Source: an uncultured Fidelibacterota bacterium
GTDB taxonomy: Bacteria; Fidelibacterota; Marinisomatia; Marinisomatales; TCS55
Assembly (NCBI GenBank): GCA_902615915.1
Contig: CACMQQ010000001.1
Coordinates: 186,001-250,000, forward strand
Direction: 5' to 3'
DNA: 64,000 bases
Positions 1 to 64,000 of the stretch are shown here, in pieces. The translations under genes and the position numbers were made by a program. The first letter of the stretch is position 1, and each line of letters opens with the position of its first letter. The notes under the pieces were generated by a model. It worked only from the letters and a program-made list of their open reading frames with translations. It was not told the DNA's origin and did not search any database.

Positions 1-157
1 CAATGACTTTTTCTAGTGCGTCTGAAATTCGTGTTCTTAAGCTATTTTCTATCATCAATTTTTGAGCTAGATATCCGCTGCTTGCTTGACCGAATAGCAA
101 TCCAGCCATTGACAATTGTATAGTATATTTGAATGCAGTTCTAGTCCATTTTTTCAT
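1..157 (-). CDS. N-terminus of a secreted/signal-peptide protein, truncated by window start (MKKWTRTAFKYTIQLSMAGLLFGQASSGYLAQKLMIENSLRTRISDALEKVI...)
   Basis: Open reading frame from ATG at 155-157 (minus strand) to window edge; hydrophobic signal-like N-terminus; directly downstream of motB in the same orientation. Confidence 0.6.
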   Translation of the reverse strand, partial: MKKWTRTAFKYTIQLSMAGLLFGQASSGYLAQKLMIENSLRTRISDALEKVI

Positions 158-182
158 GGTAACTCCCTTATTCATATAAAAT

Positions 183-971
183 TTATTCTTCATTCTCAGC
201 CATATCCATCGACGTAGCTACTGGCCCACCGCGAGGCGCAAGAAATGTTATCTCCACTCTCCTGTTTCTAGCTTTTTGTTGAGGTGTAGAGTTGTATTTT
301 TGTATTAATTCTGTGGTAATAATCTCTGCAGTGTTCTTGTCCCTTGGAACAAATTCACCATAGCCCACTGCTTCTAACCTAGTTGGATCAACTTGAAGAT
401 CAATAAGCAACCTTACAACTGTGGAAGCTCTTGCGCTAGATAATTCCCAATTGCTTGGGTAGAACCTTCTCAATGATTTTGGAAGTTGATCGCTGTCAGT
501 ATGGCCTTCGACAGCAACTTTAAAATATGATTCTTGAATAGTTGGCAATATTTTCTTTAAAATCTCTAAAAAACCCGCTTTAGTTGTTGCTGATCCGGAT
601 TCAAAGCTGATATCAGATGAAATGCCAATAGTAACACCTTTAGGACTTGTTGTAACCTCTACAGGTGTTTCACCGTTTTCCGAATCTTCAGCCATCTCTT
701 CAACCATTTTAGTCGCAGCTTTGTGAATATCGCCGAGTGACATAGCCTGATTGTCAAGCTCTTCTTTTTTACCAACGGATTTACCCATTCCGTCAGCCAT
801 GTTTTGAAGTTTTACCGGGTCAATCGTAGAAATAGCAGCTAATAAAACAAAAAAAGCAAATAGAAGCGTCATCATGTCAGCGAAAGTGCCAAACCAGCCT
901 GGAAGGCCCTCATCAACTTGCTCTCTTCCTTTAGCTTCATATTTTTTAATCTCTTGGGGGGTAGCAGCCAT
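183..971 (-). CDS. motB: MotB-type motor/stator protein with OmpA-like peptidoglycan-binding domain
   Basis: N-terminal TM with FADMMTLLFAFFVLL (conserved Asp), C-terminal OmpA-like VEGHTDSDQ...NWELSSARA..V...L. Confidence 0.85.
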   Translation of the reverse strand: MAATPQEIKKYEAKGREQVDEGLPGWFGTFADMMTLLFAFFVLLAAISTIDPVKLQNMADGMGKSVGKKEELDNQAMSLGDIHKAATKMVEEMAEDSENGETPVEVTTSPKGVTIGISSDISFESGSATTKAGFLEILKKILPTIQESYFKVAVEGHTDSDQLPKSLRRFYPSNWELSSARASTVVRLLIDLQVDPTRLEAVGYGEFVPRDKNTAEIITTELIQKYNSTPQQKARNRRVEITFLAPRGGPVATSMDMAENEE

Positions 972-974
972 ATA

Positions 975-1751
975 TTAGCCTTCTTCTCTTTTCCATTCTT
1001 TAGGAGGTATAAATGAATTTAGTTTTTCCCTTACTATAATTGGATGCTTTTTTTGATGAATCAGTCTTGCAGCCTCTAGTTGTAAATTTTGCATAGTGTT
1101 TGAGAATGTAATTCTTGTTTTAATTTTATCAGCCATAGGTAAGAAGAAGAGGTTTGCAAATACAGCACCATAAAATGTTGTAATAAGAGCAGCTGACATA
1201 CCCGCACCAAGTGTTTCAGTGCCACCACCTTCGCCACCAAAGCCTGACAACATCACAACAAGGCCAATCAAAGTACCAACCATTCCCCATGCTGGCGACA
1301 TGACACCCATTGATTTAAATAAGCCGGCTTGAGTGTTTTCTCGTAGTTCTCTGTAGTCAATTCGAGTGCTTAAAATTTCTGATAATTCTTCCAATGAATA
1401 ACCATCAATTACCATCTGAAGCCCGTCTTTAAAAAAATAACTTTTAACACTATCAATGTGTTTTTCTAAATCAGCAGTCCCTTTTCTGCCTACTTCAGCT
1501 GCTTCAACAGCTTCTTCAACATATCCACCAAGGGCATCACCACCACCTTTAAAAACAGCTCCCATAGCTGCACCAAGTTGTAAAACATCTTTTAAAGGGA
1601 AAGCAACAGACACTGATGCAATCATACCTCCAAAAACAATACCAAAGCTAGACAGCGATCCAAACATACCGATGTCTGGTGTCATTAAAAAAATACTTCC
1701 TACAATAGCACCTAATCCAAGTAAAATTCCAATAAGGGTAGCAATATCCAT
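975..1751 (-). CDS. motA: MotA/TolQ/ExbB-family proton channel, MotA-like
   Basis: MotA-like architecture with FFKDGLQMVIDGYSLEELSEILSTRI and MGVMSPAWGMVGTLIGLVVML; adjacent to motB. Confidence 0.85.
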   Translation of the reverse strand: MDIATLIGILLGLGAIVGSIFLMTPDIGMFGSLSSFGIVFGGMIASVSVAFPLKDVLQLGAAMGAVFKGGGDALGGYVEEAVEAAEVGRKGTADLEKHIDSVKSYFFKDGLQMVIDGYSLEELSEILSTRIDYRELRENTQAGLFKSMGVMSPAWGMVGTLIGLVVMLSGFGGEGGGTETLGAGMSAALITTFYGAVFANLFFLPMADKIKTRITFSNTMQNLQLEAARLIHQKKHPIIVREKLNSFIPPKEWKREEG

Positions 1752-1753
1752 TT

Positions 1754-3097
1754 TTAGTCCTCAATCATTGTTGTGGATTTAAGCCTATTTTCATGCAAGG
1801 CTTTTAAAACATTTCTCACGTCATCGTATTCTGGGTCCATTCTAAGAGCTAGATTCCAATTTATGGTTGCTCTTTGAACATCGCCCAACTTGTAATAGAT
1901 GGATCCTCTTCTTGCATATGCTAAAGCAAGATTTGGATTTAATTCTAATGCTGATTCTACCTCTTGCAATGACGATCTGTAATTTCCAGCATAAAAATAT
2001 CTTAATGATCTAGATAAATGACGCATTGCATCATTCATTTTCTGTTCGCTTACATTATTATTTAATTTAACAGCTTTAAGTGAATCTTCTAAAAATTTTG
2101 AATGCTGTTCCATAGCAGCAAGCCTAATCATTAAATTGCGCATTTCATTATTCATCATACCCATGGAATCTCTTAAAGTACTTACTGCATAATCAGCCAT
2201 CATTAGTGTTGTGTCAACATTAGATTGAGAAACTTTATCATTAGGCATAATATTTGGAGATGGCCCTCCTCCTGGAATCTTAATCCCAGAGCTTCGAGCG
2301 GCTGATATTTCAAAACCCAATGTAAATGCCGCGTGCCCTTCCCAATACCTATCTTTCCAATTTGGCAATTTTTCTATGTGGGCGAATCCTAGGTTCAGGC
2401 GATAATCCGAGGTAAGGGGGATGCGGAGTCCCACATTGATGCCATTACCATCGAATTCACCCACAATATCTATTCCTCCCCATTTATCAAGATAAGGAGT
2501 ATTAAAAATTAATCCCATAAAAACACCTGCAGCGGTGCCTGAAGTTTTTAGAGAATCGACTTCAATTGTATCGATTGCTCCGAACCCCCCAGTTCCAAAG
2601 CCTAGGAAAGTATTAACTTTGAAATCGCGAATCATCTGTTCGCTACTTATGACCCCGAAAAATGATAGTTCATTAGGGTCTAAGTTTAATCCGCTAGTTT
2701 TATTTTCAAATACAATGTCTTGCAGGCCTAGCGAAAATGATATATTGTCCTTTGAGTATAATTGTCTTTGAAGGTGAAAGCCAAACTCTACAGGTGCCCT
2801 ATAAGTGCTAACGTCTAAATTTGCTATTCTGGTCGTATCCCCAGCAGAGCCAGTTGAAAAACCCAAAAGCCAATCCCCAGCCTGCATGTTGTAATAAAAT
2901 CCTTTGGCTGTGTTAATAGGCGCTAGGTTGTGAAATTCTGTCCCAAATCCTGCAGTGAAAAGATATGGGGAAGTACCGATCATTGAAAAAGGGATTTTCA
3001 TCATAGGGCCAGGTCTCAAATAAGCAATCCTGGTTGCACTGTATGAGCAATTTAATATAATTAAAAAAGCAATTATGTTTTTGGCAATCTTTAACAT
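1754..3097 (-). CDS. Predicted outer-membrane beta-barrel protein with C-terminal TPR repeats
   Basis: Signal peptide, alternating beta-barrel-like strands, C-terminal TPRs (ALELNPNLALAYARRGSIYYKLGDVQRATINWNLALRMDPEY). Confidence 0.65.
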   Translation of the reverse strand: MLKIAKNIIAFLIILNCSYSATRIAYLRPGPMMKIPFSMIGTSPYLFTAGFGTEFHNLAPINTAKGFYYNMQAGDWLLGFSTGSAGDTTRIANLDVSTYRAPVEFGFHLQRQLYSKDNISFSLGLQDIVFENKTSGLNLDPNELSFFGVISSEQMIRDFKVNTFLGFGTGGFGAIDTIEVDSLKTSGTAAGVFMGLIFNTPYLDKWGGIDIVGEFDGNGINVGLRIPLTSDYRLNLGFAHIEKLPNWKDRYWEGHAAFTLGFEISAARSSGIKIPGGGPSPNIMPNDKVSQSNVDTTLMMADYAVSTLRDSMGMMNNEMRNLMIRLAAMEQHSKFLEDSLKAVKLNNNVSEQKMNDAMRHLSRSLRYFYAGNYRSSLQEVESALELNPNLALAYARRGSIYYKLGDVQRATINWNLALRMDPEYDDVRNVLKALHENRLKSTTMIED

Positions 3098-3098
3098 A

Positions 3099-3956
3099 TT
3101 ACTTATCTATTTTTTTTAATTCCATTTGAGCAAGTCGTAAATATTCACTATTAGGATGTTCTGAAACAACGTCATTGAATGCAGCTAGTGCTAAATTTTC
3201 ATCGCCTAGTTTTCTATGGAGCAATCCTTTTTTAATTAACGCATCATCAATTCTCAAATCGCCAAATTCCATAATTCTCTCTAACAAGCTAAGTGCGTCA
3301 TCATATTGACCTAATCGTTGATGAGAATCTGCCATCCAATATAAAATATTTTCTTTGTCTTTGTTGCTGGCAAGTGAGGTGTTCAATCTTGAAAAATATC
3401 CAAGCGCATCTTCATAATCTTCTCTTTGATAAGCAAAGATTGCAGTCATATAAACTGCTTTATTAAAAATCGGTACTTCTGCTTTTTCAACTTTTTTATT
3501 AGTGTCTTCTTGCTTACTAGGCAATAAAATATTTTTTTCTGCAAGATCAGTTTTATTGTCAAAAAAATCAAAATTATTGATATTATCTAAAGCAATTGCG
3601 AGTTCAGTGTTTTTGTCATGGAGAGCCTGCATCTCAGTTTTAAAGGATTTCTCTAAATTATTTAATCTCTCGTTAACTCTATCTAAAGTTGATAATAATT
3701 CTTTAGATGACGCCATCATTATACTCCCACTTTCAACTTTCTTGATCTTAAAACTTACTTCCTCCGAGGGTCTATCTATTTTTCTAGTATATGATTCATC
3801 GCCCTTGGAAGGTTCAATTACAATTCCTAGATCTAAAAAAAAGATTTCGGAGAGTGGGGTTTCTTGTGCATGGCCGTTGCTGCTTGCAAATATCGCAATA
3901 AATGAAATATTAGAAATAATCTTAATTAATTTTTTATTCATATTCTTCCCAATCAA
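3099..3956 (-). CDS. Periplasmic coiled-coil/TPR protein, CpoB/YbgF-like
   Basis: Signal peptide, coiled-coil segment, C-terminal TPRs (YEDALGYFSRL...YDDALSLLERIMEFG...ENLALAAFNDVVSEHPNSEY). Confidence 0.6.
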   Translation of the reverse strand: MIGKNMNKKLIKIISNISFIAIFASSNGHAQETPLSEIFFLDLGIVIEPSKGDESYTRKIDRPSEEVSFKIKKVESGSIMMASSKELLSTLDRVNERLNNLEKSFKTEMQALHDKNTELAIALDNINNFDFFDNKTDLAEKNILLPSKQEDTNKKVEKAEVPIFNKAVYMTAIFAYQREDYEDALGYFSRLNTSLASNKDKENILYWMADSHQRLGQYDDALSLLERIMEFGDLRIDDALIKKGLLHRKLGDENLALAAFNDVVSEHPNSEYLRLAQMELKKIDK

Positions 3957-5163
3957 TTACGTATGAATAGCCAATGAATGATCCAAAATCATTGGGCACA
4001 TACAATTCAAATGCACCTGTAGCACCAGGCAGCAATGTTGCATCTGTAGTTATGCCTGAGTCAAACGTATGGTATCCACCTCTAACAAATGTGGTCAATG
4101 TTTTTGTTTCGCCACTCCAATTCTTCCTAAAGACAAAATCTACTTTAACAAAGTCTGATCTTCTTCCTCCAATATTTTTTATCTCACCATTGAAAACTAT
4201 ATTGCCTTGTGCATCTTTTTTTTCTGTTATATTGCCTACAAGAACACAATTTGCAGAGTATTTTTTATCGTTGGACCTTTCTGCAGATGTGTACTGCGGT
4301 TGAGCTAATTTTGGCATTGGAGGTGGAGTATAGCTATCTCTAACTTGCTCCGGTACATATTCTGCTTGTTCTTCGGTTACAACATTATCAACAATCCTTA
4401 CAACATCGCTTCTATTTATGATAAGATAACCAACAAGAGATTCCACCTTTAACTGCTCTTCGTCTTGATAAACAATTTTACCAAAAACTGTCGACCCATT
4501 TTTCATGATAATTTCTTTTGAATATATGGCTAATGGATTGACCCACATTTTACTAAGTGCTTTGAGATCCTCTAATTCTTCGTTTAAGTATTTTACTTCG
4601 GCAGTCATCTTCTTTATCTCGAAGCTTAGTTCGTTTAGTATATAATCTTTATTAGGATCAGGAGTAAAAGCATTTGCAGCAGCATTTTCAGTAGCACTGC
4701 TAGTTTGTTCGTTGTTTTCTTGGCTCTTTGGTTCAGTTGGGGTATCAGCGCTTACCATTTCAGGAAGCATTTCTTGATTTTGAGAACTAGTGTTTTCTGA
4801 TGCTATTGTTGACAGAGATAGTTTAATATCACCTAGTTTAATTTCAGTGTTTATTACTTCCAGATCTAGATTGAGGCTGCCTAATTCACCCCCATCAGAT
4901 TGTATAGTGTAGTTGCCTGGCTCAACATCTTTGAATTCAAATTTTCCACCTCCTCTGCCAAGCCTTTTTTTGGAGGTTTCCGTGCGTTTGTGCTCTGTAC
5001 CATCAGGCTTTAAAAGTAGAATTGTGTTCTGAACTACTGGGTCGTTATTAGTGTCCGTTAAAGTACCGCTTATATTTTGTGGTTCTTGCGCAAGCAATGC
5101 AGACGCAAAAAATATGTACGTCGCTCTAAAGAACGAAAAGTACATTCTTGTTTTTTTTGCCAT
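3934..5163 (-). CDS. Secreted protein with carboxypeptidase-regulatory-like (Ig) domain and FxLYD-like C-terminal domain
   Basis: ISGTLTDTNNDPVVQNTILLLKPDG...GGKFEFKDVEPGNYTIQSDGG; C-terminal CVLVGNITEKKDAQGNIVFNGEIKNIGGRRSDFVKVDFVF. Confidence 0.55.
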   Translation of the reverse strand: MAKKTRMYFSFFRATYIFFASALLAQEPQNISGTLTDTNNDPVVQNTILLLKPDGTEHKRTETSKKRLGRGGGKFEFKDVEPGNYTIQSDGGELGSLNLDLEVINTEIKLGDIKLSLSTIASENTSSQNQEMLPEMVSADTPTEPKSQENNEQTSSATENAAANAFTPDPNKDYILNELSFEIKKMTAEVKYLNEELEDLKALSKMWVNPLAIYSKEIIMKNGSTVFGKIVYQDEEQLKVESLVGYLIINRSDVVRIVDNVVTEEQAEYVPEQVRDSYTPPPMPKLAQPQYTSAERSNDKKYSANCVLVGNITEKKDAQGNIVFNGEIKNIGGRRSDFVKVDFVFRKNWSGETKTLTTFVRGGYHTFDSGITTDATLLPGATGAFELYVPNDFGSFIGYSYVIDWEEYE

Positions 5164-5311
5164 TTATCTTTACCTCGGATTTAGTGGCATTTAAAAGAAA
5201 TTTATCTTTAGCATTAAAGTTTAACAATATATTGTTAACTAAACCAAGTCAAAAATGATAAAACATTTTTAACTGTGTGCTGCTATTACTTGAACAAAAA
5301 TCATGCCAAAA

Positions 5312-5863
5312 CTATTTCCAGAAATCTTTATAGATAGTTTTTTTCTTAGTCAGTTCCATTAATGCTGTTTCTACCATTTTTCTAGTTGAATCAGCTAAAA
5401 ATAATTTTAGCGCTTTATCATAAGACTCTAAAGCTGAATCAAAATCCATTTCATCTTTCTTTTCGTAGGATTTACCTATCCAATAATAGGGCTCTCCAAG
5501 GGTATCTATTTGTGCTGCAGCCTTGTAAAACGATTGTATGGCATCCCATTGGCCATTTTTGAAGCTCTTTTGATGATGTAACTTACCCGTCTGCATATGC
5601 AATTTATAAAGAGCAATAGGATTTTTAGGATCTAATTTTAAAATTTCGATATACTGATCTGAATTTGGATTTTTCTTTAGTTCTTTAATTTTAGCAGCTA
5701 TAATAAGCTTTTTCACTTGCTCATCGTTTAAATTAACTTTCAGTAATGAATCAGATTTAAAAACAAGGTCTTCATCATTATATTTAGATAATGAACTGCT
5801 GGCGCAACTATAAAAAAAACCAATAGCGCTTATAAAAAAGATTTTCAGAATGACTTTTTTAAT
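5312..5863 (-). CDS. TPR-containing lipoprotein; start extended to a putative ATT codon (provided ORF begins at an internal GTG, 5716)
   Basis: In-frame extension reads (M)KKVILKIFFISAIGFFYSCASSSLSKYNDEDLVFKSDSLLKVNLNDEQVKKLIIAAK..., a lipoprotein signal with a Cys; GAAGG 7 nt upstream of the ATT; TPR-like C-terminus. Confidence 0.55.
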   Translation of the reverse strand: MKKVILKIFFISAIGFFYSCASSSLSKYNDEDLVFKSDSLLKVNLNDEQVKKLIIAAKIKELKKNPNSDQYIEILKLDPKNPIALYKLHMQTGKLHHQKSFKNGQWDAIQSFYKAAAQIDTLGEPYYWIGKSYEKKDEMDFDSALESYDKALKLFLADSTRKMVETALMELTKKKTIYKDFWK

Positions 5864-5866
5864 GAT

Positions 5867-6775
5867 TTAACCTTCGTAAAAAAATAAGTGTTGGTTGTCA
5901 TCAAATGATTGATAAAGTGAGCTCATAGAATCAATAACGTAATACCTATCTTGAATGTTTGAATAGTTAAAGCTTGTCAATATAATCTCATCTATATCAT
6001 ACGGCAGGAAAACAGACCGGGTGGATTTATCCTTAGCACAATTAACAATATTTAATATTTCTGACTGCGATGATAGAATTCCTGATCCGTAGATTTCGTA
6101 ATCAATATCATTATCAGTTTTTACGTTTTGTTTTTTTAAAAGTCCAAACTCATATGTCCACCATGCAAAATTTTGTAACCGCTTAAGATTATGATCTATC
6201 AAATCTCTTGATAAACCTAATTCATTTTTTATGATTTTATCTCCGAGAATACCAACTTTATGTAAAAAGTTAGAATATTCTCTGTCTGCTAACAAAGGAA
6301 TGTGGCCTTGCACATCATGAAAAATATCTGGCTCAGGTGTATAGCCTTCATCATTAACAATGATTTCTCCATGGTATTTTTCATCAAATCGTGGAGATTT
6401 TCTAATAATATCCGTGACTGGAAATTTTCTTTGGGCATTCAGATCAAAGAAAAGTTCTTCTGTTAAAAAACCAGCAACTGAAACAAGCTCCCATTTGGAT
6501 GTTTTAAAAAGCTCCCTTGATATCAATTTAAAATCTGGAAAGTTATTTTCTGGTATAGAAAGTTTTTTTAATCCATCTAAAAATTCTTTGGATGCATACT
6601 TTTTCTGTAATTCTGATACATTATTGTATAAATCTGCCCAAATCTCATTTTCTAAATCTGTTATTTTATTGTAAGACTGTGGCTTTAAATAATCGTCATC
6701 CTTTCCAAATATAATTATTCCATCCATTGAATTGGGCACTTGATGTTTGAAAAGTATATCGTATTTATTTTTCAT
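5867..6775 (-). CDS. phhA: Aromatic amino acid hydroxylase (phenylalanine 4-monooxygenase type, pterin-dependent)
   Basis: PEPDIFHDVQGHIPLL iron-ligand motif, WWTYEFGLL, YGSGILSSQSE. Confidence 0.9.
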   Translation of the reverse strand: MKNKYDILFKHQVPNSMDGIIIFGKDDDYLKPQSYNKITDLENEIWADLYNNVSELQKKYASKEFLDGLKKLSIPENNFPDFKLISRELFKTSKWELVSVAGFLTEELFFDLNAQRKFPVTDIIRKSPRFDEKYHGEIIVNDEGYTPEPDIFHDVQGHIPLLADREYSNFLHKVGILGDKIIKNELGLSRDLIDHNLKRLQNFAWWTYEFGLLKKQNVKTDNDIDYEIYGSGILSSQSEILNIVNCAKDKSTRSVFLPYDIDEIILTSFNYSNIQDRYYVIDSMSSLYQSFDDNQHLFFYEG

Positions 6776-6806
6776 TTTAAATATAATTTAATCTAAAGAT
6801 TTAAAA

Positions 6807-7139
6807 TTAACGTAGCCAAATATAAGTAATTGCGCTATTTCTGGCCCCTAAATCATTATCATAAGGAGAGCCACAGTCAGCTCTCATTTCAGCTGAATTT
6901 TTGTCAAAAAGGTCATAGTCTTCACCGTATATAATTGATTGAAATCTTCCCTCATTATAATTACACCATTCACGGACCTCTTTTTTTAAAGCCCCAGTTC
7001 CATGGCCATGGATAACCTTTATTGCTCTAAAATTACCATTTTCCAGACACAGATTAACATTGTATTCAAGTTCAGAAATGGCTTTATCTAAACTGTATCC
7101 ACTGTGCCCTATATCAATTATTTTAAGTCTACTTTGCAT
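6807..7139 (-). CDS. Small Smr-domain protein
   Basis: IDIGHSGYSLDKAISELEYNV...KVIHGHGTGALKKEVREW (Smr HGxGxGxL-type motif). Confidence 0.8.
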   Translation of the reverse strand: MQSRLKIIDIGHSGYSLDKAISELEYNVNLCLENGNFRAIKVIHGHGTGALKKEVREWCNYNEGRFQSIIYGEDYDLFDKNSAEMRADCGSPYDNDLGARNSAITYIWLR

Positions 7140-7153
7140 TTAAGTTTTTAAAT

Positions 7154-7159
7154 TATAAT
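7154..7159 (+). promoter_or_regulatory. Putative -10 element (TATAAT) in the 27-bp divergent intergenic region; palindromic ATTATAAT at 7152-7159 could serve both strands
   Basis: Direct sequence match; placement 7 nt upstream of the ATG at 7167. Confidence 0.4.
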
Positions 7160-7166
7160 TTTTCTA

Positions 7167-8141
7167 ATGAAATATATCAAATTAGGCAAGACAGATGAAA
7201 CAGTTTCAACCATTAGCTTAGGCACTTGGGCTTTTGGAGGGCCTGGAACTGTAGGGAAAAATATTCCAGTTGGATGGGCGGATCAGAGCAAAGACGATAG
7301 TATTAGTGTTCTAAAAAAGTCGCATGATTCAGGCATAAATCACTGGGATACTGCTGATGTTTATGGAGATGGTTTATCTGAAAAAATTATCGGCGAGGCC
7401 TGGAAAGATATATCTAGATCAAGTATCTTTTTAGCAAGCAAGGTTGGTTGGGATATGGGTGAATATGACTATTTCTATCATCCTAAACTCATAAAAAAAA
7501 ATATCGATAGATCATTTAATAATTTAAAAACAGATTATATTGATCTATTTTATTTACATCATTGCAATTTCAAAGAAGATCAACATTTTTTTGAAGCAAT
7601 TGAAATAATGGATGATTATCGAAAAGCTGGAAAAATTCGCTTTCTAGGAATTTCAGACTGGGATTGTAAAAAAATAATGAAATATATAGACAAATCCAAT
7701 TTTGATGTTGTGCAGCCTTATCGAAATGTAATGGACAGCGATTATAACTCTAGCGGTCTAAAGAAATACATATCAGAAAATGATTTAGGAGTTTGCTTTT
7801 TCTCTCCTATAAAACATGGCCTTTTAACAGGTAAATACCTATCTCCTCCAACATTTCAAAAAGGGGACCATAGATTAAAAATTAAAGAGTTTTTTGACCA
7901 AAAAACTCTTAACTGGATGGTTGAAAACAAAAAAGAGTTAGTAAGAAAATTTTCTCATCATCCCAACCCTGTATTACATGGATTACTTGGGTCACTTTTA
8001 GAAGATTCTCCAACGGGCTGTGTTTTGCTTGGACAAAGAAACATCGAGCAGGTTGAGGTTGCAAAAACTCTGGGGGATGCTTTGTCAAAAGAAGATTCAG
8101 ACTGGGTAAAAAATCTTTATAGAAAGAATCACTTAAAATAG
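7167..8141 (+). CDS. Aldo/keto reductase family oxidoreductase
   Basis: ISLGTWAFGG, HWDTADVYGDGLSEKIIGEAW, IDLFYLHHCN, FLGISDW. Confidence 0.9.
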   Translation: MKYIKLGKTDETVSTISLGTWAFGGPGTVGKNIPVGWADQSKDDSISVLKKSHDSGINHWDTADVYGDGLSEKIIGEAWKDISRSSIFLASKVGWDMGEYDYFYHPKLIKKNIDRSFNNLKTDYIDLFYLHHCNFKEDQHFFEAIEIMDDYRKAGKIRFLGISDWDCKKIMKYIDKSNFDVVQPYRNVMDSDYNSSGLKKYISENDLGVCFFSPIKHGLLTGKYLSPPTFQKGDHRLKIKEFFDQKTLNWMVENKKELVRKFSHHPNPVLHGLLGSLLEDSPTGCVLLGQRNIEQVEVAKTLGDALSKEDSDWVKNLYRKNHLK

Positions 8142-8217
8142 TTCCAATGGAACCTTTGACTTTTATCTGTTAAATTAATCTTATATAATTTTAATACTTA
8201 AGAAAGAATAGAAATAA

Positions 8218-9369
8218 ATGCCTGATAAGCAACAGCAGACAAAAATTCCTAGTGGGTATGATAGCAAGGATACGCAAGACCGTTTAGATTGGTTAAATTC
8301 TAAAATCAACTTTAAATATTCTTCAAATCTTCAAAATGAGCCAGAAGATTTGAAAGGTATTATAGAAAATCATATCGGGTTTATGAATATTCCAATGGCA
8401 ATCGCAGGCCCACTAGATATAAACGGTGATTACGCACAAGGCGAATTTCATGTACCAATTTGTACTCTCGAGGGAACTCTTGCATTATCAATGAATAGAG
8501 GCATGATGGCAGCTCAACGGAGTGGAGGTGTCACAGTCAAGCATATAAAGCAAGAACTTTCCAGAGCCCCAGTTTTTATTTTTGAAGATTTGAATAAATC
8601 TTCTGATTTTATGCAATGGGTTAACAAGCACTATCAAGATATAAAAAAAGTTTCAGACTCTACATCGAATTATGGAAAGTTGTTAAGAATTGACCAATAC
8701 CCAATTCAAAACTATGTAATACTGGATTTTGTTTTAGATACAGGTAATGCTGCTGGACAAAATATGGTAACACTAGCTGCTAAAGTAGCATGTGATTATA
8801 TAAAAGAAAAAACGGGAGCAGACTTCTTTTTAGAATCAGGTTTTAACAGTGATAAAAAAGCTTCAGCTAGAAATATGATCATGGGAAGAGGGCACAGTGT
8901 CATTGCTGAAACAACGATAAAAAGTTCTATTGTTCAAAGAATTCTTAATGTCGACATATCTGAGCTTGAAAAGTATCAGGAGCTTGGACCTACAACTTCT
9001 CGGCTAGCTGGTACACAAGGCACACATTTACATATTTCAAATGCCTTAACAGCAATTTATTTAGCTACTGGACAAGACACTGCTTGTGTTGCTGAAAATT
9101 CAATTGGTCACTTTCAAATAGAATCAGTTAATGACGGTGTAAAATTTAGATTAACACTTCCAAGCATGACTGTAGGCACCGTAGGGGGCGGTACTCGTCT
9201 CTTGGCTCAACAGCAAAACCTTAAGCTTTTAGGTTGCCATGAAGGTGAGAATTCATCAAAAAAATTAGCTGAAATTATTTGTGCTTCTGCTCTTGCACTT
9301 GAGACATCGCTTTTATCGGCTTTAGCTTCGGATACATTTACTAAGGCTCATATGAAATATGGTAGATAG
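8218..9369 (+). CDS. Hydroxymethylglutaryl-CoA reductase, class I-like catalytic domain
   Basis: ENHIGFMNIPMAIAGPL, TLEGTLALSMNRG, SDKKASARNMIMGRGHSV, GQDTA, MTVGTVGGGTRL, C-terminal KAHMKYGR. Confidence 0.9.
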   Translation: MPDKQQQTKIPSGYDSKDTQDRLDWLNSKINFKYSSNLQNEPEDLKGIIENHIGFMNIPMAIAGPLDINGDYAQGEFHVPICTLEGTLALSMNRGMMAAQRSGGVTVKHIKQELSRAPVFIFEDLNKSSDFMQWVNKHYQDIKKVSDSTSNYGKLLRIDQYPIQNYVILDFVLDTGNAAGQNMVTLAAKVACDYIKEKTGADFFLESGFNSDKKASARNMIMGRGHSVIAETTIKSSIVQRILNVDISELEKYQELGPTTSRLAGTQGTHLHISNALTAIYLATGQDTACVAENSIGHFQIESVNDGVKFRLTLPSMTVGTVGGGTRLLAQQQNLKLLGCHEGENSSKKLAEIICASALALETSLLSALASDTFTKAHMKYGR

Positions 9370-9380
9370 ATGTTTCTCCA

Positions 9381-10103
9381 ATGTCAATCCTAAATAAATC
9401 TCAATATAGTTATTTAACAGAAAAACAATCCTTTCTTTTTCGTATTTGGAAAATAATATTCTATTATTATTGTAAAGTTGTTTTCTTGATCTATACTCCT
9501 GTAAAGGTATTAGGAAGGGATAATATTCCTAATGAACCCTCAATTTTTTGTAGCAACCACAATAGCCATATGGATGTTGCGTTGATAGCTCATGCAGCAG
9601 GGAAAAGTTTTAATCATTTTGGAATGTTAGCTGCAGTGGATTATTGGTTTGATAGTTCAATTAAAAGAGTTTTGACAAATTTAATAATGAATTTAATTCC
9701 AATTTCAAGGAATTCTGAAAATAAAACCAAAACTATTAGTTTTGATGAAACAATCGCACTTTGTAATTCATTCATGGAGCTAGATAAAAGAAATTTAATT
9801 ATTTTCCCGGAAGGTTCCAGAGGGAAGCCAAATGTAATAAAGAGCTTTAGGAAAGGAGCTGCTAGATTTTCTTTAGCCTTAAATAAACCCATAGTTCCTA
9901 TATATATTGAGGGATCATCAAAGTCTTGGCCAAAAGGTAAAATTTTTATGAGACCGTGTAAAATTACAATAAATATTCTTGAGCCGATTGATCCTAATGA
10001 TTACATTTCAAATCAAAATGATAATGTTCTAAATGCAAAGCAATTAACTACAGCACTAGAAGAAAAAATTATGAAAGAAAGCAAGAAGCACATCAATGAG
10101 TAA
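9381..10103 (+). CDS. PlsC-type 1-acyl-sn-glycerol-3-phosphate (lyso-)acyltransferase
   Basis: SNHNSHMDVALI (HX4D-type) and FPEGSRGK motifs. Confidence 0.85.
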   Translation: MSILNKSQYSYLTEKQSFLFRIWKIIFYYYCKVVFLIYTPVKVLGRDNIPNEPSIFCSNHNSHMDVALIAHAAGKSFNHFGMLAAVDYWFDSSIKRVLTNLIMNLIPISRNSENKTKTISFDETIALCNSFMELDKRNLIIFPEGSRGKPNVIKSFRKGAARFSLALNKPIVPIYIEGSSKSWPKGKIFMRPCKITINILEPIDPNDYISNQNDNVLNAKQLTTALEEKIMKESKKHINE

Positions 10104-11844
10104 ATTTTTAGCTAGTAAATCAGATAAACACTTACACAAATGGGGTTTTAAGGATTCAGGTTTTAAGTCAATTGGTGATAAAGTTGTTAAATTTTCAGGT
10201 GATCGTTATGAAGTAAGTGGAACAGAGATGCCTGACTTTATTCCTTATATTGAAAAAATGTTAAATATTGAAATAGAGGATAATGACAAATTAAAGGAAG
10301 TTGATGAAAAATTTGTTTCGCCCTCCAAAGTCGATAAAAAATTCTATCAAGAGCTAGAAAAAGTTTTTGAAAGTGACAAGTTTACCATTGAAAACACTGA
10401 ACGTTTGATTCATAGCCATGGCCAAGAAACATTCAAAGATATATATAAAGTTCTGTATAGATCTATAGATCGATTAGTTGACTTGGTGTTTTATCCAGAA
10501 TCTGAAGAGGATGTAAGAAAAATTATTGAAATTGCTTTAAAATATAATGTTTGTCTCATTCCTTACGGAGGTGGAACAAATGTAACGCGCGCATTATCTG
10601 TTCCTGAAAATGAAAAAAGAACTGTTGTTTCAATTGATACAAGAAGATTGTCAAAAATTGAATGGATAAATAAGGAGGATAGGAGAGTATGTGTTGAGGC
10701 AGGTATAACTGGAAAAAATCTAGATGAATTGCTTAAAAAAGAAGGTTTTATGATTGGACATGAACCTGATAGCGTTGAGCTTTCAACAATCGGTGGCTGG
10801 ATTGCAACTAATGCTAGTGGTATGAAAAAGAATAAGTATGGCAATATTGAAGATATTGTTGAAAATGTTCATTTAGTTACCCCCAAGGGTGAAATTAATC
10901 AAATAAAACCAATATCAAGAGGATCTATAGGATTTAAACCTCAAAATATGTTATTTGGCTCAGAAGGCAATCTTGGAATTATTACAAAAGCTATTTTAAA
11001 GATTCATGAAAGACCTGAAGCTCAAGAATACAATTCAGTTTTATTTAAAACTTGGAGCGAGGGAGTAACATTTTTAAAAAAATTATCCAAAACGAATTAT
11101 ATACCAGCTAGCGTGAGATTAGTGGACAACATTCAATTTCGTTTTGGCCAAGCTTTGAAGCCAAGAGCAGAAGGATTGAAAAAAATAAAAAGCAAAATTG
11201 AAAAATTCTTAGTTACAAATATTAAAGGTTTTGACCCTGATAAAATGTGTGCCTTGACAATCGTTATGGAAGGAACTGAGGAAGAAGTGTCATATCAAAA
11301 GAAAAAAATTAATAAATTAGCAAAATCATGCAAGGGCATGATTGGCGGATCTGGCAACGGCAAACGTGGATTTATGTTAACCTATGCTATTGCTTACGTT
11401 AGAGATTTTGTTTCTGATTATCAAATTATGGGTGAGACTATGGAGACCACGGTTTCATGGTCAAATATTCAAAATGTAATTAATGCGGTATCTGAGAAAT
11501 TGAATGAATTGCATAGTTTATATAAAATGCCAGGCAAACCTTATGTATCATATCGCATTCCTCAAATTTATCATACAGGGGTATGCATTTATTTCATGCT
11601 TGGAATGAGCGTGAAAGGGACAGATGAACCGGAAGAGAAATTTAGCGAAATTGAGCATACACTTAGAGAAGTGATAATTAAAAATGGAGGCTCCATATCC
11701 CATCACCATGGCGTAGGGAAGCTTAGAAAAGACTTTTTACCAAATACTTTATCTGAAACTAGTATGCAATTAGTTAAAGAATTAAAATTAGCGCACGATC
11801 CTCAAAATATATTTGGCGCAAAAAACGGTATTTTAGCAAAATAA
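10096..11844 (+). CDS. FAD-linked oxidase-family alkylglycerone-phosphate (alkyl-DHAP) synthase-like protein
   Basis: Full-length resemblance to AGPS: KWGFKDSGF, PYGGGTNVTRAL, GHEPDSVELSTIGGWIATNASGMKKNKYGNIEDIVENVHLVTPKG, LTYAIAYVRDF, GGSISHHHGVGKLRK. Confidence 0.88.
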   Translation: MSKFLASKSDKHLHKWGFKDSGFKSIGDKVVKFSGDRYEVSGTEMPDFIPYIEKMLNIEIEDNDKLKEVDEKFVSPSKVDKKFYQELEKVFESDKFTIENTERLIHSHGQETFKDIYKVLYRSIDRLVDLVFYPESEEDVRKIIEIALKYNVCLIPYGGGTNVTRALSVPENEKRTVVSIDTRRLSKIEWINKEDRRVCVEAGITGKNLDELLKKEGFMIGHEPDSVELSTIGGWIATNASGMKKNKYGNIEDIVENVHLVTPKGEINQIKPISRGSIGFKPQNMLFGSEGNLGIITKAILKIHERPEAQEYNSVLFKTWSEGVTFLKKLSKTNYIPASVRLVDNIQFRFGQALKPRAEGLKKIKSKIEKFLVTNIKGFDPDKMCALTIVMEGTEEEVSYQKKKINKLAKSCKGMIGGSGNGKRGFMLTYAIAYVRDFVSDYQIMGETMETTVSWSNIQNVINAVSEKLNELHSLYKMPGKPYVSYRIPQIYHTGVCIYFMLGMSVKGTDEPEEKFSEIEHTLREVIIKNGGSISHHHGVGKLRKDFLPNTLSETSMQLVKELKLAHDPQNIFGAKNGILAK

Positions 11845-11860
11845 CAATATCGGTTATAAA

Positions 11861-12670
11861 ATTTTTAAAAAGACAGTCATCATTACTGGAGCTTCCTCAG
11901 GAATTGGAAAGTCACTATCTCTTAAACTAGCTAAAGAAAATTTTAATATTGTCTTAGCTTCAAGAAATTTCAATCAATTAAAAAAAATCGCTGAAGAAAT
12001 TAATTTGTCTAACGGTTCAGCTTTGCCTGTTGAAACGGATATCACCGACATTAAGTCATGTCAAAATTTAATTTCAAAGACAATATATGAATTTGGGCAA
12101 ATTGATTATTTAATACTAAATGCAGGTTTAAGTATGTGGGCGCTTTTTGATCAAATTAAAGATATTTCAAAATTTAACGAATTGGCTAATGTGAATTTTA
12201 ATGGCTCTGTCAACAGCATGCATTGCTCACTTAAAAGCTTGAAAGAATCAAGTGGTACAATAGTTTCCATTTCAACAGCTCAAGCATTTATAGGGTTTCC
12301 TAAAGCTACTTTTTATTCAGCATCCAAGCACGCATTGAAAGGTTTTTTAGAAGGTCTTGAATTGGAGACAAAAGGTAAAATTCAGTTTATAAATGTTTAC
12401 TTGGGTTGGATAAAAGAAACAAATTTGCGCGCAAATGCAATTGGACCAAACGGAGAAAAAATTGGAGACAGTCATCATAAGCATAGCAATAAGGCAGTTG
12501 AATTGGATGTTTGTACAGATTTAATAATTAAGGGAATCAAGCAAAAAAAGAAAAATATCTTTATCCCCAGCTACTTAAAATATATTCCTTTTGTAAAAAT
12601 CCTTTTTAATAAATGGCTATTTAAAAAAATATCAAATGCAGTTGATTCAGAGGAATTAGAAAATACATAA
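11861..12670 (+). CDS. Short-chain dehydrogenase/reductase, DHRS7/DHRS7B-like; start extended upstream to putative ATT codon (provided ORF begins at TTG 12005 and lacks the Rossmann motif)
   Basis: In-frame upstream sequence KKTVIITGASSGIGKSLSLKLAKENFNIVLASRNF; NAG motif; YSASKHAL active site; no ATG/GTG/TTG upstream before in-frame TAG at 11834. Confidence 0.75.
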   Translation: MFKKTVIITGASSGIGKSLSLKLAKENFNIVLASRNFNQLKKIAEEINLSNGSALPVETDITDIKSCQNLISKTIYEFGQIDYLILNAGLSMWALFDQIKDISKFNELANVNFNGSVNSMHCSLKSLKESSGTIVSISTAQAFIGFPKATFYSASKHALKGFLEGLELETKGKIQFINVYLGWIKETNLRANAIGPNGEKIGDSHHKHSNKAVELDVCTDLIIKGIKQKKKNIFIPSYLKYIPFVKILFNKWLFKKISNAVDSEELENT

Positions 12671-12697
12671 AGCTTAACATTTGATAATTAAAAAATA

Positions 12698-13894
12698 TTA
12701 AGATCTCGCTGCTGTTTTTTCAACAGCTTTCCAGACTCTCCATATATTCTTATAACATATTTTTTCAATTTCTTCTTCACTATAACCACTTTTTAATAAG
12801 TGAAAAATAAGATTCGGGTAGAAAGAAACATCTTTGAGACCATAAGGGAGGGAATCCCCAACACCGTCATAATCAGATCCAAGTCCAACGTGATCAATAC
12901 CTGCAATATTAACGACGTGATCAATATGCTTTACCACGTCTTTTACATCTGCATATATGGGATTTCTTTTGTAGATCTTTTCCCTAAAGGCCAACAACTT
13001 TTCATCTCCTTCACTTAAATTATATTGATTTTTATAAGCCTCTACTTTTTTATTATTTTCATTTCTTTTATCTTGAGATTCTTGAGTTAAGAACGCTGAA
13101 CCAAAATTAATTTGAATTACCCCTCCGTTCTCTTTTAATCTTATTATTTCTTTATCTCCCATGTTTCTCTCCCAGCCAGGAGTAAATTTTCTGCACGACG
13201 AATGAGATGCAATTACTGGCACATTGGTCATATCAAATATTTGATTTATTACTTCATCAGTAACATGTGAAATATCTACCATTATCCCAAGCCTGTTCAT
13301 TTCGCCAACGACTTTTTTACCAAAAGAGCTCAATCCCCCCCAAGTGCGTGTAGTATCATAGGAAGAATCACAAATTAAATTATCTTTTGAGTGAGTTAGA
13401 GTAATGTATCTAATACCTCTATCATAAAAATGCTTAAGATTTGATAAATCTTTTTCTATAGCAGCACCATTTTCAATACCCATCGGAAGAGCGATTTTTC
13501 CTTGAGAAAATATTCTTTCAGCATCTTCTACATTATATGCAATTTCAAATTTATCTGGGTCTTTTGTTGCTATTTCACTGACTAAATCAATTAGTGAATC
13601 TGCTTTTTCTTTGGCTCCACCCGTTTCTTGATATGATGCGGAAACATATATTGCCATAAATGGAACATCAAGGCCCCCTTTTTTAGCTCTTAGATAGTCA
13701 AAATCTCCACCTTCAAATAAGCCTGATATATCTTCATATTTACCATTTAGTCTATATGGTAAATCAATATGACCATCTGTAATTATAAATTTCTTAGATA
13801 ATTCATTTGCTAACTCCATTAACGCTGCATCATTATCGCAAGATGAAGAAAAAAATGATATAAGAAATGTGACTAGAAAAAATAATTTTTTCAT
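12698..13894 (-). CDS. Membrane dipeptidase (peptidase M19), lipoprotein/secreted
   Basis: ITDGHIDLPYRLNG, DISHVTDEVINQIFDMTNVPVIASHSSCR, HIDHVVNIAGIDHVGLGSDYDGVGD. Confidence 0.92.
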   Translation of the reverse strand: MKKLFFLVTFLISFFSSSCDNDAALMELANELSKKFIITDGHIDLPYRLNGKYEDISGLFEGGDFDYLRAKKGGLDVPFMAIYVSASYQETGGAKEKADSLIDLVSEIATKDPDKFEIAYNVEDAERIFSQGKIALPMGIENGAAIEKDLSNLKHFYDRGIRYITLTHSKDNLICDSSYDTTRTWGGLSSFGKKVVGEMNRLGIMVDISHVTDEVINQIFDMTNVPVIASHSSCRKFTPGWERNMGDKEIIRLKENGGVIQINFGSAFLTQESQDKRNENNKKVEAYKNQYNLSEGDEKLLAFREKIYKRNPIYADVKDVVKHIDHVVNIAGIDHVGLGSDYDGVGDSLPYGLKDVSFYPNLIFHLLKSGYSEEEIEKICYKNIWRVWKAVEKTAARS

Positions 13895-13900
13895 AAAACC

Positions 13901-15307
13901 TCAATTATCATTTGTTTGAACTGATAGATAATTCGTTGTTCCAGAAACGCCCATTGGAACACCACCAGTTATAATAAATTTTTCACCCCTTTTTAATAAT
14001 TTGTTAGCATAAATTACGTTTTTACAAAGATCTGGTATTAAGTCAATATCATCATATTTATCTACTTTTATAGGAGTGATACCCCAAATTAATCTAAGCT
14101 GTCTGATGATAGAATTAAATGGGGTGAGAGCAATAACATTTGAAGGAGGTCTATATTTTGATATCATTCTAGCAGTACTACCACTATGCGTCATTGTCAT
14201 GATAATATTAATATTCAAATCTTTAGTTATTTGACATACAGCATGGCTTATTGCGTCACTAGTTTTATTTATTTCGTCAGGGTTGAAAACTTTTTCTTGG
14301 ACTAATGATTTTTCAGTTAAACGTATAACCTCTTTTAAAGTCTTTACAACTTCAATAGGATAATTTCCAATTGCAGTCTCTCCGGTTACCATTAATGCAT
14401 CAACGCTATCAAAAATTGAATTAGCAATATCGCTTACTTCTGCTCTAGTTGGAACTTGATTGGTTATCATTGATTCAAGCATTTGTGTAGCAATTATAAC
14501 TGGCTTGCCATGTTTGTTGGCAAGTTTAGCAATCTTTTTTTGAGCTATTGGTACTTTTGCGGATGGAATCTCAACTCCTAAATCGCCTCTTGCAACCATA
14601 ACACCATCAAAGCTACTTATTATGTTTTCTATATCATTGAGCGCTTCCCATTTTTCAATTTTTGCTATAACGGGTAAAAAAGAATTATTCTTTTTCATAA
14701 TTTTTTTTACTTCATTTATATCTTTATGATTTCTAACAAAAGACAGTGCAATTAAATCTGCGCCTTTTTCAAGCGCAAGTTCTAAATCTTCTAAATCTTG
14801 AATAGTTAATGATGGTAGATCTAAGGTTGAATTTGGAAAATTTACACCTTTGCTTGGTTCTATTTTACCCCCAATTAACACTTTACATTCCAATTTGAAA
14901 TTTGAAATCTTTTTTTGGACTAATAATTTTATTTTACCATCATTGATTAGGATTTCAGATTTTAGATTAATATTGGAAAGTGATATATTTTCTGTTATCA
15001 ATATTTCTCCATCTATATAATCTCTACTTGACAGTATTACAGTTTCATCTTTTGAAATATATATAGCTTTAAACTTGTTACTGATCCTTATTTTCGGCCC
15101 GCACAGGTCTGTTAAGATAGTAGGTCTTTCTCCGTCTTTTAATTTGAACCCTTTTAAAAGGTCATAAAGCTTAATCTTCGAACGTCTGTCGCCATGGGAC
15201 ATATTTAATCTAAATATGTTAGTACCATTATTTATCATTTTATCTATGACTTTTGGATCGCTACATGAAGGACCCAGTGTCGCTATTATTTTTGTATTAG
15301 TTTTCAT
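13901..15307 (-). CDS. pyk: Pyruvate kinase
   Basis: TKIIATLGPSCSD, MSHGD, VMVARGDLGVEIP, ATQMLESMITNQVPTRAEVSDIANSIFDSVDALMVTGETAIGNYP. Confidence 0.97.
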   Translation of the reverse strand: MKTNTKIIATLGPSCSDPKVIDKMINNGTNIFRLNMSHGDRRSKIKLYDLLKGFKLKDGERPTILTDLCGPKIRISNKFKAIYISKDETVILSSRDYIDGEILITENISLSNINLKSEILINDGKIKLLVQKKISNFKLECKVLIGGKIEPSKGVNFPNSTLDLPSLTIQDLEDLELALEKGADLIALSFVRNHKDINEVKKIMKKNNSFLPVIAKIEKWEALNDIENIISSFDGVMVARGDLGVEIPSAKVPIAQKKIAKLANKHGKPVIIATQMLESMITNQVPTRAEVSDIANSIFDSVDALMVTGETAIGNYPIEVVKTLKEVIRLTEKSLVQEKVFNPDEINKTSDAISHAVCQITKDLNINIIMTMTHSGSTARMISKYRPPSNVIALTPFNSIIRQLRLIWGITPIKVDKYDDIDLIPDLCKNVIYANKLLKRGEKFIITGGVPMGVSGTTNYLSVQTNDN

Positions 15308-15315
15308 TAATGTTC

Positions 15316-15690
15316 CTAATTTACGGAGAAAGGAATGGTTAACCTAAATGGGTTAATTTTAGCATTAAATTTTCTTCCATTGTTAGTTTTCATGCCAAAA
15401 TGACCATGCATTACTCCAAACTCTGTCTTTAATGGGCAAAAACTTTTATATTCGTACAATTGACCAGGTTTAATTACAGGCTGGTTACCGACAACCCCAG
15501 GTCCTCTAATTTCCTCTGTATTGTTTTTAGCATCCGTTATATTCCAGTATCGATCTATTAACTGGACGGTATCTTTTCCATTATTCTTAATTTTAACATC
15601 ATATGAAAAAAAAAATAATGATTTTGTAGGATCAGATCGTTCAGGTAAAAATTTTGTAGAAACAATTATCTCTATTTTTTCATTTGACAT
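15316..15690 (-). CDS. apaG: ApaG domain protein
   Basis: RYWNITDAKNNTEEIRGPGVVGNQPVIKPGQLYEYKSFCPLKTEFGVMHGHFGM. Confidence 0.93.
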   Translation of the reverse strand: MSNEKIEIIVSTKFLPERSDPTKSLFFFSYDVKIKNNGKDTVQLIDRYWNITDAKNNTEEIRGPGVVGNQPVIKPGQLYEYKSFCPLKTEFGVMHGHFGMKTNNGRKFNAKINPFRLTIPFSVN

Positions 15691-15691
15691 C

Positions 15692-16474
15692 TTAGTTTAA
15701 GCTAAGTTCTTTTTCTATTTCGTTTCTCAGCTCTAGAACTACTCTAACGTAATTATCAGAGTGATTATAGCTAAATATTGAATCATAAACTTCCTTAGGG
15801 TCCTTGATGTCTGATGTTGGATAGCCATTTTTGATTAAATAGTTTGCAATGCTAGAAAAAACATCCCCCCAAGCATAGGGCTCTCTCTTTCCATTCTTAT
15901 TTCCGTCAACAGAATAATTAGCAAAGCTAGTTGGTATAAATTGTCCATAACCAAATGCTCCAGCGTAAGATCCCTTAATGGAGTGTGGAAAAATATTATC
16001 ATTATAACAATATTTTAAGAATGAAATGAGTTCTTTCTTTGCCCATCTTGAGCGCTTTCCAGGCATAATTTTAATTTGAGTGTAAAGAGCATTAAAAACG
16101 TTATAATTACCTCTTTGAGTTCCATAATTAGTTTCGACTCCAATAATACTTAATATCAAAAGAGGATCAATATTCATTGAAGTTGAAGTGCTATCTAGCA
16201 AATTGTATTGGCTAGAGTAGAATTTTGCTCCAGAGTCCACTCTTTTTTTTGTAACGAATATTTTTCTATATTCTGTCCAACTCTTCTTTTCATAAGGTTT
16301 TTCAAATAGTTCCTTGATTTTAGAGTGAACCTTTATATCCTTATGATTAAATGTTTTATCCAGAAAGGTCTTATCAATGCCTGCGCTTATGGCTTCATTT
16401 CTAATCAAAGCATAAACAGAATCTTTTGGTTGTATCCAAACAATAAGTGAAAAAAATAATATAAATAATTTCAA
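15692..16474 (-). CDS. Lytic murein transglycosylase (MltB-like)
   Basis: ILSIIGVETNYGTQRGNYNVFNALYT, AGAFGYGQFIPTSFANYSVDGNKNG; TTG start overlapping the TGA of the upstream small ORF. Confidence 0.88.
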   Translation of the reverse strand: MKLFILFFSLIVWIQPKDSVYALIRNEAISAGIDKTFLDKTFNHKDIKVHSKIKELFEKPYEKKSWTEYRKIFVTKKRVDSGAKFYSSQYNLLDSTSTSMNIDPLLILSIIGVETNYGTQRGNYNVFNALYTQIKIMPGKRSRWAKKELISFLKYCYNDNIFPHSIKGSYAGAFGYGQFIPTSFANYSVDGNKNGKREPYAWGDVFSSIANYLIKNGYPTSDIKDPKEVYDSIFSYNHSDNYVRVVLELRNEIEKELSLN

Positions 16475-16620
16475 TTTATAATGGTCTCTTCAACTTTGTC
16501 TTTAATCATATTTTCTCTTTCAAGAGCTCTTAATCTAAGAAAAACTAAAAAAAGAATAGTTATACTAATCACAATAATATAGTGAATCTTATTTGGCTCA
16601 CTATTATTTTCTTGATTCAT
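16471..16620 (-). CDS. Small single-TM protein, 49 aa (MNQENNSEPNKIHYIIVISITILFLVFLRLRALERENMIKDKVEETIIN); absent from ORF track
   Basis: ATG overlaps the plsC-like stop (ATGA at 16617-16620) and its TGA overlaps the TTG start of the MltB-like gene; one clear TM segment. Confidence 0.6.
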   Translation of the reverse strand: MNQENNSEPNKIHYIIVISITILFLVFLRLRALERENMIKDKVEETIIN

Positions 16621-17336
16621 TGTGTTTTAATATTTTTTCTGATATTATAAATTAAACTATCTCCAGAGTATTCCCCATGGCACTCATCCGGTAGTAGCGC
16701 AGCAATATTCAGCATAACCTCTTTACCAATATGTTCTAGGGCCTTATCTCTTTCAGATTTATCAATTGGGAGCTTTAAGGGACCAAAAGATTTCCCAATC
16801 TTTATGGAAATTTTGGGTCTTATTCCATTTAAAATATAATTTATGGGGTTCTGCTTCAAACCATAAATACCAATTGGTAAGATCTTAACTTTTTCCATTG
16901 TCGATAAGTATACAACTCCAGGTTTTGCCTTTCGTAGTTTACTTGACTCAGTGTTGCCCTCGGGAAATATTCCTAGAATCTTATTTTGTTTTAACACTTT
17001 TCTGGCCTTTTTAATCGTTGAGGGTGCTAGTTGAGCTCTATTTGTTGGAATAAAACCATAAAGCCATAATCCTAAATTTTCATACCAATTTACTTCCATA
17101 TCGCTTGCAGCCAAGAAAGAAATAGGCTTTTTTATAGCTAATATAACTAAAGGTGGATCAAATACGGTAAAATGATTTCCAGCAATTATATAAGGCCCTT
17201 TTCTAGGGATATTCTTTTGACCTTTAATAGTAATTTTAAATAGTATTTTACCTAAAAAAAGAGCGATATAGCTTAGTAAATATCTAATCCATGCAGGTCT
17301 TGGTTTGTATTTGTCCAATCCTTTTTTTGGAGACAT
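16617..17336 (-). CDS. PlsC-type acyltransferase
   Basis: AGNHFTVFDPPLVI and GIFPEGNTES motifs. Confidence 0.88.
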   Translation of the reverse strand: MSPKKGLDKYKPRPAWIRYLLSYIALFLGKILFKITIKGQKNIPRKGPYIIAGNHFTVFDPPLVILAIKKPISFLAASDMEVNWYENLGLWLYGFIPTNRAQLAPSTIKKARKVLKQNKILGIFPEGNTESSKLRKAKPGVVYLSTMEKVKILPIGIYGLKQNPINYILNGIRPKISIKIGKSFGPLKLPIDKSERDKALEHIGKEVMLNIAALLPDECHGEYSGDSLIYNIRKNIKTQ

Positions 17337-17345
17337 TATAATTTT

Positions 17346-18761
17346 TTAGTTTTTTTGATAATTTGATAAAATTAAAGCAATACAGGTATTTAATCTTTTA
17401 GCAAAAGGGATATGAATAAATTCATTTGGACCATGTGCATTCGAATTTGGTCCAAGTACTCCAGTAATTACAAATTGTGCTTGAGGGTATCTTTCTCCAA
17501 GCATACCCATAAAAGGTATTGTTCCACCCTCGCCCATAGCTCTAGCAGGTTTGCCAAATATTTCTTTAGATGATTCATTAATTGCATCATTTAGCCATGG
17601 CTTACAAGAAGGAGCATTCCAACCGTTCGCTGCCTTTTCCCATTTTATAGATACTTCACAACTGTTTGGTGGGTCACTAAGTAAAGTTTTTTCAACTTCT
17701 TGCATTGCTTTTTTAGAATCAGCTGTTGGAGGTAATCTGAACGAAAGATTTGCGGCAGAGAATGGCAATAAAACATTTCCTCCGTCCTTTATAGGTGGTA
17801 TTCCATCAATACCAATGACAGTCATGGTGGGCCTCCAAGTCCTGTTTAGCATGGACTCATATGAATCGGATGTTGACGGTTTAGTGTTGCCATACCAAGG
17901 AAACTCTTTTTCCCAATTTCCGAGACATTGAACCATTTCGAAAGCTTGGACCTTTCGTTCGTCTGGTATCTCTACATTTAAGTTCTCAAGATCTATTTTT
18001 CCAGTATCAGAATCTTCTAATCTACTTATTAATTTATTTAAAAGCCTAAAAGGAGATGGAACTACTCCACTTGCACTACCAGAATGAACTCCTTCTTTTA
18101 AAACGTTAATTTGAAGCTTGCATGCTATCATTCCTCTCAAAGAAACGGTCGACCAAAATTGTTCATAATTTCCGGCGCCCGAATCCAAACATATAACAAG
18201 ATCGACATCTCCTATAATATTTTTGCAATCTTCCATATAATAAGGTAGATCTGGAGATCCGCTCTCTTCGCAAAATTCTATTAAAATAATTATTCTTGGA
18301 AGGGAAACTCCCTGCTTGATTAAAGAATTCACAGCGGCAATGCAAGCAAACAGAGCATACCCATCGTCAGCGCCACCTCTTCCGTATAGTTTATCCTCTT
18401 GGATAACTGGTTTCCATGGTCCCAGATCATCTCTCCATCCATCCATTTCAGGTTGTTTATCTAAGTGCCCATACATTAAAACATTGCCCTCTTTATCACC
18501 AGGAATATCAATTAATATAAGAGGTGTCTTACCGTTCGCTTTTTTTATATGGAATTCGCTTTTTTCAGGCGCATGCTTTTTTGCCCATTTCACTGCATTC
18601 TTTAGCACCTTTTCCATATATCCATTCTCTTCCCAATTTTTATCAAAAGCGGGTGATTTATTGGGTATCTTAATATATTCAACAAGCTCTGGTATTATTT
18701 CATCATTCCAAAAATTGTCAACATATGATGATATTTTTGAGGATATATTAGATTTGTTCAT
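17346..18761 (-). CDS. M20/M25/M40-family metallopeptidase (dipeptidase)
   Basis: LMYGHLDKQPEMDGW, GRGGADDGYALFA, EFCEESGSPDL, GEGGTIPFMGML, HGPNEFIHI. Confidence 0.92.
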   Translation of the reverse strand: MNKSNISSKISSYVDNFWNDEIIPELVEYIKIPNKSPAFDKNWEENGYMEKVLKNAVKWAKKHAPEKSEFHIKKANGKTPLILIDIPGDKEGNVLMYGHLDKQPEMDGWRDDLGPWKPVIQEDKLYGRGGADDGYALFACIAAVNSLIKQGVSLPRIIILIEFCEESGSPDLPYYMEDCKNIIGDVDLVICLDSGAGNYEQFWSTVSLRGMIACKLQINVLKEGVHSGSASGVVPSPFRLLNKLISRLEDSDTGKIDLENLNVEIPDERKVQAFEMVQCLGNWEKEFPWYGNTKPSTSDSYESMLNRTWRPTMTVIGIDGIPPIKDGGNVLLPFSAANLSFRLPPTADSKKAMQEVEKTLLSDPPNSCEVSIKWEKAANGWNAPSCKPWLNDAINESSKEIFGKPARAMGEGGTIPFMGMLGERYPQAQFVITGVLGPNSNAHGPNEFIHIPFAKRLNTCIALILSNYQKN

Positions 18762-18774
18762 TTAATATTTGGGC

Positions 18775-19212
18775 TTAAAAAGGAAGGTCATCATCAATTT
18801 CTTCAGTAGATGGCCCAGAGTTTTGTTGATTTATAGGTTGTGATGGTGAATTATTTGATTCCATCTTTCTGCCGAGCATAGTGAATTGTTCACATACTAC
18901 TTCTGTTGTATATCGCTTAACTCCATTATTATCTTCCCAGTTTCTCGTTTGGAGCTTGCCTTCAGTATATATTAATTGGCCTTTTTTCAATAGATCACCA
19001 GCCAGTTCAGCAGATTTGCCAAACATAACGCAGCGATGCCATTCAGTCTTATCTTGAATCTCTCCATTAGAATCTTTCCAGGATTCATTAGTGGCTAGAG
19101 TAAAGTTTGCTACTGCAGCACCTGATGGGGTGAATCTTGACTCAGGATTTCCACCCAAGTGACCAATCAATACAACTTTGTTGACACTACCTTTTTGCAT
19201 TTTAATCCTCAC
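18775..19212 (-). CDS. ssb: Single-stranded DNA-binding protein
   Basis: NKVVLIGHLGGNPESRFTPSGAAVANFTLATNESWKD...EWHRCVMFGKSAE; acidic DDDLPF C-terminal tip. Confidence 0.97.
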   Translation of the reverse strand: MRIKMQKGSVNKVVLIGHLGGNPESRFTPSGAAVANFTLATNESWKDSNGEIQDKTEWHRCVMFGKSAELAGDLLKKGQLIYTEGKLQTRNWEDNNGVKRYTTEVVCEQFTMLGRKMESNNSPSQPINQQNSGPSTEEIDDDLPF

Positions 19213-19282
19213 ATGTTTAAATCTAAGATTATAATTTAAAATTTAATGTATCATGTCGCTATATCAATTTTAAAAAATTAAA

Positions 19283-20062
19283 TTACAAAAGATAAGGCAG
19301 TAGAGCTTTTCTATCTTTAGGATAATCTTGAAATTTTTGATTGTACCATTTGTGGGTTGATAGCGCTCGTGGTATTAGATTTGCCAAAGTCCACACAAAA
19401 AATGAAAACCCAGCAAATGATAATACCATAATTGCCCAACCTAACCATTCCAGTATTTCACCAAGATAATTTGGGCATGATATGTAATTAAAAAGCTTTC
19501 CATTTGGAATGCTGTACTCACCCTTTCCATCTTTTCTTAGCTTAAATAGAATATTATCAGATGATATATTAATTATGAACCCAGTAAAAAAAGTTATCAT
19601 ACCCCCAACAAACTGAATTGAATAGAGCCAGGAAAGTGAGTAAGGGTCTCTTAAAAAAAAGATCCATTCGGCGTTTATAGAAGTATTTATAATGTTAAAT
19701 CCTCCAGCTAAAAACGCGATAGAAAGTGGCATTTTCTTGTGCGAAATCTTTGCCCTAAATGGCCATATCATGCTCCTATGAAAGTAATGTAAGATCCAAA
19801 AACATGCCATTATTAAGCTCACTGTTCTTAACCCATTTTTCAATGATAATAAAGCAAAAATTGTCATCAAGATCCAGCTTGGCATTTCCATAGCAATCCA
19901 TCCCAGTCTAGCAGGAATTCGTATTCCCCATCCCTCTTGATCATGTTTACCATATGGTGCTTTAACGAAATTTAAAATAACAAAAACCAATAAAGATAAA
20001 AGAGTCCAAGCTGTAATAATTAAATTGAAATTTGAATAATTAAATATCATGCTCAGAATCAA
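19283..20062 (-). CDS. Steroid 5-alpha-reductase (3-oxo-5-alpha-steroid 4-dehydrogenase) family membrane protein
   Basis: GKLFNYISCPNYLGEILEWLGWAIM and HKWYNQKFQDYPKDRKALLPYLL, SRD5A C-terminal signature; multiple TM segments. Confidence 0.85.
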   Translation of the reverse strand: MILSMIFNYSNFNLIITAWTLLSLLVFVILNFVKAPYGKHDQEGWGIRIPARLGWIAMEMPSWILMTIFALLSLKNGLRTVSLIMACFWILHYFHRSMIWPFRAKISHKKMPLSIAFLAGGFNIINTSINAEWIFFLRDPYSLSWLYSIQFVGGMITFFTGFIINISSDNILFKLRKDGKGEYSIPNGKLFNYISCPNYLGEILEWLGWAIMVLSFAGFSFFVWTLANLIPRALSTHKWYNQKFQDYPKDRKALLPYLL

Positions 20063-21041
20063 ACCAAGATAGTGTATCGGAGATTGTTGAATGGATACTG
20101 CGAGGCTTATGATTTAGCTCTTTTTTGGCTAGTTCGTAGCTAATTTTTAAGCACTGATTTTTAAGTGTGTAAATACTTCCCAAATTTATTAGCTCCCTTT
20201 TTTTTGTTAATAAGGACCACAGCTTTGAGAATGGAAGAATAATGTACAAAAAAAGAAATGGTATTTCACCATAGTATATTTTTTTATCAATCTTTTCTTG
20301 AATTATAATTGATAAATCCTTGAAGGATTGCCATCTTCCTGAAATAATATAGTTTTGTCCTTTTTTGCCATGTCTGACACATTTTATGGCAGCAGAACAC
20401 ACATCCCTTACATCTACCCAATTGTAACCTGCTTTGATAGCAAGAGGCATTCTTTTATTTTTTATATCCATAATCACTTGACCCATCCTGCTAGGTTTAT
20501 AATCATAGGGCCCTATAACGCCAGTTGGGTGTAATATGCTAGCATCTAGCCCTTTTTCTACAGCTTTATATACTTCTTTTTGAGCCATGGCCTTAGTTAA
20601 ATCATAAGAAGATGCTGACTGAGTATCTACTAGCTTTCTTTTTTCATCAAGAACAGTTTGATAGGGGAATTGGTTAAAAGCGTGAATACTAGAAAAATAG
20701 ATCAGTTTATTCATTTTTGATTTTAAAGCAGCATTACAAATGGATTTTGTACCCTCAACATTTACTTTTTTCATGTTTTTGTAATCCACTCTTTCTTGTG
20801 CAACAATCGCTGCAAGATGAAAAACAACGTCACAACCGATCATAGCATTTGCCAAATTAGGCTCGTCAAAAATACTAACATAAATTTTTTCAACATCTAA
20901 ACAGTCAATTGACCTAGTATCATTATTAACTAAACATTTTACGGTCCAATTATCTTTTAATAAATAGCGAACCAGGCAGGACCCTAAATGGCCTGAAGCA
21001 CCAGTTATAAATGCATTTTTCATGTATTTATAATAACGCAA
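20040..21041 (-). CDS. NAD-dependent epimerase/dehydratase (3beta-HSD-like extended SDR)
   Basis: NAFITGASGHLGSCLVRYLL, VFHLAAIV, YFSSIHAF, YDLTKAMAQKE, HPTGVIGPYDYKPS, NWVDVRDV. Confidence 0.85.
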   Translation of the reverse strand: MRYYKYMKNAFITGASGHLGSCLVRYLLKDNWTVKCLVNNDTRSIDCLDVEKIYVSIFDEPNLANAMIGCDVVFHLAAIVAQERVDYKNMKKVNVEGTKSICNAALKSKMNKLIYFSSIHAFNQFPYQTVLDEKRKLVDTQSASSYDLTKAMAQKEVYKAVEKGLDASILHPTGVIGPYDYKPSRMGQVIMDIKNKRMPLAIKAGYNWVDVRDVCSAAIKCVRHGKKGQNYIISGRWQSFKDLSIIIQEKIDKKIYYGEIPFLFLYIILPFSKLWSLLTKKRELINLGSIYTLKNQCLKISYELAKKELNHKPRSIHSTISDTLSWFDSEHDI

Positions 21042-21125
21042 ATAAATCTTTGTGATTTCATTAAATAAAAAAAAATTTGTTTTTTTTTAAAAAAACGTTG
21101 TTTATTAGTTTATTTTTAGTTTAAT

Positions 21126-21170
21126 GTCTTTGAGAAAAGACTTACTAAAGCCGAGGTAAGACAGGCTTTT
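21126..21170 (+). promoter_or_regulatory. Candidate structured leader upstream of the susC-like gene
   Basis: GTCTTT-GAGA-AAAGAC hairpin (21126-21141), overlapping CTTAC/GTAAG (21041+85 to 21160) and AAAGCC/GGCTTT (21147-21169) pairings followed by T-rich tail. Confidence 0.3.
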
Positions 21171-21213
21171 TATGTACATTTTTGATATTAAAACAGTGGA
21201 GGGCACTAATAAA

Positions 21214-24200
21214 ATGAGAAAATCATTTGCCTTAATTGCAGCTACTTTTCTTATGATACCAGGGTTTTTGCTTGCGCAAATTCAAGTATCTGGAACTGTA
21301 ACTGACGCTCAGACAGGTGACAAGCTTGTAGGAGCAAACGTTATTGTAGAGGGAACCGATACGGGTACATCTACTGACGTTGATGGTAACTATTCTGTTA
21401 CTGTCCCAGCCGGATTAACATCGGCAAAATTAACAGCACGTTATATTGGATATAAGCAATCCACAGTGACTGTTAGTGAATCAGGAACTACTGATTTCAA
21501 TCTTCAAGAAGATGTTTTGAAGATGGATGCAGTCATGGTTACTGGTGTTGCTGGAGAATTAACAAAGACCAAAACACCTTTTGCGATTGATAAGATCGAC
21601 TCTGATGTTCTTGAGCTTGCTCCATCAACTACCGTTGAATCAATGATTAGGGGTAAATCAGCAGGTGTTAAAGTTGTAAAGGGTTCTGGTGAGCCAGGCT
21701 ATGCAGCTTCAGTACAATTAAGAGGCGCTACCAGTATTAATGCAAGTGGACGTTCACAAGCTCCTTTATATATTGTTGATGGAATTATCATTGATCCTTC
21801 TGTTTCAGGAAGTCCTATGGGTGATATTAGCCCTGATGATGTTCAAAGCATTGAAATCATTAAAGGTGCTTCTGGAGCTTCCGAGTACGGTGCACGTGCA
21901 GCTAATGGTGTTATTGCTATTACAACAAAGCGTGGCTCTGAACTTGGTCTAGGACAAACCAGATTTAACTATAAGATGGAACAAGGTTATAACCAGCTTC
22001 AAGGTTCAATTAAAACCAATGGATCACACTTTTTCAAGATTGATCCAGCTACAGGATATATGATTGACAATGATTCAGGTTTACCATTTGATCCACGTGA
22101 CAATACTAAGAGTCCAATTCCAGAAAATTATTCTGATAGCTCTTGGGCAAATGGTTACTATTTTTCAACTAAACCATACAAGTATGTAGCAACTGGTGAT
22201 CCAACAGATGGCAGTCCAAAATTACTACCAGACAATGGTGGAAGACCTGGATACGATCATGTTCAGCGTATGTACTCTGATGGTGATTACACAAAGCATA
22301 CCTTCTCAATGAGTAGAAATGCAGAATCCTTCAATGTATTTGTTGGTCTTTCTAGTCAAGGAGAAGACGGTGTATTTGGTGATTTCATCGATGGTTTTAC
22401 AAGAAATACATTTCGTTTAAATACTGACGTTAGTCTACCAGCTGGTATCAAGCTTGGTTTTAGCTCACTTCTTTCTCGTTCATTGAAAGAAGAAGCAAGC
22501 GCTGCCGCTTTCTTTGATGTAACATTCTTCCCATGGGATGTTGATATCTTAGCGAAAGATTCAGACGGGCAATACTATATTCAGCCAGATCCTCGCAACG
22601 AAGAAGAGGCTAACCCAGTTTATCAGATTGCATACAATGATCGTTTAAGCACTCGTGACAGAGTCTTACTTGGTTCTAACTTTAGCTGGTCAATGACACC
22701 ATCATTGAAAGCAGTTGGTTCGCTAAGTTATGATCGTTCAGCAAGACTATGGAGCAACTCATATCCAAAGGGTTGGTTAACAATTACTCCTAGTCCAAAC
22801 TTTAATGATGGTAATCTTACAAAGTCTAACACCAATGAGCAGTCAATCAATGGTGACATTGGTATTAACTATGCTACTCAAGTTGGTGAAGCTGATATTA
22901 TTGTAAGAGGTCGTTATAATTACGAATCTTATGACTATGTTTATCGCAGTGGAAATGCTTGGAACTTAGCTGTTGGCGATGTTCCACAGTTAGAAACTGG
23001 AGCAGATAAGACCGTAAGTTCATCAAACCAGACTGTGAATTCAGATGGTTTCAATATCGGCGGTCAAATTGATCTTCTTGATAGATATATCATTGACTTA
23101 AGCTTAAGACAGGATCGTAGTTCTTTGTTCGGTCCACAAAATCGTGAGAATAGCTACTACAAGTTCAGTGGAGCTTATCGCTTGAGTGAAGAATCTTTTT
23201 GGGGACCTTTAAAAGGCTTATTACCGGAGTTTAAGTTCAGATTCAGCAGTGGTACTGCTGGTGTAAGACCTGCGTTTTCTCAGCAATATGAGACCTGGTC
23301 AGTATCTGGTGGTAATATTTCTAAGGGCGCTCTTGGAAACAAAGATCTTAAGCCACAAACAACAACCGAAACCGAATTTGGTGTTGATTTTAGTTTATTA
23401 GATCGTGTTTCAGTTGAGCTTACTTCTTCAAGCACTTTGAATGAAGACCAGTTGTTACCAGTACCATTGGCAGGATTTTATGGATATAGCAGTCAGTGGC
23501 AAAATGCCGGTACATTAGAAGCTGAAGCTTTAGAATTATCAGTTAACGGTTACGTTCTTAACACTAGAGATATGTCATTATCTCTAGGTTTTAACTATGA
23601 TACTTATGATCAAAAACTAACCGAATTCAATATGCCTGCTTACTTAACAAGTAGTGGCAGTGGTCAGACTGTTTTTTATATGAAAAACAATACACAGTAT
23701 GCATCATTCTGGGGAACCAAGTGGGCTACCGGTGTAGATCATCTTCCAAAAGCTGATCAAGCTAGCATCAGCCAGTTTGCTACAAACAGCGATGGCTATT
23801 TAGTTTGGGTTGGTGATGGCAATAAGGTAACTGAAGGTATTTCTAAGACCTTATGGGGAAGAACCTCAACAGGTTTAAGTCAGACCTATAACTGGGGACG
23901 TCCAATTCAGTTTGTTGATTCCGATGGAAATTCTCTTCACCAAATTGGTACATCAGTACCTGATTTTGGATACTCATTCAACGCAAACTTCAGATTCCAA
24001 GGATTATCTGTTTATGCAATGTTTGATGGCCAAAGCGGTGGTAACATCTACAATCATACAAGACAGTGGGGAGCTAGAGAAGCTGCTACTGGTGACGTAG
24101 ATCAGTATGGAAAGTCAGAAGCTGAGATGAAGCCTACTATTTACTATCGTGATCTTTATCATGTGAATGCAGCTAATGATTATTACGTTGAAGATGCATC

Positions 24201-24453
24201 ATATATGAAGCTTCGGGAACTTTCTGTAAAGTATAACGTTAGTAGTCTCGTTGATTTAAGATCAGTCGGTATTAACGGCTTACAAGTTGGTATTGTTGGA
24301 CGCAACCTTATCACCTGGACTGACTACCAAGGATATGATCCTGAAGTAGGGTACGGTGGTGGAACTCTAGGTTCAGCAGTAAATGCTCGTGTAGACTCAT
24401 ACGGCTATCCTAACTACAGAACTTTCTCGTTTACATTAGATGTAGACTTTTAA
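21214..24453 (+). CDS. SusC/RagA-family TonB-dependent outer-membrane receptor (start at internal Met preceding signal peptide)
   Basis: MRKSFALIAATFLMIPGFLLAQ signal, carboxypeptidase-like domain (VSGTVTDAQTGDKLVGANVIVEGTDTGTSTDVDGNYSV), plug PLYIVDGIIID...DDVQSIEIIKGASGASEYGARAANGVIAITTKRG. Confidence 0.95.
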   Translation: MRKSFALIAATFLMIPGFLLAQIQVSGTVTDAQTGDKLVGANVIVEGTDTGTSTDVDGNYSVTVPAGLTSAKLTARYIGYKQSTVTVSESGTTDFNLQEDVLKMDAVMVTGVAGELTKTKTPFAIDKIDSDVLELAPSTTVESMIRGKSAGVKVVKGSGEPGYAASVQLRGATSINASGRSQAPLYIVDGIIIDPSVSGSPMGDISPDDVQSIEIIKGASGASEYGARAANGVIAITTKRGSELGLGQTRFNYKMEQGYNQLQGSIKTNGSHFFKIDPATGYMIDNDSGLPFDPRDNTKSPIPENYSDSSWANGYYFSTKPYKYVATGDPTDGSPKLLPDNGGRPGYDHVQRMYSDGDYTKHTFSMSRNAESFNVFVGLSSQGEDGVFGDFIDGFTRNTFRLNTDVSLPAGIKLGFSSLLSRSLKEEASAAAFFDVTFFPWDVDILAKDSDGQYYIQPDPRNEEEANPVYQIAYNDRLSTRDRVLLGSNFSWSMTPSLKAVGSLSYDRSARLWSNSYPKGWLTITPSPNFNDGNLTKSNTNEQSINGDIGINYATQVGEADIIVRGRYNYESYDYVYRSGNAWNLAVGDVPQLETGADKTVSSSNQTVNSDGFNIGGQIDLLDRYIIDLSLRQDRSSLFGPQNRENSYYKFSGAYRLSEESFWGPLKGLLPEFKFRFSSGTAGVRPAFSQQYETWSVSGGNISKGALGNKDLKPQTTTETEFGVDFSLLDRVSVELTSSSTLNEDQLLPVPLAGFYGYSSQWQNAGTLEAEALELSVNGYVLNTRDMSLSLGFNYDTYDQKLTEFNMPAYLTSSGSGQTVFYMKNNTQYASFWGTKWATGVDHLPKADQASISQFATNSDGYLVWVGDGNKVTEGISKTLWGRTSTGLSQTYNWGRPIQFVDSDGNSLHQIGTSVPDFGYSFNANFRFQGLSVYAMFDGQSGGNIYNHTRQWGAREAATGDVDQYGKSEAEMKPTIYYRDLYHVNAANDYYVEDASYMKLRELSVKYNVSSLVDLRSVGINGLQVGIVGRNLITWTDYQGYDPEVGYGGGTLGSAVNARVDSYGYPNYRTFSFTLDVDF

Positions 24454-24471
24454 GAGTAGGAGAAGATTAAA

Positions 24472-26130
24472 ATGAAAATAACTAATAAAATAACTGGTAT
24501 AGCATTATCGTTTGCAATGTTTATGACAGCATGTGCTGATTTAGACGTTACCAATACTAACGCTCCAGACCAGTCTCGTGCTCTAGCATCTCCAGCAGAT
24601 GTAGAATCTTTGATTAAGAGTACATTTTTAACCTGGTGGCAAGGCGTCCACGTGACAGGTTCAGGTTTCCAACCTATGGTCATGGGAGACTCTCAGTCTT
24701 CTTCATGGGGTAACTATGGAATGCGTGAAATGTCAAGTGAGCCTCGCGCCGCCATTAATAATAGTCCTGCATGGGGATATGCATTTTATATTGAAGACCC
24801 ATGGTATGACTTATATGGTGCTATCTCATCTGCAAAAGATGGATTAGCTTCATTAAAAGCAGGTCAAGAGGGTGGTAAAAACTTCCTAGCTACCGCTGAA
24901 GATGATAAAAGAGCAGAGGTATTCGCAAAATTTATTTTAGCAATATCTAATGCTCAAGTCGCATCATGGTACGACAAGGGTTTTTACGTAGATGGGGACA
25001 CTGACTTCTCACAGAAGATTGAAACTGTCGATTACAAAACTCTGATGTCAAGTGCATTAACTGCGCTCGAAGCAGTGGTTTCTGAAGCAGAAGCTAATAG
25101 TACTGTATCTATACCTGAAGATTGGATGCAAATTCCTGGCATGACCATGGCTGATCTTGCTAAAGTTGGTCATAGCATGCTTGCACGTTACAAAGCTGCT
25201 GTTGGTAGAGATGCTACCGAAAGAGCAGCTGCTGATTGGGCAGACATTGCATCTCACGCATCAAAAGGTGGCGAGTTTGCTCCTGTTGGTGATGGTGACT
25301 TTTGGTGGACAAGAACACAATATTATTCAGCTGTTTCTAGAAGTTGGGGTAGAGCAGATTACAAAATGATTGGCCCTGCTGACAAATCAGATGGATATAA
25401 GAACTGGTTAGGCGATGGTAGCGATGCTACTGTTGCTGGTCGTAAAGCCTTCTCAATTGTAACTGACGATAAAAGGATATCAGCTGGTGATGCAGGCGAT
25501 GGTACCCAGGCAGCTGGTTTGTACGGCTTAAATGAGTATCGTACTCGATTAATTGCTTCAAGAGGTACATATCATCAGACCTATTACTTCTGGAATAGAC
25601 AATCAGCTTACGCAACTACTTTAGTTGGTCCAATGCATGATGTTGTACAGTCTGAGCTTGATCTTTATCAAGCTGAGGCAGCGCTTCGTGGTAATGATGC
25701 TGCATCTGCAGCGACCTTTATTAACAATAGTCGTGTAACTATTGGAGGTTTATCCGCTGCAACCGGTTCAACACCAGTTGGATCTCCATCAGATGCACCA
25801 AGTGCACTTGATGATGCATCTCTATGGGCAATGTTGAAATACGAGCAGATTATTGAAGCAACGCAAACGAATCCGTTTGTACCCTTTTATCATAGAAGAG
25901 GTCATGGCGACCTAGTTAAGGGTACTGCTGAGCATCTACCAATACCAGGCAAAGAGTTAGAAATCCTATTGATGGATTCTTACACCTTTGGTGGTCAAGA
26001 CGCTATCGGAACAGATGGTACAGCAGGAAGAAAAATATCACCATTTGATGGTAATGGTGGATTTAGAACACGTGGTTTTGTTATTGAGTGGGATAAAGTA
26101 ACACCGTTAACAGACAGCGCGCTCAAGTAA
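24472..26130 (+). CDS. SusD/RagB-family outer-membrane lipoprotein
   Basis: Lipoprotein signal (FAMFMTACADLDVTNTNAPD), immediately follows SusC-like gene, SusD-like helical repeat composition. Confidence 0.85.
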   Translation: MKITNKITGIALSFAMFMTACADLDVTNTNAPDQSRALASPADVESLIKSTFLTWWQGVHVTGSGFQPMVMGDSQSSSWGNYGMREMSSEPRAAINNSPAWGYAFYIEDPWYDLYGAISSAKDGLASLKAGQEGGKNFLATAEDDKRAEVFAKFILAISNAQVASWYDKGFYVDGDTDFSQKIETVDYKTLMSSALTALEAVVSEAEANSTVSIPEDWMQIPGMTMADLAKVGHSMLARYKAAVGRDATERAAADWADIASHASKGGEFAPVGDGDFWWTRTQYYSAVSRSWGRADYKMIGPADKSDGYKNWLGDGSDATVAGRKAFSIVTDDKRISAGDAGDGTQAAGLYGLNEYRTRLIASRGTYHQTYYFWNRQSAYATTLVGPMHDVVQSELDLYQAEAALRGNDAASAATFINNSRVTIGGLSAATGSTPVGSPSDAPSALDDASLWAMLKYEQIIEATQTNPFVPFYHRRGHGDLVKGTAEHLPIPGKELEILLMDSYTFGGQDAIGTDGTAGRKISPFDGNGGFRTRGFVIEWDKVTPLTDSALK

Positions 26131-26148
26131 ACTATCGTTTTATATTAT

Positions 26149-26183
26149 AAAAAAAAGGCCCTATTTATTAGGGCCTTTTTTTT
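26149..26183. terminator. Bidirectional rho-independent terminator
   Basis: A-tract, AGGCCCTATTTATTAGGGCCT perfect stem, T-tract. Confidence 0.9.
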
Positions 26184-26200
26184 GCTAAGGAACTACAAGC

Positions 26201-26677
26201 ATGAACAGAAAAATTATTATAACTTTTATGGTGTCTTTGTTTTTAATCAATTGTGCTGGTACGAGTAGTAACGGTCCTAAAGTAAGAGACCATAGAGTAT
26301 CAATTGGTCTTGCAACTAATGAAGATTTTGTTACGCTTGCAAATAGAGTACTAAATCGTCATCGATTTGTGATAGAGCAAACTGAGGATCGTGGGGCAGG
26401 AACCGTTATAATTTGTCAATACGTTTATCCGAACATCACTAATCTTGAGATCTTAAACGGTATTAACGAAGTGAGATATCAATTAATGTTAGAGTCTAGA
26501 GTAAAAGGTAACGGAGCTGGTATGTATAGCGTAAGAGCTATCGTTAAGTCCTTTGGTAGACCAGAGGGTAGTGAGGAATGGATCGATGTAGCTACCAACG
26601 ATGAAACCAAGAAGCGCATAAAAGACTTTTCAAACGATTTGAAAATAGAATTCGAGAATCGTATTAGAGCATTTTAA
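26201..26677 (+). CDS. Lipoprotein of unknown function
   Basis: MNRKIIITFMVSLFLINCAGTSS lipobox; no recognised domain. Confidence 0.6.
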   Translation: MNRKIIITFMVSLFLINCAGTSSNGPKVRDHRVSIGLATNEDFVTLANRVLNRHRFVIEQTEDRGAGTVIICQYVYPNITNLEILNGINEVRYQLMLESRVKGNGAGMYSVRAIVKSFGRPEGSEEWIDVATNDETKKRIKDFSNDLKIEFENRIRAF

Positions 26678-26732
26678 AGGCTTCCATCTAGTTTAAATAA
26701 ATCGGTATTTAATCTACTTAAATTCAACTTAA

Positions 26733-29282
26733 TTAAAACGCGTGCCCAAAAAATACTGCATTCAGTAGAAGACCGTTTGTTCCATACCAAAAAGCTCTGA
26801 AGGATGGATTATCCCCAAACATGATAATATGTCCACTTCCTTGTCTTTTAGCTATGATCGAAGCTGTGCCTTTCATGTCGTTTAATCTTTCCTCTGAAAT
26901 ATAACCACTTAAAAGTGGATTGTTAGTATATCTTGCAACGTTTGCAGAGGGCGATTTGGATAGTTCAAAAAAAGTATCACCTCGTTTAAAAACAGGCACT
27001 GCCCTTTTATAACCATATCCAATTGGATGCGTATTGTCTAGTCTTACGTTGAATATGGCACCACCAATGCGCTGTGCACCTGTAGTGTTTCTAACTCTGC
27101 TATATGCTATATCTAAATTAATCTGCTTGTTCTTTTTGATTTTCTCAGTTGTGATCTTTTTATTTACTGCCCATCTTGATGCGGATCCAGTAGTTATTAA
27201 AGTTCCACCTTCTCTATTCCAATCCTTTATCGATTGTATATCAGTTGAGTCAAGCATTGTATAATTTCCATCAGCTAAGATCAACGTATTATAGTGTGAC
27301 AATTTTCTTTGAGTAAGATTATTAGCATCAACCAACGAGGCGGGTATATGCATTCGATGATTTAAAAGATGCCAAACTTCTCCTACACCATAAGATGATG
27401 TTCCTCTTCCAGAGAGGATTGCAACTTTTGGTTTTTTAAGTAGGCCTTGAAATGCACCACCCAAATCAGGACCCGTGGGTGTTGATGCAGAGTTAGTAGC
27501 ATAGATATTAACATGGTTTTCAAGAGCAATATCATTCATTATATTATGAATATCATCTTCCGTTAGCGTAGAATTAGCATCTCGCTGTGACACTGGTATC
27601 ACAATCGTTCCTCTATCAAAACTCATTTTTTTTCCATTAACAATCGCAGAAAAGGGCTCTGTCGTTAATCTTGGAAGTACGCCTGAGTCTAAAATTTTAT
27701 ATAATGCACGTGCATTATAATACCTATTCCATTTCATCAGATATGCAGATTGTGCCTTCCCGCCCATTACGCTACCTCCGTCTAGTTCAACGGGCGGTAA
27801 TTCATTTCCTAAATAGGAATCCGGACCTTGTTTTAATTGGTAGCTCTCTACGCCATAAGCAAGGGGTAAGGTCCATGCAGAAACATCATAAAAGAGTGAA
27901 TCTGTAAACATGGTCACTTTTTCCATTATACCATTGATAAATCTCGTTTGTGGTTGTTTAGTAGGTACAATGACTGCCTCTCCTTTGTTAAACTTACCTT
28001 CGCGAATCGAAATAGTCCTTTTAAGCTCATACGCTTTAATTCTGTGACTTTGGAGATTTCTTAATAGCATTTGCGCTTTAGTTCTATTGTTTTTAAGGCT
28101 GATTAAATATCCTTTTACAGGATTTTTTTTAGCTTCAGAATTCGCTGTTTGGTAAAAGCTTTTCTGGTAGTTTAAAAAATCTTTCCTAAGCGCAACTAGA
28201 CCATCTATGTTGCCAAGTGTCGCCATAAATTGATTTCTAACAGAAAATGCATAGGTCAATTTTCCTGAAGTGGTTGTTGTCTCAAGTGACCTCGATGACC
28301 CTTGTTCAAATAAGATCCCTACAGAACCATGTATGTCACCAAAGGTAGATCCTTTGCCATAATAAAAATCATCAAAAGATTGCTCTGAATAATACATTGA
28401 TTTAATAGAATCAAGCCTCTTAGCAAAATAGGGAGCTAGCTTGTATGCCAATTTAATTCCTTCTTCAGGAGTATTAGGATTATTTCGCGAAGGAATGCCA
28501 GGCTGAAAGAAAAAAGTAGAATTACCCCCCATCTCATGAGCATCTAAAAGATATTGAGGGCGCCAATAATGAAAAACAGAAACTCTACCCCTAGATTCAG
28601 GTTGTGTCAGAGGCAACCAATCTCTATTCATATCAAAAAAATAATGATTGGTTCTACCTCCTGGCCATGGCTCATTGTGTTCTCTATCTTGAACATCATC
28701 TGTAGCAACTAAGCCGCGATTGCCATTGACCCAATTCACAAAACGATCCCTACCATCAGGGTTAAACATTGGATCAACAATGAGAACTGTATTTTTTAAA
28801 ATTTGATCAATTTCATATCCCTTGCCTGCAGCTAAATGATATAAAAGCAATATAGCTGCTTCAGTTCCACTAGCTTCATTCCCGTGGATTGAATATCCTA
28901 AATAAGCTATTACAGGCATATTATTAATTTCATTATTAGACACACTTGATGGATTATCGGATAAGCGCAAGTTAGCTATTCTAATTAAATCAAGTTTCTC
29001 ATGATTTTCTGGTGAGGTAACTATAGCGTGAATTAATTTCCTCCCTTCATGGGAAATAGCATGTGATTTAAGAATAATCCTATCGCTTTCACTAGCTAAT
29101 GCCTCAAAGTAATCAACCACTTGACTTGTGCGGGTATGTCTAGTTCCAATCTGGTGGCCAATGATTTTTTCAGGTCTTGAAATCTGAGGATCGTATGAAA
29201 CATCTTTCACATTCATAGGCAAAGAAATCTTTTCTTGTGAAAACGCAATTGTGAAAAGAAAAAAATAAATAAAATGTCTCAT
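26733..29282 (-). CDS. M14-family zinc carboxypeptidase, secreted
   Basis: GYSIHGNEASGTEAA, DPMFNPDGRDRFVNW, DAHEMGG; signal peptide. Confidence 0.92.
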   Translation of the reverse strand: MRHFIYFFLFTIAFSQEKISLPMNVKDVSYDPQISRPEKIIGHQIGTRHTRTSQVVDYFEALASESDRIILKSHAISHEGRKLIHAIVTSPENHEKLDLIRIANLRLSDNPSSVSNNEINNMPVIAYLGYSIHGNEASGTEAAILLLYHLAAGKGYEIDQILKNTVLIVDPMFNPDGRDRFVNWVNGNRGLVATDDVQDREHNEPWPGGRTNHYFFDMNRDWLPLTQPESRGRVSVFHYWRPQYLLDAHEMGGNSTFFFQPGIPSRNNPNTPEEGIKLAYKLAPYFAKRLDSIKSMYYSEQSFDDFYYGKGSTFGDIHGSVGILFEQGSSRSLETTTTSGKLTYAFSVRNQFMATLGNIDGLVALRKDFLNYQKSFYQTANSEAKKNPVKGYLISLKNNRTKAQMLLRNLQSHRIKAYELKRTISIREGKFNKGEAVIVPTKQPQTRFINGIMEKVTMFTDSLFYDVSAWTLPLAYGVESYQLKQGPDSYLGNELPPVELDGGSVMGGKAQSAYLMKWNRYYNARALYKILDSGVLPRLTTEPFSAIVNGKKMSFDRGTIVIPVSQRDANSTLTEDDIHNIMNDIALENHVNIYATNSASTPTGPDLGGAFQGLLKKPKVAILSGRGTSSYGVGEVWHLLNHRMHIPASLVDANNLTQRKLSHYNTLILADGNYTMLDSTDIQSIKDWNREGGTLITTGSASRWAVNKKITTEKIKKNKQINLDIAYSRVRNTTGAQRIGGAIFNVRLDNTHPIGYGYKRAVPVFKRGDTFFELSKSPSANVARYTNNPLLSGYISEERLNDMKGTASIIAKRQGSGHIIMFGDNPSFRAFWYGTNGLLLNAVFFGHAF

Positions 29283-29306
29283 TTGAAAACTCCTGTCATA
29301 ATATGA

Positions 29307-30359
29307 TTACTTTATAAACAAACTATCTAAAGCTTCGATAAGTTCTGAATATTCTAAGTCTTGTCCAAAATAATATTCGCCTTTTGAATCTTGTAGGATA
29401 AGCTCCCAGTGTAAATGGGATTCGTCTTTAGTTCCTTTTGTGCTTGGACTTGTCCCAGTATTTCCTGAATATCCAAAAATTTCTCCAGACTTAATATTAT
29501 ATCCAGTTTCAAATTTAGGTATTATACTTGACAGATGCGCATAGATGGAAATCGACCTATATCCTGGGAATAATTCCAAACCGTGATCAATTATAACGGC
29601 TTGCCCTAAAAGTAGCTCGTTGAAAATATCTGAAGGCGTTCTGTTTATCACGCTTGCTCTTTTAAGCATTTCAATTCGAAAATTAGCTGGCATCTCTTTG
29701 TAGTTTATGTCTGATCTAATTATAATTCCATCTGCAACCGATCGAACCGGCGTTCCCCAATTAGAAAAAAAATCAATTCCTCTATGCGTACCAGAGCGAT
29801 ACGACCTAGGTGCATTTGGTAGTCTTGATGCTCTCTTAGGAAAACTCAATCCGTCAATAGGTAAAATGATTTTATTAGTGATTTTTGAAAAATCTGGCAC
29901 TTTACCACCTTTATCAAATAGATAATGTATAGGGAGCAAATCCTTTAGTTTTTTTATTTCTGTTTCAATATGACTTTTTAATTGAAGCGTGTCTATTGAG
30001 AATTTCATATTTATTTCATTGCCATTTTTATTCATACTTACGAATCTTCTGCTGTTTAAGCCAAGGAAGTCAATTTCATTTTCGTACATAGAAATAGACG
30101 AATCATGCAATGAGGGAAAAAATCTTTTGATTAAAAAGGTTTTATTGATAGGATTTTGTACATCTAGTAAATATTTATCAAAGTCTGATCTTATATCAAA
30201 AGTGATTGAAGCTTTTATACTATCAACGCTTATGTTGTAAGTAGTAGTAGAAATTGCAGTATCATCATCAACTAACGGAGAAGCATCGTTAAGCACAAGA
30301 ACGGGCTTGTTCGAGCAGCTTATGATAAAAAAAGTTAAAAGGATTATTTTTTTCATCAT
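29307..30359 (-). CDS. M23-family peptidase (peptidoglycan endopeptidase), lipoprotein
   Basis: Lipobox IISCSN; SGTHRGIDFFSNWGTPVRSVADG, SIYAHLSSI, GEIFGYSGNTG..PSTKGTKDESHLHWEL. Confidence 0.9.
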   Translation of the reverse strand: MMKKIILLTFFIISCSNKPVLVLNDASPLVDDDTAISTTTYNISVDSIKASITFDIRSDFDKYLLDVQNPINKTFLIKRFFPSLHDSSISMYENEIDFLGLNSRRFVSMNKNGNEINMKFSIDTLQLKSHIETEIKKLKDLLPIHYLFDKGGKVPDFSKITNKIILPIDGLSFPKRASRLPNAPRSYRSGTHRGIDFFSNWGTPVRSVADGIIIRSDINYKEMPANFRIEMLKRASVINRTPSDIFNELLLGQAVIIDHGLELFPGYRSISIYAHLSSIIPKFETGYNIKSGEIFGYSGNTGTSPSTKGTKDESHLHWELILQDSKGEYYFGQDLEYSELIEALDSLFIK

Positions 30360-30362
30360 TAA

Positions 30363-30791
30363 TTATTTCATCGATTTCAGTATATAAGATAGAGCATCTT
30401 CATAGACAGATAGAGGATGATTGATAAAATTTCTAGTTGAATATGAATTGAAAATAGATTTACTAAAATCTGATAATTCATATTCTTTATCAAATGAAAC
30501 TTGCAATAAATCATATTTACATATTTTGATCGTTTCAAGCAATGAATGCTCATACAAGGACCAAGACATGGGTGTAAAAATAAGCTTGTTAGAATAATTT
30601 CTATTGCGCTGTAAAAAATTGATTGCTTGAAATATCTTATGGGTTTGGAAAATCTTTAGTTCTATATCATTTCCTCTGCAAAATCTTTTCATACTCTTGT
30701 TGATTTTATCTAAAGTGACTGTTTCCTTATTCTTTGCAGATATCTTTCCAATCAAATTAAGGTTAGGACCATGGAGTATAAGAATTTTCAT
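30363..30791 (-). CDS. Degenerate type II 3-dehydroquinase (AroQ)-like protein
   Basis: N-terminal MKILILHGPNLNLIG matches AroQ; size and fold-like spacing match but later catalytic motifs are not conserved. Confidence 0.6.
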   Translation of the reverse strand: MKILILHGPNLNLIGKISAKNKETVTLDKINKSMKRFCRGNDIELKIFQTHKIFQAINFLQRNRNYSNKLIFTPMSWSLYEHSLLETIKICKYDLLQVSFDKEYELSDFSKSIFNSYSTRNFINHPLSVYEDALSYILKSMK

Positions 30792-30800
30792 TGCTATAAT

Positions 30801-31181
30801 CTATTGGACAGGAGCAAGGTTTCCAATAATATAACCAATAAGTATTCCTATCATCATTGCTATTGTTAAAACGCGAGATTTTGTTAAGTCTGAACCATGC
30901 CCTTTTCTTATAGCTACTGCACTAATAAAATAACTCATAGCGTTTACAATGTAGAAAAAAGGTATAGAAAATATCTTAACAAGAAATGGCCCTATAAGTG
31001 GCACCGCAGCTGCTAACGCTGCTAAACCTGCAAAGGCTTGAGTAAAAACCCCTATTACAACAGTTCCAAAAACAACAATCTTTTTATCTATACCATATTT
31101 TATAGCGAAATAGATAGAGCAAGAAATGCTTGACCAAATTAGCAAATTATTCCAATTTTTTTTTAAGAATCCTTTTTTCAT
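30801..31181 (-). CDS. Small multi-pass membrane protein of unknown function
   Basis: Several hydrophobic segments; directly downstream of mgtE. Confidence 0.6.
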   Translation of the reverse strand: MKKGFLKKNWNNLLIWSSISCSIYFAIKYGIDKKIVVFGTVVIGVFTQAFAGLAALAAAVPLIGPFLVKIFSIPFFYIVNAMSYFISAVAIRKGHGSDLTKSRVLTIAMMIGILIGYIIGNLAPVQ

Positions 31182-31184
31182 AAT

Positions 31185-32558
31185 TTATATACCGGTTAAT
31201 AAGAATTTTGCAATTAGAAAATATAGTGTCACTCCTAGTATATCAATAGCTGTAGTCACAAATGGCCCAGTAGCGATTGCAGGATCGATATCAAATTTAT
31301 CCAATATAAGCGGAACTATAGAACCTATAGTCGTAGCAATAATCATGGACGACCATATACTTAGCCCAACTGCTAAACCAAGAGTGGGTGGCATATTTAT
31401 AAATTTAATTACTGCAAATAATCCTAGAAGAATACCATACAAAGTTCCAAGAATTAGGCCAACTCTAATTTCTTTAAATAAAACTTTAATTGAGTTTTCA
31501 ATGTTTACTCTCCCAGTTGCAAGCCCGCGCACAATTAAAGTTGAGGATTGAGTGCCAACATTTCCACCCATTCCTATGATTACCGGTATAAATGCTGCTA
31601 GCGCTATCGATTTCTCTAAGATATCATCAAAAATACCAATTATAAATGCGGCCATTATTCCACCTATCCAGCTAGCAAAAAGCCATGGCAAGCGACTTTT
31701 TGCATTTTCCCAAGATGATCTCAACAAGATCTCTCTATCTTTTCCTGCTCCAACCATTTGTAGAAAATCTTCAGTGGCTTCTTCTCTAATAACATCCACG
31801 ACATCATCAACTGTAACAATTCCCAGCAGTTTGTCTTCAGAGTCAATCACTGGAACTGCTAATATATTATATTGAGAAACAATCTTTGCAACCTCTTCTT
31901 GATCTGTCTCAGGTCTAATTGCATGAATCTGACGAGACATAATATCCTTTAATTTAGTTTCAGCTGGAGTTATAACAAGTTCCCTGAGAGAAATTACTCC
32001 TGTCAATCTACCTTCGTCATCTAAGGTATATAAATAAAAAACCATCTCTGCATCACACTGATCTTGAAGTGCATCTACTGCTTGCTTTGCGTTGGTTTCT
32101 TCATGAAGAGTAAATACATCTGTATTCATCAAGCTTCCTGCGCTATCATCAGGGTAAGCCATTATCTCTTCAAGCTGTTCTTGCTCATCAGTTTCTAGAA
32201 GCTTGATAACCGAATTTGCAAATCTTTCATTAACAAGACCCATTAAATATGCTTGTTCATTTGAACTAGCATATTGCAAAATAGATGCTATCCTCTCTGC
32301 TGAATCATTCTCTAGAAGACGTAATGCTGTCGATTCGTACAATTCACTTAAGAATTCAACAGTATTATTGTCAGCCTTCATGAAATTAAATATTAGATCT
32401 TGTTCAGCTTCGTTCAGGTATTGAAAAGTTAAAGCCATATCTGCAGGGTGAGTTTTATCTATAAGTTTGATAATATTTGTCTTTGCATGTCGTCTAATCA
32501 ACCTTCTGAAAGTATCTCTTAAAATAGTTATTTCTGTTTCAAAAATCTCTTTCTTCAT
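31185..32558 (-). CDS. mgtE: Magnesium transporter MgtE
   Basis: MgtE N domain, tandem CBS domains, AYPDDSAGSLMNTD, AAFIPVIIGMGGNVGTQSSTLIVRGLATG. Confidence 0.96.
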   Translation of the reverse strand: MKKEIFETEITILRDTFRRLIRRHAKTNIIKLIDKTHPADMALTFQYLNEAEQDLIFNFMKADNNTVEFLSELYESTALRLLENDSAERIASILQYASSNEQAYLMGLVNERFANSVIKLLETDEQEQLEEIMAYPDDSAGSLMNTDVFTLHEETNAKQAVDALQDQCDAEMVFYLYTLDDEGRLTGVISLRELVITPAETKLKDIMSRQIHAIRPETDQEEVAKIVSQYNILAVPVIDSEDKLLGIVTVDDVVDVIREEATEDFLQMVGAGKDREILLRSSWENAKSRLPWLFASWIGGIMAAFIIGIFDDILEKSIALAAFIPVIIGMGGNVGTQSSTLIVRGLATGRVNIENSIKVLFKEIRVGLILGTLYGILLGLFAVIKFINMPPTLGLAVGLSIWSSMIIATTIGSIVPLILDKFDIDPAIATGPFVTTAIDILGVTLYFLIAKFLLTGI

Positions 32559-33343
32559 ACTTTAACTCCGCTTGTATGAATATTCTTGAAACCAAAACTA
32601 AATGCTACTATCCCAAATAATATTATAATTGGATGAATATGTCCATTCCAGAGAATAATATGCTCAACATAATCATCAAATGTTGTTAAAAAAAGAGATG
32701 TACCGTTTATACAAATATGAAAAATAATGGAGGGCAAAACGGACTGTGTTTTCCATGCAAGGTAGCCCAGCAATATCCCAAGTAAATAGATTTGAATGAT
32801 CCAGTAAGGGTTAAAATGAATAAAAGCAAAAAATAAACTTGAAACTAAAATAGCCCTGGTTACATCTTTCCACGTATTTTCAAGGTAGTGCTGTAAAAAA
32901 CCTCTGAATAGCAGCTCTTCTCCAATTGGAGCAATGATAACAATTGTCAAGCTTAATAAAACAAAAGAAATCAATTCGTCAGGTCTTAAAATATCCTCAA
33001 GCTGCGAAAAAGAATCTGGCAATGGAATTATCATTTCAAATAATATGTTTATTTCATCTGAAATAACGACTGCTCCAATGGATAGAATAAAAGAATAAAA
33101 TAATACTTTTTTTGATACCCTATTGATTCTAAGGCTTTTGGCTATGTTTAAATTATTTCTTTTTAATAATAATATTGTTGGGACAACTATAAAGAACTGA
33201 GCAAGAAACATCCCTATATATGTTGAAATTGATGGATCTCCTCCATAATCAATTGAACCTAGAGCTGTTCCAATTATCAATGCAGAAAGGACTGAAAACA
33301 ATACTACTAAAAAAATTTGCCATGTAGATTGATTTTGTTTCAC
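32555..33343 (-). CDS. CPBP-family intramembrane metalloprotease
   Basis: APIGEELLFRGFLQ, SSLFFAFIHFNP, SIIFHICINGTS motifs. Confidence 0.9.
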   Translation of the reverse strand: MKQNQSTWQIFLVVLFSVLSALIIGTALGSIDYGGDPSISTYIGMFLAQFFIVVPTILLLKRNNLNIAKSLRINRVSKKVLFYSFILSIGAVVISDEINILFEMIIPLPDSFSQLEDILRPDELISFVLLSLTIVIIAPIGEELLFRGFLQHYLENTWKDVTRAILVSSLFFAFIHFNPYWIIQIYLLGILLGYLAWKTQSVLPSIIFHICINGTSLFLTTFDDYVEHIILWNGHIHPIIILFGIVAFSFGFKNIHTSGVKV

Positions 33344-33412
33344 TTTTAATTAACTCTTTTCTTTTCATTGATCCATAAATTACCACCTTTATAGGGCAAT
33401 TAAAACACTACA

Positions 33413-34141
33413 TTAGTTTGTAAATCTATGTAATACAATACCCATAGCTACGCCAATATTTAAAGATTCCCCTTTGCCAAATCTTTCAATCTTTACATAT
33501 GATGAAATTTTTTTGTTCATAGTTTTTGAAATACCAGAAGCTTCGCTACCCATGACAAGTGCCCAATTTTTAGGATTAGATATATCGTTAATATCTTTTC
33601 CTTTATTGAAATCTGCACCAATTAAATTAAACCTGTTCAAATCTTCTGAGCTGGGCGTACCTAAATATTTCATATTGAAATGAGAACCCATCGACGATCG
33701 CACAACTTTTGGATTATAGAATTCAACGCTATTAGGAGATATGCCAACTTGTTTTATTCCAAACCAATCGCAAGTTCTGACGATTGTTCCAAGGTTCCCA
33801 GGGTCTGAAATTTGGTCTAAATACACCATCGGAAAATCTGGATTTAATTTGCTTTGTAGAGGTATTGCTGCTTCTGCTAATATTCCTGACGGGCTATCAA
33901 CTTGTGATAATTGACCGAAACATTTATCATCTACAATAGATGTTTTGTATTTATTATATGCAGCTAAATTTTTATTATTTTCTATAAAACTCTTACTTAA
34001 AACAATATTTTTTATGTTGACGCTGTTGTGAATAGCAGTCAATATCGATCTTTTGCCTTCAATAATAAAATTATTATTTTTTAATCTTCCTTTTTTTGTG
34101 TAAAGAGATTTAATGCGTTTTTCTAGAATCTTCGATATCAA
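33413..34141 (-). CDS. TrmH/SpoU-family RNA 2'-O-methyltransferase
   Basis: DQISDPGNLGTIVRTCDWFG, ALVMGSEASGIS, SLNIGVAMGIVLHR; TTG start overlapping upstream TGA. Confidence 0.93.
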   Translation of the reverse strand: MISKILEKRIKSLYTKKGRLKNNNFIIEGKRSILTAIHNSVNIKNIVLSKSFIENNKNLAAYNKYKTSIVDDKCFGQLSQVDSPSGILAEAAIPLQSKLNPDFPMVYLDQISDPGNLGTIVRTCDWFGIKQVGISPNSVEFYNPKVVRSSMGSHFNMKYLGTPSSEDLNRFNLIGADFNKGKDINDISNPKNWALVMGSEASGISKTMNKKISSYVKIERFGKGESLNIGVAMGIVLHRFTN

Positions 34142-35820
34142 TTTAATTTATACTCAACTTTACCATTTACTATAGTGTGTGTAACTTTTGTTTTTAATAT
34201 TTCACTTTCAGGTACAGTCATTATATTTTGCGAAAAAACTGTAAAGTCTGCATATTTACCAATCTCTACAGTTCCTTTGATGTCTTCTTCAAAGGCACCG
34301 TAAGCAGCATTTATAGTATAGCTTTTTAATGCTTCCATCCTTGTCATTTTTTGTCTTGGTTCATATCCATTATCTGGGCTGCCAGATAATGTTTTTCTAC
34401 TTACGCTAGCATAAAAGCAGGCAATAGGATTGATGGGCTCAACAGGAACATCACTTCCATTTACCAGAACTGCTCCATTATTGATAAGGTCTCTCCATGC
34501 ATAAGCACCTTCAGTTATCCTTTTTTCCCCAAGCCTATCAATTGCCCATGGTCTATCAGAAGACATATGAATACCCTGTATAGATGCAATTACTCCTAAT
34601 TTTCCAAACCTTGGAATGTCAATCGGGTCAACATGTTGGGCATGTTCAATTCTCCAGCGATGATCGAATGACAAGTCATTGTATTCTAGAAAGACCTTTT
34701 CGTATTGATCAAGAACTTCTCTATTAGTTCTATCCCCTATTGCATGGGTATTGACTTGAAAACCATTTTGAATGCCCTTTTTGCTTACATCGTAAACATA
34801 TTTCATTGGTTGAGTTGCCATGCCGAAGTGGCCAGGACGATCAGTGTATTCATCAAGGAGCCATGCGCCTCTTGAGCCAAGAGCGCCATCTGCGTTAAGC
34901 TTTATGGATCTTATTGTTAAATAATCATCAGCTAATCCTATTGCAGGCCCCTTTTGATACCATTCTTCTAATAAAGACTCATCTCTACTAGTAAGCATAG
35001 AATATATCCTTACTTTGAGTTCATTATCTTTAATTGCATCTCTAATCATCTTTAACGACTTGCGCGATGTTCCTGCATCTTGGAATGACGTAATTCCATT
35101 TTTTAGACATTCTTCCACTGCTAGTTTGATTACTTTTGAAGAATCATTACTTTTATCAACATATTGTGAAATCAAGTATTGGGCTCTTTCATTAAAAATA
35201 CCCGTTGGGTTTCCAGAAAGATCTTTAATTATTTCACCGCCAAATCCAAATTCAGTTTCTTTTGAAATGCCCGCTATTTCCATAGCCTTTTGATTGCCAA
35301 AACTTGCATGTCCGCTAGCATGTCTTAACCAAACAGGGTTGTTCTTTGATATCTCACTTAATTTCTCATGCGTTTGAAAACCCCTAACGATCTTTTCGGG
35401 TTTTAATGCCCATTTGTCTTGGTGCCATCCTCGCCCAATTATCCATTCTCCCTCTTGTGCATTTTTTATTGCGCTTTCTACTACACTGATTAGCTCATCA
35501 TAGCTTTTGACACTGCTTAGATCTAAATTAAGCTTTGATTCACCTAAGCCAGTAAAATGCCCATGGCCTTCAATCAGGCCAGGTGTTAGAGTTTTACCTT
35601 CTAGATCTATTAAATCTGTACGGTCAGACTTATACCTTTTTAGTTTTTGCCAATCTCCTAAATCTAAAATTTTACCATCTTTTACAGCTACAGCACTTAC
35701 AATAGGGTTTAAATCATTAACCGTATAAATATTACCGTTATATATAATCATATCTGCCTTTTTTGATGTGCAAGCAAAAAACCCTAATGATATGATTATT
35801 AATAGAAGATATTTTTTCAT
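34138..35820 (-). CDS. Amidohydrolase family protein (YtcJ-like), lipoprotein
   Basis: Lipobox; GKTLTPGLIEGHGHFTGLG, NTHAIGDRTNREVLDQYE, RIEHAQHVDPIDIPRFGKLGVIASIQGIHMSSD, GSDVPVEP. Confidence 0.93.
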   Translation of the reverse strand: MKKYLLLIIISLGFFACTSKKADMIIYNGNIYTVNDLNPIVSAVAVKDGKILDLGDWQKLKRYKSDRTDLIDLEGKTLTPGLIEGHGHFTGLGESKLNLDLSSVKSYDELISVVESAIKNAQEGEWIIGRGWHQDKWALKPEKIVRGFQTHEKLSEISKNNPVWLRHASGHASFGNQKAMEIAGISKETEFGFGGEIIKDLSGNPTGIFNERAQYLISQYVDKSNDSSKVIKLAVEECLKNGITSFQDAGTSRKSLKMIRDAIKDNELKVRIYSMLTSRDESLLEEWYQKGPAIGLADDYLTIRSIKLNADGALGSRGAWLLDEYTDRPGHFGMATQPMKYVYDVSKKGIQNGFQVNTHAIGDRTNREVLDQYEKVFLEYNDLSFDHRWRIEHAQHVDPIDIPRFGKLGVIASIQGIHMSSDRPWAIDRLGEKRITEGAYAWRDLINNGAVLVNGSDVPVEPINPIACFYASVSRKTLSGSPDNGYEPRQKMTRMEALKSYTINAAYGAFEEDIKGTVEIGKYADFTVFSQNIMTVPESEILKTKVTHTIVNGKVEYKLN

Positions 35821-35939
35821 AATTGTCCTAATTTAAAAAATCAAAAGTTTAATGTAATTTATAGTGCAAAAATTAATACTAAATTTTATCTTCTATGAAT
35901 AATCTTTAATCCAGTTATAACATAAGGCTTAATCAAACA

Positions 35940-37409
35940 ATGTCTAAAAATACGACAATCCAAAAAGAAAACTTTTCAAGCTGGTATACGGATATCGTTA
36001 CCAAAGCAGGTTTAGCAGACTATGGACCTGTAAAGGGGACGATGGTTATCATGCCTTATGGTTTTGAGCTCTGGGATTTAGTAAAAAACGTTTTAGACAA
36101 AATGATAAAAGAGACAGGACATGTTAATGCTTATTTCCCAATTTTCATTCCTAAATCTTACTTAGCAAAAGAAGCTGAGCACATTGATGGATTTGCTAAG
36201 GAATGCGCAGTTGTTACTCATACACGATTAAAATCTGATCACAATGGAGACATAAATGTTGACCCTAGCTCTCGTTTAGAAGAGGAAGTGATTGTTCGGC
36301 CTACCTCAGAGACTATCATATGGTCAATGTACAAAAAATGGATCCAGTCTTACAGAGACTTACCCCTTTTAATCAATCAATGGGCTAATGTTGTAAGATG
36401 GGAGATGCGCACAAGGTTGTTTCTGAGAACTTCAGAATTTCTTTGGCAAGAAGGGCATACAGCGCATGCAACCGCTGAAGAAGCGGAAGAAGAGACTTTA
36501 AAGATATTGGATTTATATAAGTGTTTAGCTGAAGATTATTTGGCTATGCCCGTATTAACTGGTCTCAAAACAGAAGCTGAAAAATTTGCCGGTGCTAAAA
36601 AAACATATTGTATTGAAGCAATGATGGGAGATAAAAAGGCTTTACAAGCTGGAACATCACATAACTTAGGTCAAAATTTTGCCAAAGCATTTGGAGTAAC
36701 ATTTCAAAACGACAAAAATGAAGAAGAATTGGTATTTGCAACAAGTTGGGGCGTAAGTACAAGACTTGTAGGAGCAATAATCATGACTCACGGAGACGAA
36801 AATGGATTAAGACTACCTCCTAAAATAGCACCAATTCAAGTTGTAGTTGTTCCGATTTTTAAAGATGAAGATCAAAAAAAAGCTATAAAAAGCTTTATTA
36901 TGAATCAAATACAGGACCTTAAAAATGAAAATATTAGAATTTATGAAGACTGGTCCGATAGACGGCCTGGTTCAAAATTTAATCATTGGGAGCTTAAAGG
37001 AGTTCCAATTAGAATTGAGATAGGCCAAAGGGATATATTAAATGAAGAATTAGTGCTTTATCGAAGAGATAAAAATGAGAAGAGTAATATTAAAATAGAT
37101 GATTTTGTTAATATAGTAAAAAAGACCCTGCGCGATATTCAGACAAACTTATTTTTAGAGGCAAAAAATTTTCAAGTTAAAAATACCCATAATGTTAAAA
37201 ACTTTGATGAATTTAAAACTGTTATTGAGAATGAGGGTGGTTTTATAAAGTGCGGATGGGATGGCACTTCAGAAACGGAGTCCAGAATTAAAGAGCTGAC
37301 TAAAGCCACAATTAGAGTGATTCCATTTGAGCAAGATATTGATCAATTAAAATGTATTTACTCTAACAAAAAAGCGAAATATGAAGTGATTTTCGCCAAG
37401 GCATATTAA
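35940..37409 (+). CDS. proS: Prolyl-tRNA synthetase, archaeal/eukaryotic (ProS type 3) form
   Basis: FSSWYTDIVTKAGLADYGPVKGTMVIMPYGFELW, VRPTSETIIWSMY, RTSEFLWQEGHTAHA, C-terminal extension ending KYEVIFAKAY. Confidence 0.96.
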   Translation: MSKNTTIQKENFSSWYTDIVTKAGLADYGPVKGTMVIMPYGFELWDLVKNVLDKMIKETGHVNAYFPIFIPKSYLAKEAEHIDGFAKECAVVTHTRLKSDHNGDINVDPSSRLEEEVIVRPTSETIIWSMYKKWIQSYRDLPLLINQWANVVRWEMRTRLFLRTSEFLWQEGHTAHATAEEAEEETLKILDLYKCLAEDYLAMPVLTGLKTEAEKFAGAKKTYCIEAMMGDKKALQAGTSHNLGQNFAKAFGVTFQNDKNEEELVFATSWGVSTRLVGAIIMTHGDENGLRLPPKIAPIQVVVVPIFKDEDQKKAIKSFIMNQIQDLKNENIRIYEDWSDRRPGSKFNHWELKGVPIRIEIGQRDILNEELVLYRRDKNEKSNIKIDDFVNIVKKTLRDIQTNLFLEAKNFQVKNTHNVKNFDEFKTVIENEGGFIKCGWDGTSETESRIKELTKATIRVIPFEQDIDQLKCIYSNKKAKYEVIFAKAY

Positions 37410-37410
37410 T

Positions 37411-38097
37411 ATGGTCCAAAAATCGCTAGCTATTGTTTTAAATAGATTTAGTTATGGAGAATCAAGTATTATTACAAAGTGCTTTTTAAAAGATTATGGC
37501 AAAATAAGTTTTATCGTACATGGTGCAAAAAATAAAAAAAATTTTAAAAATTCATATTTTCAACCTGGCAACTACTTAGAGCTTTTATTTTATTACAGAC
37601 CAAACAGAAATCTGCAGACAATATCAAAAGCAACCTTTCAGAATCAATGGGTTTCAATTCATAAAGATTTTATTAAAATATCATATGTGATGGCAATCGT
37701 TGAACTAGCTGATAAGTGTACATCTGACATAGATAAAAATGATGAATTATTCAAAGAATTAATCAACGCTATTAGCTTAATAGAGACTAAAAGAAATCAA
37801 ATGAATTTAGTTTTTTGGAATTTTCAGTACCAGTTATTAAGGGTTTTAGGATTTAAGCCAGATTTCAATCAATCAGAGCTGGATCATAGTATATTGCCGA
37901 ACCCCTTTGCAGGTCCTAACTCAAAAAAAATTTTCCACGATTTTGAAAGACAAGCTATAGATTTTAATGCAAACCACAAAATAACTCAAATAGATAGACT
38001 AGCAATTAGCGACTATTTGAATTGTTGCTTTAACATTCAATTTGAAAATATTAAAAATTTAAAATCTTTTGAAGTCTTGAAACAATGTATGGTTTAA
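37411..38097 (+). CDS. recO: DNA repair protein RecO
   Basis: N-terminal OB-fold ALAIVLNRFSYGESSIITKCFLKDYGKISFIVHGAK; length and adjacency typical. Confidence 0.85.
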   Translation: MVQKSLAIVLNRFSYGESSIITKCFLKDYGKISFIVHGAKNKKNFKNSYFQPGNYLELLFYYRPNRNLQTISKATFQNQWVSIHKDFIKISYVMAIVELADKCTSDIDKNDELFKELINAISLIETKRNQMNLVFWNFQYQLLRVLGFKPDFNQSELDHSILPNPFAGPNSKKIFHDFERQAIDFNANHKITQIDRLAISDYLNCCFNIQFENIKNLKSFEVLKQCMV

Positions 38098-38112
38098 CTT
38101 CATTAAGATATA

Positions 38113-38940
38113 ATGAATTATCAATACCAATCTGATAGCAATAATCTTTCCTTTGGGCCAAGATTATTTCCAAATGCAATTAAACAGCTTTTGTTAATTA
38201 ACTTAATTATTTTTTTATTAAGGAGCATAGCTCAAGATCAATTTGATTTAGCTCAAATCTTTGGTCTTTCGCCATCTAATTTTTGGCCGATGGTTTGGCA
38301 GCCAGTAACATATATGTTTATGCATGGAGACTTTTTCCATTTATTCATGAACATGTTTGTACTCTGGATGTTTGGTTCAGAAATGGAATCTTTGTGGGGT
38401 AAAAAAGAATTTTTAAAGTATTATTTTATAACAGGAATTGGCTCAGGTTTAATTTGGGCCTTATTTAATTTGAATAATCCTTTATCTTTATTAATTGGGG
38501 CAAGCGGTTCCATTTATGGCATTTTATTGGCCTATGGTATAACTTTCCCTGAAAGAAAAATTCTAATTTACTTTTTGTTTCCTGTTAAAGTTAAATATTT
38601 TGTTGTTTTTTTAGGAGCTATAGCTTTTTTCTCTGCAATGGGTTCAGCGGGTAGCAATGTTAGCCATTTAACACACTTATCAGGAATGATTGTTGGATTA
38701 TTCTATTTAAAACAAAAAAAGCATGAATCTACACTTAGATATATTTTGAAATCTAAAATTAACCAACAAAAAGAAAACAAAATTAAAAAATTAAAAGAAA
38801 ATAAAATCAAAATTCAAAAAAATATTGATATCTTGTTAGATAAAATTCAAAAGGAAGGTTTTGATTCTTTAACATCGCTGGAAAAAAAACAGTTATACAA
38901 ACAAAGCAAATTTTTAGGAAAAGATATCGACAAAAATTAA
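38113..38940 (+). CDS. Rhomboid-family intramembrane serine protease
   Basis: TYMFMHGDFFHLFMNMFVLWMFGSEME, IGASGSIYGILLAYG, LTHLSGMIVGL. Confidence 0.93.
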   Translation: MNYQYQSDSNNLSFGPRLFPNAIKQLLLINLIIFLLRSIAQDQFDLAQIFGLSPSNFWPMVWQPVTYMFMHGDFFHLFMNMFVLWMFGSEMESLWGKKEFLKYYFITGIGSGLIWALFNLNNPLSLLIGASGSIYGILLAYGITFPERKILIYFLFPVKVKYFVVFLGAIAFFSAMGSAGSNVSHLTHLSGMIVGLFYLKQKKHESTLRYILKSKINQQKENKIKKLKENKIKIQKNIDILLDKIQKEGFDSLTSLEKKQLYKQSKFLGKDIDKN

Positions 38941-39260
38941 CGATCTTTCTCTATAACCTTAAATATTCTTTCATTTGGTTTTGCCATGCGATATTTTTCT
39001 CTTGCTAATTTTTCAATATGTTTTTTATCATTTCTCAATAATGTTTTTTCTTTTTCTAGATCAATCTTTTGCTGTCTTAAAAGAGCTATTTCCTCTTGAA
39101 TCTGTTGACGTTTTTTTGATAATTGGTAAAGCTCGATAACTCCATGGTTGCCAAATATAAAAATAATTATGAGTGATATCCCAATTATACTCAAAGCCCC
39201 TTTAACGAGCTGCCTCTGAAGTTTGTTAAACGATTGTTTCAGCTTTTTTTTATTTCTCAT
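38937..39260 (-). CDS. Septum formation initiator (FtsB/DivIC-like)
   Basis: One TM then coiled coil; AREKYRMAKPNERIFKV motif; adjacent to eno. Confidence 0.85.
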   Translation of the reverse strand: MRNKKKLKQSFNKLQRQLVKGALSIIGISLIIIFIFGNHGVIELYQLSKKRQQIQEEIALLRQQKIDLEKEKTLLRNDKKHIEKLAREKYRMAKPNERIFKVIEKDR

Positions 39261-39262
39261 TT

Positions 39263-40546
39263 TTAAAAATATTTTGATAATGAAAGAGGTTCATATAAAG
39301 CATTGTCATTTAAATTTTCCTCAATTCTGAGTAGTTGATTATATTTAGACACTCTATCAGTTCTACACAATGAACCTGCCTTTAATTGGCCAGCGTTTAG
39401 CCCAACTGCTAAATCGGAAATAGTAGTATCTTCGGTCTCTCCTGACCTGTGAGAAATCATCGTAGAGATGCCGTTTTTTTTCGCAAGATTAATTGTGTCA
39501 ATAGTTTCTGTTATAGTCCCAATTTGATTTAATTTTATTAAAATTGAATTAATGGCATCATGTTCTATAGCCTTTTCTAAAAATAACTTATTAGTAACCG
39601 TTAGATCATCTGCAACTATTTGGCATTTAGCTCCTATTGATTTATTTAATTCTTTCCACCCCTTCCAATCATTTTCATCTAATCCATCTTCGATTGAAAT
39701 TATCGGGTAATTATTTATCAGTGTTTCATAATATTTTATCATTTCATTTGATGTTAGCATTCTTTTTTCTGATAGGAGATGATACTTATTCTTATGGAAA
39801 ATTTCACTTGCCGCAACATCTAATGCTATAAAAATATCCTTAAAGGGTTTGTAGCTGGTTTTTTCAATCGCCTCAAGAACTAACTCAATTGCTTGTATGT
39901 TAGATTTAAGATTTGGAGCAAAACCGCCTTCATCTCCTACAGCAGTAATATGCCCTTGGGCTTGTAAGATTTCTTTTAATGAGTGAAAAATTTCTGATCC
40001 CATTTGTATTGCGTGTGAAAAAGATTTCGCACCAACAGGAACAATCATGAATTCTTGGATATCTACATTATTGTTCGCATGGCTTCCCCCATTTAGAATA
40101 TTCATAAATGGAATGGGTAGATTGTACTTTAACCCTTCACCTTCATTAAAATCTTTAAATAAAGGAATATTTTTAGCTATGGCTCTACAATGCGCTGTTG
40201 CTAATGATACTCCTAAAATAGCATTTGCCCCTAAATTTTTTTTATTTTCAGTTCCATCAATTTCAAGTAATTTGCTATCAATTTGTTTTTGGTTTTCAAT
40301 ATTAAGACCTATTATTTCTTTCTTTATTATTTTATTAATATTTTTTACTGCTTTTAATACACCTTTTCCTCTATATCTAGCTACATCATTGTCTCTTAAC
40401 TCTAATGCTTCTTTAGTACCAGTTGATGCACCAGAAGGCACAATTGCTCTACCTGATTTGTTTCCATCGATATGAATTTCAACCTCAATGGTAGGATTTC
40501 CCCTGGAATCTAAGACTTCTCTTCCAATTACATTCTTTATATTCAT
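39263..40546 (-). CDS. eno: Enolase
   Basis: [81 protein letters not shown]. Confidence 0.98.
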
Positions 40547-40726
40547 TAATTAATATCCTATGTTTAAAATAAAATTTATGTGATATAAAATCTTTTATGT
40601 AAATATTTTTTATGTATGTTTGTAAAGATTATTGTTTATTCAATTATTATTTTTAAATTCAAACTGATGCAACTAGTTTTCATTGAAACTTGCAAGCAAA
40701 ATTTTAAGTGAAAGAATTGAAAGAAT

Positions 40727-40753
40727 AAGGGGCGTTAATTGCCCTTTTTTTTT
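40727..40753 (+). terminator. Rho-independent terminator-like hairpin in the leader of the small membrane protein gene
   Basis: AAGGGGC-GTTAATT-GCCCTTT stem (one G.U) followed by nine Ts; 33 nt before the ATG at 40786. Confidence 0.65.
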
Positions 40754-40785
40754 GCTCAGTACAACATAATTCAAGGAGGAACCTA

Positions 40786-40995
40786 ATGGCTGATTTTACT
40801 TCATCTGTCCAAGGTATTGCTAATTCTGTAGTTAGCTTAGTTAAAGCACTAATTGTCATGTTCGTATTTGTGAACATACTTTACTCCACTGGGTTTGACC
40901 CAATTGGTGGAATTGTAGATCTTGTAGAATCCTTTTTAGACGGTGGATTCTCTGGTCTATTGGCCTTGTTAATTTTTGTTTCTTTTGCGGGTTAA
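40786..40995 (+). CDS. Small hydrophobic membrane protein (69 aa), paralogue of next ORF
   Basis: Strong SD AAGGAGG upstream; two hydrophobic segments; GGFSGLLALLIFV shared with 41061-41276. Confidence 0.75.
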   Translation: MADFTSSVQGIANSVVSLVKALIVMFVFVNILYSTGFDPIGGIVDLVESFLDGGFSGLLALLIFVSFAG

Positions 40996-41060
40996 CCAGT
41001 AGAAAATAGGGATAGCTCTTGCACCCTTCTTTCTGCTTAAATAATCTAAGGAGACATTAA

Positions 41061-41276
41061 ATGAAAAAGGCCTTTGAAACCGTAACCTCTTTTATAAATG
41101 ATGTGACCGGTCTGTTACAAGGGCTTGTAGTTCTTGGAATCGTCGTCGGTATATTGTTCAATGACTATTTTGGTGTCATTACAGCAATTGGCGATCTAAT
41201 GGCAAAATTTGGCGATGCTGGGTTTGCTGGTTTGCTCGCTCTTATGTTAATAGTTTTTTGGTATAACAAAAACTAA
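41061..41276 (+). CDS. Small hydrophobic membrane protein (71 aa), paralogue of previous ORF
   Basis: Strong SD AAGGAG upstream; two hydrophobic segments; AGFAGLLALMLIVF. Confidence 0.75.
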   Translation: MKKAFETVTSFINDVTGLLQGLVVLGIVVGILFNDYFGVITAIGDLMAKFGDAGFAGLLALMLIVFWYNKN

Positions 41277-41293
41277 AAAAGCAGGTTAAATTT

Positions 41294-41336
41294 GGGGCGC
41301 TTTTGAATATTATTCATAATATAAAGCGCCTCTTTT
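41294..41336 (+). terminator. Rho-independent terminator after the small membrane protein pair
   Basis: GGCGCTTTTGAATATTATTCATAATATAAAGCGCC long inverted repeat followed by TCTTTT. Confidence 0.85.
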
Positions 41337-41393
41337 CATATTTATATTTCACAATAAAGCTTTTCTAATTTTTAAAAACTTAATCTTAGTTTA

Positions 41394-42884
41394 ATGAAAA
41401 TCTTTTTTTATGTATTTCTTCGTTTTTTACTGGTAAGCTCTTTTATTCAAGCTTCGAACATTAAAGTTATCAACAGAGTTGATGAATCTGTCAATAATCT
41501 TGAGACACTTGAAACTATTAATGGTCACTTTATATCCGTAAATGAAATTTCCAAGTTATTATCCAATAGAGCTCCCTTTGTAAACAATGAAAGAGAAAAG
41601 ATAGTATTATATGTAAGAGACAGTAGAGTAAAAATATCTGCCAATACGAGCTTTATCTTAGTTGATGATAGAGTTTTTCAATTGCCAACCTACTGTCTAT
41701 GGATTAATGGTGATCTATATATTGCCGCTGCATCTTTTTTTGAGATAATAAAAAGAACAATATTGCCTGGAATATCTTTTAACAAAAACAATTTAACCCT
41801 TGAGTTAAATATAAAAGAATTTAATATTAACAGTATCAAAATAGCTCAAAAAGCAAATGGGACTATTTTACGAATTAAAACCAAAGAACCATTTCCTGAA
41901 GGCAACATAAGCTCTTTTTTTCATGAAAATGGATGGTTTTATATTACTGTGGCTAATAGTCTAGTTGATACAACTGAATTAAGAAAAAGCGACCCAAAAG
42001 GAGTAATTAAAAAAATAGCAGCTGATCAACTAGGTAATACTTCTCAGCTTGCTTTTCAGATGAGAACAAAAGTTGAAAGTCATGATATATATCAAAGCAA
42101 AGACCCATCGGAAATTGTGGTTTCTCTCAGAACTAGAGTTACTGATGACATATCACGTATTAGCAAAGTTAGAGATAGGTGGAAAATTGATACTATCGTA
42201 CTTGATGCAGGTCATGGAGGAAAGGATCCAGGAACAATGAGCAAAAATGGAACTATGGAAAAAAATATAGTTCTAGATATAGTTAAAAGAGTCGGACTTT
42301 CACTTGAAAAAAATACAAAAATGAATGTTATATATACGAGGGAAGAGGATGTGTTTGTTCCACTTTGGATGAGAACTAAATTGGCCAATGAATCAAATGG
42401 TAAAATGTTTATAAGTGTGCATGCAAATCATAGCCATAATAGATCTGCATATGGGTTTGAAACATACTTATTAAGACCTGGCAAAACACAAGACGCGATT
42501 GAAGTTGCATCAAGAGAAAATGAAGTGATTAAGTTTGAAGATAAGTCTGATGAAAGGTATAAAAATCTATCAGGTGAAAACTTAATAATGGCAACCATGG
42601 CTCAAAGTATGTTTATGAAAGAAAGTGAAGAGCTAGCTTCAATGATTCAGCAAGAAATGGGTAAAACTGTAAAATCTAAAAATAGAGGTGTTAAGCAAGC
42701 AGGTTTTCAAGTTTTAATTGGCGCAAGTATGCCAAATGTATTAATAGAAGTTGGTTTTGTATCGAACGCCAATGAAGAAAGAAACTTAAAGAATGCTAAG
42801 CATAGGCAAGATATAGCGTACGCTATTTATAAAGCTATAGTAAAATTTAGATATTCTAGAGAAAAGTACCTCTCAGAAAATTAA
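41394..42884 (+). CDS. N-acetylmuramoyl-L-alanine amidase (Amidase_3) with AMIN-like N-terminal region
   Basis: IVLDAGHGGKDPGTMSKNGTMEKNIVLDI, FISVHANHS, VLIEVGFVSNANEE. Confidence 0.93.
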   Translation: MKIFFYVFLRFLLVSSFIQASNIKVINRVDESVNNLETLETINGHFISVNEISKLLSNRAPFVNNEREKIVLYVRDSRVKISANTSFILVDDRVFQLPTYCLWINGDLYIAAASFFEIIKRTILPGISFNKNNLTLELNIKEFNINSIKIAQKANGTILRIKTKEPFPEGNISSFFHENGWFYITVANSLVDTTELRKSDPKGVIKKIAADQLGNTSQLAFQMRTKVESHDIYQSKDPSEIVVSLRTRVTDDISRISKVRDRWKIDTIVLDAGHGGKDPGTMSKNGTMEKNIVLDIVKRVGLSLEKNTKMNVIYTREEDVFVPLWMRTKLANESNGKMFISVHANHSHNRSAYGFETYLLRPGKTQDAIEVASRENEVIKFEDKSDERYKNLSGENLIMATMAQSMFMKESEELASMIQQEMGKTVKSKNRGVKQAGFQVLIGASMPNVLIEVGFVSNANEERNLKNAKHRQDIAYAIYKAIVKFRYSREKYLSEN

Positions 42885-42889
42885 AAAAA

Positions 42890-44131
42890 TTGCATTCACA
42901 ATTACAATTTCTATATTCTCTGAGAAGACTTGGCATTAAAACTGGTTTAGAGCACACACTTTTCTTGTTAAATCACGTTGATAATCCACATAAAAATTTT
43001 CCCTCTATCCACGTCGCTGGTACAAACGGAAAAGGGTCAACTTGTTTAATGATTAGCTCTATCTTAAAAAGTATGAATTTAAAAGTTGGTACATATACAT
43101 CTCCTCATTTAATTAAATTCAATGAAAGGATAAGAGTTAATAATATTGAGATTAAGGATAAGTACATCTGTTCATTTTTAGAGCAAAATGAACGAAAAAT
43201 TAAACAGATTAAATCAACCTTTTTTGAGACAACAACAGCAATGGCTTTTTCATATTTCAATGATCAGAAAGTTGATGTTGCTGTTATTGAGACAGGGCTT
43301 GGTGGTAGGCTCGACTCAACAAACGTATTGCAGCCCAAAGTTACTGTTTTAACATCAATTTCACTAGACCATACAAAAATACTTGGAAGCAGCCTGGAGC
43401 AAATTGCATTTGAGAAATGTGGTATTATAAAAAAAAAAATACCTCTCGTTTCTGCTATTCAAAAAAAGAAAGTAGAGCTTATAATAAGAAATAAAACTAA
43501 TGAATTAGAAGCTCCATATTTAGAAATTGAAGAACCAAAAAAGATTACGCTTACATCAAATGGAACAAAATTCATTTATCAAAACAATCATTACGAAACT
43601 CCATTAGTGGGCTATCATCAAGCTTTTAATGCTGCATTAGCTTTTGAAGCCTGCAATATTTTTTTGGATAATTTATCGATAAAGCAAATTAATCATGGTC
43701 TAAAAAAGACTGTTTGGAAAGGAAGATTTCAAAAAATTTGTGATGATCCAATTATTTACTATGATGTTGCACATAATTATGATGGTATTTTATCAACTAT
43801 TAATTCTCTAGAATCTATCTACAAAAAAAAGCCGATAGGTTTATTTGTTATGAAAAGTGATAAAGAAGCAAATTTAATAATAAAAGCTGTCGATGAAAGA
43901 TTTTATAAGTTAATTTTGTCTGGATCCGAAGAAAACGGCTTAATGACTGGATCTGATTTAGCAAACCTCTTTGAAAGCCATGGTTGTGTTAATTTTTTGC
44001 TAGTTAAAGATCTAGAAGTGGCAATTGATTATTTAAGAAAAATATCTAAAGCTCAAAATACGCCAGGATTAATTTTTGGAAGTCATTACATATCTGAAAC
44101 TGTTTTCAATAAATTTGGTATTTTAGCTTGA
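42890..44131 (+). CDS. folC: Folylpolyglutamate synthase/dihydrofolate synthase
   Basis: IHVAGTNGKGSTCLMISSIL, TYTSPHLIKFNERIRVN, ETGLGGRLDSTNVL, DHTKILGSSLEQIAFEKCGIIK. Confidence 0.95.
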   Translation: MHSQLQFLYSLRRLGIKTGLEHTLFLLNHVDNPHKNFPSIHVAGTNGKGSTCLMISSILKSMNLKVGTYTSPHLIKFNERIRVNNIEIKDKYICSFLEQNERKIKQIKSTFFETTTAMAFSYFNDQKVDVAVIETGLGGRLDSTNVLQPKVTVLTSISLDHTKILGSSLEQIAFEKCGIIKKKIPLVSAIQKKKVELIIRNKTNELEAPYLEIEEPKKITLTSNGTKFIYQNNHYETPLVGYHQAFNAALAFEACNIFLDNLSIKQINHGLKKTVWKGRFQKICDDPIIYYDVAHNYDGILSTINSLESIYKKKPIGLFVMKSDKEANLIIKAVDERFYKLILSGSEENGLMTGSDLANLFESHGCVNFLLVKDLEVAIDYLRKISKAQNTPGLIFGSHYISETVFNKFGILA

Positions 44132-44230
44132 AATTTTGTAATATCTCAAAGTTACTATATATACCCTAATTTCCCTGAGGCGGAATTTCCTTATTTTGAA
44201 ATATAATTTATTACCTACTTAGGTTGACAA

Positions 44231-45478
44231 ATGAATGTAAGTGAATTACAAAAACTAAAAATTAAAGAACTAGCAGAGTTTGCTGAGAAATTAAAAATTG
44301 ATAGCTATTCAGGAATGAATCGCCAGGAGCTCATTGTCAAGATACTTGAATACCAGGTAGAAAATGATGTGGGAATTACTGCTAAGGGTGTCCTAGAAGT
44401 TTTAAACGAAGGTTATGGTTTTTTAAGAAGTCCGGATTTTAATTATTTACCTGGCCCAGATGACATTTATGTTAGCCCTTCTCAGATTAAAAGGTTTGGC
44501 TTAAGGACTGGACATGAAGTTGAGGGTAAGATTCGACCTCCAAAATCCAAAGAAAGATTTTATGCACTACTAAAAGTTGATACTGTTAACGATAAAGAGC
44601 CATCTAAATTGAAAGAAGCTATTTTATTCGATAATCTGACACCGCTTTATCCCGATTCTAAATTTAACCTAGAAGTAAATCCGAAAGATCTATCTACCAG
44701 AGTAATGGATCTTATATCTCCAATTGGCAAAGGACAAAGGGGGTTGCTTGTTGCACAGCCAAAAACAGGTAAGACTGTTTTACTGCAAAAAATTGCAAAT
44801 GCAATCACAAAAAATCATAAAGAAGTTCAAATGATAATTCTCTTAATAGATGAGCGCCCTGAAGAAGTAACAGATATGAAAAGAAACGTAGATGCTGAAG
44901 TTGTTAGCTCTACATTTGACGAAGCCCCGGAAAGACATGTAGCTGTTGCAGAGATGGTCATACAAAAAGCAAGAAGAATGGTCGAATTTGGTGAAGATGT
45001 TGTCATTTTACTTGACAGTATTACCAGACTAGGTAGGGCTCATAATGCTGTAATCCCACACAGTGGTAAAATATTATCTGGGGGAGTTGATGCAAATGCT
45101 CTAAAAAAACCAAAGCAATTTTTTGGTGCAGCTAGAAATACTGAAGAAAGTGGAAGTTTAACAATCATAGCTACTGCATTAATCGATACAGGAAGTAGAA
45201 TGGATGAAGTAATCTTTGAAGAGTTTAAAGGCACTGGCAATATGGAACTAGCAATGGATCGTAGGCTCAGCGATAGAAGAATTTACCCTTCTTTTGATTT
45301 AATTAAATCAGGCACAAGAAAAGAAGAGCTCTTGCTTGATAAAAAGGTCCTTGCAAGGATGTGGATACTGAGAAAACTATTAAATGAAATGAATGTAATT
45401 GAAGCAATGGAATTCATTCAAGATAGAATGCGAAGAACCAACACTAATGAAGAGTTTATGGAAACAATGAGCCAATAA
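44231..45478 (+). CDS. rho: Transcription termination factor Rho
   Basis: [88 protein letters not shown]. Confidence 0.98.
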
Positions 45479-45488
45479 TTTTTTTTCG

Positions 45489-46463
45489 ATGCCTCCTCAA
45501 ACATCTCATATTCAATATATTTCAACAGCCCTGGTAACTGACAAGCCGGTTAGAAAAACGCCTTATCAAGTTAAGGGTTCAATTATGAAAAATTATCCAA
45601 AAAGTGAAATTGTACCGATGTTAAATGGTAGCTACAGGAAGAAATATCTTTATCCTAGGGTTCAAGTTAAAATATTAAATGAAAAAATTTATTTCCTTGG
45701 AATTGCTGAAGGAGTGAGCGCTGTTAGATCTTTAATCGATAATTTTAAATCTTTAGACTTTGGAAATATTACTTTTAAAATAAAAGATATTATCATTGAT
45801 GAAAACGGATTATTTGAGCAAACGGATCATATTAATAAATATAAATTTATAACTCCCTGGGTAGCGCTAAATAGAACAAATATTAAAAAATTTTCAAAGA
45901 CATCTACATCGCAAAAAAGAAAATTCTTGTGCGAACTCTTAACTAGAAACTTGATCTTTTTGACTAGCGAGTTTAAGATTAATGTTGATGAAAAAATATT
46001 AACAGATATTGAATTAGAGGATAAATCATTATCAAGTTTCAACGAAAATAGAGATGTTGGTTTTGAAGGAAGCTTCTTAACTAATTTTCTATTACCTGAT
46101 TTTATTGGATTGGGTAATGGAATAACTAGAGGATATGGCTCCATAAAGCACAAACAAAAAATCAAAAATGAAGAAATTGATACAAGTAAATTTTACATGC
46201 TAGACAAAAAAAATATCAATTCAAAAAGTAATAACAAAAATAGGCCAACAAAGAAAAGAAAAAAGTCTTTACCTAAAAAAACCATCATTAACGAAGAAAA
46301 TGAAATAAATTATAATACTCTTAAAAATAACATATCGAATTTTACTACTAAGAATAAAAAAACAAATTCTAAAAAATTTAAAAAGAAGAAGGCATCAGAT
46401 CGATCCTTTAATAATATAAATTTTAATTCAGAAGAATATCACAAAAAACAACATTCTATATGA
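45489..46463 (+). CDS. Cas6b-like (CRISPR repeat endoribonuclease-family) RNA-binding protein with Lys/Asn-rich C-terminal tail; not CRISPR-associated in this window
   Basis: Resembles Cas6b N- and C-terminal domains: YPRVQVKILNEKIYFLGIAEG, YKFITPWVALNRTNIKKF, LTRNLIFL, GFEGSFLTNFLLPDFIGLGNGITRGYGSIKHK (Cas6 glycine-rich loop). Confidence 0.75.
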   Translation: MPPQTSHIQYISTALVTDKPVRKTPYQVKGSIMKNYPKSEIVPMLNGSYRKKYLYPRVQVKILNEKIYFLGIAEGVSAVRSLIDNFKSLDFGNITFKIKDIIIDENGLFEQTDHINKYKFITPWVALNRTNIKKFSKTSTSQKRKFLCELLTRNLIFLTSEFKINVDEKILTDIELEDKSLSSFNENRDVGFEGSFLTNFLLPDFIGLGNGITRGYGSIKHKQKIKNEEIDTSKFYMLDKKNINSKSNNKNRPTKKRKKSLPKKTIINEENEINYNTLKNNISNFTTKNKKTNSKKFKKKKASDRSFNNINFNSEEYHKKQHSI

Positions 46464-47656
46464 TCGCTAGATTATCAGATAGATCAAAAAAAATTAAACC
46501 TTCATTTACGCTTGAAATGACAAGTAAAGTAGCTAAGTTAAGATCACAAGGCGTAGATGTTATAAATTTTAGCGCAGGACAACCTGACTTTAATACACCA
46601 AAAAATATAATTAATGCAGCCACTAAAGCTATGGATAGTGGTTTAACAAAGTATACATCTGGATCAGGCATGATTGAACTCAGAGAAGCAATTTGCAACA
46701 AGCTTGCCAATGAAAATTACATTAGTGCAAATATAAACCAAGTTTTAGTATCTAATGGGGAAAAACAAAGCCTTTATCTTGCTTGTCAAGCACTATTTCA
46801 ACAAAACGATGAAGTATTGATATTTACCCCTTATTGGGTATCCTTCCCTGAATTTGTAATTTTGGCTGAAGCAACTCCAGTATTTGTTAAAACAAAAATT
46901 GATAAAAATTTTGAGCCTGATTTTGACGATCTTAAATCTAAAATAACTCCTAACACTAAAGGTATGATTATAAACACTCCATCTAATCCAACAGGTGGCG
47001 TTTGGTCAAAAGAGGCTATCAAAAAATCATTAAAAATAGCCTCAGATAACAATATAACAGTTATATCAGATGAATGTTATGAAAGATTAGTTTTTAATAG
47101 TTATCATGAAATATCGGAAAAGATCAATCTTGAAGAGAAAATAAATGCTCAGATATTGACATGCATGAGCATGTCTAAAACTTATGCTATGACTGGTTGG
47201 AGAATAGGTTACACTTATGGAAATAAAGAAATCGTATCAGCAATGTCTAAAATACAAGGCCAGTCAACCTCCTGTGCAAACTCTATTGCCCAAGCTGCAT
47301 CTATAGAGGCTCTTAGCGGAGACCAGTCAAAAGTTGAGGCTATGATAGGTCAATTTAAAAAGAGAAGAGACTTAATGGTAAGTTTATTAAATTCTTTGCC
47401 TGATATTTCTTGCAAAATGCCAGGTGGAGCATTTTATGCTTTTCCATCTTTTGAAAAATATTTAGGAAGAAAAATTAAAAATAAAACAATAAATAATTCT
47501 TTTGATTTGAGCAATCTTTTTCTAAGTGAAGCTAATATTGCTACTGTGCCAGGTGATGGCTTCGGCGCCTCTGGCTTCGTTAGGTTCTCGTTCGCAACAT
47601 CTGAGAAAAATATTGTTGAAGGTTTATCCAGAATCAAAGATTTATTAATTAATTAA
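46460..47656 (+). CDS. PLP-dependent class I/II aminotransferase (aspartate aminotransferase-like)
   Basis: FSAGQPDFNTPKNI, NTPSNPTGGVW, SMSKTYAMTGWRIGY, VRFSFATSEKNI; ATGA overlap with preceding gene. Confidence 0.95.
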   Translation: MIARLSDRSKKIKPSFTLEMTSKVAKLRSQGVDVINFSAGQPDFNTPKNIINAATKAMDSGLTKYTSGSGMIELREAICNKLANENYISANINQVLVSNGEKQSLYLACQALFQQNDEVLIFTPYWVSFPEFVILAEATPVFVKTKIDKNFEPDFDDLKSKITPNTKGMIINTPSNPTGGVWSKEAIKKSLKIASDNNITVISDECYERLVFNSYHEISEKINLEEKINAQILTCMSMSKTYAMTGWRIGYTYGNKEIVSAMSKIQGQSTSCANSIAQAASIEALSGDQSKVEAMIGQFKKRRDLMVSLLNSLPDISCKMPGGAFYAFPSFEKYLGRKIKNKTINNSFDLSNLFLSEANIATVPGDGFGASGFVRFSFATSEKNIVEGLSRIKDLLIN

Positions 47657-47668
47657 AGGCTTTAAAAA

Positions 47669-47866
47669 ATGAAATTAAATATTCATCCAGATTACAAACT
47701 TGGCAAAGTAACTTGCTCTTGTGGAAACGTATTTTATGTTGCTAGCACAATAGGCGATCAAAATGTTGAGATATGCTCTGCTTGTCACCCATTTTATACT
47801 GGAAAACAAAAATTGGTTGATACAGCAGGTAGGATTGAAAAATTTAAGAAAAAATACAGCAGCTAA
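47669..47866 (+). CDS. rpmE: 50S ribosomal protein L31 (zinc-binding, Cys-containing form)
   Basis: [22 protein letters not shown]...[31 protein letters not shown]. Confidence 0.97.
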
Positions 47867-47915
47867 TTTAGAATTGATATCATTATTAGTTTAGTTCCTA
47901 ATAAAATATAAGAAG

Positions 47916-48989
47916 TTGATAGAGAAACTTAAAGAAATAATTTCTAAGTATAATACAATTGAGTCTAAGATGTCTGACCCATCTTTAGTAAACAACTTAG
48001 ACGAATTTAAAAAAGTTACAAAAGAGCATAACAGATTAAAACCAATTGTTGAAAAATCCTTGATCTTTATTAATTCAAAAAATCAATTTTCTGACAATCT
48101 TGATTTGATAGAAAATGAGAAAGATCCTGATCTTATTATGCTTGCAAAAGAAGAAAATGATCTTTTAAGCTCACAAATATCAGACTTAGAGGATGAATTA
48201 AAGATTCTCATTTTGCCTCATGATCCAACCGATGACAAAAATTCTATTATTGAAATAAGAGCAGGAACGGGCGGTGATGAAGCAGCACTATTTGCTTCAG
48301 ATCTTTATCGCATGTATTCTCGGTTTGCAGAGAGAAATAGTTGGGACTTTTCTGTTTTAGACTCTAGCCCTATTGGGATCGGCGGTTTAAAAGAAATAAT
48401 CTTTTCATTAAAAGGGGATGGTGCTTATGGTGTTATGAAATATGAAAGTGGAGTTCATAGAGTTCAAAGAGTGCCAAAAACTGAAACAAGTGGCAGAGTA
48501 CATACCTCTGCTGCAACTGTTGCAATATTACCAGAAGCGGAAGATGCAGATATCAATGTTATCGACTCAGACCTAAAAATTGACACATATAGAGCAAGTG
48601 GAGCTGGAGGTCAGCATGTCAACAAAACTGAGTCTGCTATAAGAATAACCCACATTCCAACTGGGCTTGTCGTAACATGCCAGGACGAATCTTCACAACA
48701 CAAAAATAAAGCTGCGGCCTTAAAGGTTTTAAAATCTCGCTTGTTAGCAGCTGAACAAGAAAAACTTGCCAAGGAAAGAGCGGCGGCAAGAAAAAGCATG
48801 GTTTCAACAGGTGATAGATCAGCAAAAATACGCACATACAATTTTCCCCAAGGAAGAATCACTGATCACAGAATTAATTTTACATCTTATAATTTAGATG
48901 CGGTTATGGACGGTGACATTAAAGAGATAATTGAAAAACTAAAAATAGCGAATCAAGAAGAACAGCTAGCTTCTTTTGCAAATAATTGA
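47916..48989 (+). CDS. prfA: Peptide chain release factor 1
   Basis: GGQ motif RASGAGGQHVNKTESAIRITHIPTG; EIRAGTGGDEAALFASDLYRMY; TTG start. Confidence 0.97.
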   Translation: MIEKLKEIISKYNTIESKMSDPSLVNNLDEFKKVTKEHNRLKPIVEKSLIFINSKNQFSDNLDLIENEKDPDLIMLAKEENDLLSSQISDLEDELKILILPHDPTDDKNSIIEIRAGTGGDEAALFASDLYRMYSRFAERNSWDFSVLDSSPIGIGGLKEIIFSLKGDGAYGVMKYESGVHRVQRVPKTETSGRVHTSAATVAILPEAEDADINVIDSDLKIDTYRASGAGGQHVNKTESAIRITHIPTGLVVTCQDESSQHKNKAAALKVLKSRLLAAEQEKLAKERAAARKSMVSTGDRSAKIRTYNFPQGRITDHRINFTSYNLDAVMDGDIKEIIEKLKIANQEEQLASFANN

Positions 48990-49846
48990 TTAAGCCCTCT
49001 TCAAGCTTTAATTATATATTGAATTATGGTCTTGAATTTTTAAAATCAAACTCCATTGAAAATCCAAAAAAAGAAATAGAAATCTTTCTTTGCCATTTAC
49101 TTTCTTATTCAAAGTTTGAATTATACAATAGTGCAGAAAAAAGCATTTCATTAGCAAAAGTAAATTTGCTTAATGAGTGGTTAGAGAGAAGAGCTAAAAG
49201 AGAACCAATTCAATATATAATTAACAATGCATGGTTTTATGGAAGGGAATTTTATGTAAATAAAAATGTTTTCATTCCGAGACCTGAATCTGAAAGGTTA
49301 ATAGAAGTGGCTATAAATCATTTAAGAGATTTCGATTCGCCTAAAATATTAGAAATTGGAACTGGATCAGGATGTTTGTCTATTTCTTTGGCAATTGAAT
49401 TGCCAAATTCTAAAGTTCGATCAATTGATATTTCTGAGAAAGCAATAAATGTTGCTAAAATTAATTCTGAAAAGTTTCACGTTAATAATATTTCATTTAA
49501 AAAATTGGATTTTTTAAAAAGTGAAATGAAAACGTTTTATAATTTTGATCTGTTAATATCTAATCCTCCATATATACCAAAAAAAGATATGGAATCATTA
49601 ATGCCTGAAGTTCGAAACTTTGAGCCATATAATTCATTGACAGATGATAGTGATGGATTAGAATTTTATAGAAAATTTTCTAGTGACCTTCCTTATATTT
49701 TAAATAGTAATGGTATAGGTATTTTTGAAGTTGGGCTTAGCGCTCACCCTAAAGACGCTAAAAGAATCTTTAATAAAATTGGTAGAAGTATAAAACTACT
49801 AAAAGACTATAATGGTGATGATAGGCTCTTAATTGTTAAGTTATAA
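48986..49846 (+). CDS. prmC: Release factor glutamine methyltransferase
   Basis: LEIGTGSGCLSISLAIELP, NPPY motif (ISNPPYIPKKDMESLMPEVRNFEP); adjacent to prfA. Confidence 0.95.
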   Translation: MIKPSSSFNYILNYGLEFLKSNSIENPKKEIEIFLCHLLSYSKFELYNSAEKSISLAKVNLLNEWLERRAKREPIQYIINNAWFYGREFYVNKNVFIPRPESERLIEVAINHLRDFDSPKILEIGTGSGCLSISLAIELPNSKVRSIDISEKAINVAKINSEKFHVNNISFKKLDFLKSEMKTFYNFDLLISNPPYIPKKDMESLMPEVRNFEPYNSLTDDSDGLEFYRKFSSDLPYILNSNGIGIFEVGLSAHPKDAKRIFNKIGRSIKLLKDYNGDDRLLIVKL

Positions 49847-49895
49847 TTGTTATATTTACACCAAATAATAAATTTTGTGAGGAATCTTAAATTTT

Positions 49896-52800
49896 ATGAA
49901 ATCTGAATTTGTCCACCTGCACAATCACTCTGACTATAGCTTGTTAGACGGCGCTCAAACAGTTCAGACACTGGTCAACACAATCGATGATCTAGGTATG
50001 GATTCGGTTGCTTTGACTGAGCATGGAAATATGTTTAGCGTTTTGCCGTATTACAAATCAGCAAAAAAAGCAGGAATTAAACCAATTATAGGATGCGAGG
50101 TTTATGTTGCTGTTGAAAGCAGGTTCAATAAAAAACCAAGATCGGATGGAGGGTGGGGCAATAACCATCTGATTTTATTGGCTCAAAACTACAAGGGTTA
50201 TCAAAATTTAATGAAATTAGTTACACATGGCTATTTAGAAGGATTTTACTACAGGCCTCGAATAGATATGGAACTAATTGAAAAATATTCTGAGGGCTTA
50301 ATATGCCTATCCGGTTGTTTAAAAGGAGAAATTCCTGAAAGAATGTTGAAAGGCGACTGGGAAGGTGCAAAAAATAAAGCATTAGAATTTTCGAGAATTT
50401 TTGAAAATAGATTCTATCTAGAGGTTCAAAATCATGGTATTCCAGATGAGTTAAAAAACATTGAAAACATGAAAAAGTTAGCATCAGAACTTAACCTGCC
50501 ACTAGTATGTACAAATGATGCTCATTATGCAAAACATGAACATTGGGAAGCTCACGATGTGCATATTTGCCTTGGTACAGGCAAAGATCGTGATGACCCT
50601 AAAAGATTAAGATACGCTACTCCGGAGTTTTATTTTAAATCTCAAGATCAGATGTTCAAATTGTTCAAAGATGTACCGAACGCAATTGAAAATACACTCA
50701 AAATTGCAGAAAGCATTGATATTGAGCTTCCTATGGGACAATACCATTTGCCAAACTTTCCAATTCCGCAAGATTTTAAGGATCAGGACCCAAATAATTA
50801 TTTGAAATCTCTTTGTGTAGAAGGGCTTCAAAAAAGATATGGGGAAATATCACCAGAAATTTCCCATAGATTAAATCATGAATTAAATGTTATTAATAAA
50901 ATGGGCTTTGCGGGATACTTTTTGATAACAGCTGATTTTGTAAAGTACGCTAAAGATAGCTCAATACCGGTTGGTCCGGGTAGAGGTTCAGCTGCAGGTA
51001 GTTTAGTTTCTTATTCATTGGGAATCACGACGATTGACCCACTAAAGCACAAGCTGCTCTTTGAAAGATTTTTAAATCCTGAGAGAATAAGCATGCCTGA
51101 TATTGATATAGATTTTTGTATTGAGCGAAGAGGCGAGGTCATCGATTACATAAAGGGCCAATATGGTGAAAACTCAGTAACACAGATAATTACTTTTGGA
51201 AAAATGAAAGCACGCCAAGTAGTTAGGGATGTTGGTAGAGTTTTAGGATATAGTTTTGGAGAAATTGATAAGCTCGCAAAATTAATTCCAACTACATTAA
51301 ATATCACTCTTGAGGAAGCTTTAAAGCAAAGTCCTGAGCTAAAGAATGCATCTGAAAATCAATTTAAGGAAGTGATGGATTATTCAAAGATTTTAGAAGG
51401 AATGAATAGGCATGCATCAATTCATGCAGCGGGTGTTGTCATTGCTCCTGGCGAATTAACTGATTACGTTCCGCTTTATAAATCCCCACAAGGCGATATT
51501 ACTTCTCAATATGACATGAAAGGATTAGAAGAGTTAGGTCTATTAAAATTAGATTTTTTGGGTCTTAGAAATTTAACGGTTATTGATAAAACCTTAAAAT
51601 TAATTGAAGAGAGCGGAAAAAAGATTGATATAGAAAAAGTTCCCTTAGATGACCCAAAGGTGTATTCACTCTTTGCAAAGGGCCTAACAATTGGCGTTTT
51701 TCAATTTGAATCATCTGGAATGAGAGAGTTTTTAAAAAAACTTAAACCTACGGCTATTGAAGATCTTATTGCAATGAATGCATTATACAGGCCCGGTCCC
51801 ATGAAAAATATTGATGACTTTATTTCTAGAAAGCATGGCAAAAAGAAAATTGACTACCCCCATGCGTCAATGGAAGAAATACTGAGTGAGACTTATGGTA
51901 TAATTGTCTACCAAGAGCAAGTTATGCAGATAGCCAACGAGATCGCAGGTTTTTCACTTGGCGAGGCAGATATTATGCGCAGAGCAATGGGTAAGAAGAT
52001 CAAAAAATTAATGGATGAACTTAAAATTAAATTTATAGAGGGTGCAAAAAACAAAAATGATATTTCTCATGAAAAGGGAAAAGAAATTTTTGAACTGATT
52101 GAAAGGTTTGCTCAATATGGTTTTAATAAAAGCCATTCCACAGCTTACGCATATGTAGCTTATCAAACGGCTTGGTTAAAAGCGCATTATCCTGCTGAAT
52201 TTATGAGCGCAAACTTGACAAGTGAAATGTCAAACATAGATAGAATTGTTATCTTAATTAATGAATGTCGAAAAATGGATATTGAGGTTAATCCACCAGA
52301 CATTAACATATCAGATATAAATTTTAGACCCATTGATAACAAAACCATATCATTTGGTTTGAATGCTATTAAAAATGTTGGTATAAAGGCTTTAGAGAAA
52401 ATAGTCGAAGCTAGAAAAGAGCATAAAAATTTTAGCAATATTTTTGATTTTACTTCATCAGTTAGTTTGCAAGCTGTGAATAAAAAAGTATTGGAAAGCT
52501 TGAACATGGCAGGAGCTTTAGATTCACTTGATGGCAATAGAGCGCAAATTGATTTAAGCATTGAGATAGCATTGAAACATGGGCAATCAGTCCAAGAAAA
52601 TAAAAGTAAAAATCAAGTTGATCTTTTTGGACAATCAGAAAATGGCACAAACAATGATTTGCTTCCATCTCTTCCCATTTCAGAAGAATGGGAAGAAAGC
52701 AAGGTGCTGGAAAAAGAAAAAGAAGTTCTAGGAATGTATTTATCCGGTCAGCCATTGCTAAAATACGCTGAAGATCTTGAAGAATTCACAAATTTTGATT

Positions 52801-53336
52801 TTACTGAAAGCATAATGGATAAAAAATTTAAAAAAGTGAGAATTGGTGGCTCTATTTCAGATTTGAAACTTCATATGGATAAAAAAGGAAATCAAATGTC
52901 ATTCTTCAAGCTTGATTGTCTTGGCGGGCAAGCAGAAATTCTTGCCTTTAGCGATACATTTGCAAAGTACAAGGATTTGCTTAAAAACGATCAGGTAGTT
53001 TTTATATCTGGCAGACCAACCGATGAGAATGATTTCTCTGATCTAAAATTAATTGCTGAAGAAATAGTATCAATAGACTTGGCAAGAGAGATTTTTTCTA
53101 AAAATGTGAATATTTCTATTGGTATAGATAACCAAAATTCTCAACAAGATATCATTAAGTTGAAAACTCTATCAGAAAAGTACAAAGGGGACTGTGGTTT
53201 AATGTTTCATTTCAAACAAACGACTGGCAGATCGCAGAGAGTCTTTGCACACAATATTAAAGTTAATACAAACAATGATTTTTTGAAAGAATGCCGTGAG
53301 ATTTTTGGATCTAAAAATATTTGGATAACAGATTAA
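49896..53336 (+). CDS. dnaE: DNA polymerase III alpha subunit
   Basis: FVHLHNHSDYSLLDGA PHP domain, PVGPGRGSAAGSLVSYSLGIT, PDIDIDFCIERRGEVI, MNALYRPGPM. Confidence 0.98.
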   Translation: MKSEFVHLHNHSDYSLLDGAQTVQTLVNTIDDLGMDSVALTEHGNMFSVLPYYKSAKKAGIKPIIGCEVYVAVESRFNKKPRSDGGWGNNHLILLAQNYKGYQNLMKLVTHGYLEGFYYRPRIDMELIEKYSEGLICLSGCLKGEIPERMLKGDWEGAKNKALEFSRIFENRFYLEVQNHGIPDELKNIENMKKLASELNLPLVCTNDAHYAKHEHWEAHDVHICLGTGKDRDDPKRLRYATPEFYFKSQDQMFKLFKDVPNAIENTLKIAESIDIELPMGQYHLPNFPIPQDFKDQDPNNYLKSLCVEGLQKRYGEISPEISHRLNHELNVINKMGFAGYFLITADFVKYAKDSSIPVGPGRGSAAGSLVSYSLGITTIDPLKHKLLFERFLNPERISMPDIDIDFCIERRGEVIDYIKGQYGENSVTQIITFGKMKARQVVRDVGRVLGYSFGEIDKLAKLIPTTLNITLEEALKQSPELKNASENQFKEVMDYSKILEGMNRHASIHAAGVVIAPGELTDYVPLYKSPQGDITSQYDMKGLEELGLLKLDFLGLRNLTVIDKTLKLIEESGKKIDIEKVPLDDPKVYSLFAKGLTIGVFQFESSGMREFLKKLKPTAIEDLIAMNALYRPGPMKNIDDFISRKHGKKKIDYPHASMEEILSETYGIIVYQEQVMQIANEIAGFSLGEADIMRRAMGKKIKKLMDELKIKFIEGAKNKNDISHEKGKEIFELIERFAQYGFNKSHSTAYAYVAYQTAWLKAHYPAEFMSANLTSEMSNIDRIVILINECRKMDIEVNPPDINISDINFRPIDNKTISFGLNAIKNVGIKALEKIVEARKEHKNFSNIFDFTSSVSLQAVNKKVLESLNMAGALDSLDGNRAQIDLSIEIALKHGQSVQENKSKNQVDLFGQSENGTNNDLLPSLPISEEWEESKVLEKEKEVLGMYLSGQPLLKYAEDLEEFTNFDFTESIMDKKFKKVRIGGSISDLKLHMDKKGNQMSFFKLDCLGGQAEILAFSDTFAKYKDLLKNDQVVFISGRPTDENDFSDLKLIAEEIVSIDLAREIFSKNVNISIGIDNQNSQQDIIKLKTLSEKYKGDCGLMFHFKQTTGRSQRVFAHNIKVNTNNDFLKECREIFGSKNIWITD

Positions 53337-53395
53337 TACAAATTTTCTTATTTTCATTTTTTTTTATGTAATTTTATAATTAAGATGAGTTAAAC

Positions 53396-53809
53396 ATGAA
53401 AAGAAACATTCGAATTCTAATGGCTAAGCCTGGTCTTGATGGTCATGATAGGGGCCTAAAAGTATTAGCTGCAGCTTACAGAGATGCCGGCATGGAGGTG
53501 ATTTACCTCGGTTTAAGGCAAACACCTGATATGATAGTTGCTTCAGCACTACAAGAGGATGTTGATGTTATAGCTCTTTCTAGTCTCAACAATGCTCATA
53601 TGACAATTTTCCCAGCAGTCTTAAATCTAATGAAAGAAAAAGGGTTGATAGACGTATTGCTTGTTGGAGGCGGAATCATCCCTAAAAAAGATATCGAGAA
53701 ATTGGAAAGCATGGGCATGGGAAAGTTATTTGGTCCTGGTACCCCAGTACAAGAGACTGTAGATTATATTACTGCATGGGTTGAAAAAAATAGAATGATA
53801 GAGCTTTAA
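53396..53809 (+). CDS. Stand-alone cobalamin (B12)-binding domain protein, methylmalonyl-CoA mutase small/C-terminal subunit type
   Basis: [35 protein letters not shown] (DxHxxG), [30 protein letters not shown]. Confidence 0.92.
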
Positions 53810-54424
53810 ATGGAATTAAATAATCTAACAGAATTAGAGTTATATTTTGCAGATCATTTTGACACTGTACTGTTCCCAGTATTAGCAGAGATATATCAAA
53901 ATAAAGGTCAATATTCACGTGCAAAAAAAGTATGTGAAATCGGTTTAGGACATCACCCTCAGTCAATTGATGGTCAATATATTTTATCTCAAGCTGAGCT
54001 TGGGCTAGGCAATTTAGTCAAAGCTGAAAAGCTGATGATAAAAATTTTAGACAGATTTCCTAACCATATTCCAGCTGCATCTGCTTTACCAATGGTTCAA
54101 GAACAATTGGGAAGATCAAAGAATACTTTATCAAAAAGCTGGAAAGGTGCTCAGGAAGTTGACCCCAAAAATAAATTAGCTAATGAATTCTTGACAAATG
54201 CTAAAAAATCTAAGAAAAGAAAAACAAAAAAAGCGCAAGCAAAAAATGATAAAATGGATGACTTTGCTATAAGCCCTAGGCTAGCTACTTTTACATTAGT
54301 TCACGTCCTGAAAGGTCAGGAGCTATATACAAGAGCTTTAGATGTGTTGGATATTCTTGAGAAAAAAGGTGAGAATAAAGAGAGGATTGCAGCTGAAAGA
54401 GAATCAATTAAATCCAAGTTTTGA
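53810..54424 (+). CDS. TPR-repeat protein with Lys-rich linker
   Basis: LAEIYQNKGQYSRAKKVCEIGLGHHPQ..., KKSKKRKTKKAQAKNDK. Confidence 0.65.
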   Translation: MELNNLTELELYFADHFDTVLFPVLAEIYQNKGQYSRAKKVCEIGLGHHPQSIDGQYILSQAELGLGNLVKAEKLMIKILDRFPNHIPAASALPMVQEQLGRSKNTLSKSWKGAQEVDPKNKLANEFLTNAKKSKKRKTKKAQAKNDKMDDFAISPRLATFTLVHVLKGQELYTRALDVLDILEKKGENKERIAAERESIKSKF

Positions 54425-54479
54425 TCGATTTCTATTCATCACTCTAAAAATTATCTGAAAAAACCTACTTTTGCATTAA

Positions 54480-56594
54480 ATGATAAAAAAAGCCTTTATA
54501 CTTTTCTCGATCTCGTTGTTTTTATCAATATTCTACTTTGCATTAAATCCTCAATTTAATCAAAATATTAATGAAGAATCTTTTAATGACTTTGATGTAA
54601 CAATTTATAGAGATCGATTTGGTGTTCCTCATATAATTGGTAAAAAAGATAAGGATACAGCATACGGCTTAGCATATGCTCACGCTGAGGACGATTTTGA
54701 GACAATACAAGATATGATGCTCTTTGCCAGGGGCAAATTGGCAAGCAAAAAGGGCAGAAAAATGGCCTCGAGTGACTACCTATTGCAACTCCTAAAGGTT
54801 TGGGAAGTAGTAAATGCTAACTATGATCGCAATATATCAGCTGAAACTAAATCTATTTTAAATGGCTATGCTGCAGGTTTGAATCACTATGCATTAAATA
54901 ATCCTAACATGACCTATCGAGGACTATTCCCTGTAACAGCTAAAGATATTGTCGCAGGTTTTGTTCATAGAATGCCTTTAATGTTTGGTCTTGATGATGC
55001 TATAAAAAATGCGACAGAAAAAGGTAACTCTGAATTTGCTTTTTTGAATTATAATACCAAAGGCTTTGATCAAAAAGTTTTAGGGTCAAATCAGATAGCA
55101 GTTGCCCCATCTAGGTCAGCTGATGGCTATACTAGGCTTGCAATAAATCCGCATCAGCCATGGATGGGCCCAGTAACATTTTATGAAGCACATTTATATA
55201 GCGAAGAGGGTTGGAATATAAATGGTGGTTTATTCCCAGGTTCGCCGGTTGTTTTATTAGGGCATAACAAAAATATTGGTTGGTCTCATACTGTAAATCG
55301 GCCAGATCTAATTGACGTTTATGAATTGAAACTTCACTCAAAAGATAAGAACAAGTATCTGATGGGAGGAAGATGGAGAGAATTTGAGATTAAGCAAGCA
55401 AAAATCGAAGTTAAGATTTTTGGTCCAATTTCATGGACATTTAAAAGAGAGATGCTTTGGTCAATCCACGGACCTGCAATCAGAACCGAAAGAGGCGTTT
55501 TTGCTTTCAGATATTCAGGTTATGGCGAAGTCAGACATGTTGATCAATGGTACAAAATGAATAAATCTAACAATCTTGATGAATTTATCAGTGCTATGAA
55601 AATGCAAGCTATTCCCATGTTTAACACTATGTATGCTGACAAGAGTGGAAATATTTTTTATGTCTACAACGCATTACTTCCGCAAAGGACTAGTGGATCA
55701 TATGATTTCAGCAAAACTTTGCCTGGAGATACGCCTCATGCTCTGTGGGGAAAATATTTTGATTTTGACGAATTGCCACAAATATTAAATCCAGAATCTG
55801 GTTTTTTACAAAATTGTAATAGCACACCATTTTTAGCCAGCATTGATGAAAATGATATAGATTTTTCATTTTACCCTAAAAATTTGGGGATTGAGACACA
55901 TCAATCTAATAGAGCCTTGAGGGCACATGAAACTTTTGGAGCTGATACTTCTATTACAAGAGATGAATTTTACAAGTATAAATTTGATAATAAATATTCG
56001 AAAAAATCAGTTTTAATAAAGAATTTAAACAAATTCTTAAGTCAAGCAGAAAGCGATGACGAAAATGTCATCGATGCAATCAAGATACTGGAAAACTGGG
56101 ATCAGACTGCTGACAGTTCTAGCGTTGGAATGCATTTAGCGTTTGAGGCAATATTACCAACAGAGAATCCAGATGAATACAAATATAGCTATTTAAAAAT
56201 TAAAGAAAGATTAGAAAAAGCAGTGAAAAAATATTTAAAATACTATGGTAAGTTAGATATCAAATGGGGAGAAATTTTACGAATGAAAAGAAAAGATATT
56301 GACCTGCCATTAAATGGCGGACCAGATGTTTTGAGAGCAATTCATTCTAAAGAGAAAAATGGGAAAAGGCTGCCAACTGCAGGAGATTGTTTTTTTGAAT
56401 TAGTTGAATGGTCGCCATCAGGTGAGGTAAGCGCTATGTCTTTGCATCAGTTTGGCTCATCAACAAGAAATAGCGATTCTCCTCACTATAGTGATCAGTG
56501 TGAAATTTTTGCCAGAGAAGAAATGAAGCCAGTTCTAATGGATTTAGAAAAAATTAAAAAAAATTCAATAAGATCTTACAGACCAGGAGAATAA
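54480..56594 (+). CDS. Penicillin-amidase/acylase family N-terminal-nucleophile hydrolase (AHL/aculeacin acylase-like)
   Basis: [74 protein letters not shown]. Confidence 0.9.
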
Positions 56595-56595
56595 T

Positions 56596-58578
56596 ATGAG
56601 ATTAAAAATGAATAAAATTTTAATATTTTTTTATATTTCGTTTTCAATTTCTATTGCTCAAAGGCCTATTACGTCAAAAGATATCGTTAATTTAAAAACA
56701 GTTTCACAAGCTTCTTTTCACTTCGATGGTTCAAAAATAGTTTATATAAAATCTATACCCAGCTTTAATGATGGCGATAAGGTCTCTAGTTTAAAAGAAA
56801 TTTGGGTCACAAAGTCAAATGGTAAAGACCAGAAAAAGTATACTTCTTCTTCCTCTTCAATAAGAAGTCCACAGTGGACACCAAAAGGGCATATTTCTTA
56901 TTTAGCTAGAAAAAAAGATTTTGATAAAAATACTCAAATTTATACAATTCCAATTGACGGGGGTGAGCCGTCAATTTTAACAAGTCATGATCAAGGAATT
57001 ATTTCATATAAATGGTCACCTGATGGAAAATGGATTGCTTTTACTTCAAAAGATGCTATTAGTGAAAAAAGAAGAAAAGAAATTTCTGATGGTTATGATA
57101 TGATTGTGATGGGGGAGGAAAAGCTTTTTACAAGATTGTGGATTTATAGTCTCAAAAATAATTCTATTGAATTATTATTTAAAAAAGATTTAAACACATA
57201 TGATTTTGAATGGTCACCAAATAGTAAGCAGATTTTATTTCAAGCTACTGAAAAATTTGGCGCTGATGCAAACTATCTAGATCGATCGATCTATCAGGTC
57301 AGAGCTCCTGGCGGAACCCCAAGGAAATTATTTGAAACTCCAGGAAAGCTCTCAAGCATGTCTATATCACCAAATGCTGAGAAGTTTGCTTTTCTGAGTT
57401 CAGTATCTGCTAATGATCCTTTAGCGCAAAGTATATTTATTTCAAACTTTAGGTCACCAGTCCCAATATTAATTACTGACAATCGCGAAGAATCATATGT
57501 GGACATTGAATGGATCAATAATAATGAGATCATTGCTCACTCTCAAAGGGGTACAAAAACATTTTTATCTATGATAAATACCGATAAGAAATCGGATGAT
57601 GGGCAATACTTTATTAAGGATATTTTATCTCCTGAAGAAATTATACAAAGCTTTATTTGGAATGTAAAAACAGAACGACTGGGTTTAATCGTGAATTCAA
57701 AAAAGCATCCAAATGAGCTATTCATTGGCAAGTTGGGCTCAAACAAGATTCAACAATTAACTTTTTCAAACCCTAATTTGAAAAATGTTGCCCTAGCAAA
57801 ACAAGAATCAATTTCATGGCGGTCGAATGATGGCAAGAAAATCGAAGGAATATTAACTTACCCATTGCGTTATGGAAAAGGGCGAAATCCTTTAGTATTG
57901 CAGATTCATGGCGGTCCTGAAGGTGTAAGCTTGGATGGTTGGAATACGAGACCAACTTACCCTGTTCAATTATTAGCAGCGAATGGATTTGTAGTGTTAG
58001 AGCCAAACTACAGAGGAAGCGGTGGCAGGGGCGTTCAATTTTCTAAGGCGGATCATGATGATTTAGGAGGTGCAGAATTTTTAGATGTTTTGTCAGGCAT
58101 AGATCATTTGGTTGAAATTGGATTAGTAGATTCTGAAAAAGTTGGTACCGGTGGATGGTCCTATGGTGGGTATTTTTCAGCTTTAGCAGCAACTATGCAC
58201 TCTGAAAAATTTAAAGCATCGATGGTTGGGGCCGGCCTCACCAATATGATAAGCTTTATGGGTACAACCGATATTCCTAGAGAAATGTCTGTTACACATT
58301 GGAATCAATGGTGGTTTGATAATATGGGTCTCCATTGGGAAAGATCTCCTTTAGCACATATTAATAAAGCAAATACACCTACATTAATTATTCATGGGAT
58401 GAAAGATGAAAGAGTACACCCAGAGCAAGGAATGGAATTATGGCAGGCATTGAAAATTAAAGGAGTGGAAACTGAATTTGTTTTGTATCCACGAGAACCC
58501 CATGGATTGATCGAACGTTCACATAAGCTTGATTATATGGAAAGATTGATTAATTGGTACTTGATGCATGTTAAGTAA
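56596..58578 (+). CDS. S9-family prolyl oligopeptidase / acylaminoacyl-peptidase, secreted
   Basis: WD/PD40-like N-terminal repeats; LVLQIHGGPEG, GTGGWSYGGYFSALAATM, LIIHGMKDERVHPEQG, EPHGL. Confidence 0.93.
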   Translation: MRLKMNKILIFFYISFSISIAQRPITSKDIVNLKTVSQASFHFDGSKIVYIKSIPSFNDGDKVSSLKEIWVTKSNGKDQKKYTSSSSSIRSPQWTPKGHISYLARKKDFDKNTQIYTIPIDGGEPSILTSHDQGIISYKWSPDGKWIAFTSKDAISEKRRKEISDGYDMIVMGEEKLFTRLWIYSLKNNSIELLFKKDLNTYDFEWSPNSKQILFQATEKFGADANYLDRSIYQVRAPGGTPRKLFETPGKLSSMSISPNAEKFAFLSSVSANDPLAQSIFISNFRSPVPILITDNREESYVDIEWINNNEIIAHSQRGTKTFLSMINTDKKSDDGQYFIKDILSPEEIIQSFIWNVKTERLGLIVNSKKHPNELFIGKLGSNKIQQLTFSNPNLKNVALAKQESISWRSNDGKKIEGILTYPLRYGKGRNPLVLQIHGGPEGVSLDGWNTRPTYPVQLLAANGFVVLEPNYRGSGGRGVQFSKADHDDLGGAEFLDVLSGIDHLVEIGLVDSEKVGTGGWSYGGYFSALAATMHSEKFKASMVGAGLTNMISFMGTTDIPREMSVTHWNQWWFDNMGLHWERSPLAHINKANTPTLIIHGMKDERVHPEQGMELWQALKIKGVETEFVLYPREPHGLIERSHKLDYMERLINWYLMHVK

Positions 58579-59557
58579 CATAAAATTCTATTTAATATTT
58601 ATTTTTTCCTTCATTGGTATATTTCCACTTTTAGCAGATGAAATTGCTCCTATTGAAATAACTCTAGAAGGAGAAGCATCAAATAAAAAACTAGAAATGT
58701 CAGGCCTAGCCTGGTATAGAGACAACTTAATCTTAATGCCTCAATATGTTGATCTAAAATCGCCCGCTTTTTATTATATCAAAAAATCTGAATTAAAAAA
58801 TTGGGTGAGAAGAAAAGAAAAAAATTCAATCGACCCAAAAAGAATTGAACTAAAAATGCCCAACTTTGATAAAATGATTGACGGATATCAAGGTTTTGAA
58901 GCGCTATGCTTTCATGGAGATAAGATCTACCTTATAATTGAATCTAAAGAAAATAATTTCATGCGGAGTTTTTTGATAATGGGGACTATAAACTTTAAGA
59001 AGTCAATGATTGACTTGTCTCAATCAAAGCTCAATGAGATCCCTATTCCCATTAATTTGAAAAATATAGGCTATGAAAGCATATTAAAGCACAACAGTAA
59101 CCTATATTTATTTTTTGAAGCTAATGGAGCTGATATAACACAAAATGCTTATGCGCTCAGATATAGCATGTCTCTTGATTACAAAGGAAAGGTACCACTA
59201 CAAAATATAGAGTATAGATTGACAGACGTTTCAAGAGCTGATTCAAGAGGAAGCTTTTGGGGTATTAACTTTTTTTGGCCAGGAGAAAGATCTTTGCTTA
59301 AGCCAAACAAAGAAAATATTATGAATAAATTAAATAGAGGTGAGACCCATCAAAGATTTGACCATGTAGAGCAGTTGCTAAGCTTTAAGATTGGGAAAAA
59401 TGGTATATCAAGAACGGAGCTTCCCCCCATTCAACTTGAACTTAATAAGGAGTCTAGAAATTGGGAGGGTTTAGTTATGCTTGATAATTTAGGCTTTCTA
59501 ATGGTTGTAGATGAATATCCACGTACAATCTTTTCATTTCTTCCATATAAACTATAA
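58568..59557 (+). CDS. Secreted protein of unknown function (esterase-like phytase/beta-propeller resemblance)
   Basis: Signal peptide; SGLAWYRDNLILMPQ, GFEALCFHGDKIYLIIES, NWEGLVMLDNLGFLMVVDE. Confidence 0.5.
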   Translation: MLSNIKFYLIFIFSFIGIFPLLADEIAPIEITLEGEASNKKLEMSGLAWYRDNLILMPQYVDLKSPAFYYIKKSELKNWVRRKEKNSIDPKRIELKMPNFDKMIDGYQGFEALCFHGDKIYLIIESKENNFMRSFLIMGTINFKKSMIDLSQSKLNEIPIPINLKNIGYESILKHNSNLYLFFEANGADITQNAYALRYSMSLDYKGKVPLQNIEYRLTDVSRADSRGSFWGINFFWPGERSLLKPNKENIMNKLNRGETHQRFDHVEQLLSFKIGKNGISRTELPPIQLELNKESRNWEGLVMLDNLGFLMVVDEYPRTIFSFLPYKL

Positions 59558-60265
59558 TCACTTTTTTAATCTAATCCTACCCTTCCATTCGATTGCCATT
59601 GTCAATGAAAATGCTCTTGACCTAGACTTTATTATATAATCCTCTTCTTCATAATTAAGATTTAATGAGATATTCTGATTCATTGGAAAAATAAGTTCAA
59701 TAAGGTACTGATTTCTGGTAAGGTTATTTTCAATTATTTCGCTGATCTGTTGAAAATGTTCAAATTCAATCTTTGAAGAAAACCATTTTAAATCATGATC
59801 CCAAAAAATTCCTGCCATTGCATAGGATGTTTTGCGTGTATCGTTCAAGAAGTTTGACATATCAAAAGCATGGCCGATTTCAACATTTATTAATCCATTC
59901 TCATACTGGTTTAAAAAAATTCCAAGACCTTGGTTAACGTGATATTGAAGATCTAGATTAGCTTGGCTATTCTTTCTAAAAAATGATGTTGTGTATCTAT
60001 AAAATCTAGAATTGCTACTATATTTGTCGCTCGACTTGTATCTTAAATATACAAATGACTCGTTTTGCAAATTATATGCAAATAGCCTTAGGTCTCTAAA
60101 AGTGTCATCAGTTTTCCTGTTTAACCTGTAGTATCCAAAAGCTCCATTTTGCGATTGAGCATTCGAGAGTCCTATACGACCATAATGTTTCCATTTTAAC
60201 GAATCGCTTTGTGAAAAGATTAATGATACAAATAAAAGAAGTAAAATCTTTTTAACATAAATCAT
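59558..60265 (-). CDS. Predicted secreted/outer-membrane protein of unknown function
   Basis: Signal peptide; alternating aromatic beta-strand-like pattern. Confidence 0.5.
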   Translation of the reverse strand: MIYVKKILLLLFVSLIFSQSDSLKWKHYGRIGLSNAQSQNGAFGYYRLNRKTDDTFRDLRLFAYNLQNESFVYLRYKSSDKYSSNSRFYRYTTSFFRKNSQANLDLQYHVNQGLGIFLNQYENGLINVEIGHAFDMSNFLNDTRKTSYAMAGIFWDHDLKWFSSKIEFEHFQQISEIIENNLTRNQYLIELIFPMNQNISLNLNYEEEDYIIKSRSRAFSLTMAIEWKGRIRLKK

Positions 60266-61023
60266 TGTTTCATTTTTTTGCCACTTTTCATTGAAAATAT
60301 AGCTATAAAAGAAAGGCCGATTGACATTAGCAATGCTATAACAAAACTATATTGAGGATCAGAATCCGAAAAACCCAGCGTTGTGTATCTTAATCCATTA
60401 ATCATGTAATAAATGGGGTTAAAGGCGCTGATGGTTTGAGCCCAATCTGGAAGCATATTAACTGAATAAAAAATACCACCAAGAAAGCTAAGCGGTGTTA
60501 AAAAAAAATTTTGCATTGTAGATAGATTGTCCCAGGTATCTGCCAGCTGCCCTAATAGCAAACCCATGCTGGAAAAAGCAACAGAAACAACAAAAATGAA
60601 TCCAATGGTTGCGATAGGGTAAAGCACCTCCATCCCCCCTATCCACATTCCAATCAATAAAATAAGAATCCCATTAACGACACCTCTAACTACGCCTCCA
60701 ATTATAAAGGCAAGGGATATCTCAAGACTGGACAACGGTGCTTGCATTAAATCAGGAACCTGCCCCGTTAGTTTCATTTGTAATAATGAAGAGGAAGGGT
60801 TTGAGGACGCATTCGTTAGCGTATTCATCATAATCAACCCTGGAATAATGAAAATGGTATATGAAATGCCCTCAATTGAAGAAATTCGTTGTTCTAAAGT
60901 AAAACCAAAAATTAAAATATACAGCACGGTTGAGATAAGCCCAGGGATGACCGTTTGTCGATATACTTTAAAAAATCTTCCAACTTCTCGCGAGGTCAGA
61001 GTCCATAGTCCGATCCAGTTCAT
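60262..61023 (-). CDS. ABC-2 type transporter permease
   Basis: ABC-2 membrane topology, LSFLGGIFYSVNMLPDWAQTISAFNPIYYMINGLRYTTLG. Confidence 0.92.
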   Translation of the reverse strand: MNWIGLWTLTSREVGRFFKVYRQTVIPGLISTVLYILIFGFTLEQRISSIEGISYTIFIIPGLIMMNTLTNASSNPSSSLLQMKLTGQVPDLMQAPLSSLEISLAFIIGGVVRGVVNGILILLIGMWIGGMEVLYPIATIGFIFVVSVAFSSMGLLLGQLADTWDNLSTMQNFFLTPLSFLGGIFYSVNMLPDWAQTISAFNPIYYMINGLRYTTLGFSDSDPQYSFVIALLMSIGLSFIAIFSMKSGKKMKQ

Positions 61024-61943
61024 TCATTTATTCCTTTTCCAGTTAGCGAAAGAAAAACATCCTCCAGGGATGATTTTGATGTTTCAATGCTGGCAATATG
61101 ACTGCCTGAGTCAACGATTTTTTTAATGATCTCAGGAAGAGCTTTTTCAGGATCTTTTAATGTAAAATGTATTCTGGTATCTTCTTGGGTAAAAGTAAAG
61201 TTTTTTAAAGCGTTTTTTACTTTGGAGCTTGATTTTGATAAATGTATAGTAAGCCCTTCTTTACCTTCGCTCTTCATTAATTCCTTTGGTGATCCTTCTG
61301 CTATTACTTCTCCGTTGTTAATAATTGAAACGCTGTCACACAGTTTTTCAGCTTCTTCTATGTAATGTGTTGTTAATAAAATGGTTTTACCTGCATTATG
61401 GAGTTCTTTAAAGTAGCGCCAAAGTTCATGCCTTAGTTCAACGTCTACACCAGCAGTTGGCTCATCTAGGATTATTATTTTAGGATCGTGTACAAGAGCT
61501 TTTGCTATTTGAAATCTTCTTTTCATACCACCAGAGAGCTGCCTTAAACGAGAATTTCTCTTTTCATTAAGACCAAGCTTATCAAACAGTTCATTCACTT
61601 TTGGTTCTGCATCTTTTTTTCTAATACCAAAATACCCAGCTTGAAAGTAAAGCAACTTTTCTAAGGTAAAAAACCAGTCTTGCGAGAACTCTTGAGCGGA
61701 TATTCCAATTTGCGATCGTGTAAATCGAAAATCTTTTTCAGTATCTTTGTTAAAAACTTTCGTTTCACCACTATCTTTATTGACTAAACCTGTTAAGATA
61801 TTGATAGTTGTCGTTTTTCCAGCGCCATTAGGACCCAAAAGTCCAAAAAACGCCCCATCTTTAATGGAAATATCTATTCCTTTGAGAGCAATAATTTTAT
61901 CATAACTCTTTTTTAGATTGGTAATCTTTATCGCTTCATTCAT
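61020..61943 (-). CDS. ABC transporter ATP-binding protein
   Basis: GLLGPNGAGKTTTINILTGL, LRQLSGGMKRRFQIAKALVHDPKIIILDEPTAGVD. Confidence 0.96.
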   Translation of the reverse strand: MNEAIKITNLKKSYDKIIALKGIDISIKDGAFFGLLGPNGAGKTTTINILTGLVNKDSGETKVFNKDTEKDFRFTRSQIGISAQEFSQDWFFTLEKLLYFQAGYFGIRKKDAEPKVNELFDKLGLNEKRNSRLRQLSGGMKRRFQIAKALVHDPKIIILDEPTAGVDVELRHELWRYFKELHNAGKTILLTTHYIEEAEKLCDSVSIINNGEVIAEGSPKELMKSEGKEGLTIHLSKSSSKVKNALKNFTFTQEDTRIHFTLKDPEKALPEIIKKIVDSGSHIASIETSKSSLEDVFLSLTGKGINE

Positions 61944-62274
61944 TATTGATGTTAAATCCTAAGTTAGTTGCGAATGGACTAGGAAAATCAAATCCTTCTT
62001 CACCAGGAAAATGCACGATAGATGCGATATATCCCCATGGAATCAATATAGAAGCATCTATATTTTTGTCTCCAGACGGTTTGCCATCTTTGAAAATCGG
62101 GACAGGAAATGATGGCCTATGAGCCCAAAGACCATATTCATCATAGCCAACTATTTTAACGTATACCTTGCTCTTATCTATCCCCAATTCGCTGAGTGGT
62201 TTATGCCCATCTAAAATAAGAAGAACAACATCATCCAAAATATGATCAATTTTCATTGGAGTTTTAGTGCTCAT
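61936..62274 (-). CDS. Conserved-looking small protein of unknown function
   Basis: 112-aa ORF in tight cluster with ABC transporter genes. Confidence 0.55.
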   Translation of the reverse strand: MSTKTPMKIDHILDDVVLLILDGHKPLSELGIDKSKVYVKIVGYDEYGLWAHRPSFPVPIFKDGKPSGDKNIDASILIPWGYIASIVHFPGEEGFDFPSPFATNLGFNINNE

Positions 62275-62301
62275 GTTGTCTCTAGTCTTAAAATATGTAT
62301 T

Positions 62302-64000
<1,699 letters not shown>

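What the first reader, a model, noticed from the sequence alone, without database searches (positions are those of the whole stretch)
45570..45680. Cas6b-like protein appears to lack the catalytic histidine motif
In canonical Cas6b the segment before YRYPLIQYK usually carries a His-containing motif (LHNH-like). Here the corresponding stretch reads NYPKSEIVPMLNGSYRKKYLYPRVQVK, with no histidine. If the alignment is right, this would be an RNA binder rather than a nuclease, or would use a different active site. The motif comparison is from memory.
Basis: partly seen in the sequence, partly recalled or inferred. Interest (0 to 1): 0.7.

Follow-up and report, generated by a model that had tools for sequence, protein, structure and literature searches.

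The report
Repurposed CRISPR protein beside rho
A marine bacterial phylum (Marinimicrobia/SAR406) carries a relative of the CRISPR-RNA-cutting protein Cas6b that has lost its cutting histidines, occurs mostly in genomes without a CRISPR system, and sits directly behind the gene for the transcription terminator Rho, so it looks like a defence protein turned into a housekeeping RNA-binding protein.

Summary
The 324-aa protein at 45489-46463 (+) has the Cas6b fold (Pfam Cas6b_N and Cas6b_C; best solved match 4z7k). Where Methanococcus maripaludis Cas6b has His38 and His40, this protein has P43 and L45 (N46 if a one-residue gap is moved). H7 and H114 are not conserved. The loss is a clade property: none of 68 rho-linked homologues aligned has a histidine there, while 8 genuine Cas6b copies from other loci of the phylum keep it. 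The organism is Candidatus Neomarinimicrobiota (Fidelibacterota, SAR406). The gene occurs in 127 of 245 genomes of the phylum and lies directly after rho, same strand, in all 72 loci checked. In the window's order, one streamlined family aside, 100 of 106 genomes have it; in the other six rho is missing or truncated too. About 91% of carriers have no detectable cas1. The core is under purifying selection (dN/dS about 0.09). Best reading: a vertically inherited, CRISPR-independent, probably non-cleaving Cas6b-derived RNA-binding protein, co-expressed and probably working with Rho. Non-cleavage and the Rho partnership are inferences; a Cas6 without histidine (SsoCas6) still cleaves. I found no published description.

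The parts
45489..46463 (+). Gene of the rho-linked, His-less Cas6b-like protein (called C6L here), 324 aa
45489..46154 (+). Cas6b-fold core (two RAMP/ferredoxin-like domains), residues 1-222
   Evidence: Pfam; AlphaFold2 pLDDT mostly above 90; Foldseek 4z7k E 3.5e-17, TMt 0.81
45615..45626 (+). Codons for P43, M44, L45, N46: the place of the catalytic histidines His38/His40 of M. maripaludis Cas6b; no His in any rho-linked homologue aligned
46107..46139 (+). Glycine-rich loop GLGNGITRGYG (residues 207-217); the Lys invariant in genuine Cas6b is Asn here (42/42 in the tailed clade)
46155..46418 (+). Low-complexity linker, basic in this protein (calculated pI of residues 223-324 is 10.2), predicted disordered
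46419..46460 (+). Conserved C-terminal motif NFNSEEYHKKQHSI, specific to the window's order; no other protein of 31 relatives matches at E < 0.2
44231..45478 (+). rho, transcription termination factor, 10 bp upstream of C6L
   Evidence: pair present in all 72 loci checked
46460..47656 (+). Aminotransferase gene, overlapping the end of C6L by 4 bp
   Evidence: conserved in most loci
47669..49846 (+). rpmE, prfA, prmC: translation genes of the same gene string

Best explanation
C6L is a Cas6b protein taken out of CRISPR-Cas early in the history of Marinimicrobia and fixed directly downstream of rho. Shown: Cas6b fold, loss of the catalytic histidines throughout the clade, purifying selection, same-strand position directly behind rho in every locus checked, persistence in genomes without cas1, and descent broadly parallel to Rho. 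Inferred: it is made from the rho operon, still binds RNA through its RAMP groove and glycine loop, no longer cuts (or cuts poorly), and acts as an RNA-binding partner of Rho or of Rho-terminated transcripts, for example loading Rho on, or shielding, particular RNAs. In the window's order a flexible tail ending in YHxxxH was added, possibly as a docking site.
For: Fold and family. Histidines replaced in 68/68 rho-linked homologues and kept in 8/8 genuine copies. Rho-linked clade separate from genuine Cas6b including 4z7k, support 99/97. Directly after rho, same strand, in 72/72 loci, median gap about 47 bp. In genus g62 (probably Fidelibacter) folC, aminotransferase, rpmE and prfA are gone from the neighbourhood but rho-C6L stays. 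Present in 127/245 genomes; in the order outside family f15 in 100/106, and in the six without it rho is missing (5) or truncated (1). cas1 in only 12 of the 127 carriers, none in the window's genome. Rho and C6L distances correlate (r 0.79, 0 of 999 permutations as high). dN/dS of the core 0.041/0.461.
Against: There is no direct evidence of contact with Rho or RNA. Gene order around rho is conserved in general, so adjacency outside genus g62 may partly be inherited synteny. Several families, including the under-1-Mb family f15, have rho without C6L, so Rho does not need it. The glycine-loop Lys of genuine Cas6b is Asn here, so RNA binding may be altered. The core is not basic in every homologue (calculated pI 5.1-9.8).
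Confidence: 0.5

Rival explanations
1. C6L still cleaves RNA through a histidine-free active site made of Arg/Lys/Tyr, as SsoCas6 does, and processes a cellular RNA such as the rho operon transcript.
For: Arg50, Arg57, Lys61, Tyr55 and Gln59 are invariant in the tailed clade; SsoCas6 lacks the histidine and cleaves, with Lys25, Lys28, Lys51 and Arg231 important (PMC3652601).
Against: Lys61, Tyr55 and Gln59 are equally conserved in genuine Cas6b, so they may serve fold or RNA binding; the Lys of the glycine loop is lost; no CRISPR-like repeat was found in 35-58 kb of the window and no known RNA family in the window.
Confidence: 0.2
2. C6L is an exapted RNA-binding protein whose role is in translation or general RNA metabolism; it lies next to rho only because the rho-rpmE-prfA gene string is conserved.
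For: Most neighbours are conserved too (folC-rho-C6L-aminotransferase-rpmE-prfA-prmC).
Against: In genus g62 the string is broken and only rho-C6L remains; two f9 loci keep rho-C6L after losing the aminotransferase; no His-less clade member was found away from rho in the loci checked.
Confidence: 0.25
3. C6L is the crRNA-processing Cas6 of a CRISPR-Cas system in the same genome.
For: Pfam and PADLOC call it Cas6/Cas6b.
Against: No cas1 in the window's genome nor in 115 of 127 carriers; some carriers with CRISPR have a second, His-containing Cas6b on the cas1 contig (G179, G066, G067).
Confidence: 0.02
4. C6L is a decaying remnant without function.
For: Presence changes at least 6-8 times on the Rho tree, so it can be lost.
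Against: dN/dS of the core 0.09; intact frames in nearly all genomes; 42 invariant columns in 27 orthologues.
Confidence: 0.02

Closest known systems
Cas6b of CRISPR-Cas (Methanococcus maripaludis Cas6b, 4z7k/4z7l)
   Same: Same fold, both Pfam domains, glycine-rich loop, Tyr-Pro-x-x-Gln-x-Lys strand.
   Different: No catalytic histidines, Lys to Asn in the glycine loop, extra C-terminal tail, mostly no CRISPR system in the genome, fixed next to rho.
SsoCas6 (Sso1437), the crenarchaeal Cas6 without histidine
   Same: Cas6 fold without the active-site histidine (PMC3652601).
   Different: SsoCas6 processes crRNA; its fold match is weaker (3zfv E 2e-4). It shows that lack of His alone does not prove lack of cleavage.
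Non-catalytic Pyrococcus furiosus Cas6 (PfuCas6nc, 3ufc)
   Same: A Cas6 relative described as non-catalytic (PMC3652601).
   Different: Archaeal; only a distant fold match here (E 4e-6); no known link to rho.
solo-Cas4
   Different: Unrelated protein; no link to rho.

Membership tests
Cas6b (crRNA-processing endoribonuclease) | Cas6b_N and Cas6b_C domains / tandem RAMP fold | tested here: met
   Pfam above curated cut-offs; Foldseek 4z7k E 3.5e-17
Cas6b (crRNA-processing endoribonuclease) | Catalytic histidine(s), [HN]NH motif | tested here: not met
   P43/L45 at the positions; 0 of 68 rho-linked homologues has His there, 8 of 8 genuine ones do
Cas6b (crRNA-processing endoribonuclease) | Glycine-rich loop with basic residues | tested here: inconclusive
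   Loop kept and position 214 is mostly Arg/Lys, but the Lys invariant in genuine Cas6b is Asn
Cas6b (crRNA-processing endoribonuclease) | Genomic association with cas genes and a CRISPR array | tested here: not met
   No cas1 in the window's genome or in 115 of 127 carriers; no array in window 35-58 kb; arrays elsewhere in the genome not searched
Cas6b (crRNA-processing endoribonuclease) | Cleavage of CRISPR repeat RNA | not testable with these tools
   needs biochemistry
Rho cofactor (working like NusG) | Genetic linkage to rho | tested here: met
   72 of 72 loci directly after rho
Rho cofactor (working like NusG) | Physical binding to Rho and effect on termination | not testable with these tools
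   needs pull-down and termination assays

The most novel reading that the evidence does not exclude
A CRISPR RNA-processing protein was converted, near the base of a bacterial phylum, into a dedicated RNA-binding partner of the Rho termination factor, giving Marinimicrobia a lineage-specific layer of control over Rho-dependent termination.
Probability: 0.4. Interest if true: 0.88.

Novelty: new variant of a known kind. Interest (0 to 1): 0.72.

Why it matters
The exaptations of CRISPR parts in the passages I read (PMC8730458) concern whole systems, effector modules or RNAs; a Cas6 kept as a core gene for a non-CRISPR role is not among them. If C6L works with Rho, it is a lineage-specific player in transcription termination of abundant ocean bacteria, and it is testable because the phylum now has a cultured member. 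Pfam and PADLOC models call it Cas6, so automated pipelines will report false orphan CRISPR genes in this phylum.

Tried and rejected
CRISPR repeats in window 35-58 kb: none. Pfam PF10040 (a different Cas6 family) in the own genome: none. Rfam on the window: none. Terminator-like hairpins as the substrate: little excess over shuffles in the 55 kb scanned, no common hairpin seen. H7 and H114 as replacement catalytic residues: not conserved. Invariant tail histidines H318/H322 as a relocated active site: the tail is absent from the tail-less rho-linked relatives and AlphaFold2 leaves it at low confidence; not favoured, not excluded. Tail motif as a docking module shared with other proteins: only C6L matches in 31 genomes. 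A hidden divergent C6L behind rho in families that lack it: none; rho is followed by the aminotransferase, rpmE or unrelated genes. Spread by plasmids or phages: only two Runella plasmid records, annotated Cas6, 28% identity; no phage match.

Full report
WHAT IS THERE. It lies 10 bp after rho (44231-45478) and overlaps an aminotransferase gene by 4 bp; rpmE, prfA and prmC follow. Pfam finds Cas6b_N and Cas6b_C above their cut-offs. An AlphaFold2 model built on 76 homologues is confident over most of residues 10-225 and of low confidence in the tail; its best solved match is M. maripaludis Cas6b, 4z7k chain A (E 3.5e-17, TM-score by target 0.81; other Cas6b chains up to 0.88).

THE HISTIDINES. 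In the phmmer alignment to 4z7k the stretch from residue 27 of the window protein through the histidine positions is ungapped and puts His38 and His40 (numbered from the chain) on P43 and L45; a one-residue gap follows, and moving it would give M44 and N46. PMC3652601 states that two histidines of M. maripaludis Cas6b are implicated in catalysis. Across 42 tailed and 26 tail-less rho-linked homologues no histidine occurs there and no core histidine column is conserved. Eight genuine Cas6b copies from other loci of the phylum keep [HN]NH with the second His invariant, and an invariant Lys in the glycine loop that is Asn in all 42 tailed proteins. The site has not merely decayed: the tailed clade has its own conserved residues there (P43, G47, Y49, R50, R57).

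WHO CARRIES IT. The named relatives are Candidatus Neomarinimicrobiota / Marinimicrobia / SAR406, now Fidelibacterota. Of 245 genomes of the phylum 131 match the profile; I count 127 with the rho-linked form and 4 with a genuine Cas6b only. In the window's order 100 of 106 genomes outside family f15 have it; of the six without, five also lack a rho match and one has a truncated rho. Family f15, with genomes of about 1 Mb or less, has rho followed directly by the aminotransferase. In the sampled loci of families f16, f18, f24, f26-f29 and of one f30 genus it is absent too.

LINK TO RHO. In all 72 loci where both could be located, C6L is downstream of rho on the same strand (gaps 0-409 bp, median about 47 bp; the few large values probably reflect start-codon choice). 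In genus g62 rho-C6L is followed by a prenyltransferase-like gene and dnaE instead of the usual string. One g62 genome, G063, is a single contig of 2,788,509 bp; Fidelibacter multiformis IA91 has 2.79 Mbp (PMC11652737), so G063 is probably the cultured type strain. That is an inference from size and contig number.

EVOLUTION. The rho-linked clade is separated from genuine Cas6b with support 99/97, and the tailed proteins form one clade, 100/98. Pairwise distances of C6L and Rho correlate (r 0.79, none of 999 permutations as high), as expected for vertical descent. Presence/absence needs 8 changes on a quick Rho tree (6 forced by starred branches), which cannot tell gains from losses; I favour one early acquisition and several losses because the position is always the same. 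dN/dS against the congeneric orthologue is 0.041/0.461 in the core and 0.115/0.429 in the tail.

CRISPR. cas1 is found in 31 of 245 genomes and, by my count, in 12 of the 127 carriers; not in the window's genome, which is 87% complete. Genuine Cas6b copies in G179, G218, G066, G067 and G083 lie within about 10 kb of cas1, so the two forms are different genes in different settings.

TAIL. The window's order has a linker of variable length and charge ending in [FY]N[ST]xxYHxxxH, with N313 and H318 invariant and H322 in 46 of 48. No other protein in 31 genomes carries it. A docking role is a guess.

MECHANISM. Shown: fold, loss of histidines, conservation, linkage, selection, independence from CRISPR. 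Inferred: RNA binding (from the family), no or weak cleavage (SsoCas6 is a warning), and partnership with Rho (from linkage alone). I put about 0.9 on a CRISPR-independent exapted protein, about 0.7 on non-cleaving and about 0.5 on a functional link to Rho. The 0.5 given for the best explanation refers to exaptation with a role tied to Rho; the precise mode of action is less certain.

LITERATURE. Searches for Cas6 with Marinimicrobia, SAR406, Rho, exaptation or domestication found nothing describing this. Most subscription papers are not held, so novelty is provisional.

LIMITS. Other phyla were not searched with the tail-less forms. Genomes are mostly metagenome assemblies. Family and genus codes come from the tool without names.

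Noticed in passing
40786-40995 and 41061-41276 (+): Two small adjacent ORFs (69 and 71 aa), both hydrophobic and alike in their C-terminal halves (GGFSGLLALLIF / AGFAGLLALMLI), between enolase and an amidase gene; they look like a tandem pair of small membrane proteins.
   Followed up: no
L232, L233, L236-L242, L182, L186 (between rpmE and prfA): Many families of the phylum have a gene starting ILVGGQA[VI][IM]EGVMMRVPGAYA between rpmE and prfA; it is absent at that place in the window.
   Followed up: no
L176 (G063): Single-contig genome of 2,788,509 bp with rho-C6L, probably the cultured type strain Fidelibacter multiformis IA91, which would make experiments possible.
   Followed up: partly
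L110: A contig filed as Sulfurimonas sp. UWMA-0129 carries a Marinimicrobia-type C6L; likely a mis-binned contig.
   Followed up: no
window 20001-36000: Terminator-like sites exceed shuffles here (17 vs 9.1) but not in the other two stretches scanned.
   Followed up: no
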